Shown here piece after piece: positions 1 through 64,000 of a stretch of 64,000 nt of DNA. The position numbers and the translations under genes are program-made. Below the pieces are notes generated by a model. The model saw only the letters and a program-made list of their open reading frames with translations. It had not been told where the DNA came from and made no database searches. Where the stretch lies: NCBI RefSeq assembly GCF_000297055.2, contig NC_022357.1, positions 868,001 to 932,000 of the forward strand, in the 5' to 3' direction. This DNA is from Sulfuricella denitrificans skB26 (GTDB taxonomy: Bacteria; Pseudomonadota; Gammaproteobacteria; Burkholderiales; Sulfuricellaceae). Within the stretch, counting starts at the first letter, position 1. Each line of letters starts with the position of its first letter.

Positions 1-1
1 C

Positions 2-154
2 GAATACGAGCGGACCGAACGCGAAGTCCATCGCATCGAAGTGGAAGACGTACCGGTTTCCGATATCCTGATCGAGGACCTGAAAAAGAAACGGCTGCAC
101 CTGAAGGACGAGATTTATGCCCTGCTGCGCAACGGGGGTGTCCCGGCGCATTGA
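2..154 (+). CDS. DUF465 (YdcH-like) protein, C-terminal part
   Basis: An open frame enters the window at base 2 and stops with TGA at 152-154, giving about 50 C-terminal residues. The tail reads LKKKRLHLKDEIYALLR, the basic helix typical of the small alpha-helical DUF465/YdcH family, preceded by a charged HRIE segment that matches the middle of that family. The family is usually about 70-80 residues, so most of the protein is visible and only the start lies outside. Function is unknown for the family. Spacing to the next gene is 22 bases on the same strand. Confidence 0.65.
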   Translation, partial: EYERTEREVHRIEVEDVPVSDILIEDLKKKRLHLKDEIYALLRNGGVPAH

Positions 155-176
155 GCCGTGATGGGGTGCTGAAGCC

Positions 177-605
177 ATGAGGCTGTGGACGCTGCATCCC
201 CAATACCTGGATGCCCAGGGTCTGGTCGCTGTGTGGCGAGAAGCCCTGCTGGCGCAGAAGGTGTTGCTGGGCCAGACCCGCGGTTACCGCAACCATCCCC
301 AGTTGGCGCGCTTCCGAGTACTGGACTGTCCGGTGGCCGGTATCGCTTCCTACCTTGCCGGGGTACACGCAGAGGCGCTGCGCCGCAGTTACCACTTTGA
401 TGCGAGCAAAATCGTTGCGCCCCGCTGGCTGGGGAAAATCGAGGCGACTACTGGCCAGCTGGCTTACGAATGGACTCATTTGTGCCGCAAACTCGCTTTG
501 CGCGATCCCGCTCGGCTGGCCGAATTTTCAAATGTAGAGATACCTGAAGCGCATCCCCTGTTTTGTGTCGTGGAAGGCGGCATCGTATCGTGGGAAAAAA
601 TCTGA
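177..605 (+). CDS. Pyrimidine dimer DNA glycosylase family protein
   Basis: This 142-residue protein starts with MRLWTLHPQYLD and continues with GLVAVWREALLAQKVL and GYRNHPQL, the hallmark segments of the Pyr_excise family (PF03013). That family is annotated as pyrimidine-dimer DNA glycosylase by distant relation to phage T4 endonuclease V. If the annotation holds, it would cleave the glycosidic bond of UV photodimers in the cytoplasm. The family assignment comes from recognisable motifs; the enzymatic role is inherited and not shown by the sequence. The ATG at 177 gives the canonical N terminus. The end of the gene precedes the likely start of the DNA ligase gene at 623 by 17 bases, so two DNA-repair-type genes are adjacent. 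Confidence 0.7.
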   Translation: MRLWTLHPQYLDAQGLVAVWREALLAQKVLLGQTRGYRNHPQLARFRVLDCPVAGIASYLAGVHAEALRRSYHFDASKIVAPRWLGKIEATTGQLAYEWTHLCRKLALRDPARLAEFSNVEIPEAHPLFCVVEGGIVSWEKI

Positions 606-622
606 CCGCAATTCTAAAAAAC

Positions 623-1555
623 ATGAAGCTATACATGATAGGGTGGACGCGCATCGCGGGTATTGTCTTGCGCAGTCGCGGTTGGGCATTGCCAGTACCT
701 GTGCTTTTTGCCTTATGCCTTCAGCTTGTTATGCAGGCGCCCGTAGCTCGCGCGGCGGATTTCCCGCCGCCACCCGTGATGCTGGCGAATGTCTATCGCA
801 GCGGCACGCCGCTGGCCGACTATCTGGTCAGCGAGAAACTGGACGGGGTACGCGGTTACTGGGACGGCGAAAAGCTGCTGACGCGCGGCGGGGAACGCAT
901 CGAGGCGCCCGGATGGTTCACTGCAGGGTGGCCTGATTTCCCCCTGGACGGCGAGCTGTGGGTCGGACGAGGGCAGTTTGCCAGTGCCGTATCCATCGTG
1001 CGGCAGCGGACGCCGGATGACGCTGCCTGGCGTACGCTGAGTTTCATGGTGTTCGATCTGCCGGGTCATCCGGGATCCTTCGCTGAACGAAACACGGCGC
1101 TGAAACCCTTGCTTGCCGGGCTTGCGCTGCCCTGGGTGCGCCCGGTGGAGCAGTTCAGGGTGGCCGACCGGGCCGGATTGCGCATCGCGTTCGACCGGGT
1201 CGTCAAGAACAGGGGTGAAGGGTTGATGCTCCATCGCGCCGCATCCCTTTACCAGGCAGGGCGCAGCGATGACCTGCTCAAGCTGAAACCGTATCAGGAT
1301 GCTGAAGCCAAGGTCATCGCGCATCTGCCGGGCAAGGGCAAGCACCAGGGGGTGCTCGGCGCCTTGCTGGTAGAAACGGCGGCGGGGCTGAGATTCCGTA
1401 TCGGAACGGGGTTTTCCGATGCGCAACGTCGAAACCCGCCTGCGCCGGGAAGCTGGGTGACGTATCGCCATATCGGACTGAACGAAGAAAGCGGTATTCC
1501 CCGCTTTGCCAGTTTCATGCGGGTGCGGGAGGATATTCCCGGCGGGGAGAGGTAG
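623..1555 (+). CDS. ligE: ATP-dependent DNA ligase with signal peptide (LigE type)
   Basis: The adenylation motif is visible as SEKLDGVRGYWDG, with the nucleophilic Lys in EKLDGVR. It is followed by a DGELW motif, VFDLPG, and the later EGLMLH and LLKLKPY segments of ATP-dependent ligases. An OB-fold-like tail follows (about 310 residues in total). The N terminus has a hydrophobic stretch ending in an ARA-AD signal-peptidase-like site, so the protein is probably exported, as described for the minimal LigE ligases of Gram-negative bacteria that seal nicks in periplasmic or incoming DNA. The ATG at 623 was chosen because an upstream start at 563 would overlap the preceding gene and bury the signal peptide; 635 is an alternative. 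Confidence 0.8.
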   Translation: MKLYMIGWTRIAGIVLRSRGWALPVPVLFALCLQLVMQAPVARAADFPPPPVMLANVYRSGTPLADYLVSEKLDGVRGYWDGEKLLTRGGERIEAPGWFTAGWPDFPLDGELWVGRGQFASAVSIVRQRTPDDAAWRTLSFMVFDLPGHPGSFAERNTALKPLLAGLALPWVRPVEQFRVADRAGLRIAFDRVVKNRGEGLMLHRAASLYQAGRSDDLLKLKPYQDAEAKVIAHLPGKGKHQGVLGALLVETAAGLRFRIGTGFSDAQRRNPPAPGSWVTYRHIGLNEESGIPRFASFMRVREDIPGGER

Positions 1556-1759
1556 ACGTCGTGGGTTAGTTCACTAACTTGTTGGGCCGCTTGGTGCGAA
1601 TTGCAGACGACTTCGGTGCTCCAATACAACCCGGCCGATAGGCCGCTTAGCATCTATTTTCCGGCATTGAACCATCCCCCTCGGGTCAGGAAGTCGAACC
1701 TGTCCATAGCACCACGACTGGCTAACTCTCCGCTAATTCTCTATTGCTACCTTTACAAC

Positions 1760-1781
1760 CACGCGAATATCCGCGTGTTTT
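1760..1781 (+). terminator. Hairpin plus TTTT just before the PepSY gene ribosome site
   Basis: CACGCG at 1760-1765 pairs with CGCGTG at 1772-1777 across a 6-base loop, followed by TTTT at 1778-1781. Next comes the ribosome site GAAGGAG (1782-1788) of the PepSY gene. It could end ligE transcription or act as a leader hairpin controlling the downstream operon. The stem is only 6 bp, so a terminator function is uncertain. The rest of 1556-1759 holds nothing I recognise. Confidence 0.4.
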
Positions 1782-1796
1782 GAAGGAGTGATCAAC

Positions 1797-2129
1797 ATGA
1801 AACGCAAATTCTATCTGACCGCGCTCGCCGCGCTTTCCGCCACCGCCATTGGCACAGCCTATGCGGCCAAGGCGATCGAGAACGATGCCCTGGCGATCGA
1901 AACTGCAAAAATCAGTCTGACTCAGGCCGTCACTGTCGCCGAGCAACAGATCGGCGGCAAGGCGTCCCGCGCCGAGTACGAGAAGCACAAGGGCCAGTGG
2001 ATCTTCGATGTCGAGGTGGTGAATGGCAAGAAGGTCATGGATGTGAAGGTCGACCCGATGAGCGGCAAGGTCATCGCTGCCACCGAGGACAAGGCCGACC
2101 ACGACGACGACCATGACCAAGCCGACTGA
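1797..2129 (+). CDS. Periplasmic PepSY-domain protein
   Basis: A 110-residue protein with a clear signal peptide (lysine/arginine start, hydrophobic core, cleavage near AYA-AKA). One PepSY domain follows: LTQAVTVAEQQIGGKASRAE, then a WIFDVEVVNGKKVMDVKVD strand pair and the closing DPMSGKVI. The C terminus is rich in Asp and His (HDDDHDQAD), which could bind metal. The ATG at 1797 lies 8 bases after AGGAG; a GTG at 1788 overlaps that ribosome site and is rejected. PepSY proteins of this size are commonly encoded next to two-component systems, and here the operon continues into two membrane proteins, a regulator and a kinase. A role as periplasmic sensor accessory is inference. Confidence 0.8.
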   Translation: MKRKFYLTALAALSATAIGTAYAAKAIENDALAIETAKISLTQAVTVAEQQIGGKASRAEYEKHKGQWIFDVEVVNGKKVMDVKVDPMSGKVIAATEDKADHDDDHDQAD

Positions 2130-2218
2130 TCGGTCTGACTGTAATGCCGGGGCGGCAATGCTGCTCCGGCTTGTCGCCTGAACAAACCAGCACCACGGCA
2201 ACTGACGGGAGAATACAA

Positions 2219-2998
2219 ATGAGAATACTCGCGCGCGACGATGCGATTCAAATGCTGAACAAGGTGCCAGAAGTCACGCTGTACTTCTGGATTATCAAGA
2301 TCATGGCCACCACGGTTGGCGAGACCGGGGCCGATTTTCTCAACTTCGACCTGAATTTCGGGCTGACCGGGACATCAGTCTTCATGGCCGGTCTGCTGGT
2401 GGTTTTTCTGTTCATGCAGTTGCGTTCCCGGAAATACGTGCCGTGGTTGTACTGGGTGAACGTCGTGCTCATCAGCATTTTAGGCACCCTCATCACCGAC
2501 AATCTGGTGGACAACTTCGGGGTCGCCCTGGAGATGACGACGGCAGGTTTCGGTTTGGCCCTGTTGGTGACCTTTGCTCTCTGGTATGCCAGTGAAAGAA
2601 CGCTGTCGATTCACTCCATCTTCACGACCAGGCGAGAGCTGTTCTACTGGGTGGCCATCCTGTTCACGTTTGCCCTCGGTACGGCGGCAGGAGATCTCGT
2701 TGCCGAGAGTATGAAACTCGGTTACGCGAACTCGGCGCTGATGTTCGGCACGATGATTGTAGCCGTCACCATTGCCTATTACGGTTTCAAGGCCAATGCC
2801 GTTCTGGCCTTCTGGATCGCCTACATCCTGACACGTCCGTTGGGCGCCTCCTGCGGTGACTGGCTGTCGCAACCCATCGCCAACGGCGGCCTGGGGCTGG
2901 GCACGGTAACAACAAGTCTGATCTTTCTCTTGACCATTCTAGGCTTGGTGGTTTTCCTGAGCGTCACCCGCAAAGACGTGACGCCCCGGACGGCCTGA
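2219..2998 (+). CDS. COG4705 family membrane protein, first copy
   Basis: A 259-residue, very hydrophobic protein with about eight transmembrane segments. It begins, after a short cytoplasmic stretch, with KVPEVTLYFWIIKI, typical of the uncharacterised COG4705 family. I see a fourfold internal repeat of the pattern [FY]-W-x9-G-x4-D at residues 23-39, 78-94, 143-159 and 198-214. This suggests four two-helix units, each placing an Asp after a conserved Gly. The ATG at 2219 is preceded by GGGAG at a sensible distance; the upstream in-frame extension has no family similarity. The next gene is a paralogue. Transport or ion binding is possible but not shown; function unknown. Confidence 0.8.
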   Translation: MRILARDDAIQMLNKVPEVTLYFWIIKIMATTVGETGADFLNFDLNFGLTGTSVFMAGLLVVFLFMQLRSRKYVPWLYWVNVVLISILGTLITDNLVDNFGVALEMTTAGFGLALLVTFALWYASERTLSIHSIFTTRRELFYWVAILFTFALGTAAGDLVAESMKLGYANSALMFGTMIVAVTIAYYGFKANAVLAFWIAYILTRPLGASCGDWLSQPIANGGLGLGTVTTSLIFLLTILGLVVFLSVTRKDVTPRTA

Positions 2999-3101
2999 CC
3001 TCATCGGAGAGGAGCATCGCTTCCGCTCCGCTGGCGCGCTGGCTGCAACGCCCCTACCAAAGGGTATTTTCCGGTTTGATCGAGAAAGGATGAGTGAGAC
3101 A

Positions 3102-3923
3102 ATGAATGCAAGCAACCATGGATTTCGTATGGACGATTCCGCCAAACAGGCATTGAGCAAGGTTCCGGAAGTTACGTTGATGTTCTGGATCATCAAGATT
3201 GCTGCCACCACCCTGGGTGAAACCGGCGGCGATGCCGTTTCGATGTCGATGAATCTGGGCTACCTGGTCGGCACGGGAATATTTGCGGCAATTTTTTTGG
3301 TGGCGGTAGCTGCCCAGATCAGGGCGAAGCACTTTCACCCGTTCCTCTACTGGACGACCATCATCGCCACCACCACCGTCGGCACGACGCTGGCGGACTT
3401 CGCCGACCGCTCCCTCGGTATAGGCTACACGGGTGGAGCGAGTCTGCTCTTTGTGCTGCTGATGGCATCCCTGGCAATTTGGTACAAAACGCTGGGATCC
3501 GTCTCGGTGGATAGTGTCGGGTCTCCGAAGTCGGAAATGTTCTACTGGGTGACCATCATGTTTTCCCAGACGCTCGGCACCGCGCTGGGCGACTGGACGG
3601 CGGATACAGCAGGGCTTGGTTATGAGGGCGGCGCGATCGTGTTCGGCGCCTTGTTGCTGATCGTCGTCTCGGCTTACCTCTGGACCCGAATCTCCCACAC
3701 GATGCTATTCTGGGCTGCGTTCATCCTGACTCGCCCGCTGGGCGCGGTGGTCGGGGATTTTCTGGACAAGCCTGTCGCGTCAGGTGGATTGGCATTGAGC
3801 CGCTATACCGCGTCGGCGGTGTTGCTGGCGTTCATCATTTTGTCCATCGCTCTGTTCCGGCAACGGCCAGCCAGACACAAGCCCAAGCCCTCAATCAACG
3901 AAGTTTTGTTGGCGCACGGATGA
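3102..3923 (+). CDS. COG4705 family membrane protein, second copy
   Basis: A 273-residue paralogue of the preceding gene. It again starts with SKVPEVTLMFWIIKI and carries four copies of [FY]-W-x9-G-x4-D: FWIIKIAATTLGETGGD, YWTTIIATTTVGTTLAD, YWVTIMFSQTLGTALGD and FWAAFILTRPLGAVVGD. The C-terminal tail is longer and basic. The ATG at 3102 follows AAAGGA by 11 bases. The ATG at 3090 overlaps that same ribosome site, so the later start is preferred. The tandem arrangement suggests a heteromeric membrane complex or two related transporters. The downstream response regulator begins 20 bases after the stop, so the genes are probably co-transcribed. Function unknown. Confidence 0.8.
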   Translation: MNASNHGFRMDDSAKQALSKVPEVTLMFWIIKIAATTLGETGGDAVSMSMNLGYLVGTGIFAAIFLVAVAAQIRAKHFHPFLYWTTIIATTTVGTTLADFADRSLGIGYTGGASLLFVLLMASLAIWYKTLGSVSVDSVGSPKSEMFYWVTIMFSQTLGTALGDWTADTAGLGYEGGAIVFGALLLIVVSAYLWTRISHTMLFWAAFILTRPLGAVVGDFLDKPVASGGLALSRYTASAVLLAFIILSIALFRQRPARHKPKPSINEVLLAHG

Positions 3924-3943
3924 AGGCGGGGGAGTACCGAATA

Positions 3944-4606
3944 ATGCGAATTTTGCTAGTCGAAGATGACCCGATGATCGGTGAAGCGGTGTCAGTAGCC
4001 CTCAAGGATGCTGCCTATGCCGTGGATTGGGTGCTTGATGGTGTGGCGGCCGACACCGTTCTGCGCGACGGCGAGCATCAGGCCGTTCTGCTCGACCTAG
4101 GGCTGCCCAAGCGTGACGGACTCGAAGTGCTGCGGCGATTGCGGCAGGGCGGCAATGGAGTACCGGTCATCGTTATTACCGCCCGCGATGGCGTAGATGA
4201 CCGGATCAAGGGACTCGATTTCGGCGCCGACGATTACCTCATGAAGCCGTTCGACCTGAATGAATTACTGGCCCGGCTACGTGCGGTTATCCGCCGCCAA
4301 GGCGGGCAGGCCGCGCCCCTGCTGAGCAACGGCAAACTCAGTCTAGATCCTGCCACGCGCGAGGCACGCTGCGGCGAAGCCGTGGAACTGCTCAGCGCAC
4401 GCGAGTTTGCCCTCTTGCATGCGCTGCTCCTTCGCCCCGGTACAATCCTGGGCCGGGCCGAGTTGGAGGAGCGCATTTATGGCTGGAATGAAGAGGTCGA
4501 AAGCAATGCCGTGGATTTCCTGATCCATGGTATCCGCAAAAAGCTCGGCGCCGATGTCATCAAGAACATACGCGGCGCCGGCTGGATGGTGGATCGAGCG
4601 ACATGA
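3944..4606 (+). CDS. OmpR-family response regulator
   Basis: A 220-residue two-domain regulator. The receiver domain has the acidic pair E7-D8-D9, the phospho-acceptor D51 in LLDLGLPK, the conserved Thr in VIVITARD and Lys in YLMKPF. The C-terminal winged-helix domain shows LLSAREFALLHALLLRPG and IRKKLGADVIKNIRGAGWMV, which resembles the QseB/PmrA/TctD subgroup. The ATG at 3944 is preceded by GGGGGAG. The stop codon overlaps the kinase start (ATGA at 4603-4606), so the partners are translationally coupled. It most likely regulates this operon, including the PepSY and COG4705 genes; that is inference from position. Confidence 0.9.
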   Translation: MRILLVEDDPMIGEAVSVALKDAAYAVDWVLDGVAADTVLRDGEHQAVLLDLGLPKRDGLEVLRRLRQGGNGVPVIVITARDGVDDRIKGLDFGADDYLMKPFDLNELLARLRAVIRRQGGQAAPLLSNGKLSLDPATREARCGEAVELLSAREFALLHALLLRPGTILGRAELEERIYGWNEEVESNAVDFLIHGIRKKLGADVIKNIRGAGWMVDRAT

Positions 4607-5898
4607 ATCGGTCACTGCAACGTCATCTGTCACTGATGCTGGGTGCGGCCATTCTGTTGTCCGGCATGATTGCTGCCGTAGCCTCCTTCATGTTGGCGTA
4701 TGGCGAAGCCAAGGAGTTCCAGGACGACATGCTGCGACAGATTGCTGTCCTTGCCGTCAAGGGTGCCGCAGAACCCGCGCAGCCGGGCAAGAGCGATGTC
4801 GCCCTCAACGACCCGGAGTCCCGCATTCTGGTCGTCAGGTTGACTGGAAATCCTCGCCCGGAATGGCTGCCAGAGCATTTGTCAGTCGGATTTCATACCT
4901 TGAGCGCCAAAGGCGAGGAGCTACGAGTCTTTGTTCACGATGGATCATCGGGGGAGCGAGCCGTTGTCGCCCAGCCAACCGATGCACGCGACGAAATCGC
5001 CATCAACAGCGCCCTGCGGACGCTGATTCCCTTGCTCCTCCTGTTCCCACTGCTGACCTGGCTGATTGTGCGCATCATCCGCCGAGAATTTACGTCGGTC
5101 GCCCGGATCTCTCGCAGTCTGGATGCACAGACGGCGAATCGCCCCAGTCCCATTGACGAGGAAGGGCTGCCGAATGAAATCATACCCTTCGTCCAAGCCA
5201 TCAACCGCTTGCTGGTGCGAATCAATCAGCTGATGAGCCAGCAGCAGCGCTTTATTGCCGATGCTGCCCATGAACTACGCAGCCCACTGGCCGCCCTGTC
5301 CATGCAGGCGCAGAATCTGCGTCAGGCGAACTCGCTGGAGGTCATGCACGAACGCGTCGCGCCCTTACAGGCTGGCATCGAACGCGCCCGCCAACTCACC
5401 GAGCAGTTGCTAAATCTGGCCAGGACCCAGGCAGATGGCAGCACGGAAAGCGTTGTGGACGTATCTGCCTTGACCCGTGAACTGATTGCACAATACCTGC
5501 CTGCTGCTGAGGCCAAGGACATCGATCTGGGCCTTGAGGAAGGCAATCGGTATTCATTACGAGCATCGCCGGAGTCGCTACGATTGATTCTCGGCAACGC
5601 GCTGGAAAACGCCATCAAATACACACCTGCCGGCGGCGAGGTGACGTTGCGGATCACAGCCGATGGGGGCATGGCCGTTATCGAGGTGGTCGATAGTGGC
5701 ACCGGGATTCCACCCGCGGAACGCGACCGCGTCTTTGATGCTTTCTATCGGATGCCCGGTGCTACCGGCACTGGCAGCGGACTTGGCTTGGCCATAGCAC
5801 GGGAGGCCGCCACTCGCCTGGGTGGCGAGATCAACCTGAAAGAGCGCCCAGACGGCCCAGGGTTGATCTTCAGCTACCGGCAAAGGCAGCCAACGTGA
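4603..5898 (+). CDS. Sensor histidine kinase
   Basis: A 431-residue membrane kinase. Transmembrane segments lie at about residues 10-33 and 140-160, flanking a roughly 105-residue periplasmic sensor. A HAMP-like linker follows, and then the H box FIADAAHELRSPLAAL with phospho-acceptor H223. The ATP-binding domain has the N box (LGNALENAIKYTP), G1 (DSGTGIP), F-box region and G2 (GSGLGLAIA). It overlaps the regulator by 4 bases upstream and the DedA gene by 4 bases downstream. The signal is unknown; the PepSY protein upstream is a candidate periplasmic partner. The architecture is like QseC/PmrB kinases. Confidence 0.9.
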   Translation: MNRSLQRHLSLMLGAAILLSGMIAAVASFMLAYGEAKEFQDDMLRQIAVLAVKGAAEPAQPGKSDVALNDPESRILVVRLTGNPRPEWLPEHLSVGFHTLSAKGEELRVFVHDGSSGERAVVAQPTDARDEIAINSALRTLIPLLLLFPLLTWLIVRIIRREFTSVARISRSLDAQTANRPSPIDEEGLPNEIIPFVQAINRLLVRINQLMSQQQRFIADAAHELRSPLAALSMQAQNLRQANSLEVMHERVAPLQAGIERARQLTEQLLNLARTQADGSTESVVDVSALTRELIAQYLPAAEAKDIDLGLEEGNRYSLRASPESLRLILGNALENAIKYTPAGGEVTLRITADGGMAVIEVVDSGTGIPPAERDRVFDAFYRMPGATGTGSGLGLAIAREAATRLGGEINLKERPDGPGLIFSYRQRQPT

Positions 5899-6467
5899 TT
5901 GGCTCTTTCGTTGCGTCATATGGGTATCTGGCGGTTTTTGCCGGCACGCTGCTGGAAGGGGAAACTATTCTGATCGCTGCTGGCTTCGCCGCCCATCGTG
6001 GCCTGCTTGACTTACCTATCGTGATCCTGGTGGCCATGTTCGGAGGCACGCTGGGCGATCAGTTGGCCTTCGTGCTTGGGCGCTGGAAAGGCGATGTGCT
6101 GATCGAACGCTTTCCTGCACTGGCAATGCACAAGCCGCGTGTTCATGAGCTGCTTGAGCGCCACGCAATCCTGTTCATCCTGACAGTTCGCTTTCTCTAT
6201 GGACTCAGGATCGCTGGGCCGGTATTGCTGGGTTCGAGTCGTGTTCCGATGCTCCACTTTGCCATACTGAATTTGATCGGTGCTGGGTTGTGGGCGTCGG
6301 TGGTGTCAGGAGCGGGTTATCTGTTCGGACAGGCGATCAATGCGCTGATCACCGACCTCAAACACATCGAGGAAGCCGTGCTGATCGCGATACTACTCGG
6401 CGGAGGCTTGGTGTGGTTTTGGCGGAAGGCCCGTTCGCACGCACGTGGCTCCCCGGATATCGAATGA
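5895..6467 (+). CDS. DedA/VTT-family membrane protein
   Basis: A 190-residue integral membrane protein of the DedA (SNARE-associated/VTT) family. It shows the early LLEGETILIAAGFAA re-entrant region, GGTLGDQLAFVLGRWKGD, and the signature RFLYGLRIAGPVLLGSS with the conserved arginines. DedA proteins act in membrane homeostasis, and some are undecaprenyl-phosphate or phospholipid translocases linked to cationic peptide resistance. It starts with GTG at 5895, overlapping the kinase stop (GTGA), so it belongs to the same operon. Its presence supports an envelope-stress role for the two-component system; that is inference. Confidence 0.85.
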   Translation: MIGSFVASYGYLAVFAGTLLEGETILIAAGFAAHRGLLDLPIVILVAMFGGTLGDQLAFVLGRWKGDVLIERFPALAMHKPRVHELLERHAILFILTVRFLYGLRIAGPVLLGSSRVPMLHFAILNLIGAGLWASVVSGAGYLFGQAINALITDLKHIEEAVLIAILLGGGLVWFWRKARSHARGSPDIE

Positions 6468-6478
6468 GGTAGGCGGTC

Positions 6479-6895
6479 ATAAGTTGGCAATGGTTTGCGC
6501 TGGGTTCGGCATTTTTTGCTGGACTGACGGCGATCTTCGGAAAGCTCGGGGTCGAAGGTTTGAACTCCAATCTCGCCACCTTGATTCGGGCGGTAATCAT
6601 CCTCGGAATGACAGCAGCCATCGAGATGCTCCGTTGCGAATGGTCGTTCTCCAATGGGCTGGAAGTTCTGTGACCTTTTTAGTCCTTTCAGCCCTTGCAA
6701 CGGGATTTTCCTGGCTGTTTTACTACCGCGCGCTCCAGATGGCCCCCGCCTCACTGGTAGCGCCAATCGACAAACTGAGAGTGGCTTTTGCCATCGTTCT
6801 CGGCGTTATATTTCACGGCGAGGTTCTTTTGGTAAAACTGGTGCTGGGGGGGGCTGTTGATACTTGTCGGGGTGCTGATTCTTGCTTGGCCTTGA
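6479..6895 (+). pseudogene. Decayed EamA/DMT-family transporter (frameshifted)
   Basis: Read across two frameshifts, the segment encodes a single EamA-type half transporter of about 140 residues. The pieces are SWQWFALGSAFFAGLTAIFG...EGLNSNLATLIRA in one frame, LVLSALATGFSWLFYYRALQ...VAPIDKL in a second, and LLILVGVLILAWP back in the first. The lesions are an apparent one-base deletion near 6660-6670 and an extra G in the G8 run at 6846-6853. The expected start is ATA (6479-6481) with a stop just upstream, so no normal start codon remains. Three independent lesions argue for decay rather than sequencing error. It lies directly behind the DedA gene. Confidence 0.75.
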
Positions 6896-7035
6896 GAAAC
6901 CGGGATGTCAGCTTGCGTGGCGTAGTCTGCCAGTGGATATGCCAATGGCAATAGACGGGTATGGGTTGGGATGGTAATTCGCAAGATTTTGAATTAAGGC
7001 ACTGCCCGTCAGTTCAATTCCCAACGTCTACAATA

Positions 7036-7058
7036 CACCCCTCACCCCTCACCCCATC
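7036..7058 (+). repeat. Short CCCCTCA-type heptamer run
   Basis: About three heptamers of the ACCCCTC kind lie 24 bases upstream of the MFS transporter start. They resemble one arm of the inverted heptamer arrays seen elsewhere in the window, but a convincing opposite arm is missing. The surrounding 6896-7081 region shows nothing else I can name. Confidence 0.4.
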
Positions 7059-7081
7059 CGTGGCGTGTTAAAATTCGGCCT

Positions 7082-8218
7082 ATGCATTCCATCCCATACT
7101 GGCGTCTCTCCGGCTTCTACTTCTTCTATTTCGCGTTTGTCGGCGCGATGGCTCCATTCTGGGGGCTGTACCTCCAATCGCTGGCATTTAACGCGTTCCA
7201 GATCGGCGTGCTGATGTCGCTGCTGCAGGTGATGCGGATTTTCGCGCCGAATCTCTGGGGCATGGTGGCTGACCGCACCGGCAAGCGCGTTGCCATCGTC
7301 CAGATTGCTGTCGGCTTGAGTCTGCTGAGCTTTATTCCGGTATTCTTCAATTCCAGCTTCGCCTGGCTGTTTGTGGCGATGTCGCTGATGAGCTTTTTCT
7401 GGAGCGCTTCCCTGCCGCTGGTGGAGGCGACTACCCTCAGCCATCTCGGCGAAAAAACCTCAAAATACGGGCGCATCCGGTTGTGGGGCTCGGTTGGCTT
7501 CATTGCCGCGGTGATCGGGCTGGGCTTTCTGTTCGACTATGTGGCGATCCGCTGGTTGCTGTGGGCAGTGCTGGCTATCTTGGCCGCGCTGCTGCTGTTC
7601 TCGCGCCACATTCCGGAGGCGGTGGTGGTGCCTCATCACACAGACCATCTGCCGATCTGGCACATCATTCGTCGCCCTGAAGTGCTGGCTTTTATCGGCG
7701 CCGGTTTTCTGATGGCGGCAGCGCACGGCGCTTATTACACTTTTTATTCGATCTACCTGGTCGATCATGGTTACGCCAAGAGCAGTGTCGGCCTGCTGTG
7801 GTCGCTTGGGGTGCTGTGCGAGATCGGTGTGTTCCTGTGGATGCCGCGTCTGCTGCGCAGCGTGTCGCTGCGCCAGGTGTTGCTGGCCAGTCTCGCCCTC
7901 GCCGTGTTGCGCTTTCTGATGATTGGCTGGGGGGTGGGCTGGATTGCCGTGATCGTCGTTGCCCAGTTGCTCCACGCGGCTACTTTCGGCGCCTATCATT
8001 CGGCGGCGGTGGAAATGGTGCACCGCTTTTTCAAAGGCAGGCATCAGGCCCAAGGGCAGGCGCTCTACAACAGTGTGTCGTTCGGGGCGGGAGGGACGCT
8101 GGGCGGGCTGTATAGCGGCTTGGCCTGGGAGACGCTGGGGCCGAATGTGACGTTTACGATCGCGGCCGCTTTCGCTTTGGCGGCGTTTGGGCTGGTGGCT
8201 TGGAAGTTGAGATTGTAG
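7082..8218 (+). CDS. MFS transporter, LacY/HcaT-like
   Basis: A 378-residue permease with about twelve transmembrane segments. The N-terminal YWRLSGFYFFYFAFVGAMAPF and the loop motif GMVADRTGKRVAI (MFS motif A between helices 2 and 3) identify the MFS_1_like group, which includes the 3-phenylpropionate transporter HcaT and nucleoside/LacY-like carriers. YGRIRLWGSVGFI is another conserved segment of that group. The substrate cannot be deduced. It lies between the decayed EamA gene and leuC on the same strand, with gaps of 186 and 90 bases, and is probably its own transcription unit. Confidence 0.8.
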   Translation: MHSIPYWRLSGFYFFYFAFVGAMAPFWGLYLQSLAFNAFQIGVLMSLLQVMRIFAPNLWGMVADRTGKRVAIVQIAVGLSLLSFIPVFFNSSFAWLFVAMSLMSFFWSASLPLVEATTLSHLGEKTSKYGRIRLWGSVGFIAAVIGLGFLFDYVAIRWLLWAVLAILAALLLFSRHIPEAVVVPHHTDHLPIWHIIRRPEVLAFIGAGFLMAAAHGAYYTFYSIYLVDHGYAKSSVGLLWSLGVLCEIGVFLWMPRLLRSVSLRQVLLASLALAVLRFLMIGWGVGWIAVIVVAQLLHAATFGAYHSAAVEMVHRFFKGRHQAQGQALYNSVSFGAGGTLGGLYSGLAWETLGPNVTFTIAAAFALAAFGLVAWKLRL

Positions 8219-8308
8219 GGAAGCATAACAAGTCCCGTTTTCGTCTTGCAACTATCCGATTTGCCAAGAAATATGCCATAATTTCTGTTTTTCGACGTCT
8301 AGTCAGTC

Positions 8309-9715
8309 ATGAGCGCACAAACCCTTTATGATAAGTTATGGCAGTCCCATGTGGTGCACACCGAGTCGGATGGCACCACGCTGCTTTACATCGACCGCCA
8401 CCTGCTGCATGAAGTGACCAGCCCGCAGGCCTTCGAGGGCTTGCGTCTGGCCGGGCGCAAGCCGTGGCGCCTGAGCGCCAACCTGGCGGTGGCCGATCAC
8501 AATGTGCCGACTACCGGTCGTGCCCAGGGCATCGCCGACCCGATTTCGCGTCTTCAGGTGGAAACCTTGGACGACAACTGCGCCAGTTTCGGAATTACCG
8601 AATTCAAGATGGGTGATGTGCGCCAGGGCATTGTTCACGTCATTGGTCCGGAGCAAGGTGCAACCTTGCCGGGGATGACGGTGGTGTGCGGCGATTCGCA
8701 TACCAGCACGCATGGCGCATTCGGAGCCTTGGCCCATGGTATCGGCACCAGCGAAGTCGAACACGTGCTTGCTACCCAATGTTTGCTGCAGAAGAAATCC
8801 AGAACCCTGCTGGTCAGGGTGGAGGGATCTTTGGGCAAGGGAGCTACTGCCAAGGACATTGCTCTGGCGGTGATAGGCAAGATCGGAACAGCAGGCGGCA
8901 CCGGCTATGCCATCGAGTTTGGTGGCTCGGCGATCCGCGCGCTTTCCATGGAAGGACGCATGACCTTGTGTAACATGGCGATCGAGGCGGGCGCCCGTGC
9001 CGGCATGGTGGCGGTGGACGACACTACGATCAATTACATCAAGGGTCGTCCCTTTGCGCCCAAGGGCGAGTTGTGGGACAAAGCGGTGGCCAACTGGCAT
9101 ACCCTGGTGAGCGATGAAGGTGCGGATTTCGATGCGGTGGTCGAGATCGATGCTGCCGCCATCAAGCCCAGCGTAACTTGGGGTACATCGCCGGAAATGG
9201 TGGTTACGGTGGACGGCAAGGTGCCCGATCCGGCGCAGGAGTCCGATCCGGTCAAGCGTTCCGGCATGGAACGGGCGCTGGTTTACATGGGGCTGCAGGC
9301 GAATACGCCGATCACGCAGATTGCCGTGGACAAGGTGTTTATCGGTTCCTGCACCAATTCCAGGATAGAGGACTTGCGCGGTGCGGCGAAAATCGTCAAG
9401 GGCAAGCACAAGGCGGCGAATGTCATGCAGGTGCTGGTGGTGCCAGGTTCCGGGCTAGTCAAGCAGCAGGCTGAGGCAGAAGGCCTGGACAAGATTTTTA
9501 TCGAGGCGGGTTTTGAATGGCGCGATCCCGGTTGCTCGATGTGTCTGGCGATGAATGCCGACCGGCTGGAGCCGGGCGAGCGTTGCGCTTCCACCTCCAA
9601 CCGCAACTTCGAAGGGCGGCAGGGTCCGGGTGGACGAACCCATCTGGTCAGTCCGGAGATGGCTGCGGCTGCGGCAATTGCCGGGCATTTCATGGATATT
9701 CGGGATTGGTTGTAA
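8309..9715 (+). CDS. leuC: 3-isopropylmalate dehydratase large subunit
   Basis: A 468-residue aconitase-family protein. The iron-sulfur cysteines appear in [10 protein letters not shown] and in the pair [13 protein letters not shown]. Substrate-site segments [12 protein letters not shown] and [12 protein letters not shown] are intact. With LeuD it isomerises 2-isopropylmalate to 3-isopropylmalate in leucine synthesis. Full length and typical start ([16 protein letters not shown]). It opens the leuC-leuD-leuB-asd run. No strong ribosome site precedes the ATG. Confidence 0.97.
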
Positions 9716-9737
9716 CAACACGTTTAAGGAAATTGCC

Positions 9738-9788
9738 ATGGCGAAGAAATTGATTGCATTACTGTCTATTCAGAAGGCAGTGAAGTAA
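9738..9788 (+). CDS. Tiny ORF between leuC and leuD, possible entericidin remnant
   Basis: ATG at 9738, preceded by AAGGA at a 7-base spacing, opens a 16-codon frame (MAKKLIALLSIQKAVK) ending in TAA at 9786-9788, immediately abutting the leuD ATG. In several betaproteobacteria an entericidin-type small lipoprotein gene sits at this spot, with an MKKLIALL-like signal peptide and a GKDIQKAG-like tail. This peptide looks like the two ends of such a gene joined by an internal deletion. The good ribosome site and exact abutment also allow a role in coupling translation of leuD. The remnant reading is inference from memory of neighbouring genomes. Confidence 0.35.
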   Translation: MAKKLIALLSIQKAVK

Positions 9789-10427
9789 ATGGAAAAATTT
9801 ACCCGGTTGGACGGGTTGGTGGCGCCACTGGATCGTGCCAACGTCGATACCGACGCGATCATCCCCAAGCAGTTCCTGAAGTCCATCAAGCGCAGCGGCT
9901 TCGGCCCGAACCTGTTCGACGAGTGGCGCTATCTCGACCACGGCGAACCGGGACAGGATTGCAGCAACCGTCCGCTCAACAAGGATTTCGTGCTCAATCA
10001 GCCGCGCTATCAGGGTGCGCAAATCCTGCTGGCGCGTGAGAACTTCGGTTGCGGTTCAAGTCGCGAACATGCGCCGTGGGCGCTGCTGGACTACGGTTTT
10101 CTCGCTGTCATCGCGCCCAGTTTCGCCGATATTTTCTTCAACAACTGCTTCAAAAATGGCATTCTGCCGATAGTGGTGGATGCCGAAGAAATCGACCGCC
10201 TGTTCAATGAAACAGTGGCGGCCGAAGGCTACCGCCTGGCGGTGGATCTGGAGCAGCAGTTGGTCACCACGCCGGACGGGCATGGGATCAGCTTCTCGGT
10301 AGATCCTTTCCGCAAATATTGCCTGCTTAACGGCCTGGATGATATCGGCCTGACCTTGCAGAACGCGGACAAGATCAAGGCGTATGAAGAGCGGCGTAAA
10401 GTCGAAACACCGTGGTTGTTTTCATGA
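9789..10427 (+). CDS. leuD: 3-isopropylmalate dehydratase small subunit
   Basis: A 212-residue LeuD with the usual [14 protein letters not shown] start region, [19 protein letters not shown] active-site segment and F-A-D-I-F-F-N-N-C stretch. It partners LeuC in the leucine pathway. The start codon directly follows the stop of the 16-codon ORF. Its own TGA (10425-10427) is directly followed by the left arm of an inverted heptamer array that fills the gap to leuB. Confidence 0.97.
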
Positions 10428-10500
10428 GTGAGGAGTGAGGGGTAAGGTGTTAGAAGCGGATTCCCGCTCTACTCCTCACTCCTCACTCCTTACTCCTTAC
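10428..10500 (+). repeat. Inverted heptamer array between leuD and leuB
   Basis: The left arm is four heptamers, GTGAGGA, GTGAGGG, GTAAGGT, GTTAGAA (10428-10455). The right arm is ACTCCTC twice and ACTCCTT twice plus AC (10471-10500). The arms are largely complementary and could form a stem of about 28 bp around a short loop that is itself palindromic (AGCGG...CCGCT). It begins at the leuD stop and ends 12 bases before the leuB start, so it would lie inside the operon mRNA. Confidence 0.85.
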
Positions 10501-10512
10501 AAGGATTAAGAA

Positions 10513-11577
10513 ATGAGAATCGCAGTTTTGCCGGGTGACGGCATTGGTCCGGAAATCGTCGCTCAGGCGGTCAAGGTACTGAAGGCACTGTCCAGCGATG
10601 GCGTGAAAATCGAGATGGAAGAAGCGCCGATCGGTGGGGCGGGTTATGACGCGGCGGGCGATCCGCTACCGGCGGCCACCCTCAAGCTGGCGCAGGATGC
10701 CGATGCCGTGCTGCTGGGTGCGGTTGGCGGCTGGAATTACGACACCCTGCCGCGCCCGATGCGGCCGGAGCAGGGCTTGCTGCGCATCCGCAAGGAACTC
10801 AATCTGTTTGCCAACCTGCGCCCGGCATTGCTTTACCCTGAACTGGCCGATGCTTCCAGTCTCAAGCCTGAAGTGGTGTCCGGCCTCGACATCATGATCG
10901 TGCGTGAGCTGACCGGCGATATCTACTTCGGCCAGCCGCGCGGCATCCACATCAATGCCAACGGCGAGCGCGAGGGCTTCAATACGATGCGCTACTCGGA
11001 GTCTGAAATCCGCCGCATCGGGCATGTCGCTTTCGATATCGCCAGCAAGCGCAATCGCAAGGTTTGCTCGGTGGACAAGGCCAACGTGCTGGAAACCACC
11101 GAACTGTGGCGCCAAATTATGATCGAAGTGGCAAAGGACTACCCGGATGTCGAGCTTTCCCACATGTATGTGGACAACGCGGCGATGCAATTGGTGCGTG
11201 CGCCCAAGCAGTTCGATGTGATCGTGACCGGCAACATATTTGGCGACATCCTGTCCGACGAGGCGTCGATGCTGACCGGTTCCATCGGCATGCTGCCTTC
11301 GGCTTCCCTGGACAGCAACAACAAGGGCATGTACGAGCCCAGCCACGGTTCCGCGCCGGATATCGCCGGGCAGAACATCGCCAACCCGCTCGCGACCATC
11401 CTGTCGGCGGCGATGATGATGCGCTATACCTTCAACAGTGAAGAAGTGGCGCAGCGCATTGAAAATGCGGTAAAGAAGGTGCTGGCCAATGGTTTACGCA
11501 CCTCTGACATCTGGACCGAAGGGTCGCGCAAGGCGTCGTGCAGCGAGATGGGTGATGCCGTAGTGGCAGCGCTGTAA
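10513..11577 (+). CDS. leuB: 3-isopropylmalate dehydrogenase
   Basis: A 354-residue isocitrate/isopropylmalate dehydrogenase family protein. It has the N-terminal [11 protein letters not shown], the substrate-binding [38 protein letters not shown] and the [14 protein letters not shown] nucleotide-binding region. It oxidises and decarboxylates 3-isopropylmalate with NAD+. The ATG at 10513 follows AAGGATTAAGAA. The repeat array upstream may affect its expression relative to leuCD. Confidence 0.97.
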
Positions 11578-11610
11578 AGAATTTGATTATCCAAGATTGA
11601 GGAAAGAAAA

Positions 11611-12723
11611 ATGATGCGAGTAGGTTTGGTTGGCTGGCGCGGCATGGTGGGTTCGGTGCTGATGCAGCGAATGCGCGAAGAAAAAGATTTCGATCATTTC
11701 GAGCCGGTGTTCTTTACTACCTCCAACCCGGGCGGCAAGGGTCCGGATATCGGCAGGGATGTTCCGCCGCTGAAGGACGCCAGGGACATCGCCGAACTCA
11801 AGGCAATGGATGCCATTATTTCCTGCCAGGGCGGCGACTACACCAAGGAAGTGTATGGCGACCTGCGCGCTGCCGGCTGGAATGGCTACTGGATCGACGC
11901 CGCTTCCACCCTGCGCATGAAGGACGACGCTATCATCATCCTCGACCCGGTCAACAAGAACGTGATCAAGGACGGATTGACCAAGGGAGTGAAGACTTAC
12001 GTTGGCGGTAACTGCACGGTTTCGCTGATGCTGATGGCGATCGGCGGGCTGTTCGACAAGGGCCTGATCGAGTGGATCAGCCCGATGACCTACCAGGCCG
12101 CTTCAGGGGCCGGCGCACGTAACATGCGTGAGTTGATTCAGCAAATGGGTGCCATCGACAGCGAAGTGAAAGCGCTGGTAAACGACCCGGCCTCGGCGAT
12201 CCTGGAGATCGACCGGAAAGTGGCGGAGTTCATTCGCTCCGACCGCTATCCCGTGGATGCCTGGCCAGTGCCGCTGGCCGGTTCGCTGATTCCGTGGATC
12301 GACGTGGCGCTTGAGTCCGGTCAGAGCAAGGAGGAGTGGAAGGCGCAGGTCGAGTGCAACAAGATCCTTGGCCGCAGCGGCAACCAGATCCCCATCGACG
12401 GCCTGTGCGTGCGCATCGGCGCGATGCGCTGCCACAGCCAGGCGCTGACTATCAAGATGAGCAAGGATGTGCCGCTGGATGAGATTCACGCCATCATCGG
12501 CGCGCACAACGACTGGGTGAAAGTGGTACCCAACGACCGCGAAATTACCATGAAAGATCTTACTCCTGCGGCAGTGACTGGCACGTTGACCGTACCGGTT
12601 GGCCGTATGCGCAAGCTCAATATGGGTCCGCAGTACCTGTCGGCATTTACCGTCGGCGACCAGTTGCTGTGGGGTGCGGCCGAACCTTTGCGCCGCATGC
12701 TGCGAATTCTGATCGAAGAGTGA
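11611..12723 (+). CDS. asd: Aspartate-semialdehyde dehydrogenase
   Basis: A 370-residue enzyme that reduces aspartyl phosphate to the semialdehyde feeding lysine/peptidoglycan, threonine and methionine. The N-terminal [21 protein letters not shown]-binding loop, active-site Cys in [10 protein letters not shown], and catalytic His region [15 protein letters not shown] are present. This is the Gram-negative (E. coli-like) type. It lies 33 bases behind leuB and is followed by a clear intrinsic terminator, so it ends the leuCDB-asd unit. dapB, using its product, is encoded at 57439. Confidence 0.97.
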
Positions 12724-12735
12724 ACAGCGATTTCT

Positions 12736-12784
12736 AGCCCCAACCGGTACGATGACAGTGGTATCGATTGGGGCTTCGTTTTTT
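12736..12784 (+). terminator. Intrinsic terminator after asd
   Basis: AGCCCCAA (12736-12743) pairs with TTGGGGCT (12769-12776), and CCGGTAC/GTATCG can extend the stem. TTCG and a six-T run at 12779-12784 follow. It lies 12 bases past the asd stop. Confidence 0.8.
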
Positions 12785-12928
12785 CCGGTTGATTTGGCCA
12801 TGTTGAGGTTACAAACTTGTAATTAATCTATCTACTTACAGCCCAATGTAACATGCAGTTTTAGCTTGCATCCCTAACTTCATGATGTTAATTTAGTTAG
12901 CCTAGCCAAAAAATCTAATGAGGGTGGC

Positions 12929-15900
12929 ATGGATCGAAAATTTAAGAAAACAGCTTGGTTGACTGCCGGAGTGATGCTGGCGGCATCTCTCCCCGCCTTT
13001 GCGGCTGGGTTGGGCAAGTTGACGGTGATGTCAACCCTGGGGCAACCGTTCAGGGGGGAAATTGACCTGCTTGCGGTGGACAAGAAAGACTTCGGCTCAA
13101 TTCGTGCCCGTTTTGCCTCCTTCGAGGCTTTTAAGGAGGCGAAAATAGAGCGTGTCTCCGTACTTTCTGCCATGCGCTTCAGTGTGGAGCAGAAAAAAAA
13201 CGGCGAGCCCTATCTCAAGATTACCTCCACAAAACCTGTAGACGAACCCTTCCTGGATATGCTGATCGAGCTCGATTGGCCCGCCGGTCGTCTGGTCCGT
13301 GAATACACCATCCTGCTTGACCCTCCCGGTTACGGTGCGCAGCAGGCAGAAACTTCGCCGGTAGCCGTTCCGGTGGTCAAACCTGCTTCAGCTGCGCCTG
13401 CGCAGGCAGCGGCAGTTGCGGCTCAACCGGCTGATGCGCCGAGTGGTGCTGAAAAGCCGGAAATCAGGGCGAATATTCCCCCGGACCAGAAGCTGCGGGC
13501 AAAAGATGAAGCGAAGGCTGAAATTGCCGGAGAGGGTAAGCCTGCAAAGGAAGCCTATGGCCCAGTCAGGAAGGGCGAGAATCTATCGGGCATAGCTTCT
13601 GCTTTGAAGCCAGAGGGCGTCAGTCTGGAGCAGATGCTGGTCGCATTGTTTCAGTCTAACAAGCAGGCGTTTTCTGGCAACAACATGAACCGGTTGAAGG
13701 CAGGCCAGATTCTGCGCGTGCCTGAGGCCGGGCAAGTCGAAGAGCTGAAAGCGAACGAGGCCGCCAAGCAGGTGCGAGCGCATTCCGCCGATTGGCATGC
13801 ATACCGTCAGAAGCTGGCGGCTGCCGTCTCCGAGGCTAAGCCGGTGCAGGAAGACACGGCCAGGCAGGCAGTAAGCGGCAAGATAACCACCGCAGTGGAA
13901 GACAAGGCCACTGCAGCGAAAGAATCCGCCACGGATGTTCTCAAGCTGTCCAAGAGTGAAGGCATGGGTGGAGCAAAGCCGGGCGCGGCTGTTGGTGGCA
14001 AGGACATGCAGGCGATGAAGGGGCAGATCCAGGCCCTGCATGAAGAAGCCACGGCCAAGGAAAAGGCAATCATTGAGGCCAACCAGCGCATCTCCGACCT
14101 GGAAAAGAACATCAAGGAAATGCAGAAGTTGCTGGAGCTGAAAAATCAGAGCCTGTCGGATCTGCAGAAACAAGCTGCCGCAACCAAGGTAGCGCCGGCG
14201 GCATTGCCTGCCCCCGCGCCTGTTGTGCCAGTAGTGGCCAAGCCTGAAGAAAAGCCTGCCGCTCCCGCTACAGAGCAGCAAGTTGCGGTTGCGGTCGCAG
14301 AAAAATCCCCCCTGGCTGAAGAAAAACCCGCCGTCGAGCCGAAGAAACCCAAACCGGTCCTCGTTGAGCAGAAGAAGCCGGAAGCATCCTTCCTCGATGA
14401 AGCGATGGGAAACCCGATCTATCTGGGTGGCGGCGCAGTGGCAATATTGTTGCTAGGCCTGCTGGGTGTGAAAGCGGTTGTGGCTAGACGCAAGAAAAGC
14501 GTTGCCAGTTTCGAAGACAGCATAATGACCCATGGTGATCTCAAGGCCAACACGGTTCTGGGCGGTACCGGCGGCGGCAAGATAGACACCAGTGACACCT
14601 CGTTTTTGACAGATTTCAGCCAAGCCGGATTAGGGTCGATTGATACCAACGAAGTTGATCCCATCGCCGAGGCTGAGGTCTACATGGCCTACGGCCGTGA
14701 TGCGCAGGCGGAAGAGATCCTCAAGGAAGCGCTGCTCAAGGACCCCAATCGTCACGAAATTCGCCTCAAGCTGCTGGAGATTTATGTCGGCCGCAAAAAT
14801 CTGAATGCCTTCGAAGCCGTTGCTGGAGAAATGTATGCCGCGCTCGGCGGTCAGCCCAGCCCGGTCTGGGACAAGGCGGCCGAAATGGGCCGTACCCTGG
14901 ATCCGAAGAACCCGCTCTATGGCGAGCAATCGAAAGCAGCCGCTGCAATGAAGCCTGCCGCCTCCGGTGATGAGGCATTTGAAAAGACCATGGTTGTGGC
15001 TGGTGGCACTGCGGGTCTGGTCGCGGCGGCAGAGCATGGTGCCGCCATGGATTTGGGTGGTCCTGAGATTGTTGAGGAAGCCGTTGGGACAGACCTGGAT
15101 TTCAATCTCGACATCGCAGCGCCGGAAGCCGAAGCCATTCCTGATGTACTCCTGGAACTCCCTGAGGAGAGCCTGCCCGTTGAGGAAACAGCTACCGATC
15201 TAGGGTTCGACCTCGATCTGGATGTGCTGACTGAAGCGAGTGATCAAGATGAGCAATCTGCGGCCGCACCAGTTGTCGAGACAGAAGAGCCGGTTGCCGA
15301 CCAGGGACTGGATTTCAATCTTGATCTGGGTGTTCCAACCGTTGCCGACGTTGCACCAGAACCGGCTGCGGCAGTCATGGAGTCGGATGAGAACGTGATG
15401 GAGTTCGATCTTGGCGCGCCGACTCAGGCGGCTCCTGCCGCATCTGCCGAGGAATTGATCAGCGCCGAGAGTTGGAAAGACGAAGTGATGGGGCTCGATG
15501 TCGGTGGATTGACCACCGCCCCCGACGCTGAGGATGAGATGGCGGAAGTCGGGGACAACCTGGATATGCCCGATTTCTCCGTTGAAGAGGAAGCTGCATC
15601 TGCGGGTGAAGAGATGGAGTCCATCGAACTTGCTGCTCTTCCCGTTGAAGAGTCTCCGCTGGATTTCGATTTCAGTCTGGATCAGGAGGAAACCCGTGCA
15701 CCCGCCGAATCAAAAGGTGTGGCTGTTCCGGACCTTGACCTTTCAGGTATCAGCCTGGATATGAGCGAGCCTGGTTCGGAAAAAGTGGCGTCTATCGATT
15801 CGCCGGATGATTTCGGCGGTCAGGAAGTTTCGACCAAGCTGGATCTGGCGAGAGCCTACGTCGACATGGGCGATGTGGAAGGTGCGCGGGATATTTTGCA

Positions 15901-15970
15901 GGAAGTGCTGAAAGAAGGAGCGGCTGAGCAACAGGTAGAAGCACAGAAACTGCTCGCTGAACTGGGGTGA
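12929..15970 (+). CDS. fimV: FimV/TspA-family peptidoglycan-binding inner-membrane protein
   Basis: A 1013-residue polar-hub protein. It has a signal peptide (ending FAA-GLG), then the FimV N-terminal domain (GKLTVMSTLGQPFRGEIDL) to about residue 135. An Ala/Pro linker and a LysM-like domain around 210-270 (VRKGENLSGIA, LKAGQILRVP) come next. A coiled coil lies near 350-420 (MKGQIQALHEEATAKEKAII), one transmembrane helix near 495-515, then TPR-like repeats. A long acidic tail repeats short LDFNLD/FDLDL motifs, and the C-terminal FimV helix bundle contains LDLARAYVDMGDVEGARDIL. FimV supports type IV pilus assembly, twitching and polar c-di-GMP signalling. GAGGGTGG precedes the start. Its place between asd and truA is typical of betaproteobacteria. 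Confidence 0.93.
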   Translation: MDRKFKKTAWLTAGVMLAASLPAFAAGLGKLTVMSTLGQPFRGEIDLLAVDKKDFGSIRARFASFEAFKEAKIERVSVLSAMRFSVEQKKNGEPYLKITSTKPVDEPFLDMLIELDWPAGRLVREYTILLDPPGYGAQQAETSPVAVPVVKPASAAPAQAAAVAAQPADAPSGAEKPEIRANIPPDQKLRAKDEAKAEIAGEGKPAKEAYGPVRKGENLSGIASALKPEGVSLEQMLVALFQSNKQAFSGNNMNRLKAGQILRVPEAGQVEELKANEAAKQVRAHSADWHAYRQKLAAAVSEAKPVQEDTARQAVSGKITTAVEDKATAAKESATDVLKLSKSEGMGGAKPGAAVGGKDMQAMKGQIQALHEEATAKEKAIIEANQRISDLEKNIKEMQKLLELKNQSLSDLQKQAAATKVAPAALPAPAPVVPVVAKPEEKPAAPATEQQVAVAVAEKSPLAEEKPAVEPKKPKPVLVEQKKPEASFLDEAMGNPIYLGGGAVAILLLGLLGVKAVVARRKKSVASFEDSIMTHGDLKANTVLGGTGGGKIDTSDTSFLTDFSQAGLGSIDTNEVDPIAEAEVYMAYGRDAQAEEILKEALLKDPNRHEIRLKLLEIYVGRKNLNAFEAVAGEMYAALGGQPSPVWDKAAEMGRTLDPKNPLYGEQSKAAAAMKPAASGDEAFEKTMVVAGGTAGLVAAAEHGAAMDLGGPEIVEEAVGTDLDFNLDIAAPEAEAIPDVLLELPEESLPVEETATDLGFDLDLDVLTEASDQDEQSAAAPVVETEEPVADQGLDFNLDLGVPTVADVAPEPAAAVMESDENVMEFDLGAPTQAAPAASAEELISAESWKDEVMGLDVGGLTTAPDAEDEMAEVGDNLDMPDFSVEEEAASAGEEMESIELAALPVEESPLDFDFSLDQEETRAPAESKGVAVPDLDLSGISLDMSEPGSEKVASIDSPDDFGGQEVSTKLDLARAYVDMGDVEGARDILQEVLKEGAAEQQVEAQKLLAELG

Positions 15971-15971
15971 T

Positions 15972-16640
15972 GTGTCAGTAGAAAAATCACCGCAGGCAGG
16001 CGGTGAGTTCCTGCATCCGGCCAGCCAGATCCTGATCTGGCTGGCCTTTGCTTTTTGCGTTCCCTGGCTGCGACCGGTCGAATTGTCAGCGATCGTGCTC
16101 TTGTTTTCCCTGCCGCTGTTACTACGGCAATCCCCCCAATACCTCAAATTGTTACGTCGCAGCCGTTGGTTGCTGATTTCCCTGATTCTGGTGTACGCCT
16201 TCGTTACCCCCGGCGTGGCGGCGGTTGCTGTCCTGGGGACTTACAGCCCCAGCCAGGAAGGCTTGCTGTCGGGTGGCCTCCAGGCACTTCGCCTGCTTGC
16301 TTTGCTGGCCACGTTGGCACTATTGCTGGCGACGACTTCACGCGACCGGATATTGGCGGGCCTGTATTTTCTGCTGCGGCCTTTCGCTCTGATCGGGGTG
16401 GATATTGATCGGATTGCCTCGCGCATCTGGCTAACCCTGCATTATGCGGAAAAGGCCGAGCGGGTCGGGTCACGCCGCTCCGGCGAATGGCGCGAACGAT
16501 TGCAAACGGCACTGCATGGCTCAAGTCATGAAATGGTGAGCATTAAACTGGAAATAGGGTATTTATCCAGCCCGGATTACGCGGCATTATTGTGCTCTGT
16601 CCTGGTGTTCGGGCTGCTACTGGCGCGGGGCGTTTCATGA
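15972..16640 (+). CDS. CbiQ/EcfT-like membrane protein
   Basis: A 222-residue protein starting with GTG one base after the fimV stop. Four to five hydrophobic segments are visible ([78 protein letters not shown]) around a basic loop. The pattern, with [21 protein letters not shown], resembles the transmembrane EcfT/CbiQ component of energy-coupling-factor transporters. No ATPase or substrate-binding partner is encoded nearby, so a transport role is uncertain. The gene overlaps truA by 4 bases (ATGA), so translation is coupled through fimV to truA. Confidence 0.6.
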
Positions 16641-17422
16641 GGATCGCGCTCGGCCTGGAATATGACGGCAGTCATTTCTGTGGCTGGCAAAGCCAGCTTT
16701 CCGGCTGTGGCGTGCAGGATATACTGGAGCGAGCACTCTCCGGCATCGCCGGTGAACCTCTTCGTGTGGTGACTGCGGGGCGAACCGATACTGGCGTGCA
16801 CGCGCTGCATCAGGTCGTCCATTTTGATACTGATGTGACAAGGCCGGACAGTGCCTGGGTACGCGGCGTTAATGCTCTGCTGCCGGACAGTGTCGGCGTA
16901 CTGTGGGCTCAGCCGGTGAGTGACGAGTTCCACGCACGTTTCAGCGCGGTATCCAGAAGCTACCGCTATTTGCTGCTCAACCACCCGGTACGTCCAGTTC
17001 TACTTTCCGGCAAGGTGGGCTGGTTTCACCAGCCGCTGGATGTTGAGGCGATGCGGCAGGGAGCCCAGTTCCTTTTGGGAGAGCATGATTTCTCCGCTTT
17101 CCGCGCCGCTGAGTGCCAAGCCAAGTCGCCGATCAAGCATTTACAAAAAATAGAGATAGCAACCAGCGGTAAGGTGATTCTGTTCGACTTCACCGCCAAT
17201 GCCTTTCTCCACCACATGGTGCGCAATCTGGTCGGCAGTCTGGTCTATGTCGGTAAAGGCAAACACTCACCCGCCTGGATGCTGGAACTATTGGAAAATC
17301 GGAACCGCATCCATTCCGCACCCACCTTCGCGCCGGATGGTTTGTATCTGGCTGGCATTGGATACGATCCGAAATGGGCTATTCCGAATCTTTCGAGGAT
17401 GCCGAATTTTGCGTTTGGCTAA
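16637..17422 (+). CDS. truA: tRNA pseudouridine(38-40) synthase
   Basis: A 261-residue TruA. The N terminus [18 protein letters not shown] and the catalytic Asp in [18 protein letters not shown] are intact, as are [14 protein letters not shown] and [11 protein letters not shown]. It converts uridines 38-40 of the tRNA anticodon arm to pseudouridine. The start at 16637 overlaps the previous stop; the upstream extension to 16592 lies within the other gene. trpF follows 39 bases later. Confidence 0.96.
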
Positions 17423-17461
17423 GCTGAGATTAAACTTCCTCCTTTGCACTGAAATCAACGC

Positions 17462-18094
17462 ATGACCCGAATCAAAATATGCGGCATCACCCGAAGCGAG
17501 GATGCGCTTGCCTGCGCTCAGGCTGGCGCTGACGCCATAGGACTGGTGTTCTATCCGCCCAGCCCGCGCCACGTTGTAGCGGCGCAGGCAGCGGAGATTG
17601 CCCGCGCCCTGCCACCCTTCGTCACCACTGTCGGTTTGTTCGTCAACCCAGCGGCAGAGCAGGTGGAAGCGGTACTTAACAAGGTGCATCTAGATGTGCT
17701 GCAATTTCACGGTGATGAATCGCCGGAATTCTGCGCCGGCTTCGGTGTTCCTTATCTGAAGGCAATTCGCGTCAAAGCGGGGGTGGATTTGGTACAATGC
17801 GCAATTCGTTACCAGAAAGCTCAAGGCCTGCTGCTGGATGCCTATGTCGAAGGCACGCCGGGCGGTACCGGCCAGTCCTTTGACTGGGAACTGATACCGG
17901 CTGAATTGTCGCTCCCGGTGATTTTGTCCGGGGGATTGGAGCCTGCCAACGTCGTAGACGCGATTCGCCGAGTGAGGCCGTGGGCGGTGGATGTGTCGAG
18001 CGGGGTAGAGGAGTCAAAAGGAATCAAGGATGTGGCGAAGATCGCCGCGTTCATTGAAGGAGTACGTAAGGGGTGCAAACCCCAAGGAGTGTAA
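17462..18094 (+). CDS. trpF: Phosphoribosylanthranilate isomerase
   Basis: A 210-residue TIM-barrel enzyme of tryptophan synthesis that converts phosphoribosylanthranilate to the carboxyphenylamino sugar. [28 protein letters not shown] at the N terminus includes the catalytic Cys. [16 protein letters not shown] and [11 protein letters not shown] are the other conserved phosphate-binding parts. trpB starts 4 bases after the stop. Unlike enteric bacteria it is not fused to TrpC, which is normal in betaproteobacteria. Confidence 0.97.
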
Positions 18095-18098
18095 ATAA

Positions 18099-19298
18099 GT
18101 GCAGATGTATGATTTGCCGGACCAGACCGGCCATTTCGGGCCTTACGGCGGAATTTTTATGGCGGAAACGCTGATGACGGCTGTCGAGGAGTTGCGTCAG
18201 CAATACTTACGCTATCGCGATGACCCGGAGTTCAAGGCCGAATTTGCCTACGAACTCAAGCACTATGTCGGTCGCCCCAGTTCGATCTATCATGCCAAAA
18301 ACTGGACGGACCGCCTCGGTGGCGCACAAATCTACCTCAAGCGCGAGGATCTCAATCACACCGGCGCGCACAAGATCAACAACGCCATCGGCCAAGCCTT
18401 GCTCGCCCGCCGCATGGGCAAGAAGCGCGTTATCGCGGAGACCGGCGCCGGCATGCACGGCGTCGCGACCGCCACTGTGGCGGCGCGTTACGGGCTGGAG
18501 TGCGTGGTTTACATGGGCAGCGAGGACATCAAGCGCCAGGCTCCGAACGTCTACCGCATGAAGTTATTGGGCGCCACCGTGACGCCGGTCGAATCCGGCT
18601 CGAAGACCCTCAAGGATGCATGCAACGAAGCGATCCGCGACTGGGTGACCAATGTCGAAAGCACCTTCTATGTGTTCGGCACCGCTGCCGGACCGCATCC
18701 CTACCCGATGATGGTGCGCGACTTCCAGTCTGTCATCGGTAATGAAGCCAGGGTACAGATGCCAGAGATGACCGGGCGCCAGCCGGATGCGGTGATTGCC
18801 TGCGTTGGCGGTGGTTCGAACGCCATCGGCCTGTTTTACCCCTATATCACCGACGAGAACGTCAAGCTGATCGGCGTGGAAGCGGCCGGTCTCGGCCTCG
18901 AAACCGGTAAGCACGCAGCACCGCTGAACGCCGGTACGCCCGGCGTGCTGCACGGCAACCGGGTCTATTTGATGCAGGATGCCAACGGCCAGATTATTGA
19001 AACCCATTCCATTTCCGCCGGCCTGGATTATCCCGGCGTTGGCCCCGAGCATTGCTGGCTCAAGGACAGTGGCCGTGCCGAATACGTCGCGGTGACCGAT
19101 GCCGAGGCGCTGCAGGCATTCCACGATCTGTGCCGTTTCGAGGGCATCATCCCGGCGCTGGAATCGAGCCATGCGCTGGCCTACGCAGCCAAGCTTGCCC
19201 CCACCCTGCCGCGCGACAAGATTCTGCTGGTCAACCTGTCCGGTCGCGGCGACAAGGACATGAACACGGTGGCGGAGTTGTCGGGAATCAAGTTTTAA
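18099..19298 (+). CDS. trpB: Tryptophan synthase beta chain
   Basis: A 399-residue PLP enzyme joining indole and serine. [16 protein letters not shown] carries the PLP lysine, [13 protein letters not shown] the catalytic region, and [12 protein letters not shown] the phosphate loop. The start is taken as GTG 18099, since AGGAG at 18085-18089 fits it better than the ATG at 18105. Its stop (TAA 19296-19298) overlaps the start of a HicA toxin gene, which separates it from trpA; normally trpB and trpA are adjacent. Confidence 0.97.
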
Positions 19299-19552
19299 TG
19301 GGGAATTACGATAAGCTGCTGTTTCAGTTGTTGCGCGGCCTGTCGGATAGCAATATTGGGTTTGACGAGTTATGCGGCCTGCTGTGCGATCTTGGATTTG
19401 AGAAGAAGACGCGCGGTAGCCATCATATTTTCCGGAAGGCCGGGGTGCCTCAGTTGATCTACTTGCAAAGGGATGGCGCCAAGGCCAAACCTTACCAAGT
19501 GAGACAAGTACGAAATATTATTCTCCAATATCAGCTTGGCGGAGGTTTGTAA
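19298..19552 (+). CDS. hicA: HicA-type toxin (mRNA interferase family)
   Basis: An 84-residue protein whose ATG overlaps the trpB stop (TAATG at 19296-19300). It has the double-stranded-RNA-binding-like HicA fold pattern: FDELCGLLCDLGFEKKTRGSHHIFRK, with the catalytic His in RGSHHIF, and the C-terminal KAKPYQVRQVRNIILQY helix. The family cleaves mRNA and is neutralised by HicB. The gene order hicA then hicB with TAATG overlap is standard for the module. Its position in the trp operon means it may depend on trp transcription; I see no separate promoter. Confidence 0.8.
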   Translation: MGNYDKLLFQLLRGLSDSNIGFDELCGLLCDLGFEKKTRGSHHIFRKAGVPQLIYLQRDGAKAKPYQVRQVRNIILQYQLGGGL

Positions 19553-19764
19553 TGGACAGATACGAAATCATTCTTTATTGGAGCGATGAAGACAATGCTT
19601 TCATTGCCGAAGTACCAGAACTACCAGGTTGCATGGCACACGGTGAGAGCCAGGAGATTGCGTTGGCCAGCGTTAAGCAGGCAATTCAGTTGTGGATTGA
19701 TACCGCCAGCGAGTTTGGCGATCCTGTGCCACAGCCTAAGGGCCATCGTTTGATGTTTGCATAA
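19552..19764 (+). CDS. hicB: HicB-type antitoxin, short form without DNA-binding domain
   Basis: A 70-residue protein beginning at the hicA stop (TAATG). It has the partial RNase H-like HicB fold: YEIILYWSDEDNAFIAEVPELPGCMAHGESQEIALASVKQAI. It lacks the C-terminal ribbon-helix-helix or HTH domain carried by longer HicB antitoxins, so it probably cannot repress a promoter by itself. It would bind and block HicA. trpA starts 27 bases downstream. Confidence 0.82.
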   Translation: MDRYEIILYWSDEDNAFIAEVPELPGCMAHGESQEIALASVKQAIQLWIDTASEFGDPVPQPKGHRLMFA

Positions 19765-19791
19765 ATTCATTCTTTCGACGAAATACTATTC

Positions 19792-20595
19792 ATGTCACGT
19801 ATTGCAGCCACTTTCAGCACACTTAAAACGCAGGGCAAAAAAGCCCTGATCCCCTTTATTACCGCAGGCGATCCGGGGCCGGACCAGACGGTGCCGCTGA
19901 TGCACCGTCTGGTCGAGGCGGGGGCGAATATTCTCGAGTTGGGGGTGCCGTTTTCCGACCCGATGGCAGATGGCCCGACCATCCAGCGCGCCAGCGAGCG
20001 GGCACTCAAGCATGGCGTCAGTCTTCGCGATGTGCTCGGCATGGTGGTCGAGTTTCGCAAAAAAGATATGCTGACGCCCGTGGTGCTGATGGGTTATGCC
20101 AATCCGATCGAAGCGATGGGCTACGAGCAGTTCGCAGCCGCTGCCGCAGTGGCCGGAGTGGACGGTGTTCTGACGGTGGACTATCCTCCAGAGGAGAGTG
20201 CTGCGTTCGTGGAGCATCTTGCTCGCCATGACATCGATCCGATCTACCTGCTGTCGCCGACCACGCCGGAAGCGAGGATGGCGCAGGTTGGCAAGCTGGC
20301 ACGCGGCTTCATTTATTACGTTTCGCTCAAGGGAGTGACGGGTTCGGCCACTCTCGACATTGCCGAAGTGGCGAGGAAGATTCCGCAGATACGGGCGGCA
20401 GTCAGCCTGCCTGTGGGTATCGGTTTCGGCATTCGGGATGGCCAGACTGCAAAAACCATGTCACAAATCGCTGACGCAGTTGTGATTGGCAGTCGCATCG
20501 TGGAGGAAATCGAGAATTCGACGGCTGCATCCTTGCTGGATAATGTTTACAACCTGGTGAAGAGCTTCCGGGATGCCATGGATGGCAACAAATAA
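19792..20595 (+). CDS. trpA: Tryptophan synthase alpha chain
   Basis: A 267-residue TIM barrel releasing indole from indole-glycerol phosphate. [12 protein letters not shown], the catalytic Glu in [17 protein letters not shown], the Asp in [13 protein letters not shown], and VGIGFGIRD are present. It forms the alpha2beta2 complex with TrpB. It is separated from trpB by the HicAB pair but remains on the same strand. accD follows 12 bases later, the common trpA-accD linkage of proteobacteria. Confidence 0.97.
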
Positions 20596-20607
20596 GGAAT
20601 ATAGAAA

Positions 20608-21477
20608 ATGAGCTGGTTCCAGAAATTACTCCCCCCCAAAATCAAGCGCAAGGTAGAGGGCACCAAGAAAAGCATGCCCGAGGGCTTGTGGAGCAAATGC
20701 CCTTCCTGCGAGGCCGTGCTGTACCGCGCCGACCTCGAAAAAAACATGGAGGTATGTCCAAAGTGCAGTTATCACAACCGCCTGTCGGCACGAACGCGGC
20801 TTGATCTGCTGCTCGATCCGGAAGGCCGTTTCGAAATCGGTGCGGAATTGCAGCCGGTGGATTTTCTTAAATTCAAGGACAGCAAGCGTTACACCGATCG
20901 CCTGACAGAAGCGCAGCGCGATACCAGCGAATCCGACGCGCTGGTGGTGATGCAGGGCAGTATTAAAACCTTGCCCCTGGTGGTGGCGGCATTCGAGTTC
21001 AAATTCATGGGTGGCTCGATGGGATCGGTGGTGGGTGAACGCTTCGTGCGCGGCGTTCAGGTCTGCGTCGAGCAGAATCTGCCGTTCGTATGTTTTGCTG
21101 CCAGTGGTGGTGCTCGCATGCAGGAAGGCCTGACCTCGCTGATGCAGATGGCCAAGACCAGCGCTGCGCTGACCCAGCTTGCCAAAGCCAGGCTGCCGTT
21201 CATTTCGGTGCTGACCGATCCTACCATGGGTGGTGTTTCCGCCAGTTTCGCCATGCTGGGTGATACCATCATTGCCGAACCCAATGCGCTGATCGGTTTC
21301 GCCGGACCACGCGTGATTGAGCAGACGGTGCGCGAAACCTTGCCGGAGGGCTTTCAGCGTTCCGAATTCCTGCTCGAGCATGGCGCGATCGACATGATCG
21401 TGGACCGTCGCGAGTTGCGCGACCGGCTGGCCAACCTGATTACCATGATGATGCGCTTGCCTTCGGCACAGTCCTGA
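20608..21477 (+). CDS. accD: Acetyl-CoA carboxylase carboxyltransferase subunit beta
   Basis: A 289-residue AccD with the N-terminal four-cysteine zinc ribbon (CPSCEAVLY ... VCPKC) and the crotonase-fold core with [15 protein letters not shown] and [16 protein letters not shown]. It transfers the carboxyl group from biotin to acetyl-CoA at the first step of fatty-acid synthesis. Its TGA (21475-21477) lies inside the first heptamer pair of the repeat array that precedes folC. Confidence 0.97.
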
Positions 21478-21560
21478 GTAAATAGTCCTGAGTGGAAAAC
21501 CCCGATCCAGTCTGCTCTTCCATGAACTCAGCACTCAGCACTCAGGACTCAGGACTGAAC
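21470..21560 (+). repeat. Inverted heptamer array across the accD stop and folC start
   Basis: The left arm is AGTCCTG, AGTAAAT, AGTCCTG, AGTGGAA (21470-21497) and contains the accD stop codon. The right arm is ACTCAGC twice, ACTCAGG twice and ACTG (21526-21557). CAGGACT in the right arm is the exact complement of AGTCCTG in the left. The right arm is translated as part of the folC N terminus. Confidence 0.85.
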
Positions 21561-22820
21561 AGCCTGGCTGAGTGGCTGGGCTATCTAGAACAACTGCACC
21601 CCAAAACCATCGACCTCAGCCTCGATCGGGTGGCTGAGGTAAAGCAGCGCCTTAACCTGAGTCCCTCATTTCCTATCATCACTGTCGCCGGCACCAACGG
21701 CAAAGGCTCGGTCTGCACCATGCTGGAGGCGGTCCTGCTGGCCGCCGGCTACCGTGTCGGCCTGTACACCTCGCCTCACCTGTTGCGCTACAACGAGCGG
21801 GTGCGGATTAATGGCGAAGAAGTCAGCGATGACGCCATGTGCGCAGCCTTTGCCGCTGTCGAACAGGCGCGCGGAGACGTTTCGCTGACCTATTTCGAGT
21901 TCGGTACCTTGGCCGCGGTATGGTTGTTTGCATGCGCCGGCCTGGATGTGGCAATTCTTGAAGTTGGGCTGGGCGGCAGGCTGGATGCGGTTAATGCTTT
22001 CGACACCGACTGTGCGGTACTGACCAGCGTGGACTTTGACCACATGGAATATCTCGGCGACAGTCGCTTGGCGATTGGTTATGAAAAGGCTGGAATTTTC
22101 CGCGCCGGCAAGCCAGCCGTTTGCGGCGAGTTTGATGTGCCTTACAGTGTATTGGCCCATGCCGAGAAAATCGGAGCAAATCTGCGCCGGATCGGTCCCG
22201 ATTTCGGCTATGACGGCCTGGAGCCGAACCAGTGGCGTTTTACGAGCAGCGACGGGCTGCGCCTGTCGCTGCCTTATCCTGCCTTGCGCGGCGACTATCA
22301 ATTGGGTAATGCTTCGACCTGCCTGGCCGCACTGGAGCAGCTCAGGGCACGGCTGCCGGTGGCCCACGACGACATCCGTCGTGGTCTGTTGGAGGCGGTA
22401 GTGCCTGGGCGTTTTCAGGTGCTGCCAGGACGCCCGCAGCGGATTTTCGATGTGGCGCACAACCCCCATGCGGCGAGGGCACTGGCCGAAAATCTTCGTG
22501 CCATGCCGCCGACAGGGAAAGTCATCGCCGTTTTCGCCATGTTGCGCGACAAGGATATTGCCGGGGTTGTGCGGGTGATGAAAGAACAAGTGGACCTGTG
22601 GTGGGTCGCCGGGATCGGGCAGCCACGCGGCGCGAGCGCCGATGAACTGATGCGCGTTCTGGAACAGGAAGATTTGGCGCAGCGTGCCGAGTCGTTCCCG
22701 ACGGTGGCGGAAGCTTATCGCCATGCCTGTGCCAAGGCGGCCGAAGATGATAAAATTCTGGTCTTTGGTTCTTTTTACACTGTCGCGGAAGCGATGATAC
22801 TAACAGCGGTTGAGGGATGA
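21522..22820 (+). CDS. folC: Folylpolyglutamate/dihydrofolate synthase
   Basis: A Mur-ligase-family enzyme of about 432 residues. The P-loop is TVAGTNGKGSVCTML, followed by GLYTSPHLLRYNERVRI, VLEVGLGGRLDAVNAF-like and DFDHMEYLGDSRLAIGYEK segments. It adds glutate to dihydropteroate and to folates. The family core begins at LAEWLGYLEQLHP. The residues before it (NSALSTQDSG) are translated from the heptamer array. ATG 21522 is the only nearby ATG, with no clear ribosome site; GTG 21492 is an alternative. Confidence 0.93.
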   Translation: MNSALSTQDSGLNSLAEWLGYLEQLHPKTIDLSLDRVAEVKQRLNLSPSFPIITVAGTNGKGSVCTMLEAVLLAAGYRVGLYTSPHLLRYNERVRINGEEVSDDAMCAAFAAVEQARGDVSLTYFEFGTLAAVWLFACAGLDVAILEVGLGGRLDAVNAFDTDCAVLTSVDFDHMEYLGDSRLAIGYEKAGIFRAGKPAVCGEFDVPYSVLAHAEKIGANLRRIGPDFGYDGLEPNQWRFTSSDGLRLSLPYPALRGDYQLGNASTCLAALEQLRARLPVAHDDIRRGLLEAVVPGRFQVLPGRPQRIFDVAHNPHAARALAENLRAMPPTGKVIAVFAMLRDKDIAGVVRVMKEQVDLWWVAGIGQPRGASADELMRVLEQEDLAQRAESFPTVAEAYRHACAKAAEDDKILVFGSFYTVAEAMILTAVEG

Positions 22821-22827
22821 CGGGTTT

Positions 22828-23517
22828 ATGGCAAATCAGTATGCGATGAGCGACGAGGAAGTCCAACTCAGGCGACGCGCAAGAAGGCGCCTGATCGGGG
22901 CGGTCACCCTGGTTACCGTGATGGTGATCGCCCTGCCCATGGTGCTGGACGGCGAGTCCAGACAGTCCGGCCAGGATATTGCCATCAACATTCCATCACC
23001 GGGTTCGAGCGGGGACTTTGTTTCCCGAACAGCACCCGTGCAACCGACGCCAGCTCCAGCTTCGCCTCATCCACAGCCAGAGAAGGCCGTGCAGGCTCCG
23101 GTTTCAGCCGAAACGCAAACCCCGCATGTTGCGCCCCCTGTCCCGCCTGTCAAGGACACAGAATCCGCCAAAGCTGCAGCAGCAGCTTCCGTCGAGTTGG
23201 TTCCTGCTGTCAAGGAACCCGCTCCCCAGTCGAAACACAAGGACGAGAAATCGGCTGTGGTTACCTCCAAGCAGGAAGTGGTGCCATTCGAGATTCAACT
23301 GGGCGCGTTCGCCAACCTGGCCAATGCCAAAGAGCGCCAGTCCAGGCTGGCGGAGCTGAAGATCAAGTTTTACACTGAAACGGTGAAAACGCCGAGCGGT
23401 GACAAGCTGCGTGTGCGCGCTGGCCCTTATGCCACCCGCCAGGAAGCAGAGCGGGTACAAGCTAAACTGAAGGCGGCGGGTATCCGGGATGGTGTGGTTG
23501 CTGAGAAGAAAGGGTGA
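22828..23517 (+). CDS. SPOR-domain protein, DedD-like
   Basis: A 229-residue bitopic protein. A short cytoplasmic region with an RRRARRR cluster is followed by one transmembrane helix (about residues 22-40) and a long Pro/Ala-rich periplasmic linker. The C-terminal SPOR domain is VPFEIQLGAFANLANAKERQ ... GDKLRVRAGPYATRQEAERV. SPOR domains bind denuded glycan strands at the septum, and the family's position between folC and cvpA matches DedD, a non-essential division protein. The ATG at 22828 starts 7 bases after folC. Confidence 0.88.
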   Translation: MANQYAMSDEEVQLRRRARRRLIGAVTLVTVMVIALPMVLDGESRQSGQDIAINIPSPGSSGDFVSRTAPVQPTPAPASPHPQPEKAVQAPVSAETQTPHVAPPVPPVKDTESAKAAAAASVELVPAVKEPAPQSKHKDEKSAVVTSKQEVVPFEIQLGAFANLANAKERQSRLAELKIKFYTETVKTPSGDKLRVRAGPYATRQEAERVQAKLKAAGIRDGVVAEKKG

Positions 23518-23524
23518 GTTCGTA

Positions 23525-23616
23525 GTGAGGAGTGAGGAGTTAGGGGTGAGGGGTGAAATCGGCGATAGTGTTGTTGCCTTTGACTTTTCTCCTCACTCCT
23601 CACTCTTTACCCCTTG
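23525..23616 (+). repeat. Inverted heptamer array between dedD-like gene and cvpA
   Basis: The left arm is GTGAGGA twice, GTTAGGG, GTGAGGG (23525-23552). The right arm is CTCCTCA twice, CTCTTTA, CCCCTTG (23589-23616). The arms are near-complementary with a loop of about 36 bases. It starts 7 bases past the upstream stop and ends 12 bases before cvpA. Confidence 0.85.
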
Positions 23617-23628
23617 CAGAACTACAAG

Positions 23629-24120
23629 ATGATGCTTTTCGATTACACGGTGCTGGCCGTTGTCGGTATCTCTATCCTCCTCGGCTTGTTGCGCGGGTTG
23701 GTGCGCGAAGCGCTTAATCTGCTGGCGTGGGTGGCTGCATTCTGGGTGGCCAACGCCTATACGGTGGAAATTGCGCCCATGTTGCCGGAGGCGATTCCGA
23801 CTGAGTCGGTGCGCTTTGTTGCTGCTTTTGTTCTGTTGTTTCTCGGCGCGCTGTTGATGATGAGCCTGGTGACGATTGCCGTGACGGAACTGATAAAAAC
23901 CATGAAACTGGGTACCTACGACAAAGGTCTGGGCGCGCTGTTCGGCTTTCTGCGGGGAGGGTTGATCGTCCTTACGTTGGTGCTGTTGGCGGGGATGACC
24001 AGCCTGCCGCATCAGGGGTTTTGGCGCAATGCCATGTTCAGTGCGCCGCTGGAGGCGTTCGCGGCAGATGTGAAGCCGTGGCTGCCTGAAGGTTTGTCTA
24101 AACGAATTAGTTACGAGTGA
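23629..24120 (+). CDS. cvpA: Colicin V production family membrane protein
   Basis: A 163-residue protein with four transmembrane segments ([55 protein letters not shown] and the first helix). [22 protein letters not shown] is the CvpA signature. Its molecular role is unclear, though it is linked to purF in proteobacteria and affects envelope stress tolerance. The start is at the ATGATG at 23629-23634, without a strong ribosome site, directly after the heptamer array. Confidence 0.9.
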
Positions 24121-24127
24121 TTTAACC

Positions 24128-25648
24128 ATGTGCGGAATTTTAGGAATAGTGGCGAAAAGCCCGGTCAACCAGCTGCTCTACGACGGACTGCAAGTCTTGC
24201 AGCATCGCGGTCAGGATGCGGCGGGGATAGTCACCGGCGAGGGGAACACTTTCCACATGCACAAGGCCAACGGCTTGGTGCGTGACGTGTTCCGCACCCG
24301 CGACATGCGCAATCTGCTCGGTAACATGGGGATCGCCCATGTACGCTATCCCACAGCGGGGAGCGCTTCTTCCTCCGCCGAGGCGCAGCCATTCTACGTC
24401 AACTCACCGTTCGGCATCGTTCTCGGCCACAACGGCAATCTCACCAACACCGAGCAGTTGCAGGAAGATCTGTTCCGCCAGGATCTGCGCCACGTCAATA
24501 CCAGCTCAGATTCCGAGGTTTTGCTCAACGTGCTGGCGCACGAGTTGCAGGAGAACGTTTCCAATCACCGGCTTGATCCTGCTGCCGTCTTTGCCGCGGT
24601 GGCCGGGGTGCATCGGCGCTGCCGGGGCGCCTATGCAGTGGTGGCGATGATTGCCGGTTATGGCCTGATCGCTTTTCGCGACCCCTTTGGCATCCGTCCG
24701 CTGGTGATCGGCTATTGCGATACCGAACAGGGGCGTGAGTATCTGGTTGCGTCGGAATCCGTCGCGCTCGACGTGCTGGGCTTCAAAATGCTGCGCGATG
24801 TGGCACCGGGCGAGGCAATCCTGGTCGATGTTGAGGGCAACTTCCACAGCCAGCAGTGCGCTGCCAGCGCCTCCCTCAATCCGTGTATTTTCGAATACGT
24901 GTACCTGGCACGGCCGGATTCGGTGATAGACGGGGTCTCAGTGTACGAAAGCCGGTTGCGTATGGGCGAGAGCCTGGCCGAGAAAATCCGTACCGATTTC
25001 GGCCACCTGAAAATTGACGTAGTGATCCCGATCCCCGACACCAGCAGGCCCAGTGCCCTGCAACTGGCGAACGCACTAGGAGTACCCTACCGCGAAGGAT
25101 TCATCAAGAACCGCTACATCGGTCGAACCTTCATCATGCCGGGCCAGGCGATGCGCAAGAAGTCGGTGCGCCAGAAGCTCAATGCTATCGGCATCGAATT
25201 CCAGGGTAAGAACGTGCTGCTGGTCGACGATTCAATTGTGCGCGGCACGACCAGCCAGCAGATCGTGCAGATGGCGCGCGAAGCCGGTGCCACCCAGGTG
25301 TTCTTCGCCTCGGCTGCGCCGCCGGTGCGCTACCCCAACGTCTATGGTATCGACATGCCGACACTCCAGGAACTGCTCGCCACCGGCCGAAACGATGAAC
25401 AGATTGCCCGCGAGATCGGCGCCGACGCACTGATCTACCAGAATCTCGATGCGCTGGAGCGCGCCGTACGGATGGCCAATCCGGCCATCGCCTGCTTCGA
25501 TACCTCCTGCTTCGACGGCCGTTACATCACCGGCGACATCACCCCGGAGTATCTGGCGAAGATCGAGCATGCACGCAACACTCCGCGTCCATCGGGCGAC
25601 TCTTCATCGAGCAAGCAACTGGATCTGAACCTGGCGAGGGAAGAATGA
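24128..25648 (+). CDS. purF: Amidophosphoribosyltransferase
   Basis: A 506-residue enzyme committing PRPP to purine synthesis. The N-terminal nucleophile Cys2 follows the initiator Met (MCGILGIV), so no propeptide exists. The glutaminase domain has [17 protein letters not shown] and the PRTase domain has [17 protein letters not shown]. It starts 7 bases after cvpA and overlaps metZ by 4 bases, the usual cvpA-purF-metZ order. Confidence 0.97.
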
Positions 25649-26823
25649 ACGAACACGACGATTACGAGCTGGAAACCCTGGCAATCCGCGCCGGCATCGA
25701 GCGCAGCCAGTTCAACGAGCATTCCGAGGCGCTCTACCTGACTTCCAGCTTCATCTTCGGCAGTGCCGCAGATGCCGCAGCGACCTTCTCAGGGCAGAAG
25801 CCGGGTAACATCTACGGTCGCTTCACCAATCCTACTGTTACCGCCTTCCAACAGCGCCTGGCGGTGCTGGAAGGCGCGGAAAGCTGCGTCGCTACCTCCT
25901 CCGGCATGTCTGCGATTCTCGCCACCGTGATGGGCTTGCTTTCTGCCGGCGACCACATCGTTTCCTCGCAGAGCCTGTTCGGTTCCACCGTGCAGTTGTT
26001 CGGCAACATCATGAAACGTTTCGGCGTCGAAACCACCTTCGTTTCCCAGACCGATGTCGCTGCCTGGCGTGCGGCGCTCAAACCCAACACCAAGCTGTTG
26101 TTTGCCGAAACGCCATCCAACCCGCTGACTGAGATCTGCGACATCGCCGCCCTGGCCAAAATCGCCCATGACGCCGGTGCGCTGCTGGCGGTGGACAACT
26201 GCTTCTGCACACCGATCCTGCAACGCCCGCTCGACCTCGGCGCGGATATCGTCATCCACTCCGCCACCAAATATCTCGACGGACAGGGGAGGGTGCTGGG
26301 CGGCGCCGTTCTGGGCCGCAAGGAAGTGATAGACCCTGTTTATGTCTTCTTGCGTACCGCCGGCCCGACCATGAGCGCTTTCAACGCCTGGATTTTCCTG
26401 AAGGGGATAGAAACACTCAAGCTGCGTATGGAAGCGCATTCGCGCAGCGCGCTAGAATTGGCCTTGTGGCTGGAACAGCAGCCGCAGGTGGAGCGGGTTT
26501 ACTACCCCGGCCTGCCCTCACACCCGCAATACACGCTGGCCAAGCATCAGCAAAAGACCGGCGGCGGCATCGTCGCCTTCGACGTCAAGGGCGGCAAGGA
26601 TGCCGCATGGCGCGTGGTGGACTCGACCCAGATGATTTCGATCACCGCCAACCTGGGCGACACCAAGACCACCATTACCCATCCTGCAACCACGACCCAT
26701 GGTCGCATCACACCCGAGCAGCGGGCAGCAGCGGGGATAGGGGATGGTTTGCTGCGAATTGCGGTTGGGTTGGAGGCGGTTTCGGATATTCAGAGGGATT
26801 TGGCGCGGGGGCTGAAGGTTTGA
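25645..26823 (+). CDS. metZ: O-succinylhomoserine sulfhydrylase
   Basis: A 392-residue Cys/Met metabolism PLP enzyme. The PLP lysine lies in [16 protein letters not shown], with YGRFTNPTV and SSGMSAI for the cofactor site. The length and [17 protein letters not shown] tail match MetZ, which makes homocysteine directly from O-succinylhomoserine and sulfide. ATGA overlap with purF couples translation. It is the last gene of the supercluster; a palindromic element begins three bases after its stop. Confidence 0.95.
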
Positions 26824-26826
26824 TGG

Positions 26827-27404
26827 GTCGCGCTGCGCGCGGATGATTAGGTGCCGGGGGTAGCCCGGCGGGCTAGTCCCTTTCTTTAAACGGCTAAAGA
26901 AAGGAACCAAAGAAAGCCGCCCCTCTCCCCCGCCTTTCGCTACGCTACGGGTTCCCTGCGTTGCTCACCAAGCCGGGCTGCTGCGGAACTCGGCCTGCGG
27001 CCTCAAACAGTCCTCGCAGAAATCCCCCGGCTTGCCTGCGCTACTCGGCGGCGGCCCAAGGGGACCAAAAAACCGACCCTCCCCACCCAGCCCTCCCGCT
27101 GGGGAGGGCACCCAAACACGGGCTACGCCCACAAAACCAAATTTCCCTTCTGCGCCGCTTCGGTTTGACGGTCTAATTGGGATGAAGGCGAGCACTGTCT
27201 GAGCTCCGCAGTGGGGTGCGGGGTGTGCACCCCGCTAGGGCGAGTTGCGCAGTCGCCCAATTTGTCCGTCAAACCGAAGGAAGCCCGCAGGGCCAGCGCG
27301 GCAGGGTGCCCTTTTGTTTGGTTACTTGTATTTTGGGCAATGCAAAATAAAGTAACCTGCCGCCGGGCAGCCCCCGGCATCTAAGCATCTGCGCGCAGCG
27401 CACA
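26827..27404 (+). repeat. Non-coding palindromic element with long terminal inverted repeats (MITE-like)
   Basis: The ends 26827-26872 and 27360-27404 are imperfect inverted repeats, 37 of 42 positions matching from the inner CCGCCGGGC outward, and weaker complementarity continues inward. Inside lie a second inverted pair, CTTCGGTTTGACGG (27158-27171) against CCGTCAAACCGAAG (27266-27279), and a GC-rich hairpin CCCTCCCCACC...GCTGGGGAGGG near 27078-27108. No coding frame of family-like quality is seen. It fills the gap after metZ and precedes an AT-richer accessory gene. It resembles dispersed palindromic elements of proteobacterial genomes; a mobile origin is inference. Confidence 0.7.
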
Positions 27405-27496
27405 CAATACATGAGGCGCAATGGAATTTGGGCTACGCCCCCTATTATTTTCACTGACACGCACGGATTTTCGCGCAGGTCCGGTGGAATGATTGG

Positions 27497-28153
27497 TTAG
27501 CCCCATAGCCGGTCATTATTTTGAGTTGTGACGCGAAATGACTTGAAGGCAAGTCGAGCTTTCCGGATGAGTACGCTTGACGCTAGACTGCCAAGCGCTA
27601 TTTCTACGTCGGCTCGACTAATTGCAGATTCTGCACCCACGATAACTTCAGTTAATTGCAGTTTGTCCGAAAAGCCTGCAAAGAACAGCTGTGTTTCTGC
27701 GTCGCGTTCTTCGAGCTCGGAAAAAGCGCGCATCTCCTGTTCGTAGTGCCAGTGAGCGTACTTGGTAGAAAGCAATTTTATGATTGTGGCTTCGTCTGTA
27801 GTTCCTCGCTCCAGTAGCTCTCGTGCATCCTCTCGTGAGCGTAGGCCTGAGTAAGTTACGGGGTGTATTGAATCATCTGGAACATTAAAGCAAAGGCACA
27901 GACCCCGATGCTTGTCCGCGTAGTGGCTCCACTGTACTGGATTACGCCAAGTACGGCTAAAGCAAACCATCCCAAAGCGCTTAGCAATATCCGTTTTCCA
28001 CGCAAGAATAGCTGCACGGAGGTCTGAATTTGAAAGGTCGAGGCAGAGCAGTTCGAAGGGATCGTTTAGGTCTTCAATCGTCGCAATTTTCAACCTACGG
28101 CGTTGTATGTCGTCTAGACCATAGTTCGCGGGGGCAAAATGGTAGGCCTGCAT
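27497..28153 (-). CDS. DUF2971 domain protein
   Basis: A 218-residue soluble protein. Typical DUF2971 features are the N-terminal YHFAPANYGLDDI, the LNDPFEL motif, FGMVCFSRTWRNPVQWSHYADKHRGLCLCFN, and the EQEMRAF segment. The biochemical function is unknown; members often sit in variable regions. The gene is visibly more AT-rich than its neighbours, starts 9 bases after the DAHP synthase stop on the same strand, and is flanked on the other side by the palindromic element. This suggests later acquisition. Confidence 0.8.
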   Translation of the reverse strand: MQAYHFAPANYGLDDIQRRRLKIATIEDLNDPFELLCLDLSNSDLRAAILAWKTDIAKRFGMVCFSRTWRNPVQWSHYADKHRGLCLCFNVPDDSIHPVTYSGLRSREDARELLERGTTDEATIIKLLSTKYAHWHYEQEMRAFSELEERDAETQLFFAGFSDKLQLTEVIVGAESAISRADVEIALGSLASSVLIRKARLAFKSFRVTTQNNDRLWG

Positions 28154-28161
28154 TGAAGTAG

Positions 28162-29280
28162 CTAACTGGCTTTAGCTTCGCCCATCAGCCTGACATTCTT
28201 CTCATAAGCCTCCCGCGCATTCCTCACACACTCCAGGAACAACGGCAACTCCTCCATCAGCAGCGCCTGCGGACCATCCACCAGCGCTTTGGTGGGCGCC
28301 GGATGGAAATCCACCAGGATCATGTTGGCGCCGGCGATTACCCCTTGCATGGTGGCGTGGAAGATTTCGAGCAGACCGTCCGGGGCGCGGTTGCGGGTGC
28401 CGACTGAGTGCGATGGGTCGACACATACCGGCATTCTGGTCAGGCGCTTGACTACGGGGACATGGGCGAAATCGACCAGGTTGCGGTGCGGATCGCCCAT
28501 GTTGGTTTTCATGCCACGGAGGCCGAACACCACGTTGCGGTTGCCTTCCGAGGCCAGGTATTCGGCGGCGTTGAGGGATTCATCGAGGGTGATGCCGAAG
28601 CCGCGTTTGAACAGCACCGGAAATTCGCGCTGGCGACCGACAATTTTCAGCAGTTCGAAGTTCTGGGTATTGCGGGTGCCGATCTGAAGCATGACCCCGG
28701 TGGGGTTGCCAGTCTGTTTCAGGGCCTCAAGGATCTCGTCGGCATGGGACTCATGGGTGATTTCCATGGCGATCACTTTGATGCCGTATTTGCCGGCCAG
28801 TTCGAACACCCAGGGCAAGCAGTCCTTGCCGTGGCCCTGGAAGGCGTAGGGGCTGGTGCGCGGCTTGTAGGCGCCCATCCGGGTACAGACCTGGCCGTGT
28901 TCCTGGAGTGCCTTCATCATCATCTCGACGTGTTCAGGCGTGTCCACCGCGCACAGGCCGGCGAAGACGTTCAGGTTGTCCTGGCCGAAGCGCACGCCGT
29001 TGTATTCGAAATGGGTGGGGCGATGGTCGTCCTTGTGCCGCCCCAGCACCCGGTATTCCTCGGAAATGCGCACGGCGCGCTCGACGCCGGGCAGGCTTTC
29101 CATGTCCTCGATGGATAGCGCGGCGGTATCGCCGATCAGGTAGATTTCAGTCAGGGTCTGATGGGCGCCTTTTTCCTGGTGGATGCGGGTCTTGATCTTG
29201 GGTAAGTGGTCCAGGTGGTCAAGCAGTTGGCGGTATTCGTTGCTGTCGGGCTGGGCATTGGGGGAAAGGATCAGGATCAT
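28162..29280 (-). CDS. 3-deoxy-7-phosphoheptulonate synthase, type I-beta
   Basis: A 372-residue enzyme condensing PEP and erythrose-4-phosphate, the first step of the shikimate pathway. The N-terminal ferredoxin-like regulatory-type domain (about residues 1-75) is followed by a TIM barrel. The barrel contains AGLCAVDTPEHVE, RMGAYKPRTSPYAFQGHG, IGTRNTQNFELLK, VLFKRGFG and CVDPSHSVGTRN (metal and phosphate ligands). This matches the AroA/AroF I-beta group rather than the AroG I-alpha enzymes. lpxH lies 15 bases upstream on the same strand. Confidence 0.92.
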   Translation of the reverse strand: MILILSPNAQPDSNEYRQLLDHLDHLPKIKTRIHQEKGAHQTLTEIYLIGDTAALSIEDMESLPGVERAVRISEEYRVLGRHKDDHRPTHFEYNGVRFGQDNLNVFAGLCAVDTPEHVEMMMKALQEHGQVCTRMGAYKPRTSPYAFQGHGKDCLPWVFELAGKYGIKVIAMEITHESHADEILEALKQTGNPTGVMLQIGTRNTQNFELLKIVGRQREFPVLFKRGFGITLDESLNAAEYLASEGNRNVVFGLRGMKTNMGDPHRNLVDFAHVPVVKRLTRMPVCVDPSHSVGTRNRAPDGLLEIFHATMQGVIAGANMILVDFHPAPTKALVDGPQALLMEELPLFLECVRNAREAYEKNVRLMGEAKAS

Positions 29281-29295
29281 TATGGTGCTCCAGAT

Positions 29296-30018
29296 TTAGA
29301 TTTGAATTGGCTCGCATCCTGCGGCATCGCAGCGCAGATAGCTGCCATGATCATACCAGCTATCCAGTACCCAGCGCTCGCAATCGCGGCCATCGACCCG
29401 GTGCCGGTGAAGGGCGGGACGGTGGGTGTGGCCGTGGATCAGGCGGGGGTAGGCGTGTTCGCGCAGGGCGGCGGCGACCGCGTCCGGGTGAACATCCATC
29501 TCCACGATGGATTTCAGTTGCTTGTCGGCCTCGCTGCGCTGGCGCAGTGCCTCGATCTCGGCCTTGCGCTCTGCCAGAGGGCGGGCGAGGAACTCCGTTT
29601 GCCATGTTGGTTGTCTGACCTTGGCGCGGAAGGAGAGATAAGCTGTATCGCCGGTACAAAGGGTGTCGCCATGCATCAGCAGGGTCGGGGTGCCGTAAAG
29701 GTCGATCAGGGTGGGGTCGGGGATCAGGCGGGCGTGGGCGGCGCGCGCGAAGTCCTCGGCGATGAGGAAATCGCGGTTGCCGTGCATGATGAAAACCGCT
29801 GTGCCATTCTGGCTTAATTCCGCCAGAGTGCTTGTGACCGTAGCATGATTGGGATCGGCCAGGTCGTCGTCGCCTGCCCAGTATTCGAACAGGTCGCCCA
29901 GAATGTACAACGCCTCAGCCCGGGATGCGATGGAGCGAGCAAACTCTTTAAATACTCGCGTAGTCTGCGGGCGCTCCGGGCTTAGGTGCAGGTCGGCGAC
30001 GAACAGGCTGTGGGGCAT
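29296..30018 (-). CDS. lpxH: UDP-2,3-diacylglucosamine diphosphatase
   Basis: A 240-residue metallophosphoesterase of lipid A synthesis. The motif chain is intact: FVADLHLSPERP, YILGDLFEYWAGDDD, MHGNRDFLI, LMHGDTLCTGD and LIHGHTHRPALH. It hydrolyses UDP-diacylglucosamine to lipid X at the inner membrane, which confirms an LPS-making Gram-negative host. It lies downstream of the two cyclophilin genes, separated by a heptamer-like array. Confidence 0.95.
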   Translation of the reverse strand: MPHSLFVADLHLSPERPQTTRVFKEFARSIASRAEALYILGDLFEYWAGDDDLADPNHATVTSTLAELSQNGTAVFIMHGNRDFLIAEDFARAAHARLIPDPTLIDLYGTPTLLMHGDTLCTGDTAYLSFRAKVRQPTWQTEFLARPLAERKAEIEALRQRSEADKQLKSIVEMDVHPDAVAAALREHAYPRLIHGHTHRPALHRHRVDGRDCERWVLDSWYDHGSYLRCDAAGCEPIQI

Positions 30019-30020
30019 GG

Positions 30021-30105
30021 TGTTCAGCTATCAGTTTTCAATCATCAGTAAAGTCTGCACGGCTTCACCGAGCTCAAAACCAAAACTGACGGCTGAAAGT
30101 CCTTA
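30021..30105 (+). repeat. Degenerate inverted heptamer array between ppiB and lpxH
   Basis: One side reads TCAGCTA, TCAGTTT, TCAATCA, TCAGTAA in steps of seven. The other carries AAAACTG, ACGGCTG, AAAG, whose complement (CAGCCGTCAGTTTT) resembles the first side. The heptamer differs from the GTGAGGA kind, but the layout (co-oriented genes, arms inverted) is the same. Complementarity is weaker than in the other arrays. Confidence 0.5.
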
Positions 30106-30108
30106 TTG

Positions 30109-30600
30109 TTATATCACTTCGACGCTCTCGATCACCACATCTTCAAGAGGCACATCCTGATAACCTGCCTGGCTGCCGGTCTTGACCTTGCCGATGCGGT
30201 CCACAACCTCCTTGCCGTCAGTTACTTTGCCGAAGACACAGTAGCCGAAGCCCTGCGGAGTTGGCGCGGTGTGGTTGAGAAAGCTGTTGTTGGCCGTATT
30301 GATGAAAAACTGGCTGGAAGCCGAATGGGGGTTGGGGGTGCGTGCCATGGCGATGGTGTAGGTTTCGTTCTTCAGGCCGTTGGCGGCTTCGTTCTCGATC
30401 TCCGCCAGGGTTTCCTTCTGGATCAGACCCGACATGAAACCGCCGCCTTGAACCATGAAGCCATCGATGACGCGATGGAATATCGTGCCGTCGTAAAAGC
30501 CTTTTTCTGCGTATTTGAGGAAATTCTCAACGGTTTTTGGGGCTTTTTCGGCATCCAGATCGAGGGTGATGTCGCCGAAATTGGTGTGGAGCTTAACCAT
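30109..30600 (-). CDS. ppiB: Cytoplasmic peptidyl-prolyl isomerase (cyclophilin B)
   Basis: A 163-residue cyclophilin without a signal peptide. It has [35 protein letters not shown] with the catalytic Arg, [15 protein letters not shown] and GYCVFGKV. It catalyses proline isomerisation in the cytoplasm. The start overlaps the stop of the periplasmic cyclophilin by 8 bases, so the two are co-translated. Confidence 0.95.
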
Positions 30601-31243
30601 GGGTCTTTTCCTTTTTGCTCAGTTTGATTTTCTTGGGGGATGTTGCCGGCGCCGCCTTGGTGATTTCCGCCAGAGTTTCGGTGGCTAGCGCCATTTCCTC
30701 GATGACCACCGGTTCGATCGGAACGTCGGCGGTAAACGGCCCGCCGGATGCTGTTGGCAGAGCCCCGATTTTTTTCGCGATATCCATACCTTTGATTACT
30801 TTGCCGAAGACGCAATAGCCGTAGTAATCGGGATGGGGGCGGTGGTGGTTGAGAAACTTGTTGTCATCGAGGTTGATGAAGAATTGTGCGGTGGCTGAGT
30901 CCGGGTCATAGGCACGCGCCATGGAGAGCGTGCCGCGTTCGTTCCTGAGGCCGTTGGTCGCTTCATTGGGAACGGGATCGAAGGTGGGTTTGTACTGGAA
31001 ATCCGGGGTGAAACCACCGCCCTGGATGATGAATTGCTGAATGGTGCGGTGGAACACAGTGCCATTGTAATGGCCACTGCTGACATAGTGCAGGAAGTTG
31101 GCGACGGTTTTAGGCGCCTTGTCAGGATACAACTCAAGCACGATTTCGCCCTGGTTGGTACGCATTTTGACCAGCGGATTGGCGGCGAGCGCGCTGGTAC
31201 TGATGAGCAAGCTAATGATGATCATGGTCAGACGGAATTTCAT
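30593..31243 (-). CDS. Periplasmic peptidyl-prolyl isomerase (cyclophilin A type)
   Basis: A 216-residue cyclophilin with a signal peptide ([22 protein letters not shown]). It has the same catalytic pattern as its neighbour: [33 protein letters not shown] and GYCVFGKVI. It has an extra Lys-rich C-terminal tail of about 30 residues ([11 protein letters not shown]). ATG 31243 was chosen because it puts the signal peptide at the start and overlaps the transpeptidase stop (ATGA). Tandem periplasmic and cytoplasmic copies probably arose by duplication. Confidence 0.92.
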
Positions 31244-32487
31244 GCGGCCCCCTCGTAGACAATTTTCCATTCGTTGCTGTCGAACTTCCAGTATTGTCGC
31301 TTGCGCATCTGGTTTTTCAGATTGTTACTGCTGTAATCCTGGTTGAATGTTATCACCATCAGGTTATCGTTGCCCGGGTAGCTGAAGATGCTGATATTCG
31401 ACAGTTTAATCTTGACCCAGGTTTTGCTGGCGTTAACCTGGCGCTTCTGTGCGTCCCAGGAACTGTAGTTTTGGCCGGGGGCATTGAAGTTTCGTGAATA
31501 ATGCCGTAAATATTTATCAGAATCAATGCTCTCCCAGTCGTGCCGCCAGTCCTCGACGAGTTTGCTGAGTTCGCTACGCTGGGCGGCGAGTTCCTTGGGG
31601 TCGACCCAGTCTACCTTGTCGCTGATTATTACCGGGGTCAGACCCACCTGCAGGTTCTTTCCGATTGTATCCATGTCAGGATTGGCCAGTACCACGCAGC
31701 CGTTGCTGGCGCGCGGCGGGCGGCTGTAAGTGTCGCTGGGCACGCCGTGCAGCCAGATGCCGTGGCCGTTCTTGCCCTGTTGACGGTCCCATTCATTAGG
31801 ATAGCTGATGGGGAAGGCGCCGGTGCCGTAAAAATCGGAAATCTGGGTTTTGGGCAGGCTGGCTGTAATGAAGTAGACGCCAAGAGGTGTTTTCTGGTCG
31901 CCTTCCTTGTTTTTTTCGGCGCCGGCCTTGCCGCTGCTGACATAGTAGTCGGCCACATAGCGTGGCGTACCGTTGTCGTTCTGGAACAGGTAAAGCCGTG
32001 ATTTACTGGTGTCCACCACGATCGCGTGATGTTGTTCCGGCTGGAACTGGACCAGATATTTGGGCACAAGATTAACCGGCATCTGCTCCAGGTGACGGAG
32101 CAGGCGGGCGCGGGCTTCCTCGCGCAGATCGGAGATTTGATGCTGGGAGGCGCCGGCGGCGCTACCGATGGTACTGAGTGGATGCGCCCGCGCCATTAGC
32201 AGGTCGCCCCGGATCAGGTGGGCAAGCTTGAAATTGGGGTAGAGCTTGAGCAGGGCCTCGACGTCGCTCATGGCGAGGTCGAGGTGGTTTTGCCGGATTT
32301 CCAGCAGGCTTTTTACCAGCATCGATTCGAGGTCGCTTGGAGACTGGTGTTGCGGAGCTTCGCTTTTTTCTTCGGGACCGGGACGGTGATCCTTGGTCAG
32401 GGCGAAAAAGCCCAATACTGAGGCCAAGGCGACTGCAACGACAAGGGTGATCCTGGCTATACCGGACAAATGGAAGGTTCTGCGCAA
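31240..32487 (-). CDS. L,D-transpeptidase (YkuD) with C-terminal NTF2-like domain
   Basis: A 415-residue envelope enzyme. An N-terminal transmembrane or signal anchor occupies about residues 12-30, then comes a helical region. The YkuD catalytic domain spans about 145-290, with WLHGVP (H248) and SNGCVVL (catalytic C264). A C-terminal NTF2/SnoaL-like domain of about 110 residues contains WRHDWESIDSDKYLRHYS. It should form or edit 3-3 cross-links or anchor proteins to peptidoglycan in the periplasm. The same C-terminal domain type is on the neighbouring TPR protein, whose gene ends 7 bases upstream. Confidence 0.9.
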   Translation of the reverse strand: MRRTFHLSGIARITLVVAVALASVLGFFALTKDHRPGPEEKSEAPQHQSPSDLESMLVKSLLEIRQNHLDLAMSDVEALLKLYPNFKLAHLIRGDLLMARAHPLSTIGSAAGASQHQISDLREEARARLLRHLEQMPVNLVPKYLVQFQPEQHHAIVVDTSKSRLYLFQNDNGTPRYVADYYVSSGKAGAEKNKEGDQKTPLGVYFITASLPKTQISDFYGTGAFPISYPNEWDRQQGKNGHGIWLHGVPSDTYSRPPRASNGCVVLANPDMDTIGKNLQVGLTPVIISDKVDWVDPKELAAQRSELSKLVEDWRHDWESIDSDKYLRHYSRNFNAPGQNYSSWDAQKRQVNASKTWVKIKLSNISIFSYPGNDNLMVITFNQDYSSNNLKNQMRKRQYWKFDSNEWKIVYEGAA

Positions 32488-32494
32488 AATGTGA

Positions 32495-33598
32495 CTACCG
32501 GCCGACCCGCTCCTGCTGGATCAGCCATTTATCTCCCACTTTCACCATTGCAATCGTTTTTGTCGTGGTTGATTGCAAGGCATCGGATTTGTAAGATTGC
32601 TTGAAAGTTACGCTGGCATGGCCGGCATCGCTAATGGTGACGCGCGGGGCTTCGATGCCGACGTGGATTGACTTGGGCCGACTGATGCGATTCTTGCGCT
32701 CTTTTTCCCAGGATGCCCGGCTGCCGCCCGACACCTTGAAATCCTTGGCGTAATAGGAAAGATAGGAGCTCACGTTTTTGCTCGACCAGGCATTGGCCCA
32801 GCCGTTGAGCGCTTTCAGTACGCCGGCCTCGGTGTCGGATTTGCTGACTTGCTCGGTTACGGGCGCGGCCTTGGGTTCCAGTGCGGGTTTGGCAGGCACC
32901 GGTGCGGGGGCTGGCACTGGTTGCACTACGGAAGGGGTCGGCGCGGGTACGGGCTTGATTGGTTCGGGTTTTGCCGGGGTTGTTGCGGGCGCGGCGGCAG
33001 GGGTAGGGGTAGGGGCAGCCGTTGGGATTACGGTCTTGGTCGGGGCTCGGTTCGATTTGCCGTTGGCGGAGAACAGTTCCTTGACCAGCGCCAGCTTGGT
33101 TTGCGCAGCGACATTACCCTTGTCCAGTTGTAACGCCTTGTCATAGGCCTGGCTTGCCATTTTGGCGTAGATGTCGCCAAGGTTCTCGTGCGCGGTGGCA
33201 TAGCTGGGGTGGGTGTTGATCGCCATTTCCAGGGCATGGCGGGCTTTATCGTACTGCCCCTGGGAGGCATACAGCACCGCCAGGTTATTGTAGGGTTCGG
33301 GCAGTTCGGGGTATTCCTCGGTAAGCCGGGTGAATATCTGGATCGCTTCTGCCTTCTTGCCCTGCTCTGCCAGGATCAGCCCCTTGAGAAAACGGCCTTG
33401 GGCAATCTTCGGCCCCTGGGCGTCCTTGGGGCGGTTGGTGAGATAGCTTTCGAGGCGTTCCAGGGCCTTGTCGTTCTGCCCCTGTTTGTAGAGCTTGCTG
33501 ATGTCCTGCAACTCATCGGCGCGTGCAGGCTGACCGAAGGTGAAGAGCAAGGTGCAGAACAGGGAGGCTAAGATCGTGGCAATGCGGAAACGGCTCAT
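32495..33598 (-). CDS. Secreted TPR protein with C-terminal NTF2-like domain
   Basis: A 367-residue exported protein with a signal peptide ending PARA-DE. TPR repeats cover about residues 30-170 (DISKLYKQGQNDKALERLESYL, EPYNNLAVLYASQGQYDKARHAL, AHENLGDIYAKMASQAYDKAL). A Pro/Ala/Thr-rich linker follows, then a C-terminal NTF2/SnoaL-like domain (WANAWSSKNVSSYLSYYAKDF) like that of the adjacent L,D-transpeptidase. ATG 33598 was preferred over the upstream 33664 because of the signal peptide. The TPR part may tether the transpeptidase to partners; that is inference. Confidence 0.85.
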   Translation of the reverse strand: MSRFRIATILASLFCTLLFTFGQPARADELQDISKLYKQGQNDKALERLESYLTNRPKDAQGPKIAQGRFLKGLILAEQGKKAEAIQIFTRLTEEYPELPEPYNNLAVLYASQGQYDKARHALEMAINTHPSYATAHENLGDIYAKMASQAYDKALQLDKGNVAAQTKLALVKELFSANGKSNRAPTKTVIPTAAPTPTPAAAPATTPAKPEPIKPVPAPTPSVVQPVPAPAPVPAKPALEPKAAPVTEQVSKSDTEAGVLKALNGWANAWSSKNVSSYLSYYAKDFKVSGGSRASWEKERKNRISRPKSIHVGIEAPRVTISDAGHASVTFKQSYKSDALQSTTTKTIAMVKVGDKWLIQQERVGR

Positions 33599-33702
33599 TG
33601 GTAGTATACTTTTCACTATGTGGCAAACAGGCTGAATTCTAACAAGAACCGCCCCTTTCACCAAACCCTTTGCTTCGAATCTTTTCAGAATGACCCAAGT
33701 TT

Positions 33703-35385
33703 ATGAGCAGCAGCGATAACACCCCCATTCCCGTTCCCCATTTCATCCGCAACATCATCGAAGCCGATCTGGCCAGCGGCAAGCACAAGAGCATCGTCAC
33801 GCGCTTTCCGCCTGAGCCCAATGGCTACCTTCATGTCGGCCACGCCAAGTCGATCTGTCTGAATTTCGGCCTGGCGCTTGATTATCAGGGTCGATGTAAC
33901 TTGCGTTTCGATGATACCAACCCGGAGAAAGAGAGCGAGGAATACGCCCGGTCGATTCAGGACGATGTGCGCTGGCTGGGCTTTCAGTGGGACGGCGAGG
34001 TGCGCTGGGCATCGGACTATTTCGAGGCGTTGTACGATTACGCGGTCGAGCTGATCCGGCAGGGCAAGGCTTATGTAGATGACCTCAGCGCCGAGGCAAT
34101 GCGCGAATATCGCGGCACGCTCACCGCGCCGGGCAGAAACAGTCCTTACCGCGATCGCCCGGCGGCAGAAAATATCGACCTGTTCGCCCGCATGCGCGCC
34201 GGTGAGTTTCCCGACGGCAGCAAGGTGTTGCGCGCCAAAATCGACATGGCTTCACCCAACATCAACCTGCGTGATCCGGCGATCTACCGCATCCGCCGCG
34301 CCCATCACATCCGCACCGGCGACCAGTGGTGCATCTACCCGATGTACGACTACACCCATTGCATTTCCGATGCGCTGGAGAACATCACCCATTCATTGTG
34401 CACGCTCGAGTTCGAGGATCACCGTCCGCTTTACGACTGGGTGCTGGACCAGCTGCCGGTGCCTTGCCATCCGCAGCAGATCGAATTCTCACGCCTGGAG
34501 CTGCAGTACACCCTGACCAGCAAGCGCAAGTTGAACCAGTTAGTGACGGAAAATCTGGTTTCGGGCTGGGACGATCCGCGCATGCCCACCATCACCGGCA
34601 TGCGCCGGCGCGGCTACACGCCCGAGGGCATCCGTGAGTTTGCGCGGCGCATCGGCATCTCCAAGAGCGACAACGTGGTCGATATGAGTGTGCTCGAGGG
34701 CTGTATCCGCGAGGACATGGAAGTGCGTGTGCCGCGCGTGATGGCGGTGGTTAAGCCGCTGAAAGTGGTGATCACGAACTTCGTCGAGGGCGAAACGCAG
34801 TCGCGTGAAGCCGGCTTCCATCCTAACCACCCCGAGTTTGGCAGCCGGGTGGTGCCGTTTTCGAAAGAAATCTGGATCGAGGCCGACGACTTTGCCGAAA
34901 CACCCCCGCCAGGCTGGCAGCGCCTGGTGCCGGGCGGCGAGGTGCGGCTGCGCTACAGCTATGTGATCAAGTGCGACGAAGCGATCAAGGATGCCGTCGG
35001 CAACGTGGTTGAACTGCGCTGCTCGATCGATCCGGATACTCTCGGCAAGAACCCGCAGGGCCGCAAGGTCAAGGGCGTGATTCACTGGCTTTCCGTCGAG
35101 CATGCACTGGCGGCGGAAGTCCGGCTCTACGACCGCCTGTTTACCGTCGCCGAGCCGGATGGCGACAAGGCGCGCGATTTCCGCGAATTCATCAACCCCG
35201 AATCGCTGACCGTGGTGCAGGGCTGGGTGGAAGCCGCCGTGCGCGATGCCGCGCCCGAAACTCGCTACCAGTTCGAGCGCCTCGGCTACTTCTGCGCCGA
35301 CCGTCGCGACCATCAGCCCGGCGGCAAACTGGTGTTCAACCGCACGGTCACGCTGAAGGATTCGTGGACCAAGGAACAAGGCTGA
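33703..35385 (+). CDS. glnS: Glutaminyl-tRNA synthetase
   Basis: A 560-residue class I synthetase. [21 protein letters not shown] carries the HIGH-type motif, and the second signature is [10 protein letters not shown], with Thr-Ser replacing the usual Met-Ser. The tRNA-acceptor and C-terminal beta-barrel domains are complete. It is divergent from the TPR gene, so 33599-33702 should contain promoters for both; I could not settle them. A heptamer array separates it from cysS. Confidence 0.97.
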
Positions 35386-35389
35386 TTGG

Positions 35390-35481
35390 GTGAGAGGTTA
35401 GAAGGTGAGGGGTGAGGCGGAAAATCAAAACCTCCACCGTGCCGATTTTGAGCTTTCCCTTCACTCCTTACACCTCACCGC
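35390..35481 (+). repeat. Inverted heptamer array between glnS and cysS
   Basis: The left arm is GTGAGAG, GTTAGAA, then after one extra G GTGAGGG and GTGAGGC (35390-35418). The right arm is TCACTCC, TTACACC, TCACCGC (35461-35481). It begins 5 bases after the glnS stop and ends 16 bases before the cysS start; AAAGG just after it is the cysS ribosome site. Confidence 0.8.
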
Positions 35482-35497
35482 TTTAAAGGTTTATTCA

Positions 35498-36889
35498 ATG
35501 CTGAAAATTTACAACACCCTTTCTCGCTCCAAGCAGGATTTCATCCCTATCGAATCCGGCAAGGTCCGCATGTACGTCTGCGGCATGACGGTGTACGACT
35601 ATTGCCACCTCGGTCATGCGCGGGTGATGGTGGTGTTCGACATGATCAACCGCTGGCTCAGGGCCGACGGTTTCGATGTCACCTACGTGCGCAACATCAC
35701 CGATATCGACGACAAGATCATCAAGCGTGCGGCCGAGAACCACGAGCCTATCGATGCCCTGACCGGCCGCTTCATCGCCGCGATGGACGAGGATGCGACG
35801 AAACTGGGTGTAGAGAAGCCGGAGCATGAACCGCGCGCCACCCAGTACGTGCCGGGCATGATCGCCATGATCCAGGCGCTTATGGACAACGGACTGGCGT
35901 ATGTAGCGAGGAGCGGCGACGTGTGCTATTCGGTGCACAAGTTTCCCGGCTACGGCAAGCTTTCCGGCAAGTCGCTTGATGATCTGCGCGCCGGCGAGCG
36001 AGTGGATGTCGCCGTGGGCAAGGACGACCCACTCGACTTCGTGCTGTGGAAATCGGCCAAGCCCGGCGAGCCGCAGTGGGATTCGCCTTGGGGGCAGGGC
36101 CGCCCGGGCTGGCACATCGAGTGCTCGGTGATGAGCGATGCCCTGCTCGGCGAGCATTTCGACATCCACGGCGGCGGCGCGGACTTGCAGTTTCCCCATC
36201 ACGAGAACGAGATCGCCCAGTCCGAAGGCACCCACGGCCACCAGCACGTCAATTACTGGATCCACAACGGCTTCGTGCGAGTGGACAACGAGAAGATGTC
36301 GAAATCGCTCGGCAACTTCTTCACCATCCGCGAAGTGCTGGAGCGCTACGATGCCGAAGTGGTGCGCTTCTTTATCCTGCGCGCCCACTACCGCAGTCCG
36401 CTCAACTATTCCGACCAGCATCTGGACGATGCCAAGGGCGCGCTGACGAGGCTTTACACCGCGCTAAAAAATGTCCCGCCTCACCCCTCACCTCTCACCC
36501 CTCACGGCGTAGCGATTGACTGGCATGACCCTTATGCCGCCGCCTTCAAGGCGGCGATGGAAGACGACTTCAATACGGCCGAGGCGGTTGCTGTATTGTT
36601 CGACTTGGCCAACGAAGCCAACAAAACTCACGATAAACAACTTGCTAGCCTGCTCAGGACATTGGGTGGGGTGCTGGGATTATTGCAGCGCGGTCCGAGC
36701 GAGTTTTTGCAGGGCGGCGCGGGGGAGTCGGGTTGCACGCCGGAACAGATCGAACAGCGTATCGCTGCACGGATTGCTGCGAAAAAAGCCAAGGATTATG
36801 CTGCAGCCGACCGCATTCGCAAGGAATTGCTGGATCAAGGTGTCGTGTTGGAGGATACGCCGCAGGGCACGGTTTGGCGGCGCGCTTAG
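35498..36889 (+). CDS. cysS: Cysteinyl-tRNA synthetase
   Basis: A 463-residue class I synthetase. It has [17 protein letters not shown] (zinc Cys and HLGH), the zinc-binding [10 protein letters not shown] and [15 protein letters not shown] regions, and [11 protein letters not shown] 35498 follows AAAGG; the upstream extension covers the repeat array. Around residue 327 the sequence [10 protein letters not shown] is encoded by TCACCCC-type heptamers, an in-frame insertion in the loop between the catalytic and anticodon-binding parts. The frame is kept, so the enzyme is presumably functional. Confidence 0.96.
36481..36505 (+). repeat. In-frame heptamer run inside cysS
   Basis: TCACCCC, TCACCTC, TCACCCC and TCAC follow one another within the coding sequence and are read as HPSPLTPH. 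The heptamers match one arm of the intergenic arrays. No opposite arm is present here. Confidence 0.75.
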
Positions 36890-36984
36890 TGTCAGTTCAG
36901 CGCGGAAGTTGGTTGGTCTGGTTTTTGATGCTAAAGTAAGTGCCTGGTTTTAAAAATAAAAAATATCAACTGGCGGAGGCAGGT

Positions 36985-39018
36985 ATGGTGAATGTCTTGG
37001 GTGAAAACCCTTTTCTCGGCACGTCGCAGATGGGCCGGTTCGTGGTACGCCTGTCGGATATGGCGCTGATCAAGGCGGATGACAGCTTTCTGGGGGCGTT
37101 CGGCGTCAGCCGCGATGAATCCATCGGCAGTGATGTAGGTAACATGCTGGACGCCAAGGCGCTGACGAAAATTGTCGCTGCCGCGCGCAATACTTCTACC
37201 ACCGCCCGTATTTCGTTGAATATTGACCACCGCGATGGGCGCAGGGTGCCGCTGGAAGTGGTGGCCTGCATTGACGATACGCTCGAAGGCGAAGTGCTGC
37301 GCTGCTTCGCCCTGCTTATGACGCAGAACCACGAAGAATTTCAGCACCGCCGTTTCCTTGCCTCTGCGATAGAAGTTTCCAGCCAGGCGATAGTCATCGC
37401 TAATAATTTGCGTGAAATTGTTTACGTCAACCCGGCATTTACCCAGATCACCGGCTATGATTCCGGCGAAGTGCTGGGTAAGGATCTCTGCGAGATACCG
37501 GCCCTGGAAACTGACGAGCTGGCGATCGCCATGTTGCGCCAGGGGATTGCCGCAGGCCGCCCGGTGCAGACCGAGCTGCTGAGCCGTGACAAGGATGGCA
37601 CCTCCTACTGGGTGGATCTTTCGGTCGTGCCGGTGAAGGATGATCACGGCGCAATCGGGCACTTCATTGCCACGGCCCACGATATCACCCAGCGCAAGCA
37701 AGTCGAGGCGGAGATGTGCCGTCTGGCGCAGGAGGACCATCTCACCGGTTTGTCCAATCGCCGTGCCTCCGAAGAACTCCTGGAACGGGAGTGGAATCGT
37801 GCGCGGCGCGGGAAGGGTACTTTTGCCATTGCCATTGCCGATATCGACCGTTTCAAGCTGGTCAACGACCAGTACGGCCATCAGGTCGGCGATCTGGTGT
37901 TGCAGCATGTCGCCAAGACCATGGAGCAAGCCCTGCGCAGCGGCGACTGGGTCGGTCGCTGGGGCGGGGAGGAATTTCTGATCTGCTTCCACGGGGTGGA
38001 TAATTTTGGCGCGCTGATTGCCGCTGAACGGCTACGCAAACTGATCAAGTCCAGTCCGCTTAAAACCGCTCAGGGAGAGCAGCCGCTCACTATGAGTATT
38101 GGCGTGTCGCAATATCAGCCTGAGTTCGATGATATCGACACGATGCTGGCTCAGTCTGATAGCCTGCTTTACGAGGCTAAGCAGACCGGGCGTGACAAGG
38201 TGCTTTGCTATGGCTGTTCCGATACGCGTATGGAAAGCGTTATCTGGGAAGGGTCGCAGGTGCAGCGCGCGTTGCACGAAGGGCGGTTGATTCCCGCCTA
38301 CCAGGCGATCGTCGATCTGAAAAACCGTACCATCGTCGCCGACGAGGCCCTGGCGCGAATCCGTGCCAAGGACAACACGCTGGTGGAAGCAAAGAACTTT
38401 ATCGAGGCCGCAGAAGCGCTGCACCTGGTGGCGTCGGTAGACCAGTCAATCTCATCCAGCGCGATCGCGCGCTGTTCGCACGCGGTGCTGCAGAAAAGCG
38501 CCATCGCTGGACACAAGCACTTTATCAACCTGTCGCAACAGTTTCTCGCCAACGGCGAACAGGTCGGAGCATTTCTTGCGCGCGCCCAGGAGTATTGCGA
38601 AATGTGCGGCGACACTGCAGGCACGGCAAAGCCGGTGGTGATCGAGATCACCGAACGTCAGGGCGGCGACATCATGCTGCTCAAGAAAAATCTCAAGCCG
38701 TTGACCGACTTCGGCTTCAAGCTGGCGCTGGACGACTTCGGCAGCGGCTATTCGTCGTTCCGCTACCTGGCCGAGTTGCCGGTGGATTACCTCAAGATCG
38801 AAGGCTGGATGGTGGGTCGGATCACCAGCGACAAGCGCACTCGCCTGCTGGTGGAAACCCTGGTCGGCACGGCGCAGAAATTAAGCATCACTTCGATCGC
38901 CGAGTGCGTCGAGAACGAGGAAACCGCTCAGATGCTCTACGACATGGGCGTAGACTGGGCGCAAGGCTACCATTTCGCCCATCCCATGCCGGCTGTGGAG
39001 ATGACTGCAGCACACTGA
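36985..39018 (+). CDS. PAS-GGDEF-EAL c-di-GMP protein
   Basis: A 677-residue soluble protein. Residues 1-115 look like a diverged PAS domain, and a clear PAS lies at about 120-245 (SQAIVIANNLREIVYVNPAF, ending HDITQRKQ). The GGDEF domain has an intact RWGGEEFLI and an RSGD inhibitory site five residues upstream. The EAL domain has DEALARI, INLSQQF, IEITERQ, LDDFGSGYSS, AECVENEE and AQGYHF; the usual KID is KIE. Both synthesis and hydrolysis of c-di-GMP are therefore conceivable. GTG 36940 was rejected because GGAGG sits 5 bases before ATG 36985. It lies between cysS and convergent dnaJ. Confidence 0.92.
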   Translation: MVNVLGENPFLGTSQMGRFVVRLSDMALIKADDSFLGAFGVSRDESIGSDVGNMLDAKALTKIVAAARNTSTTARISLNIDHRDGRRVPLEVVACIDDTLEGEVLRCFALLMTQNHEEFQHRRFLASAIEVSSQAIVIANNLREIVYVNPAFTQITGYDSGEVLGKDLCEIPALETDELAIAMLRQGIAAGRPVQTELLSRDKDGTSYWVDLSVVPVKDDHGAIGHFIATAHDITQRKQVEAEMCRLAQEDHLTGLSNRRASEELLEREWNRARRGKGTFAIAIADIDRFKLVNDQYGHQVGDLVLQHVAKTMEQALRSGDWVGRWGGEEFLICFHGVDNFGALIAAERLRKLIKSSPLKTAQGEQPLTMSIGVSQYQPEFDDIDTMLAQSDSLLYEAKQTGRDKVLCYGCSDTRMESVIWEGSQVQRALHEGRLIPAYQAIVDLKNRTIVADEALARIRAKDNTLVEAKNFIEAAEALHLVASVDQSISSSAIARCSHAVLQKSAIAGHKHFINLSQQFLANGEQVGAFLARAQEYCEMCGDTAGTAKPVVIEITERQGGDIMLLKKNLKPLTDFGFKLALDDFGSGYSSFRYLAELPVDYLKIEGWMVGRITSDKRTRLLVETLVGTAQKLSITSIAECVENEETAQMLYDMGVDWAQGYHFAHPMPAVEMTAAH

Positions 39019-39042
39019 AACGCAATCGGCTCGATCAATCCG

Positions 39043-40173
39043 CTACGGCCCGAAGAACTGTTTCATCTTGTCCATCCAGGATTTGGTGCGCGGGTTGTGC
39101 CGGGCGCCATCCTCCTCGTTGAGCGTCTCCAGTTCGCGCAGCAGTTCTTTCTGGCGATCGGTCAGGCTGACCGGCGTTTCCACCACCATGTGGCACATCA
39201 GATCGCCGTGAGCGCTGCTGCGGACCCCTTTGATGCCTTTGCCACGCAGGCGGAATACCTTGCCGGACTGGGTTTCTGCCGGGATCTTGATTTTGGCGTG
39301 GCCGTCCAAGGTCGGGATCTCGATTTCGCCGCCCAGCGCTGCCGTGGTGAAGCTGATCGGCATTTCGCAGTGCAGGTCGTTGTGGTCGCGCTGGAAAACC
39401 GAGTGGGCCTTGATCTGGATGACCACGTACAGGTCGCCCGACGGGCCGCCGTTGACGCCGGCTTCGCCTTCGCCTGAAAGCCTTATACGATCGCCTTCAT
39501 CCACACCGGACGGGATTTTTACCGCCAGGGTTTTGTGCTGTTTGACGCGTCCGCTACCTGAGCAGGTGCCGCAGGGGTTGGCGATCATCTTGCCGCTACC
39601 GTGGCACTTGGGGCAGGCTTGCTGGATCGAGAAGAAACCCTGCTGCATTCGTACCTGGCCGTGACCCGCACAGGTAGTACAGGTTTCCGGTTTGGAACCA
39701 GGCTTGGCGCCGCTGCCGTGGCAGGTGTCGCACTCTGCCATGGTGGGGATGCGGATTTTGGTTTCGGTGCCGCGTGCGGCATCTTCCAGCGAGATTTCCA
39801 GGTTGTAGCGCAGGTCGGCACCGCGGTAGACGTTGGATCGTCCGCCACGGCCACCGCCGGCACCGCCGAAGATGTCTCCGAAGATGTCTCCGAAGGCGTC
39901 GGCGAACCCGCCGCTGAACCCGCCCGCGCCACCCATGCCGGCCTGTTGGTCGACACCGGCATGGCCGTACTGGTCGTAGGCGGTACGCTTGCTCGGGTCG
40001 GACAGGATTTCGTAAGCCTCCTTGGCCTCCTTGAAATGCTCTTCCGCTTTCGGATTGTCCGGGTTGCGATCCGGATGGAACTTCATCGCGAGCTTGCGGT
40101 AGGCCTTCTTGATCTCGTCGTCGTTGGCGTCCTTGTTGACGCCTAGAATTTCGTAAAAGTCGCGTTTGGACAT
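39043..40173 (-). CDS. dnaJ: Chaperone protein DnaJ
   Basis: A 376-residue type I Hsp40. The J domain has [11 protein letters not shown] with the HPD tripeptide. A Gly/Phe-rich region, the zinc domain with four CxxCxGxG-type repeats ([32 protein letters not shown]) and the C-terminal substrate domains follow. It stimulates DnaK ATPase. It is downstream of dnaK on the same strand, separated by a 94-base gap that contains a long hairpin. Confidence 0.98.
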
Positions 40174-40183
40174 TTAATTTTTC

Positions 40184-40260
40184 ACCACAGAGACACAGAG
40201 GCACAGAGACCATAGAGAAACCGTTCTTCCGGTTTTCTCTATGCCTCTGTGCCTCTGTGG
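40184..40260 (+). repeat. Long hairpin repeat between dnaK and dnaJ
   Basis: CCACAGAGACACAGAGGC at 40184 onward and its complement GCCTCTGTG-CCTCTGTGG ending at 40260 form the base. The inner CATAGAGAAACCG/CGGTTTTCTCTATG extends the stem to over 30 bp with a loop of about 6 bases. The arms contain octamer steps (ACAGAGAC, ACAGAGGC). It lies wholly in the dnaK-dnaJ gap and would be transcribed as a stable stem. Confidence 0.85.
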
Positions 40261-40267
40261 TTAGGCC

Positions 40268-42181
40268 TTACTTCTTCTCGTTTTTGACTTCTTCGAACTC
40301 GGCATCCACCACGTTGTCATCAGCCTCTTTCTTGGCTTCTGCTCCACCTGCTTCGGGTTGCGCCTGTTCGGCATACATCTTTTCGGCCAGCTTGTGGGAA
40401 GCTTCTCCCAGCGCCTTGGTTTTGGCTTCTATGGTGTCCTTGTCGTTGCCCTTGAGCGCTTCCTCGGCTTCTTTCAATGCGGCCTCGATCGCGGTTTTTT
40501 CATCGGCAGTGATCTTGTCGCCGTAGTCGACCAGGGATTTCTTCACCGAGTGCACCATGCCATCGCACTGGTTGCGGGCGTTGACCAGCTCCAGCGTTTT
40601 GCGGTCTTCCTCGGCGTGGGAGGCTGCGTCCTGCTCCATGCGGCGGATTTCCTCTTCGGACAGGCCGGAACTGGCCTGAATCTTGATCTTGTTCTCCTTG
40701 CCGGTGGCCTTGTCCTTGGCAGAAACGTGCAGGATACCGTTGGCGTCGATATCGAAAGTGACCTCGATCTGCGGCATGCCGCGTGATGCCGGCGGGATGT
40801 CGGAAAGGTTGAACTGGCCCAGGCTCTTGTTGCCGGAGGCTACGTCGCGCTCACCTTGCAGCACGTGGATGGTCACTGCGCTCTGGTTGTCCTCGGCAGT
40901 AGAAAATACCTGGCTCGCCTTGGTCGGGATGGTGGTGTTCTTCTGGATCAGCTTGGTCATTACGCCGCCCATGGTCTCGATGCCCAGGGACAAAGGCGTC
41001 ACGTCGAGCAGCAGTACGTCCTTGACTTCACCCTGCAACACGCCGCCCTGAATGGCTGCGCCGATGGCGACGGCTTCGTCCGGGTTAACGTCCTTGCGGG
41101 CTTCCTTGCCGAAAATCTCCTTTACCTTCTCTTGCACCTTGGGCATGCGGCTCTGGCCGCCGACCAGGATCACGTCGGCGATGTCTTCGAGCTTCACGCC
41201 AGCGTCCTTGATGGCCATGCGGCAGGGCGCCATGGTGCGCTCGATCAGCTCCTCGACGAGAGACTCGAATTTGGCGCGCGTGACTTTTACGGCCAGGTGT
41301 TTAGGGCCGGACGCGTCGGCAGTGATGTAGGGCAGGTTGACTTCGGTCTGTTGCGAAGAGGACAGCTCGATCTTGGCTTTCTCGGCGGCGTCTTTCAGGC
41401 GTTGCAGGGCGAGCATGTCTTTCTTCAGATCGATGCCGCTTTCCTTCTTGAATTCGTCCACCAGGTAGTCCATCAGACGCTGGTCGAAGTCTTCGCCGCC
41501 GAGGAAGGTGTCGCCGTTGGTGGAGAGCACCTCGAACTGGTGCTCGCCTTCGATTTCAGCAATTTCGATGATGGAAATATCGAAGGTGCCGCCGCCGAGG
41601 TCGAACACTGCAATCTTGCGGTCGCCTTCCTTCTTGTCCATGCCGAAGGCGAGCGCGGCCGCAGTCGGCTCGTTGATGATGCGCTTGACTTCCAGACCGG
41701 CGATGCGGCCGGCGTCCTTGGTGGCTTGGCGCTGGCTGTCGTTGAAGTAGGCCGGCACGGTGATCACGGCTTCGGTGACTTCCTCGCCAAGGTAGTCTTC
41801 GGCGGTCTTTTTCATTTTGCGCAGCACTTCGGCAGAAACCTGTGGCGGCGCCATTTTCTTGTCGCGTGCCTGGACCCAGGCGTCACCGTTGTCAGCTTTA
41901 AGAATCGTGTAGGGCATCAGGTCGATGTCCTTCTGGACTTCCTTTTCCTCGAAACGGCGGCCGATCAGGCGCTTCACAGCGTACAGCGTGTTTTTCGGGT
42001 TGGTGACGGCCTGGCGCTTGGCTGGCGCGCCGCACAGGATTTCGCCGTCTTCGGCATAAGCGACGATGGATGGCGTGGTGCGCGCGCCTTCGGAGTTCTC
42101 GATGACCTTGGACTGGCCGTTTTCCATCACCGCCACGCAAGAGTTGGTGGTGCCCAAGTCAATACCAATGATTTTTCCCAT
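40268..42181 (-). CDS. dnaK: Chaperone protein DnaK (Hsp70)
   Basis: A 637-residue Hsp70. It has the N-terminal [41 protein letters not shown] and [10 protein letters not shown] nucleotide-binding motifs, the [14 protein letters not shown] linker region, and the substrate domain. The acidic C terminus reads [15 protein letters not shown]. It refolds proteins with DnaJ and GrpE. A sigma-32 promoter lies at 42227-42254, so it can be transcribed separately from grpE. Confidence 0.99.
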
Positions 42182-42226
42182 GTTTCTTCCTTTGTAACGA
42201 ATGATTAAGAATTAACCTTGTTTCCC

Positions 42227-42254
42227 AGATGGGGTTGCTAGCGTTTATTTCAAG
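42227..42254 (-). promoter_or_regulatory. Sigma-32 heat-shock promoter of dnaK
   Basis: On the minus strand CTTGAAA (42254-42248), a 13-base spacer and CCCCATCT (42234-42227) match the heat-shock consensus exactly. The -35 element overlaps the grpE stop codon (42252-42250). The dnaK start is 46 bases downstream. Confidence 0.9.
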
Positions 42255-42834
42255 ACTCTTTGGCCTTGGCCACCATCACCAGTGCCGGACGCAGTACCCG
42301 GTCGTGCAGCAGATAACCTTTTTGCAGGACGCTGACTACCGTATTGGGCGTGGCGTCGGCTTCCACCATGCTGATGGCCTGGTGCTTGTGGGGATCGAAT
42401 TTTTCGCCGGTCGGGTCGATTTCGCTCAGATTGAATTTCTCGAACACGGCTACCAACTGCTTGAGGGTCAGCTCGACACCACTCTTCATGCTCGCCAGAT
42501 CGGCGGTTTCTACCTTGATGGCGGCTTCCAGACTGTCCTTGACAGCCAGCAGCTCGGATGAGAAACCTTCGACGGCGAATTTGTGGGCGTTGGCGATTTC
42601 CACCTGGGTGCGCTTGCGGATGTTTTCCGCATCAGCTTTGGCGCGCAGCCAGGCATCGTGATGTTCCTGTGCGGCGAGTTCGGCCTGCTTGAGCATTTCT
42701 TCCAGGCTGGGCATGACTTCGGCTGATTCGCCTTGGGCGCCCGCTTGGTAGGCCTCGCTCAGGGATGAAGCTTCGCCGAGATTTTCGAGGAACTCTTCCT
42801 GATCGATTTTGTTTTTCTGATCTTCTGGCTGCAT
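42250..42834 (-). CDS. grpE: Nucleotide exchange factor GrpE
   Basis: A 194-residue protein with a charged N terminus, a long coiled coil ([20 protein letters not shown] then [18 protein letters not shown]) and the C-terminal beta domain ending [15 protein letters not shown]. It releases ADP from DnaK. ATG 42834 follows AGGAGA by 7 bases; the long upstream frame to 43038 is non-coding and contains its promoter. It shares its stop region with the dnaK promoter. Confidence 0.95.
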
Positions 42835-42864
42835 GTGACGTTCTCCTGATGACGATGCAAAACC

Positions 42865-42892
42865 ATATTGGGTGCAATGTTTTGTTTTCAAG
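42865..42892 (-). promoter_or_regulatory. Sigma-32 heat-shock promoter of grpE
   Basis: CTTGAAA (42892-42886 on the minus strand), a 13-base spacer and CCCAATAT (42872-42865), close to the CCCCATNT consensus. It lies 31 bases upstream of the grpE start. Confidence 0.8.
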
Positions 42893-43055
42893 AGAGGGTC
42901 AGTGAGGTTTTTTTTGGCGAATGCCCTGAGAGTCCCGATTTGTCTCGCTACTGGCCTGGTTCGGTTGCAACAGTTGGGGTTATATGGCATTGTTCTGGAA
43001 AATATGCCGTCTGGCGAAAATATACCGATATCTATCAATTAGGTTAGTCTAATAT

Positions 43056-45815
43056 ATGGCTCGTAGTTTTTCGCACTCCAAAATCATCAATTTTTCCCTC
43101 ATTGCGCTGGCCTTCTTCGTCCTGGTGCTCACCGGGGAGGTGGTTTGGGATTCTTATTTAAACTACCGCGCCGTGCGTGATATGAGTCAGGCCAATGCCA
43201 TGACGGATCGCCTGATTGAGGCTGCCGGTATCGAGGCGGTGGAGCGCGGTCTGACTGCCAGCGCACTGGGCAGCCCTGTTCCAGCCTCTCCGGTGATCCT
43301 GAAGAGCATTGCCGGGCTACGCGAAAAAGGCGATGCCAATTGGAATCGGGCGCTCGTTCTGGCACGCGACCTGGCGATACGCGGGAAGCCGGATTCCGAG
43401 TTTGTCGATGCCATCCGTCAGGCAGAGCGCGAACAGGTGAATTTGATACAGGCGCGCAGTCGTGCTGATTCGTGCCTTAAAAGCGATGCCTGTGCCTATA
43501 CCGCAATTGAGTGGCAAAAAGTGATCAGCCAATTCATCGGGGTTTCCTCGCGCTTGCGCGAGGCAGCGTTCCTGCCGGTGGATACGCCACGTCACGTGGC
43601 CCAGCTCAACCTCTCTCTCAAGCGCTGGGTGTGGCTGGCGAGCGAGCATGCCGGGCGCGAGCGCGCCATGCTGGGTTACTACATCAGTGCACGTCTGCCT
43701 CTGCCGCCGGCTGTACTGGACGAGATGAAGGCGAATCGTGGCGTGGTCGATCGCAGTATTTTCGATATCCATGTGGTCGCCGGCTTGAAGAGCACCGATC
43801 CCCGTATCGTTCATGCGGTGAGAGAGATGGAGCAATCCTTCCTTGGCCGCTACGAAGCGGTGCGCCGCCAGGTATATCGGGAGGCCGACAATGGCGGTTA
43901 TTCCCTAAGTGGCACTGAATGGTTCGAGCACTCGACCCAGGCGATCGATTCTATCCTGGCCGTCTCCAGCTCGGTGAGTCTGGTCGCCGATGAGTTCGCG
44001 GCACAGGCCATGCGCGATACCCTGCTGAATATGCTACGCCACGCCCTCATGCTGGCCGTGGCTCTGATATTGGCTATCTGGAGCATGACCAAGGTGCGTC
44101 AGACCGCCAACTCGCTGTTCAAGCAGAAGGAACTCGCCGAGGTGACGCTGCATTCCATCGGCGATGCAGTGATTACCACCGATGGCGCTGCGCGGGTGGA
44201 ATACCTCAATCCGGTGGCCGAGCAACTGACCGGCTGGAAGACGCAGGATGCTTACGGCAAGTTGTTGACCGAAGTGTGTGTACTGATCGATGGCGTGACG
44301 CGCGAATCGGAGCCCAACCCAGTGGAGCGGTGCCTGCGCGAACGCAAGGTGGTCGGGCTGGCGAGCAATGTGGTGCTGGTTGCGCGGGACGGCAAGGAGT
44401 ACATCATCGAGGATTCGGCGGCGCCGATCCGCGACCGGGAAGGCGCTATCATCGGCGCTGTGATGGTGTTCTACGATGTGACGCAGATGCGTCACACGCC
44501 GCATCTGCTGTCCTACCACGCCACCCACGATGCGCTCACCGGCCTGGTTAACCGACGCGAGTTCGAGCGGCGTCTGGCTGAACTGCTGGTGCGTGCCAGG
44601 AATCTCGGGCAGGGACATGCCTTCTGCTACATCGATCTGGATCAGTTCAAAGTGATCAACGATACCTGTGGTCACGCGGTGGGAGACAAGCTGCTGCGCC
44701 AGCTCACCTTTCTGTTGCAGGAAGGCATGCGCGAGTCCGACACCCTGGCGCGCCTGGGCGGGGACGAGTTCGGCGTGCTGCTGGAGAATTGCCCCCTCGA
44801 CCGGGCACTGAAAATCGCGGAAAGCCTGCGCCAGGTAGTAAAGGATTTTCGCTTCAGCTGGGAGGGGCGCCCCTTCGACTTGGGGGCGAGTATTGGTTTG
44901 GTCCTCATCGACGCCGATAGCGTCAGCATCGAGGAACTCATGAGCGAGGCCGACGCCGCCTGCTATGCCGCCAAGGAAAAAGGGCGCAACCGGGTGCAGG
45001 TTTTCCGGCCCGGTAACCTGGAACTGGCTCGGCGCCACGGTGAAATGCAGTGGGTGTCGCGCATTAGCCAGGCACTGGAGGAGAACCGCTTTGTCCTGTA
45101 TTGCCAGAAGATCGCGCCGCTGGACGGAATGCAGGAACGACATTGTGAAATCCTGCTGCGGCTGCTGGACGAGGAAGGCAAGCTGGTGCCGCCGATGGAC
45201 TTCATCCCGGCCGCGGAGCGTTACAACCTGATGCCGGCGGTGGACCGCTGGGTGATTCACCATGGCCTGTCCGCCATCGGGCGGCATCTGCGCGAGCGTC
45301 CGGGACAGCCTGGCGAGGTTTTTTGTATCAATTTGTCCGGCGCTTCACTGGGTGAGGAAAATCTCGAGCAGTTCATCAGTGAACAACTCGCCATGCATCA
45401 GGTGCCACCGCGCCTGATTTGCTTCGAGATCACCGAAACCGCCGCGGTAGCCAATTTAGAGCATGCTGCGGTACTGATCAAAGCACTTAGGGCCGAAGGC
45501 TGCCGCTTTGCCCTGGATGACTTCGGCAGCGGCTTGTCTTCCTTCATGTACCTGAAATTTCTGCCCGTGGATTACCTGAAAATTGATGGCGCGTTCGTCA
45601 AGGATATGGTGGATGATACGGTGGATTACGCCATGGTGCAGGCGATCAATACAGTTGGCCACGTCATGGGGATCAAGACGATTGCCGAGTATGTGGAAAA
45701 TGACGCCATCCTGGAGAAGCTGCGAGAGCTTGGCGTGGATTACGCTCAGGGTTATGGTATTCACAAGCCCTGCCCAATGGAACAGTGTTTGGCAGGGTCT
45801 TGCGATGTGGTCTGA
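43056..45815 (+). CDS. Membrane GGDEF-EAL protein with helical periplasmic sensor
   Basis: A 919-residue protein. A transmembrane helix at about 12-30 is followed by a roughly 290-residue, mostly helical periplasmic region, and a second helix at about 328-345. The periplasmic region resembles nitrate/nitrite-sensing (NIT-like) domains (GDANWNRALVLARDLA). A PAS domain follows (ITTDGAARVEYLNPVAEQLTG). The GGDEF domain has RLGGDEFGVL and an RESD inhibitory site. The EAL domain has CEILLRL, INLSGASL, FEITETAAV, LDDFGSG, LKIDGAFV, AEYVEND and AQGYG. All key residues are present, with EIL for EAL. No clear ribosome site precedes ATG 43056. It is divergent from grpE. Confidence 0.9.
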   Translation: MARSFSHSKIINFSLIALAFFVLVLTGEVVWDSYLNYRAVRDMSQANAMTDRLIEAAGIEAVERGLTASALGSPVPASPVILKSIAGLREKGDANWNRALVLARDLAIRGKPDSEFVDAIRQAEREQVNLIQARSRADSCLKSDACAYTAIEWQKVISQFIGVSSRLREAAFLPVDTPRHVAQLNLSLKRWVWLASEHAGRERAMLGYYISARLPLPPAVLDEMKANRGVVDRSIFDIHVVAGLKSTDPRIVHAVREMEQSFLGRYEAVRRQVYREADNGGYSLSGTEWFEHSTQAIDSILAVSSSVSLVADEFAAQAMRDTLLNMLRHALMLAVALILAIWSMTKVRQTANSLFKQKELAEVTLHSIGDAVITTDGAARVEYLNPVAEQLTGWKTQDAYGKLLTEVCVLIDGVTRESEPNPVERCLRERKVVGLASNVVLVARDGKEYIIEDSAAPIRDREGAIIGAVMVFYDVTQMRHTPHLLSYHATHDALTGLVNRREFERRLAELLVRARNLGQGHAFCYIDLDQFKVINDTCGHAVGDKLLRQLTFLLQEGMRESDTLARLGGDEFGVLLENCPLDRALKIAESLRQVVKDFRFSWEGRPFDLGASIGLVLIDADSVSIEELMSEADAACYAAKEKGRNRVQVFRPGNLELARRHGEMQWVSRISQALEENRFVLYCQKIAPLDGMQERHCEILLRLLDEEGKLVPPMDFIPAAERYNLMPAVDRWVIHHGLSAIGRHLRERPGQPGEVFCINLSGASLGEENLEQFISEQLAMHQVPPRLICFEITETAAVANLEHAAVLIKALRAEGCRFALDDFGSGLSSFMYLKFLPVDYLKIDGAFVKDMVDDTVDYAMVQAINTVGHVMGIKTIAEYVENDAILEKLRELGVDYAQGYGIHKPCPMEQCLAGSCDVV

Positions 45816-45909
45816 AGCAAGTTCCCCGGGTTCATAATTGCTGCGGATATCCGCGTTATGATAATAACGAAGAGAAGAAAAATAAAATAAAAGGAGGGTA
45901 GAGATCGGT

Positions 45910-46941
45910 GTGAATTCTTCGAGAAGGTCTGCCCTCAAGGTGCTGGCAGGCTTGGCAACTTTGCCTTGTCTGCCGCGTGCTTGGGCTGCGGAATCCGGTC
46001 GACCCGTTATTCGTATCAACATTCCCGGGCCCCGTGCTCTGGCTTTCGTGCCGGTCGAGCTTATTCCAGCGCTTGGTATCGACCGCGTTCTTGGCGTCCA
46101 TCTGTCTATCCGATATTTTCCCAGTGGCGTGCGCGCTTTTGAGGATGCTCTGGCTGGGAACGCTAACTTCGCTGCGGTGGGATTTTCCGTTCTGCCGGTG
46201 CTGGCCTCGAAGGGGGAGAAGGTCTTGGCGGTGGTGCCGCTAAGCGGCAAGACGCCACCCTATGCGCTGGTGGTGCGCAAGGATCTGGCCGGCAAGATCA
46301 GGAAAGTCGGCGATCTGAAAGGCCGCAGTATCGGCGTCTCCGCCGGCAGCGTTGCCAGCAAGACTTACCTGAATACTCTGGCAGAGGTCGTGTTGTCCAG
46401 CTATGGGGTGAAGCCGAGCGAGGTGCGCTGGGTACCAAACGCGCAAAATATCGATGCAGTGTACGGTGCTCTGGCCGGACAAGCGGTGGATGCCGTGTTC
46501 TGCGAAGAGCCATTTGTCAGCGAGCTGGTTCGCAGGGGTGCCGGCCGGATACTTCTCGATATGAACACACCCGTGGCCATGGCAAGGATACCCGGCTTAG
46601 CGCACCCACGTTCCGTCGTGGCCGCTTCCGCCGAGTCTGTGCGTGAGAACCCGCAGCGCACCGAGCTGATGGTGCAAATGGTGCAGCGTACTCTGATCTG
46701 GATGCATGCGGCCACCCCTGAAGCCATTGTCGGCAAGCTCGGAGTGGCGAATGAAAATGAGCGGCGTGAACTGATTGCCACACTCGCCAGGGTTCCCGAC
46801 ATATTCAGTTCCGACGGCCGTTTTTCGCGCAAACAGGTCGGAGAAACAGTGAATTTCCTGCGGGCCGCCAGCGTGCCCTTGTCGGTGGGCCTCGATGTTC
46901 ACTCTCTGGTCTCCTACCAGTGGTCGGGGTATAAACTTTGA
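45910..46941 (+). CDS. Periplasmic substrate-binding protein (NMT1/SsuA-like)
   Basis: A 343-residue protein with a twin-arginine-like signal (SSRRSALKVLAGLATLP, cleavage near AWA-AE). The type II binding-protein fold follows: INIPGPRALAFVPVELIPAL, FEDALAGNANFAAVGFSVLPVL, KVGDLKGRSIGVSAGS and AVFCEEPFVSELVRRG. Such proteins usually serve ABC importers for sulfonates or thiamine precursors, but no permease or ATPase is encoded here. GTG 45910 lies 11 bases after GGAGGG. The stop overlaps the start of a membrane GGDEF-EAL protein, which suggests a signalling partner rather than transport. A GCGGATATCCGC palindrome and CGTTAT-GATA-ATAACG lie at 45843-45869. Confidence 0.85.
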   Translation: MNSSRRSALKVLAGLATLPCLPRAWAAESGRPVIRINIPGPRALAFVPVELIPALGIDRVLGVHLSIRYFPSGVRAFEDALAGNANFAAVGFSVLPVLASKGEKVLAVVPLSGKTPPYALVVRKDLAGKIRKVGDLKGRSIGVSAGSVASKTYLNTLAEVVLSSYGVKPSEVRWVPNAQNIDAVYGALAGQAVDAVFCEEPFVSELVRRGAGRILLDMNTPVAMARIPGLAHPRSVVAASAESVRENPQRTELMVQMVQRTLIWMHAATPEAIVGKLGVANENERRELIATLARVPDIFSSDGRFSRKQVGETVNFLRAASVPLSVGLDVHSLVSYQWSGYKL

Positions 46942-49631
46942 TTCTCCGGTACCTGCGCAATTTTAAGGCAAAAAAAGGCACGCTCCACGGGCAGGCGATA
47001 TCCAGGCTGGCGTTAGTTCTGGTCATCTCCATGATCGGAATTATGTTGATCGGTCTGAGTAGTTATGCCGCTTTCTACCAGCGCGAGGCATCGCAGAAAC
47101 AGGCGCTTATCGAAGGCTATTATCTTGACAAGTTGCCGCGCCTTGAATCCGAATGGCAAACCGAGGCGGAACAGATCAAGGCGCGCATCGAGTTTTCCCG
47201 CATTCTGGAAAACACTGCCGATTTGCGCTGGGCGAAACTGAATGCGCTTCTAAATGCGCAATGGGAATTCATCGAGTTTTCCAACCTTCTGATACTGGAT
47301 GGACAGGGAAAAGTCTTGTTCCGTTTCGGCACGGAAGCCCATGCTTTGAACAATATTGCCGTGCTCTCATCGGGTTGGCTGTATGCATCGGATCGTGGCG
47401 AGTTCTATCAGGTATTTCAACGTCCACTGTGGCTGGGTCAAGGAGGTCAGGGCAGCTTGCTGCTGCTGAAATCCATTAATAATGCCGTGCTGAAGAAACT
47501 GGAAATCCCGGAAACCCACTTGCACCTGAAATTCGATAGCGCTCTTCTGGCTTCTTCAAGTGCCTTGCCCAAAGGCGCGACTCCTTTTGACAGCAGTGTG
47601 TTCTCTGGAATCAATCCACACTACGTGGAAACGGCTTTGTCCTGGCCGGGTAGCGATAAGCTGCAACTGGTTATCCAGCGTGAAATCCACGCCAGTTTCC
47701 CCTTGCCTGATTTTCTGCTGCGGCCGGTTTTGGCCGTGGTATTCGTTGCCATCCTGCTGTGGCTCGGCCTGGGGCGCTGGTTGCAAAGCACTGTCCTGCG
47801 GGTGGAAAGCGTGAGTGCGGCGGCCAGTCGATTTGCCGATAGTGGCAGGCTGAGGCTGGCTGAGAGCGAACTCGAGCCGGCGCAAAGCCGGAAAGATGAA
47901 ATCGGTGATCTGGCTCTCTCATTGCAAAGTCTGATGCAAATAGTCGATACGCGGGAACATGAGCAAAAAGCCTATCTTGGTACGCTGGCTTTGCTGGAAG
48001 AGGCAGTGCTGGAACTGGATTGCGATGGGCGTATCCAGCGCGCCAGTCCAGGTTGGTCCACCCTGGCTCATTGTGACGATGCGGTGGGGCGTAAGCTGGA
48101 TGAATTCATTCATGTCGAAGATCTCGAGGCTTTGCATACCCAGTGCGATAGTTTGATCAGGGGTATGAAAAGCCACATAGGAATGCGTTTGAGGCTGGGT
48201 GAGATCGACGGGTTGATGCATAACTCATGGCTGGAGTGCCGCTTCGTCAGCTATTGGGATGAGTCGGGCAAGGTAGCCGGCCTGCGCGGGGTGCTGCGCG
48301 ATGTCACCCAGACTTATCTGCAAGAGAAGCAAATCTCCCACATGGCTCTCCATGATGCCCTGACTGGACTGCCGAACCGGGTGCTGCTGGAGGACCGTTT
48401 CAAGGTCGCCCTGCGCCTGGCTTCGCGCACCGTGCACAAGGTGGGTGTGTGTTTTATCGATCTTGATCATTTCAAGAATATTAACGATACCCTGGGTCAC
48501 AAAGTGGGCGACAGGTTGCTACAGGCTTTTTCTGAGGTGCTGAATACCCAGCTTCGGGCAGGCGATACGCTGGCGCGCTGGGGTGGGGACGAGTTTGTGC
48601 TGCTGCTCCCCGACATGCAGTCAGAGGACTCGGTTCGGGAAACAATCAATAAAGTGAGGGAAGTCATGCAATCGCCACTGAATGTGGACGGCGCCGATTT
48701 GTCCGTTACTTTCAGCATGGGTGTGGTGATTTATCCCGATGATGGGGAGGAAGTTGAAACCCTGTTTTCCGAGGCTGACCGCGCGATGTTCTACGCCAAG
48801 TCCCAGGGTCGAAATCAGGTGTGCTTCTTCCGCGACATGACCAGCCAGGGCATCGGCAAGAAGGAGCTCTACATTCAAAATCGTTTGGTCAATGCGGTTA
48901 ATTCCCAGCGCATTCAGGCCTGGTATCAGCCGATTATCGAAGCTTCTACCGGGGCGTGCAGTGGCGTAGAAGTGCTGGCGCGCTGGCACGATGACGAACT
49001 GGGCTGGATCGGCCCTGCCACCTTCATTCCGATAGCAGAGAGTATTGGGCTGATCCGGGAGTTAGGGCAGCAGGTATGGCTTGCCAGCTTGGCTGCAGCC
49101 GAAAGCTGGCAACGTCAGGGCCTGACTTTGAGCATTGCAGTGAACTTGTCGAAGCGGCAGCTTTTTACGCCTTATTTCACGGAGAAATTGCTGGAAGAGG
49201 TGTCCAAACATCAGCTTTCTCCTGGGAGCATCATCCTTGAGGTGACGGAAAGCGTGGCGCTGCTGGATGTGGAGCATGCTGCGGAACGCCTGCAGGAGCT
49301 CCAGGAAGCCGGTTTTCGTATTGCTATCGACGATTTCGGTACCGGTTATTCCTCGCTTTCGCAGCTGCATGAAATGCATGTGGACGAACTCAAGATCGAT
49401 ATTTCCTTCGTGCGCCGTCTTAATGACCCGCGTGGTTTGAGCATGACTCAGGCAATCATCAACCTGGCGCGTGCGTTGAACCTGAAGACCGTTGCAGAAG
49501 GAGTGGAAGACGAAGAAGCCGCAACCCGATTACGCGAACTGGGGGTGGATTACCTGCAGGGCTACCATTTCGCCAAACCCATGCCGCGCGAGGATTTCGA
49601 GCGTTGGCTGGCGCAGCGTAACAAGAGTTAG
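46938..49631 (+). CDS. Membrane GGDEF-EAL protein coupled to the binding protein
   Basis: An 897-residue protein. TM1 is at about 22-46, then a roughly 210-residue periplasmic sensor, TM2 near 257-280, a HAMP linker and a PAS domain (about 345-465). The GGDEF domain has RWGGDEFVLL and an RAGD inhibitory site. The EAL domain has VEVLARW, VNLSKRQ, LEVTESVAL, IDDFGTGYSS, LKIDISFV, AEGVEDEE and LQGYHF, all catalytic positions kept. The start is taken as TTG 46938, overlapping the binding-protein stop; no ATG lies before the first helix. A receptor for the loaded binding protein is a reasonable hypothesis. Confidence 0.88.
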   Translation: MILRYLRNFKAKKGTLHGQAISRLALVLVISMIGIMLIGLSSYAAFYQREASQKQALIEGYYLDKLPRLESEWQTEAEQIKARIEFSRILENTADLRWAKLNALLNAQWEFIEFSNLLILDGQGKVLFRFGTEAHALNNIAVLSSGWLYASDRGEFYQVFQRPLWLGQGGQGSLLLLKSINNAVLKKLEIPETHLHLKFDSALLASSSALPKGATPFDSSVFSGINPHYVETALSWPGSDKLQLVIQREIHASFPLPDFLLRPVLAVVFVAILLWLGLGRWLQSTVLRVESVSAAASRFADSGRLRLAESELEPAQSRKDEIGDLALSLQSLMQIVDTREHEQKAYLGTLALLEEAVLELDCDGRIQRASPGWSTLAHCDDAVGRKLDEFIHVEDLEALHTQCDSLIRGMKSHIGMRLRLGEIDGLMHNSWLECRFVSYWDESGKVAGLRGVLRDVTQTYLQEKQISHMALHDALTGLPNRVLLEDRFKVALRLASRTVHKVGVCFIDLDHFKNINDTLGHKVGDRLLQAFSEVLNTQLRAGDTLARWGGDEFVLLLPDMQSEDSVRETINKVREVMQSPLNVDGADLSVTFSMGVVIYPDDGEEVETLFSEADRAMFYAKSQGRNQVCFFRDMTSQGIGKKELYIQNRLVNAVNSQRIQAWYQPIIEASTGACSGVEVLARWHDDELGWIGPATFIPIAESIGLIRELGQQVWLASLAAAESWQRQGLTLSIAVNLSKRQLFTPYFTEKLLEEVSKHQLSPGSIILEVTESVALLDVEHAAERLQELQEAGFRIAIDDFGTGYSSLSQLHEMHVDELKIDISFVRRLNDPRGLSMTQAIINLARALNLKTVAEGVEDEEAATRLRELGVDYLQGYHFAKPMPREDFERWLAQRNKS

Positions 49632-49665
49632 AGTGCGTGGTTCTGTTTTTCAGGTAAAGAACACT

Positions 49666-49694
49666 AACCGTAAAGGACGCAAAGGTTCGCGAAG
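49666..49694 (+). repeat. AACCGTAAAGGACGC-type repeat, single arm
   Basis: The sequence AACCGTAAAGGACGCAAAGG plus TTCGCGAAG resembles the left arm of the inverted repeat at 56232. Here no clear opposite arm follows. It lies between the convergent GGDEF-EAL and hemH genes. Confidence 0.5.
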
Positions 49695-49755
49695 AGTTTG
49701 TCCGACAAATGCACGGATACGCAGCAACCCTTCGGGTCGGAACTGCTAAGACTTT

Positions 49756-50931
49756 TTAGTCTTGTGCACCCATCGCCAGAGCACGGTTGCGGGAGGCGGC
49801 ACAGACCTCTTTCTCTTCCGTCGCTATCCAGCCTTGCAGGTTTGCGGTGACGATATCGCTCAGGGCGTGAATCCAGTCGTTGCGTTCATTAAGGCAGGGA
49901 ATGTAACGGAACTCCTTGCCTCCGGCGCCGAGAAAGGAGGCTTTGCCTTCGAGCGCAATTTCCTCCAGGGTTTCGAGACAGTCGCCGACGAAGCCTGGGC
50001 AAATGACATCCGCCCGGTTTACACCCTGCTTGCCGAGCTCTTCCAGGGTTGCCGTGGTGTAGGGCTTGAGCCATTCGGCGCGGCCGAAGCGCGACTGGAA
50101 GCTGATTTGATATTGATCCTGTTTCAATTGCAGCGCCTCTGCCAGTAACCGGCCGGTTTTATGGCACTCGCAGTGGTAGGGGTCGCCTTTGTCCAGGGTG
50201 TAGCGCGGTACGCCGTGGAAACTCATGACGAGCTTGTCGGGGTGGCCATTCTGCATCCAATTGTCACGCACGCTTTGCGCCAATGCCGCGATGTAGCCGG
50301 GGTGGTCGTGAAAGCTTCGGACGGTACGGATTTCCGGCATGTTGCGCATCTTGCGCAGGGTGTCGAACACCGCATCCAGAGCTGTAGCCGTGGAGCTGGC
50401 GGCATATTGTGGGTAAAGCGGGAGAATTAGGATGCGCCCGCAGTTCTGCTGTTTGAGTTTTTCCAGCGCCGATGCGACCGAAGGATTGCCGTAGCGCATG
50501 GCGAATTCGATCAAAACAGAGTCTGTCCCTCCGTTTTCTGGAGGGATAGTCGTTTGCCCCCTCTCACCTTCGTGGGAGAGGGTTGGGGAGAGGGGAAGTG
50601 CGGACTGCGCCTTCAGGGTTTCATTGAGGTACCCCTTCAGCAGCTTGGCTTGTCGCTGGGTATGAACCAGCAGCGGCGAGCCTTCCTTGGTCCAGATCTG
50701 AGCGTATTTATCCGCCGATTTCTTCGGACGGGTGTTGAGGATGATGCCGTTCAGAATCAGCCACCACAGCGCGCGAGGAATTTCCACCACGCGCGGGTCG
50801 CCGAGGAATTCCCTGAGATAAGGTTTTACTGCCGCAGCGGTAGGCGCATCAGGCGTGCCGAGATTGATCAGGAGAACGCCGGTTCGGCTGGGTGTGCCAT
50901 GGCGGTAAGCCGGTTCGGTACGGTAAGACAC
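49756..50931 (-). CDS. hemH: Ferrochelatase with an in-frame repeat insertion
   Basis: A 391-residue ferrochelatase inserting iron into protoporphyrin IX. It has [84 protein letters not shown] with the catalytic His, and the later [15 protein letters not shown] with the conserved Glu. Relatives run about 360-370 residues. Residues about 109-138 (including [14 protein letters not shown]) are extra and translate a palindromic repeat. The insertion keeps the frame and falls between two conserved blocks, so activity may be retained. hrcA lies 12 bases upstream on the same strand. Confidence 0.93.
50518..50610 (-). repeat. Palindromic repeat inserted in frame in hemH
   Basis: On the plus strand the segment contains two hairpins: TCCCTCCGTTTTCTGGAGGGA and CCCCTCTCACCTTCGTGGGAGAGGG, continuing into GTTGGGGAGAGGGG. 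The peptide [12 protein letters not shown] it encodes is a well-known translation of a dispersed proteobacterial intergenic palindrome. Boundaries are estimated from where the ferrochelatase family sequence resumes. Confidence 0.75.
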
Positions 50932-50943
50932 GATTACGAGCCC

Positions 50944-51963
50944 TCAGTGGTAGGAAAGCGCGCTGGACAGCAGCTTGGCGGTGACGTCTACGATCGGAAT
51001 GATACGTTCGTAGGCCATCCGGGTTGGGCCGATTACGCCGACGGTGCCGACGACTTGGCCGTTCACCTCATAGGGTGCGGTCACCAGGCTGCATTCGTCT
51101 AGCGGCATGCGGCCGGATTCGCCGCCGATGAATATCTGTACGCCCTGGGCGTGCTGGCTGATGTCCAGAAGCTGCAGCAGGGTGGTTTTCTGATCGAAGG
51201 CATCGAACAACCGGCGCAAGGACGCCATGTTGGAAGACAGGTCCTGCACATGCAGCAGCTTGCGTTCGCCAGAAAGTACGTAACTGTCGGCGCCTTCGTT
51301 CGATGCAGCGCCGCCGGCCTCCATCGCCAGCGTCATGAGCGTGGTCATGTCGTGGTGCAACTGTTTCAGTTCGACCTGCATTCTGCTGCGCACCTCTTCC
51401 AGGGTGCAGCCGGCGTAGTGCTGGTTGATGAAGTTGGCCGCCCGGGTCAGCTCCGAGGCGGAATAGGATTTCTCGCTGACAATAATGCGGTTTTGCACGT
51501 TGTCGTCGGTAGTGACCAGGATCAAAAGTATGCGTTTTTCAGAAAGATTCACGAATTCGATATGGCGGAAGCCGATGCTGCGGCGCTTCGGCGCCATCAC
51601 GATGCCGGCGAACTGGGTCAGGTCGGATAGCAGTTGCGAGGCGGAAGCGATCAGCTTCTGCGGATCGCTGGGGTGAAGCTGGTTTTCCAGTTGATGCACT
51701 TCGACCGCGCCGAGCGGTTGCACGGTGAGCAGGGAGTCGACGAAGAAGCGATAGCCAAGCGGAGTGGGTATGCGGCCGGAAGAAGTGTGCGGGCTGATGA
51801 TATAACCCATTTCTTCCAGATCGGCCATGATGTTACGGATGGTGGCCGGGCTCAGATCCAGGCCGGAGAACTTCGACAGAGTCCGGGAGCCGATGGGCTG
51901 GCCTTCGCTGATATAGCGTTCCACCAAGGTTTTAAGCAGGATTTGCGCGCGTTTGTCGATCAT
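50944..51963 (-). CDS. hrcA: Heat-inducible transcription repressor HrcA
   Basis: A 339-residue regulator. The N-terminal winged helix has [27 protein letters not shown] and [18 protein letters not shown], then [15 protein letters not shown]. The GAF-like and dimerisation parts continue to [18 protein letters not shown]. HrcA represses groESL-type genes at CIRCE elements. I see no CIRCE repeat upstream of hrcA, grpE or dnaK, so its targets are probably elsewhere and sigma-32 controls the Hsp70 genes here. An imperfect GTGCAT...ATGCAC palindrome lies at 51972-51991 just upstream of its start. Confidence 0.95.
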
Positions 51964-52041
51964 ATATTTGGATGTGCATTATGTGTTATGCACTTCGAGT
52001 CATAGTACCATCAAAAGTTTTATTATGGTTTAATTCACGGC

Positions 52042-52914
52042 ATGAGTCAGCTCTTCAAAACCATTGCCCTGATAGGCAAATACAATAGCCCTGAGATCGG
52101 TGATTCACTGCTGCGCCTGGCCAAGTTTCTCGTCGAACAGGAACACACCGTTCTGCTGGAACGGCAGACGGCAGAAAGCACCGGCGTCACCGACTACCCC
52201 CTGGCAGATCTGGAGCAGATCGGGGAGCAGGCCGATCTGGCTGTAGTGCTCGGTGGTGACGGTACTATGCTGAATATCGCCCGTTCCCTGTACACTTTCG
52301 GTGTGCCGCTGGTCGGCATCAACCAGGGTCGGCTCGGTTTTTTGACCGACGTTTCAGTCGATACCATGCTGGAAACCATGGCGGAAATCCTCGCCGGCGA
52401 TTACCTCAGTGAAGCGCGCTTTCTGCTAAACGTGACCATCCGCCGCCAAGGGGAGAACGTCTATGAAGCCTGCGCTTTCAACGACGCAGTGGTCAGCAAA
52501 GGCGCAACGGCGCGCCTGATTGAACTGGAAATATTCGTCGACGGCCAGTTCGTTTACAGCCAGCGCTCCGATGGCATGATTATTTCCACCCCGACCGGTT
52601 CCACAGCTTATGCGCTGTCTTCCGGCGGACCGATTCTGCACCCTACTCTGGAAGCGGTGGTGCTCGTGCCGATCTGCCCGCATACCCTGAGCAACCGGCC
52701 GATCGCGGTGAACAGTGAAAGTACCATTGAACTCCTGCTGCTTCATGCCGACGACGCGCGCGTGCATTTCGACGGTCAGCGTCATTTCGATTTGAAGGAA
52801 AACGACTGGGTGATCGTGCGCCGTTCCAAGCAGATGGTGCGCCTGCTCCACCCCTTCGGTCACAGCTACTACGACATGCTGCGCCAGAAGTTGCACTGGG
52901 GGGAGAAGCTATAG
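52042..52914 (+). CDS. nadK: NAD kinase
   Basis: A 290-residue NAD kinase making NADP. The GGDGT motif is in VVLGGDGTMLNIARSL, followed by GINQGRLGFLTD, the NDAVVSKG stretch and SDGMIISTPTGSTAYALSSGGPI. It is divergent from hrcA. In related genomes recN follows directly; here an MNT-HEPN pair is inserted between nadK and recN. Confidence 0.97.
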   Translation: MSQLFKTIALIGKYNSPEIGDSLLRLAKFLVEQEHTVLLERQTAESTGVTDYPLADLEQIGEQADLAVVLGGDGTMLNIARSLYTFGVPLVGINQGRLGFLTDVSVDTMLETMAEILAGDYLSEARFLLNVTIRRQGENVYEACAFNDAVVSKGATARLIELEIFVDGQFVYSQRSDGMIISTPTGSTAYALSSGGPILHPTLEAVVLVPICPHTLSNRPIAVNSESTIELLLLHADDARVHFDGQRHFDLKENDWVIVRRSKQMVRLLHPFGHSYYDMLRQKLHWGEKL

Positions 52915-52930
52915 TGAAGAGCCGGGAATT

Positions 52931-53254
52931 ATGCTGAAACCAGAAGTCATCCAGGAAGCTGTCCGGCGCATCGTCGCTGCGGCTCAAAGCCCGAGCAGGG
53001 TCATTCTGTTTGGCTCATATGCGCGAGGCGAAGCGCGGGAAGATTCAGATCTCGACTTGATGGTCATTGAGGATGAGGTTGCCGACATCGGCGAAGAGAT
53101 GATCCGGTTGCAGGATGCGATTGGTTGGCTGGGTGTGGATGTTGACGTGCTGGTTTACTCTGAGGCGGAGTACGAGAAAAGGAAGAGCTGGTGTTCGACC
53201 CCCGTTTTCTGGGCAATGCGTGAAGGCAAGGTGCTTTATGAACATCCTCTCTGA
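52931..53254 (+). CDS. MNT-type nucleotidyltransferase (antitoxin candidate)
   Basis: A 107-residue minimal nucleotidyltransferase. The active-site signature LFGSYARGEAREDSDLDLMV has the GS and two Asp residues, and a third Asp is in GVDVDVLVYS. In MNT-HEPN pairs the MNT protein modifies the HEPN toxin with AMP units and silences it. It begins 16 bases after nadK and overlaps the HEPN gene by 17 bases, as usual for the pair. Confidence 0.82.
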   Translation: MLKPEVIQEAVRRIVAAAQSPSRVILFGSYARGEAREDSDLDLMVIEDEVADIGEEMIRLQDAIGWLGVDVDVLVYSEAEYEKRKSWCSTPVFWAMREGKVLYEHPL

Positions 53255-53624
53255 GGAAGCGGCGATGCTTTATCGCATTGCCGTGGAGGATTACAAGGCG
53301 TTTCGCAAGCTTATCGATGATCCGGAAATTGATTTGCGCATCGCCGCCTTCTTTGGGCAGCAAACGGTCGAAAAGCTTTTTAAAGCGGTCCTGGCGGGAA
53401 AAATGGCGATATTTCCGCCGACCCATAATCTTGTGAAATTGGCCGAACTCTTGCAGGAAGCTGGTGCGCCGTCTCCAGCACCGGTCGATGTTCTCAAGCG
53501 TCTTAATCCCTATGCCGTCGTCTTTCGTTACGATGACAGGGATATCCCGACTATCTCCCGCGATTCGGCGCGTGATCAGGTCGAGATCCTCCTTGCCTGG
53601 GCAGAACAACAACTTCAACAATAG
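53238..53624 (+). CDS. HEPN-domain protein (toxin candidate)
   Basis: A 128-residue helical HEPN protein: EEAAMLYRIAVEDYKAFRKLID, AAFFGQQTVEKLFKAVLAG, PPTHNLVKLAELL and NPYAVVFRYDDRD match the PF05168 layout. The canonical RNase motif R-x4-6-H is not visible, so ribonuclease activity is uncertain. ATG 53238 overlaps the MNT gene; a longer upstream frame is only an extension over MNT coding sequence. recN follows 10 bases later, so the pair probably relies on the nadK-recN transcript. Confidence 0.8.
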   Translation: MNILSEEAAMLYRIAVEDYKAFRKLIDDPEIDLRIAAFFGQQTVEKLFKAVLAGKMAIFPPTHNLVKLAELLQEAGAPSPAPVDVLKRLNPYAVVFRYDDRDIPTISRDSARDQVEILLAWAEQQLQQ

Positions 53625-53634
53625 TTTGGCTGAC

Positions 53635-55287
53635 ATGCTTCTGACCCTCAACATCCGCGATTTCGTCATCGTAGACCGCCTAGAGCTGGAATTTCAGCCC
53701 GGCTTCACCGTGCTTACCGGCGAAACCGGAGCAGGTAAATCGATACTGATCGACGCGCTGTCGTTGGCATTGGGCGAACGTGCCGATGCCGGGGTGGTGC
53801 GCGCCGGTGCGGATCGTGCCGAGATCGTGGCCGAATTCGATATTCGTGCCCTTCCTCATCTTCAATCCTGGCTGGACGAGCATGAGCTCGGCGGTGATCC
53901 CGGTATATGCCTGATGCGTCGCGTGGTGGATGCCGGTGGACGCTCGCGCTCCTTCATCAACGGCCGTTCCGCTACGTTGCAGCAATTGCGCGAGACTGGC
54001 GAATTCCTGGTCGACATTCACGGTCAGCACGCCCATCAATCCCTGCTCAAGGCGGCTGCCCAGCGTGAGTTGCTCGACGCCTACGCCGGTCTGGGGCCTC
54101 AGGCCAAGGAAATTGCAGCAGCCTGGAAGGAATGGCAGATGCTGAAGAAGGCGCGGCTGGAGCGGGAAAAAAATGCTGCCGCCTATGCCGAAGAGCTGGA
54201 GCGCCTGGAATGGCAGGTGAAAGAGTTGGCGACGCTGAATTTTTCCAGTCCGGAATGGGAAGAATTGCAAGCCGAACATGGCCGGCTGACTCACGCCGCC
54301 AGCCTGATGGAAGGTGCGCAGTATGGGCTGGAAGTGTTGTCGGAGAATGACGTAGCTTGCCTGGCTCAGGTCAATGGCGTGATTGCGCGCCTCAACAACC
54401 TGATCGAGTACGATGCCGGGCTGAAGGAGGTGCTGGAACTGCTGGAACCGGCCGAAGTGCAGCTGCGCGAAGCCGCCTACAGCCTGCGTCATTATCAGCA
54501 GCGCCTGGATCTCGACCCGGAGCGGCTCGCCCAGTGTGAGCAACGGCTGGGGGATGTTCATGATGCCGCGCGCAAATACCGTGTCGGCCCGGATCAGCTG
54601 CCTGAGCTGCTGGCCGAGAAGAGCAGTCGCCTGGATGCGCTGCGCGGCTTCGACAACGGTGGTGACGAGGCTCAGCGCGAACAGACGGCTCAGGAGCAAT
54701 ATCTCGATCTGGCCGGCAAGCTGAGCGCGGTCAGGAAAAAGGCGGCTCAGGAACTGGGCGGGAAGGTTAGCGCCGCGATGCAGTCTCTCGCCATGACGGG
54801 CGGATATTTCGAGATTGCGCTGACCGAATTTGAAGGTAATGCGCACGGCCTCGAAGAAATCGAGTTCCAGGTCAGCGCCCACAGCAGCCTGCCGCCCAAG
54901 CCATTGGCCAAGGTGGCTTCCGGCGGCGAGCTGTCGCGCATCAGCCTGGCCATCCAGGTTATTACCAGCAAGGTATCGCTGGTGCCTACCCTGATCTTCG
55001 ATGAGGTGGATGTCGGTATCGGCGGCGGCGTGGCGGAAATCGTCGGTCAGTTACTCAAACAGCTTGGCGCCGAGCGCCAGGTGCTGTGCGTCACTCACCT
55101 GCCCCAAGTGGCGGCGCAGGGCAACCATCACTGGCAGGTCAGCAAGAATACTTGCGACGGCAGCGTGGTGAGCAGTATCCAGGAACTGGAGCAGGAAGCG
55201 CGCATCGATGAGGTTGCGCGCATGCTGGGTGGGGTGGACATTACCGACACCACCCGCAAACACGCAGCAGAGATGCTAGGAGTTTAA
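53635..55287 (+). CDS. recN: DNA repair protein RecN
   Basis: A 550-residue SMC-like ATPase. The N-terminal MLLTLNIRDFVIVDRLELEF and Walker A GETGAGKSILIDAL are followed by a central coiled coil. The C-terminal ABC signature is VASGGELSRISLAIQ and the Walker B is LIFDEVDVGIGG. It acts early in double-strand-break repair. ATG 53635 gives the standard N terminus. It converges on the NorF-like gene with a 5-base gap. Confidence 0.97.
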   Translation: MLLTLNIRDFVIVDRLELEFQPGFTVLTGETGAGKSILIDALSLALGERADAGVVRAGADRAEIVAEFDIRALPHLQSWLDEHELGGDPGICLMRRVVDAGGRSRSFINGRSATLQQLRETGEFLVDIHGQHAHQSLLKAAAQRELLDAYAGLGPQAKEIAAAWKEWQMLKKARLEREKNAAAYAEELERLEWQVKELATLNFSSPEWEELQAEHGRLTHAASLMEGAQYGLEVLSENDVACLAQVNGVIARLNNLIEYDAGLKEVLELLEPAEVQLREAAYSLRHYQQRLDLDPERLAQCEQRLGDVHDAARKYRVGPDQLPELLAEKSSRLDALRGFDNGGDEAQREQTAQEQYLDLAGKLSAVRKKAAQELGGKVSAAMQSLAMTGGYFEIALTEFEGNAHGLEEIEFQVSAHSSLPPKPLAKVASGGELSRISLAIQVITSKVSLVPTLIFDEVDVGIGGGVAEIVGQLLKQLGAERQVLCVTHLPQVAAQGNHHWQVSKNTCDGSVVSSIQELEQEARIDEVARMLGGVDITDTTRKHAAEMLGV

Positions 55288-55292
55288 AGGTT

Positions 55293-55577
55293 TTATAGTG
55301 TCGTTAGCCTGGCAAGCCAGTCGCCGAACAGGGTGGTGAGTACGATTACCAGCGGCAGCACGTAGAAATAGGCGCGCATCAGGTTGCGTATCATGCGGTT
55401 CGCTGTTTTCAATTCCATGAAATGATCGACTATTATTCGTCCTTTGATCGCCACGGTCAGGGCAATGATCAGCGTGATGGCGAGTCCCGGTTTAGTGGTT
55501 TCTCCAAGGTAAGATCCAGCCAGCGTTAATGCCACCAGCAGGAGCCAGAGCAGATCTATGAGTCGCTTGTGCGTCAT
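55293..55577 (-). CDS. norF: Cytochrome c oxidase subunit IV / NorF-like protein
   Basis: A 94-residue membrane protein with three hydrophobic segments: LLWLLLVALTLAGSYLG, LAITLIIALTVAIKG and FYVLPLVIVLTTLFG. It carries the family motif KGRIIVDHFMELK. The COX4_pro family includes NorF, an accessory protein for nitric oxide reductase, and subunit IV of quinol oxidases. The adjacent NorE-like gene makes NorF the better label. No norCB genes are in the window. Confidence 0.7.
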   Translation of the reverse strand: MTHKRLIDLLWLLLVALTLAGSYLGETTKPGLAITLIIALTVAIKGRIIVDHFMELKTANRMIRNLMRAYFYVLPLVIVLTTLFGDWLARLTTL

Positions 55578-55593
55578 CGCTAGCCCTCCACGT

Positions 55594-56187
55594 TCAGTGC
55601 AGCAGGTAAAGCAGCGGGAAGATGATTAGCCACACCAGATCGGTGGCGTGCCAGTAGGAGGCGAATGCCTCCATGCCTTCGTGGTCTTGCGGACTGTAGG
55701 CTCCCGTTTTGGTGCGCGCCATCACCCACAGCAGCCCCATGATGCCCCACAAAACATGCACCATATGGGTAAAGGTCAGGTAATAGTAGACGGTGAAGAA
55801 AATGCCGGTGCGCCCGGTGACGCCGTGGCCGACGTTCCAGCGGAACTCGAAATACTTGGTGACGAAGTATCCGCAGGCGGCCAGCAGGACCAGAATCAGC
55901 CAACGCAGGCTGATTTCCGGGCGATTCTGCCGCATCGCGATCACCGCGTTGGCGACGAAATAGCTGCCGGAGATCATTAAAATTGTATTCAAGGTGCCTG
56001 CGAAAAGGCTTAGTTGCAGTGGGCCTGCACGGAAGTCTTCCGGGAAGTGGGCGCGGGCGATGAAGTAGACGCCAAACAGCAGGGCGAACTCGGTCATTTC
56101 GCTCAGGATGCCGGCCCAGATGCCTTTATTGCCGGGAATGCGGCCTTCTGCGGGGTCTTGCTCGGAGCGGGTAGCGGTCAGTAACAC
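55594..56187 (-). CDS. norE: Heme-copper oxidase subunit III / NorE-like protein
   Basis: A 197-residue five-helix membrane protein of the COX3 family: GNKGIWAGILSEMTEFALLFG, TLNTILMISGSYFVA, YFEFRWNVGHGV, YYYLTFTHMVHVLWG and YWHATDLVWLIIFPLLYLL. The short length and Glu-containing first helix match NorE, which assists nitric oxide reductase in denitrifiers. It ends 16 bases before norF. A repeat hairpin lies between it and fur upstream. Confidence 0.75.
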   Translation of the reverse strand: MLLTATRSEQDPAEGRIPGNKGIWAGILSEMTEFALLFGVYFIARAHFPEDFRAGPLQLSLFAGTLNTILMISGSYFVANAVIAMRQNRPEISLRWLILVLLAACGYFVTKYFEFRWNVGHGVTGRTGIFFTVYYYLTFTHMVHVLWGIMGLLWVMARTKTGAYSPQDHEGMEAFASYWHATDLVWLIIFPLLYLLH

Positions 56188-56231
56188 GGTATTTTGGAGA
56201 AGTGGGCCGGGAATGATTCAGGCTAAAATTT

Positions 56232-56332
56232 AACCGCAAAGGACGCGAAGGTTCGCAAGGGATAAACGATACCACCGATAGGCTTGCATGGATGGCCTTT
56301 CCTTCGCGTTACTTTGCGCCCTTTGCGGTGAA
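56232..56332 (+). repeat. Inverted repeat AACCGCAAAGG...CCTTTGCGGT
   Basis: The left arm is AACCGCAAAGGACGCGAAGG (56232 onward) with TTCGCAAGGG. The right arm at 56295-56332 reads CCTTTCCTTCGCGTT, ACTTTGCGCCCTTTGCGGT. The arms can pair imperfectly around a loop of about 33 bases. It sits between fur and norE and is related to the single arm at 49666. Confidence 0.75.
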
Positions 56333-56359
56333 TGCCTTATAGGTTGCCGGGTAAAAAAA

Positions 56360-56785
56360 TCAGGTCTTGTTCGGGCATTTCTGCTTGGTGCAGTCGGCAA
56401 ACAGATACAGCGAGTGCTCGCGGACTACGAAGCCACGTTCTTTGGCGACCTTGTCCTGGCGTTTCTCGATTTCCGGGTCGTAAAACTCTTCCACTTTGCC
56501 GCATTGCAGGCAGACCAGATGGTCGTGATGTTTGCCCTGGTTGAGTTCGAATACCGCCCTGTCGCCCTCGAAATGGTGGCGGATCAGCAGCCCTGCCTGC
56601 TCGAACTGAGTCAGTACCCGGTATACCGTGGCCAGACCTACGTCCTCGTTGTCCGCCAGCAGAATCTTGTACACGTCCTCGGCGGTGAGATGGCGCACGT
56701 CGCTGGCTTCAAACAAGTTGAGGATTTTCAGTCGGGGGGTGGTGGCTTTGAGCCCGGCGTTTTTCAGGTCCTGCGAGTCACCCAT
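56360..56785 (-). CDS. fur: Ferric uptake regulator
   Basis: A 141-residue Fur. The winged-helix domain has [50 protein letters not shown]. The metal part has [16 protein letters not shown] and the closing Cys-containing DCTKQKCPN. It represses iron-uptake genes with Fe(II). It is divergent from bamE, the typical fur/omlA arrangement. The NorE/NorF genes lie downstream on the same strand. Confidence 0.96.
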
Positions 56786-56892
56786 GGGTCAATCCTCAAT
56801 TAAATCGTTTAATCTTGAATACTCTAGCCACAAATTTCAAATAGAGATTAGAGGCCTTTTATGGATTTAATCATATAATGTTTACCCTTCGC

Positions 56893-56920
56893 TTTCCAGC
56901 GCTTTCTGGGGTGTTATAAT
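56893..56920 (+). promoter_or_regulatory. Sigma-70-type promoter of bamE
   Basis: TATAAT at 56915-56920 is a perfect -10 element. TTTCCA at 56893-56898 with a 16-base spacer is a weak -35. The bamE start is 34 bases downstream. Another TATAAT at 56874-56879 could belong to a second promoter. Confidence 0.55.
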
Positions 56921-56953
56921 GCCGCCACTTTATTGTTTTTTGCCGGGATTTTT

Positions 56954-58270
<1,317 letters not shown>

Positions 58271-58286
58271 CCCAAAAGTTTAAAAG

Positions 58287-58316
58287 AGCGGGGAGGGCGT
58301 GAGCCTACCCCGCTTT
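58287..58316 (+). other. Leader hairpin with GTGA tetraloop upstream of carA
   Basis: AGCGGGG (58287-58293) pairs with CCCCGCT (58308-58314). After an A-A mismatch, GGGC pairs with GCCT, closing a GTGA (GNRA-type) tetraloop, and TTT follows. It starts about 10 bases after the predicted transcription start and ends about 20 bases before the carA ribosome site. It could be an attenuator for pyrimidine or arginine control; only the structure is seen. Confidence 0.6.
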
Positions 58317-58346
58317 GCATATCCGCTTTAATCTCAAGGAGCCTCC

Positions 58347-59477
58347 GTGCCGCACCACCAGATCGCCATTCTCGCGCTTGCTGATGGGACAATATTTCGC
58401 GGCATTTCCATCGGCGCTACCGGTCATTCCGTCGGCGAGGTGGTATTCAATACCGCGATGACCGGGTATCAGGAAATTCTTACCGATCCCTCCTATTGTC
58501 GCCAGATCGTCACCCTGACTTACCCTCATATAGGCAACACCGGCACCAATTCCGAAGATGCCGAATCGGCGCAGATTCACGCTGCCGGTCTGGTGATCCG
58601 CGATTTGCCGATCCAGTCCAGCAACTGGCGCAGCAGCGAAGATTTGGGCGCGTATCTCCAGCGCCAAAATGTGGTCGCTATCGCCGATATCGACACACGC
58701 AAGCTGACGCGCCTGTTGCGAGAAAAGGGTGCGCAGAGTGGTTGTCTGATGGCGGGTGATATTGACGAGGCCAAGGCCATCGAACTGGCACGCGGCTTCC
58801 CTGGATTGGCCGGGATGGATCTGGCCAAGGTGGTGAGCTGCAGCCAGCCTTATGTCTGGCAGGAGGGCGAGTGGAAGCTGGGAAATGGCTTCACGCCCCT
58901 GGATAACCCTCGGTTTCATGTCGTCGCCTACGATTACGGCGTCAAACGCAATATCCTGCGCATGCTGGCCCAGCGTGGCTGCAAGGTGACCGTTCTGCCC
59001 GCCCAGACACCGGTCGAGGAGGTGTTCAAGCTTAAGCCGGATGGCGTTTTCCTCTCTAACGGCCCAGGCGACCCGGAGCCTTGCGACTACGCGATTAACG
59101 CGATCAAGGAAGTGCTGGGCCAGGGTATTCCCACCTTCGGCATCTGCCTCGGCCACCAATTGCTGGCTCTGGCTTCCGGCGCCAAGACACGCAAGATGAA
59201 ATTCGGCCACCATGGTGCCAACCACCCGGTGCAGGATATCGACAGCGGTCGTGTCATGATCACCAGCCAGAACCATGGTTTCACGGTTGATGAAACAACA
59301 TTGCCGGCCAACCTGTGCGTGACGCACAAGTCGCTTTTCGACGGCAGCAATCAGGGCATAACCCGCACCGACGTGCCGGCGTTCAGCTTTCAGGGACACC
59401 CCGAGGCGAGCCCGGGGCCTCATGACGCGGATTACTTGTTTGACCGTTTCATCGGTCTGATGCAACAACAGAAGTGA
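58347..59477 (+). CDS. carA: Carbamoyl-phosphate synthase small chain
   Basis: A 376-residue glutamine amidotransferase subunit. The N-terminal domain contains [21 protein letters not shown]. The class I amidotransferase part has [12 protein letters not shown], the nucleophile in [11 protein letters not shown] and [13 protein letters not shown]. It supplies ammonia to CarB. It starts with GTG 58347 after AAGGAG at 58337. Its TGA begins a heptamer array that fills the gap to carB. Confidence 0.97.
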
Positions 59478-59543
59478 GGAGTTAGGAGTGAGGCGTGAGG
59501 CGTGGTGGGTTTTCCCTTCACTCCTCACCCCCCACTCCTCACC
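59474..59543 (+). repeat. Inverted heptamer array between carA and carB
   Basis: The left arm is GTGAGGA, GTTAGGA, GTGAGGC twice, GTGGTGG (59474-59508), with the carA stop codon inside its first unit. The right arm is CCCTTCA, CTCCTCA, CCCCCCA, CTCCTCA, CC (59514-59543). The arms are complementary with almost no loop. carB starts 5 bases after the right arm. Confidence 0.85.
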
Positions 59544-59548
59544 AAACA

Positions 59549-62758
<3,210 letters not shown>

Positions 62759-62809
62759 ATAAGCCGCTGCCTGGCATCAAACTGGTTATCCAAGAAATTC
62801 GAGGGAAAA

Positions 62810-63286
62810 ATGAACAAGGTTCCACTGACAACACACGGCGCTGAATTGCTGCGCGCCGAATTACATAATTTAAAAACGGTAGAGCGTCCGGAAGTGATTG
62901 CGGCTATTGCCGAGGCCCGGTCGCACGGCGACTTGTCCGAGAACGCCGAGTACGATGCGGCCAAGGAACGGCAGAGCTTTGTCGAGGGACGGATTGCCGA
63001 GGTCGAGTACAAATTATCCAACGCTCAGATCATCGATCCAATGGATCTCGATGCTGAAGGCCGTTGCGTGTTCGGCGCCACGGTTGATCTTGAAGACCTG
63101 GAAAGCAGTGAGACCGTTACTTACCAGATCGTCGGCGACGACGAGGCTGATCTCAAGAAGGGCAAGATTTCCATCGGCTCACCGATTGCTCGCGCATTGA
63201 TTGGAAAATTTGCCGGAGATGTCGCCGAGGTGCAGGCGCCTGGCGGAGTGCGCGAATATGAAGTGCTGGATGTGAAATACATTTAA
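62810..63286 (+). CDS. greA: Transcription elongation factor GreA
   Basis: A 158-residue factor. The N-terminal coiled coil has [20 protein letters not shown] and [21 protein letters not shown] with the acidic tip that triggers RNA polymerase transcript cleavage. The C-terminal FKBP-like domain ends [12 protein letters not shown]. It follows carB by 51 bases, the usual carAB-greA order. A ribosome site GAGGG precedes it. The DUF4149 gene starts on its stop codon. Confidence 0.97.
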
Positions 63287-63741
63287 TGAATCGCTTCGCC
63301 GATAAGCTTTCCTTCTTCGCCATCACCTTGTGGGTGGGCGGTCTGTGGGCTATCGGTTACCTGGCCGCACCGGTTCTGTTTTCCTCGCTCGGCGACAAGA
63401 TGCTGGCCGGCATGCTGGCGGGCAAGATGTTTACCTGGATCGCCTATGTTGGCATGGGATGCGGTGTTTATCTGTTGATACACCGTCTTGCAGTGTTTGG
63501 CGGCAGTGCGCTGAAGCAGGGGTTTTTCTGGGCTGTGCTGGTGATGTTGCTGCTCACCGCAGCCATTCACTTCGGCATTCAGCCAATACTGGCGGGTCTG
63601 AAAGAGCAGGCATTGCCCAAGGAAGTGATGGAAAGCATGTTCCGCGATCGTTTCGCCCGCTGGCACGGGATCTCCAGCATCGGTTACCTGATCGAAAGCC
63701 TTCTCGGTCTGTTTCTGGTATTGGCGCCGCGCCGGAGTTAG
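63286..63741 (+). CDS. DUF4149 membrane protein
   Basis: A 151-residue protein with four transmembrane segments: FFAITLWVGGLWAIGYLAAPVLF, MFTWIAYVGMGCGVYLLIH, GFFWAVLVMLLLTAAIHFGI and IGYLIESLLGLFLVLA. RFARWHGISSIGYL is typical of the DUF4149 family. Its function is unknown. The ATG overlaps the greA stop by one base (TAATG). Its 3' end overlaps convergent yhbY by four bases. Confidence 0.85.
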   Translation: MNRFADKLSFFAITLWVGGLWAIGYLAAPVLFSSLGDKMLAGMLAGKMFTWIAYVGMGCGVYLLIHRLAVFGGSALKQGFFWAVLVMLLLTAAIHFGIQPILAGLKEQALPKEVMESMFRDRFARWHGISSIGYLIESLLGLFLVLAPRRS

Positions 63742-64000
63742 TTCTTCGGTAAAACCAGCTTGGGTTTCTCGGCCGGCTTGTAAACGATCAGAATCTTGCC
63801 GATGTGCTGTATCGAAGCAGCGTTCAGGGTTTCACAGATCTCAGCAAGCTGACTGTCGCGCGTTGCCTTGTCTCGGCTGTGCGATTTGACCTTGATCAGT
63901 TCATGGCTGGCGATGCTGCGCTCGAGTTCTTTCATGACAGCCTCGGTGAGGCCGGCGTCACCGATCGTCACCACGGGATTCAGGTTGTGAGCCTGGGCGC
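63738..64000 (-). CDS. yhbY: CRS1-YhbY RNA-binding protein, 5' end cut by the window
   Basis: The frame runs from the window end to TAA at 63738-63740 and shows about 87 residues. The visible start AQAHNLNPVVTIGDAGLTEAV is the conserved CRM-fold GxxG region, followed by LERSIASHELIKVK and AASIQHIGKILIVYKP. YhbY binds the 50S ribosomal subunit precursor. About 10 N-terminal residues lie beyond the window. It neighbours greA, as in many betaproteobacteria where ftsJ and ftsH follow. Confidence 0.92.
   Translation of the reverse strand, partial: AQAHNLNPVVTIGDAGLTEAVMKELERSIASHELIKVKSHSRDKATRDSQLAEICETLNAASIQHIGKILIVYKPAEKPKLVLPKN

Follow-up and report, generated by a model that had tools for sequence, protein, structure and literature searches.

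Among the closest known relatives of the locus analyzed here is the mmf cargo of transposon Tn6048 in Cupriavidus metallidurans, which is reported to be strongly induced by zinc and lead (PMC2864759, PMC12029693). Three copies of mmf are reported for C. metallidurans. MmfC carries a major facilitator superfamily (MFS) label in print. Strains of C. gilardii that have mmf and strains that lack it are reported to grow equally under Cd, Co, or Zn (PMC12029693), and the authors describing plasmid pHB44 hypothesized capture of ferrichrome-bound iron or vanadium (PMC4914505). DUF347 proteins, which also occur in algae (PMC9756366, PMC6249206), have been termed stress-associated metal transporters (PMC9756366). 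A Frankia paper, whose organism is not fully plain from the passages concerned, describes UppP-DUF347 operons in three paralogous copies whose expression rises with lead stress (PMC4531530). Known flippases of C55-P come from two other families, DedA and DUF368 (PMC12893004). In the open-licence literature we found neither a paper on COG4705 nor a DUF347 assay or tested function; one open-licence library returned no paper linking DUF347 to lipids and, with queries that left out the letters of the repeat, no description of an MmfR operator.

In the window, a 64,000-nucleotide stretch of Sulfuricella denitrificans skB26, lies a gene set that by its sequence is an mmf cluster, with mmfA, mmfC1, mmfC2, mmfR, and mmfS in order (Table 1). 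The PepSY protein is 67 to 68% identical to MmfA over 76 to 83 residues; of the two DUF347 proteins, A is 56% identical to MmfC1 and B 79% to MmfC2. PepSY, C1, C2, response regulator (RR), histidine kinase (HK), and eamA stand in the same order as in Tn6048 (CH34) and pHB44, and the promoter direct repeat sits at a nearly identical position in Tn6048. Unlike the Tn6048 cluster, the window set lacks mmfD (no match in positions 1 to 13000), retains mmfB only as a 3' relic, has DedA before a broken eamA, and shows no transposition gene among the recognized genes of 1597 to 6961, where part of the ORFs was scanned. An MmfD-like domain is fused to DUF347 in Priestia. Pfam bore out the PepSY, OmpR-type regulator, kinase, and DedA neighbors described in an earlier note made from the DNA letters.

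Table 1. Features of the mmf-like cassette, in positions of the window
Feature	Position	Strand	Basis or remark
mmf cassette, whole	1597..6961	+	Between DNA-ligase gene and MFS gene (flanks labelled by Pfam)
Operator-like direct repeat CTAACTCT-CCG-CTAATTCT	1722..1740	+	11-bp period; only exact extended copy in own genome
Palindrome	1760..1777	.	Just 5' of PepSY start; retained by several relatives; read by eye
MmfA-like secreted PepSY protein, Asp/His tail	1797..2129	+	PF03413, E 9e-13
DUF347 protein A, MmfC1 type	2219..2998	+	PF03988 x4, MmfC1 identity, tree, model; 259 aa
Relic of mmfB (PAP2 phosphatase) 3' end	3004..3091	+	Remainder deleted
DUF347 protein B, MmfC2 type	3090..3923	+	PF03988 x4, MmfC2 identity, tree, model; 277 aa
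MmfR-like OmpR/PmrA-type response regulator	3920..4606	+	PF00072 and PF00486; 64% to MmfR
MmfS-like histidine kinase	4603..5898	+	PF00512 and PF02518; 44% to MmfS
DedA family protein	5895..6467	+	PF09335, E 4e-16; DedA in same position in G010
eamA relic	6473..6876	+	Two EamA HMM stretches, different frames; broken

The PepSY gene likely starts at the ATG at 1797 and the regulator gene at 3944. An acidic/His tail like that of the window protein occurs in 15 of 30 PepSY rows near DUF347. COG0586-type DedA proteins, putative UndP flippases, are recognized by acidic residues in the first re-entrant tip and basic ones in the second (PMC10127716); the window DedA, read unaligned to that reference, shows Glu, Asp, and Arg residues that are candidates for these positions. 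The earlier note had overlooked the mmfB and eamA relics. Positions 3004 to 3119 match the end of mmfB plus the start of B in the sister genome G010 (75% over 118 bp), where mmfB is open between A and B (PAP2 match, 55 bits); the skB26 genome has two PAP2 matches elsewhere. The eamA relic is 46 to 53% identical to Tn6048 eamA, and the G010 copy is open (EamA, 74 bits). The block from 1594 to 6971 matches G010 at a different genomic place. The flanks (24 to 1597 and 6961 to 8300) match genome G011 (93%), which has another insert there, whereas G002 has almost nothing between the two flanking genes. We found no inverted-repeat pair at the cassette ends within 1540 to 7100, no match to Rfam that reaches the gathering score in 1 to 9000, and no sigma-70-like promoter in 1550 to 7100.

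The earlier note drew attention to four copies of [FY]W-x9-G-x4-D in each DUF347 protein. A pattern scan recovered all eight, at residues 23, 78, 143, and 198 of A and 32, 87, 152, and 207 of B; the spacing of 55, 65, and 55 given for the first protein is the same in the second, and 20,000 shuffles of each protein gave at most 1 copy. The pattern thus stands, but not as a novelty: the fourfold repeat is already catalogued as the Pfam repeat DUF347, PF03988, with four units in A (211 bits) and four in B (207 bits), above the curated cutoff of 28.2 bits. A and B appear to be ordinary members, in which we saw no difference from the family. This family is presumably the COG4705 of the earlier note. 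W-x9-G-x4-D is present four times in 100 of 101 nonredundant relatives; because these were fetched with patterns covering repeats 1 and 3, those repeats are partly forced, whereas repeats 2 and 4 are free. Searching independently with the Pfam model, we obtained matches in 36 of the 299 genomes sampled from the phylum, skB26 included, and 31 of the 36 have 4, 8, or 12 units; the exceptions are G064 (9), G280 (3), G096 (2), and G086 and G147 (1 each; weak units, left out of further analysis). Two plasmid queries returned DUF347 in 259 and 256 records.

Predicted models of A (pLDDT 91.4) and B (92.1) each contain eight long helices with one motif per odd helix, which supports the four two-helix units envisaged earlier. 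The two proteins would thus share an eight-helix, four-unit fold, in which the four odd helices would have to run in the same direction. Odd helices contain 34 of the 38 helix-located residues conserved in at least 99% of sequences, as expected of a common core, and their invariant residues are four Asp, two Glu, one Lys, and one Arg, the basic pair being K36 and R215 in B numbering. His, Cys, and Met are absent from the invariant and nearly invariant alignment columns. For either model, a Foldseek search of the PDB returned nothing at E ≤ 0.001; the best VIA-align Z scores (6.5 for B, 6.3 for A) came from partial MFS rows and fall within the range of common helical arrangements, and we therefore do not place the proteins in the MFS or claim that their fold is new. 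A sequence profile run against PDB chains found nothing up to E 10, and Pfam matched neither protein to an MFS family up to E 0.01.

We compared partner families within 4 kb of DUF347 with those at 4 to 8 kb; the far zones comprise 83% and 89% of the number of bases in the near zones. Near and far counts among 80 genome-contig loci were 14 versus 1 for PAP2, 19 versus 1 for PepSY, 37 versus 8 for RR, and 30 versus 8 for HK; among 42 whole-genome loci they were 3 versus 0, 6 versus 0, 19 versus 4, and 19 versus 6, respectively. The HMM seeds came partly from surveyed loci, which makes the PAP2 and PepSY counts lean to close relatives. EptA was near in 3 and far in 1 of the 80 loci and in neither zone of the 42; DedA beside the module was rare (0/80, 1/42, and 2 of 25 hand-picked plasmid loci). 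UppP/PAP2, DedA, or both adjoin DUF347 in Bacillota, Deinococcota, Actinomycetota, and Cyanobacteriota; a Pfam check covered five of the PAP2 labels, spread over three phyla. EptA/MCR adjoins DUF347 in three loci (L184, L188, and L191). The same neighbor appears in 28 of the 47 viral contigs, most of which are near-copies; one was checked by Pfam.

This company is not universal. The earlier note had tied its proposal to PepSY and two-component genes around COG4705, which fits part of the loci only: neither PepSY nor an RR-HK pair lies within 4 kb in 49 of 80 genome-contig, 21 of 42 whole-genome, and 12 of 25 plasmid loci, many of them lone C2 genes (see below). We therefore reject the statement that these neighbors are always present. 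Within the same distance, 36/80, 18/42, and 4/25 loci lack every partner family searched.

Upstream of the module we found an operator-like, PmrA-box-like repeat that is nearly private to it. CTAA-N7-CTAA occurs 55 times in 146 loci, and 30 of these copies lie no more than 300 bp upstream of a module gene, where 0.43 are expected. Sixteen copies with the N7 spacing precede DUF347, against 0 to 2 for other spacings. The verified PmrA box of K. pneumoniae has the same geometry (PMC3973317). The scoring matrix was built without site L081 and without the Tn6048 mmfA promoter; the latter has a site scoring 14.7 at −74 (background, 8.3 at 99% and 21.6 at 99.9%). The extended pattern has one exact copy in the skB26 genome, one in G010, and none in G011 or G007, both of which lack the module. 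As a family-wide feature the exact repeat must be rejected: scores before the module are at background in L174, L178, L183, L188, and L191, and in the 47 viral-contig loci none of seven exact copies lay near DUF347, the degenerate Tn6048-like form falling outside that search.

Our preferred reading, a tentative one that we rate slightly less likely than not, is that the cassette is a metal-responsive, self-regulated envelope module of PmrAB type, in which the DUF347 proteins help to handle what we infer to be undecaprenyl phosphate or other lipid phosphates. Partnered in the periplasm by the acidic/His PepSY protein, the kinase would sense metal or metal-caused envelope damage, and the regulator would bind the 11-bp direct repeat and switch the operon on. 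PAP2 (lost here), DedA, and both DUF347 proteins would then act on lipid phosphates at the inner membrane, the DUF347 proteins as multipass transporters built around the four odd helices with their invariant Asp, Glu, Lys, and Arg; the outcome may be restored carrier lipid or remodelling of surface phosphate titrated by metal. We favor this reading because of the mmf orthology and gene order, the zinc/lead induction of Tn6048, the operator, the proximity of PAP2, PepSY, RR, and HK, the UppP, DedA, and EptA neighbors, the flippase role of DedA and DUF368, and K36 and R215. It is weakened by the many loci without partners, the rarity of adjacent DedA or EptA, and the loci where the repeat is absent or at background; moreover, a metal exporter would account equally well for the Tn6048 induction and for the literature on metals. 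The earlier suggestion of a dedicated sensing/response set is supported by the single exact operator copy and the zinc/lead induction of the Tn6048 relative.

Export of metal is the main rival: DUF347 proteins would pump out divalent Zn or Pb, the four Asp would form the metal path, and phosphate released by PAP2/UppP would precipitate the metal outside. The Frankia paper puts this forward for its lead-responsive operons (PMC4531530), the transporter label (PMC9756366) and Tn6048 induction (PMC2864759, PMC12029693) agree with it, and four Asp and two Glu suit a cation route. However, an invariant Lys and Arg share the odd helices with these acids, the conserved columns offer no His, Cys, or Met, and the EptA, DgkA, and PAP2 neighbors are left unexplained; the equal growth of C. 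gilardii with or without mmf also speaks against it, although other systems may mask a difference (PMC12029693). We consider export unlikely, though a serious contender.

The DUF347 tree bears on two further proposals. It holds an old C1/C2 split, with A on the C1 side and B on the C2 side: two old types, often retained as a pair. Counted as genes, such that C1 and C2 of one locus both enter (and share one upstream region in the operator scoring), C1 and C2 are near each other in 29 cases, 24 with a two-component pair nearby; within the stretches examined C1 stands alone in 25 cases (pair nearby in 18) and C2 in 92, of which 72 have no RR-HK pair nearby and 52 no partner family at all. Tree row L225, with near-equal scores to A and B, is labelled C2, and the near-copies L040 and L047 (of L041 and L046) were dropped from these counts and the operator analyses but retained in the near/far counts. 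The linkage of C1 to two-component genes would suit signalling accessories that tune an MmfS-type kinase rather than transport, but the 72 lone C2 genes fit poorly and the charged intramembrane core resembles a transport or binding site, making this improbable. More improbable still is the four-Asp ring in a 1:1 A-B ion channel proposed in the earlier note: the 29 close pairs and the concentration of invariants in odd helices accord with it, but neither type seems to need the other, given the 25 and 92 lone genes, and Lys and Arg would be unexpected in a cation pore made of acids alone. Metal uptake, hypothesized for pHB44 (PMC4914505), is barely credible, since induction by toxic zinc and lead (PMC2864759, PMC12029693) and the company of undecaprenyl-PP (UPP) phosphatases fit it poorly and the window set has no receptor or siderophore gene.

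Extending the lipid-phosphate reading, DUF347 might be a further undecaprenyl-phosphate or lipid-phosphate translocase family besides DedA and DUF368, made up of four two-helix units and recruited by a PmrA-like regulator when metals bind envelope phosphates; we offer this as speculation and think it rather unlikely. New in this analysis are the operator-like repeat, the recurrent neighbors in several phyla, the C1/C2 split, and the eight-helix models. With the repeat, the split, and the company of UPP phosphatase, two-component, and at times DedA or EptA genes, the loose label "metal response" becomes a specific question, whether DUF347 transports metal or carrier lipid; either answer informs how bacteria protect the envelope against metals. 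Neighbors pointing to envelope lipid phosphates offer this family of unknown function a testable role, and, through the EptA/MCR neighbors, the answer also bears on the setting of polymyxin resistance genes.

Among known systems, PmrAB resembles the module in that PmrA is the regulator's best NCBIfam match, the operator is a head-to-tail hexamer-N5-hexamer, and EptA-type genes adjoin some relatives; it differs in that the regulator reaches 214 bits against the PmrA equivalog cutoff of 330, both half-sites are CTAA-type, and the genome holds one exact copy. The Frankia proposal likewise places DUF347 with a UPP phosphatase under metal stress, but it invokes metal export and precipitation, and its passages on these operons include no operator or wider neighbor survey (PMC4531530). 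With DedA/UptA and DUF368/PopT, DUF347 shares the common company of undecaprenyl-PP phosphatases and conserved acidic plus basic membrane residues; the likeness seen lies in these points, and DUF347 has four two-helix units in place of their re-entrant helices.

The system in the window is a variant of the mmf cluster, which Tn6048 of Cupriavidus metallidurans carries as cargo. As described in the cited passages, that cluster comprises mmfA (PepSY), mmfB (undecaprenyl pyrophosphate [UPP] phosphatase, PAP2 family), mmfC1 and mmfC2 (both DUF347), mmfD (secreted), mmfR, mmfS, and eamA (PMC4914505, PMC12029693).

Features of the mmf region discussed in the text
Feature	Window position	Description
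Operator-like repeat CTAACTCT-CCG-CTAATTCT	1722-1740	upstream of the PepSY gene
Palindrome CACGCG-AATATC-CGCGTG	1760-1777	between operator-like repeat and PepSY start
DUF347 protein A	2219-2998	four PF03988 units (Pfam)
Relic of PAP2 (mmfB) 3' part	3004-3119	between A and B; 75% over 118 bp to the sister genome G010
DUF347 protein B	3090-3923	four PF03988 units (Pfam)

The earlier note reported four copies of [FY]-W-x9-G-x4-D in each DUF347 protein, and this is borne out: they are at residues 23, 78, 143, and 198 of A and 32, 87, 152, and 207 of B, far beyond chance, since 20,000 shuffles of each protein gave at most one copy. The motif is no discovery; it is the signature of the catalogued Pfam family PF03988 (DUF347) and is nearly universal among its members, with all four copies present in 100 of 101 non-redundant relatives, a set gathered with fetch patterns that included two of the four units. 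When 299 genomes from the phylum were searched with the Pfam model, 36 had matches to PF03988, and the unit number was 4, 8, or 12 in 31 of the 36.

Predicted models of A (pLDDT 91.4, pTM 0.87) and B (pLDDT 92.1, pTM 0.87) each show eight long helices with one motif per odd helix; of the earlier interpretation, a duplicated pore or ion site made of four two-helix units, the units are the part that these models uphold. Helix-located residues kept in ≥99% of 103 sequences number 38 (34 in odd helices, 4 in even ones), and complete conservation (103/103) is shared by the four Asp and by Lys36, Glu44, Glu149, and Arg215. Loop charges suggest that both termini are inside, which would place the four Asp toward the end of each odd helix that faces the periplasm. 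We found no convincing PDB relative of A or B, which is not proof of a new fold.

A and B are 40% identical and fall, respectively, within a C1 set (n = 56) and a C2 set (n = 123) that are parted by one branch (SH-aLRT 100) of a 179-row tree, built by a quick method and containing some long branches, with each row labeled C1 or C2 by whichever of A and B gave it the higher BLAST score. The pair is therefore not a recent tandem duplication. The genes of G010 run PepSY, A, PAP2, B, response regulator (RR), histidine kinase (HK), DedA, EamA; because the window retains the 3' part of this PAP2 gene between A and B, mmfB has been deleted from the window. Two other PAP2 matches occur elsewhere in the window's own genome. 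The EamA gene 3' of DedA is broken, since its matches spread over two different frames; it is open in G010.

Sequence comparison indicates that the mmf set is a movable cassette. Its flanking ligase and MFS genes (Pfam labels) are almost adjacent in genome G002, and in genome G011 they enclose a different insert of ∼3 kb with a PAS/GGDEF protein, so that the site is perhaps a local insertion hot spot. (The PAS/GGDEF protein lies at 2232-4325 of locus L240.) Window positions 1594-6971 match G010 on a contig other than that of the G010 ligase and MFS genes, and within the genus, DUF347 is confined to two (G000 and G010) of 12 genomes. Divergence from G010 is alike for the set (84-89% identity) and for its flanks (87-90%); thus, the move was not a recent import from a distant source. 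A search of the cassette ends for inverted repeats gave none.

We sought neighbor families with HMMs built from annotated seeds, comparing DNA ≤4 kb from DUF347 with that at 4-8 kb. Among the best 80 of 583 confirmed genome-contig loci, a C2-biased sample (592 kb near, 492 kb far), near versus far counts were 14 versus 1 for PAP2, 19 versus 1 for PepSY, 37 versus 8 for RR, 30 versus 8 for HK, 8 versus 0 for mmfD, 5 versus 1 for EamA, 3 versus 1 for EptA (phosphoethanolamine transferase type), 2 versus 0 for BacA, 2 versus 1 for DgkA, and 0 versus 1 for DedA. For 42 whole-genome loci (312 kb near, 277 kb far), they were PAP2 3 versus 0, PepSY 6 versus 0, RR 19 versus 4, HK 19 versus 6, EamA 2 versus 0, DedA and DgkA 1 versus 0 each, and mmfD 1 versus 1; of 25 plasmid regions picked for diversity, 10 had PAP2 near, 17 RR, and 13 HK. 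The proposed company of PepSY and two-component genes is enriched but not general. No sought family lay within 4 kb in 36 of the best 80 of 583 loci, 18 of 42 whole-genome loci, and 4 of 25 plasmid loci. None was found near DUF347 in L043, L173, L180, or L189 (the L173 record names a PepSY-like gene).

Partners were also counted by type, where "alone" means within the examined stretch. C1 genes with C2 nearby (n = 29) had a two-component pair in 24 cases, UPP phosphatase in 15, and PepSY in 17; the corresponding counts were 18, 8, and 2 for C1 alone (n = 25) and 20, 7, and 11 for C2 alone (n = 92), 52 of the latter having nothing. Examples outside Pseudomonadota include Paenibacillus (UPP phosphatase, HK, RR, DUF347), Priestia (DedA, RR, HK, PAP2, DUF347), Deinococcus (UppP, DUF347, DedA), Rhodococcus (DUF347, RR, PAP2), and Aulosira (RR, HK, peptidase, DUF347, phosphoesterase); Pfam upheld the PAP2 labels of L176, L178, L179, L183, and L191. 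In Priestia (L178, L185) and Rhodococcus (L179), an MmfD-like domain, for which we found no Pfam name, is fused to the DUF347 C-terminal end (E = 3e-10 to 3e-17); MmfD may therefore act with DUF347. An EptA-type transferase adjoins DUF347 in Pantoea, in Methylophaga (also with PAP2 and DgkA), and on an Enterobacter mcr-10.1 plasmid. The same pairing is seen in 28 of the 47 viral contigs, mostly near-copies (4 of 11 viral representatives kept at 92%: L128, L133, L142, L172); Pfam identifies the L134 copy as EptA. There, and in similar viral contigs of the L134-L168 range, the transferase gene is divergent from the DUF347 gene. On the Enterobacter plasmid (L184), the DUF347 adjoining mcr-10.1 is of C1 type and is preceded by CTAA-N7-CTAA.

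Both strands of 146 loci (2.04 Mb) together contain 55 copies of the CTAA-N7-CTAA repeat, and 30 of them lie ≤300 bp upstream of module genes (DUF347, 16; PepSY, 12; PAP2, 2), versus the 0.43 that its density in the remaining sequence would predict; all but one of these (248 bp) are 40-128 bp away. Upstream of DUF347, the N7 spacer gave 16 copies, and N3-N6 and N8-N15 gave 0 to 2. A matrix from 29 sites had background values of 8.3 (99%) and 21.6 (99.9%), the latter possibly raised by real sites in the random draw. Promoters outside its training set (Tn6048 mmfA [L041], L045, L055, L062, L069, L082, L087, and L091) scored 11.7 to 18.7 at −70 to −162, between these values. With training sites included, scores exceeded the 99% background for 29 of 44 C1 genes with RR nearby versus 3 of 9 without, and for 34 of 56 versus 12 of 64 C2 genes. 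Within its own genome, the window holds the sole exact match to the extended pattern, and two other copies have one mismatch, which lends support to the dedicated sensing/response set proposed earlier; G010 carries a single exact match, located before its module, and no exact match was found in the module-less G011 and G007. The repeat is thus a candidate operator nearly private to the module. Two results speak against this: none of the seven exact repeats in 47 viral-contig loci was near DUF347, and the best upstream score was at background in L174, L178, L183, L188, and L191.

CTAA-N7-CTAA also stands before genes of other kinds: divergently oriented mmfR (L044, L104, and L112), one for a DegP-like protease (L056), and one for a cytochrome b561-like protein (L090), the last two labeled by eye. 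A close form of the 1760-1777 palindrome occurs in several relatives (e.g., L034, L035, L038, L046, L058, L072, and L073).

We consider a metal-sensing, lipid-phosphate-handling mechanism most likely for the mmf operon. The kinase and PepSY protein would sense envelope metal, or damage from metal; the acidic/His tail of the latter is kept in 15 of 30 PepSY rows near DUF347, and the others end differently. The regulator would then bind the direct repeat, switching on one operon, and UPP phosphatase (where present), DedA, and the DUF347 pair would handle undecaprenyl-phosphate (C55-P) or other lipid-phosphates. Published excerpts describe DedA and DUF368 proteins as C55-P flippases and one DedA protein as important for polymyxin resistance in P. 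aeruginosa (PMC12893004, PMC10127716); the company of DUF347 and the Lys/Arg in its core suggest that it, too, may move such lipids. The chief rival, metal export with phosphate precipitation, was put forward in a passage of a Frankia paper (PMC4531530). Metal uptake is proposed in the pHB44 authors' text (PMC4914505).

The mmf gene order is visible in annotated plasmid pHB44, and the window proteins match the cluster gene by gene; to this known cluster the present work adds the operator-like repeat, deletion history, C1/C2 split, and neighbor statistics. Identities between the window and the mmf cluster are 56% for A-MmfC1, 79% for B-MmfC2, 64% for regulator-MmfR, 44% for kinase-MmfS, and 67-68% for PepSY-MmfA. 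The best NCBIfam match of the window regulator is PmrA, at 214 bits, below the cutoff of 330. The geometry of the window repeat equals that of the Klebsiella pneumoniae PmrA box, described in the cited passage as two head-to-tail hexamers, one of them CCTAAG, with five bases between (PMC3973317).
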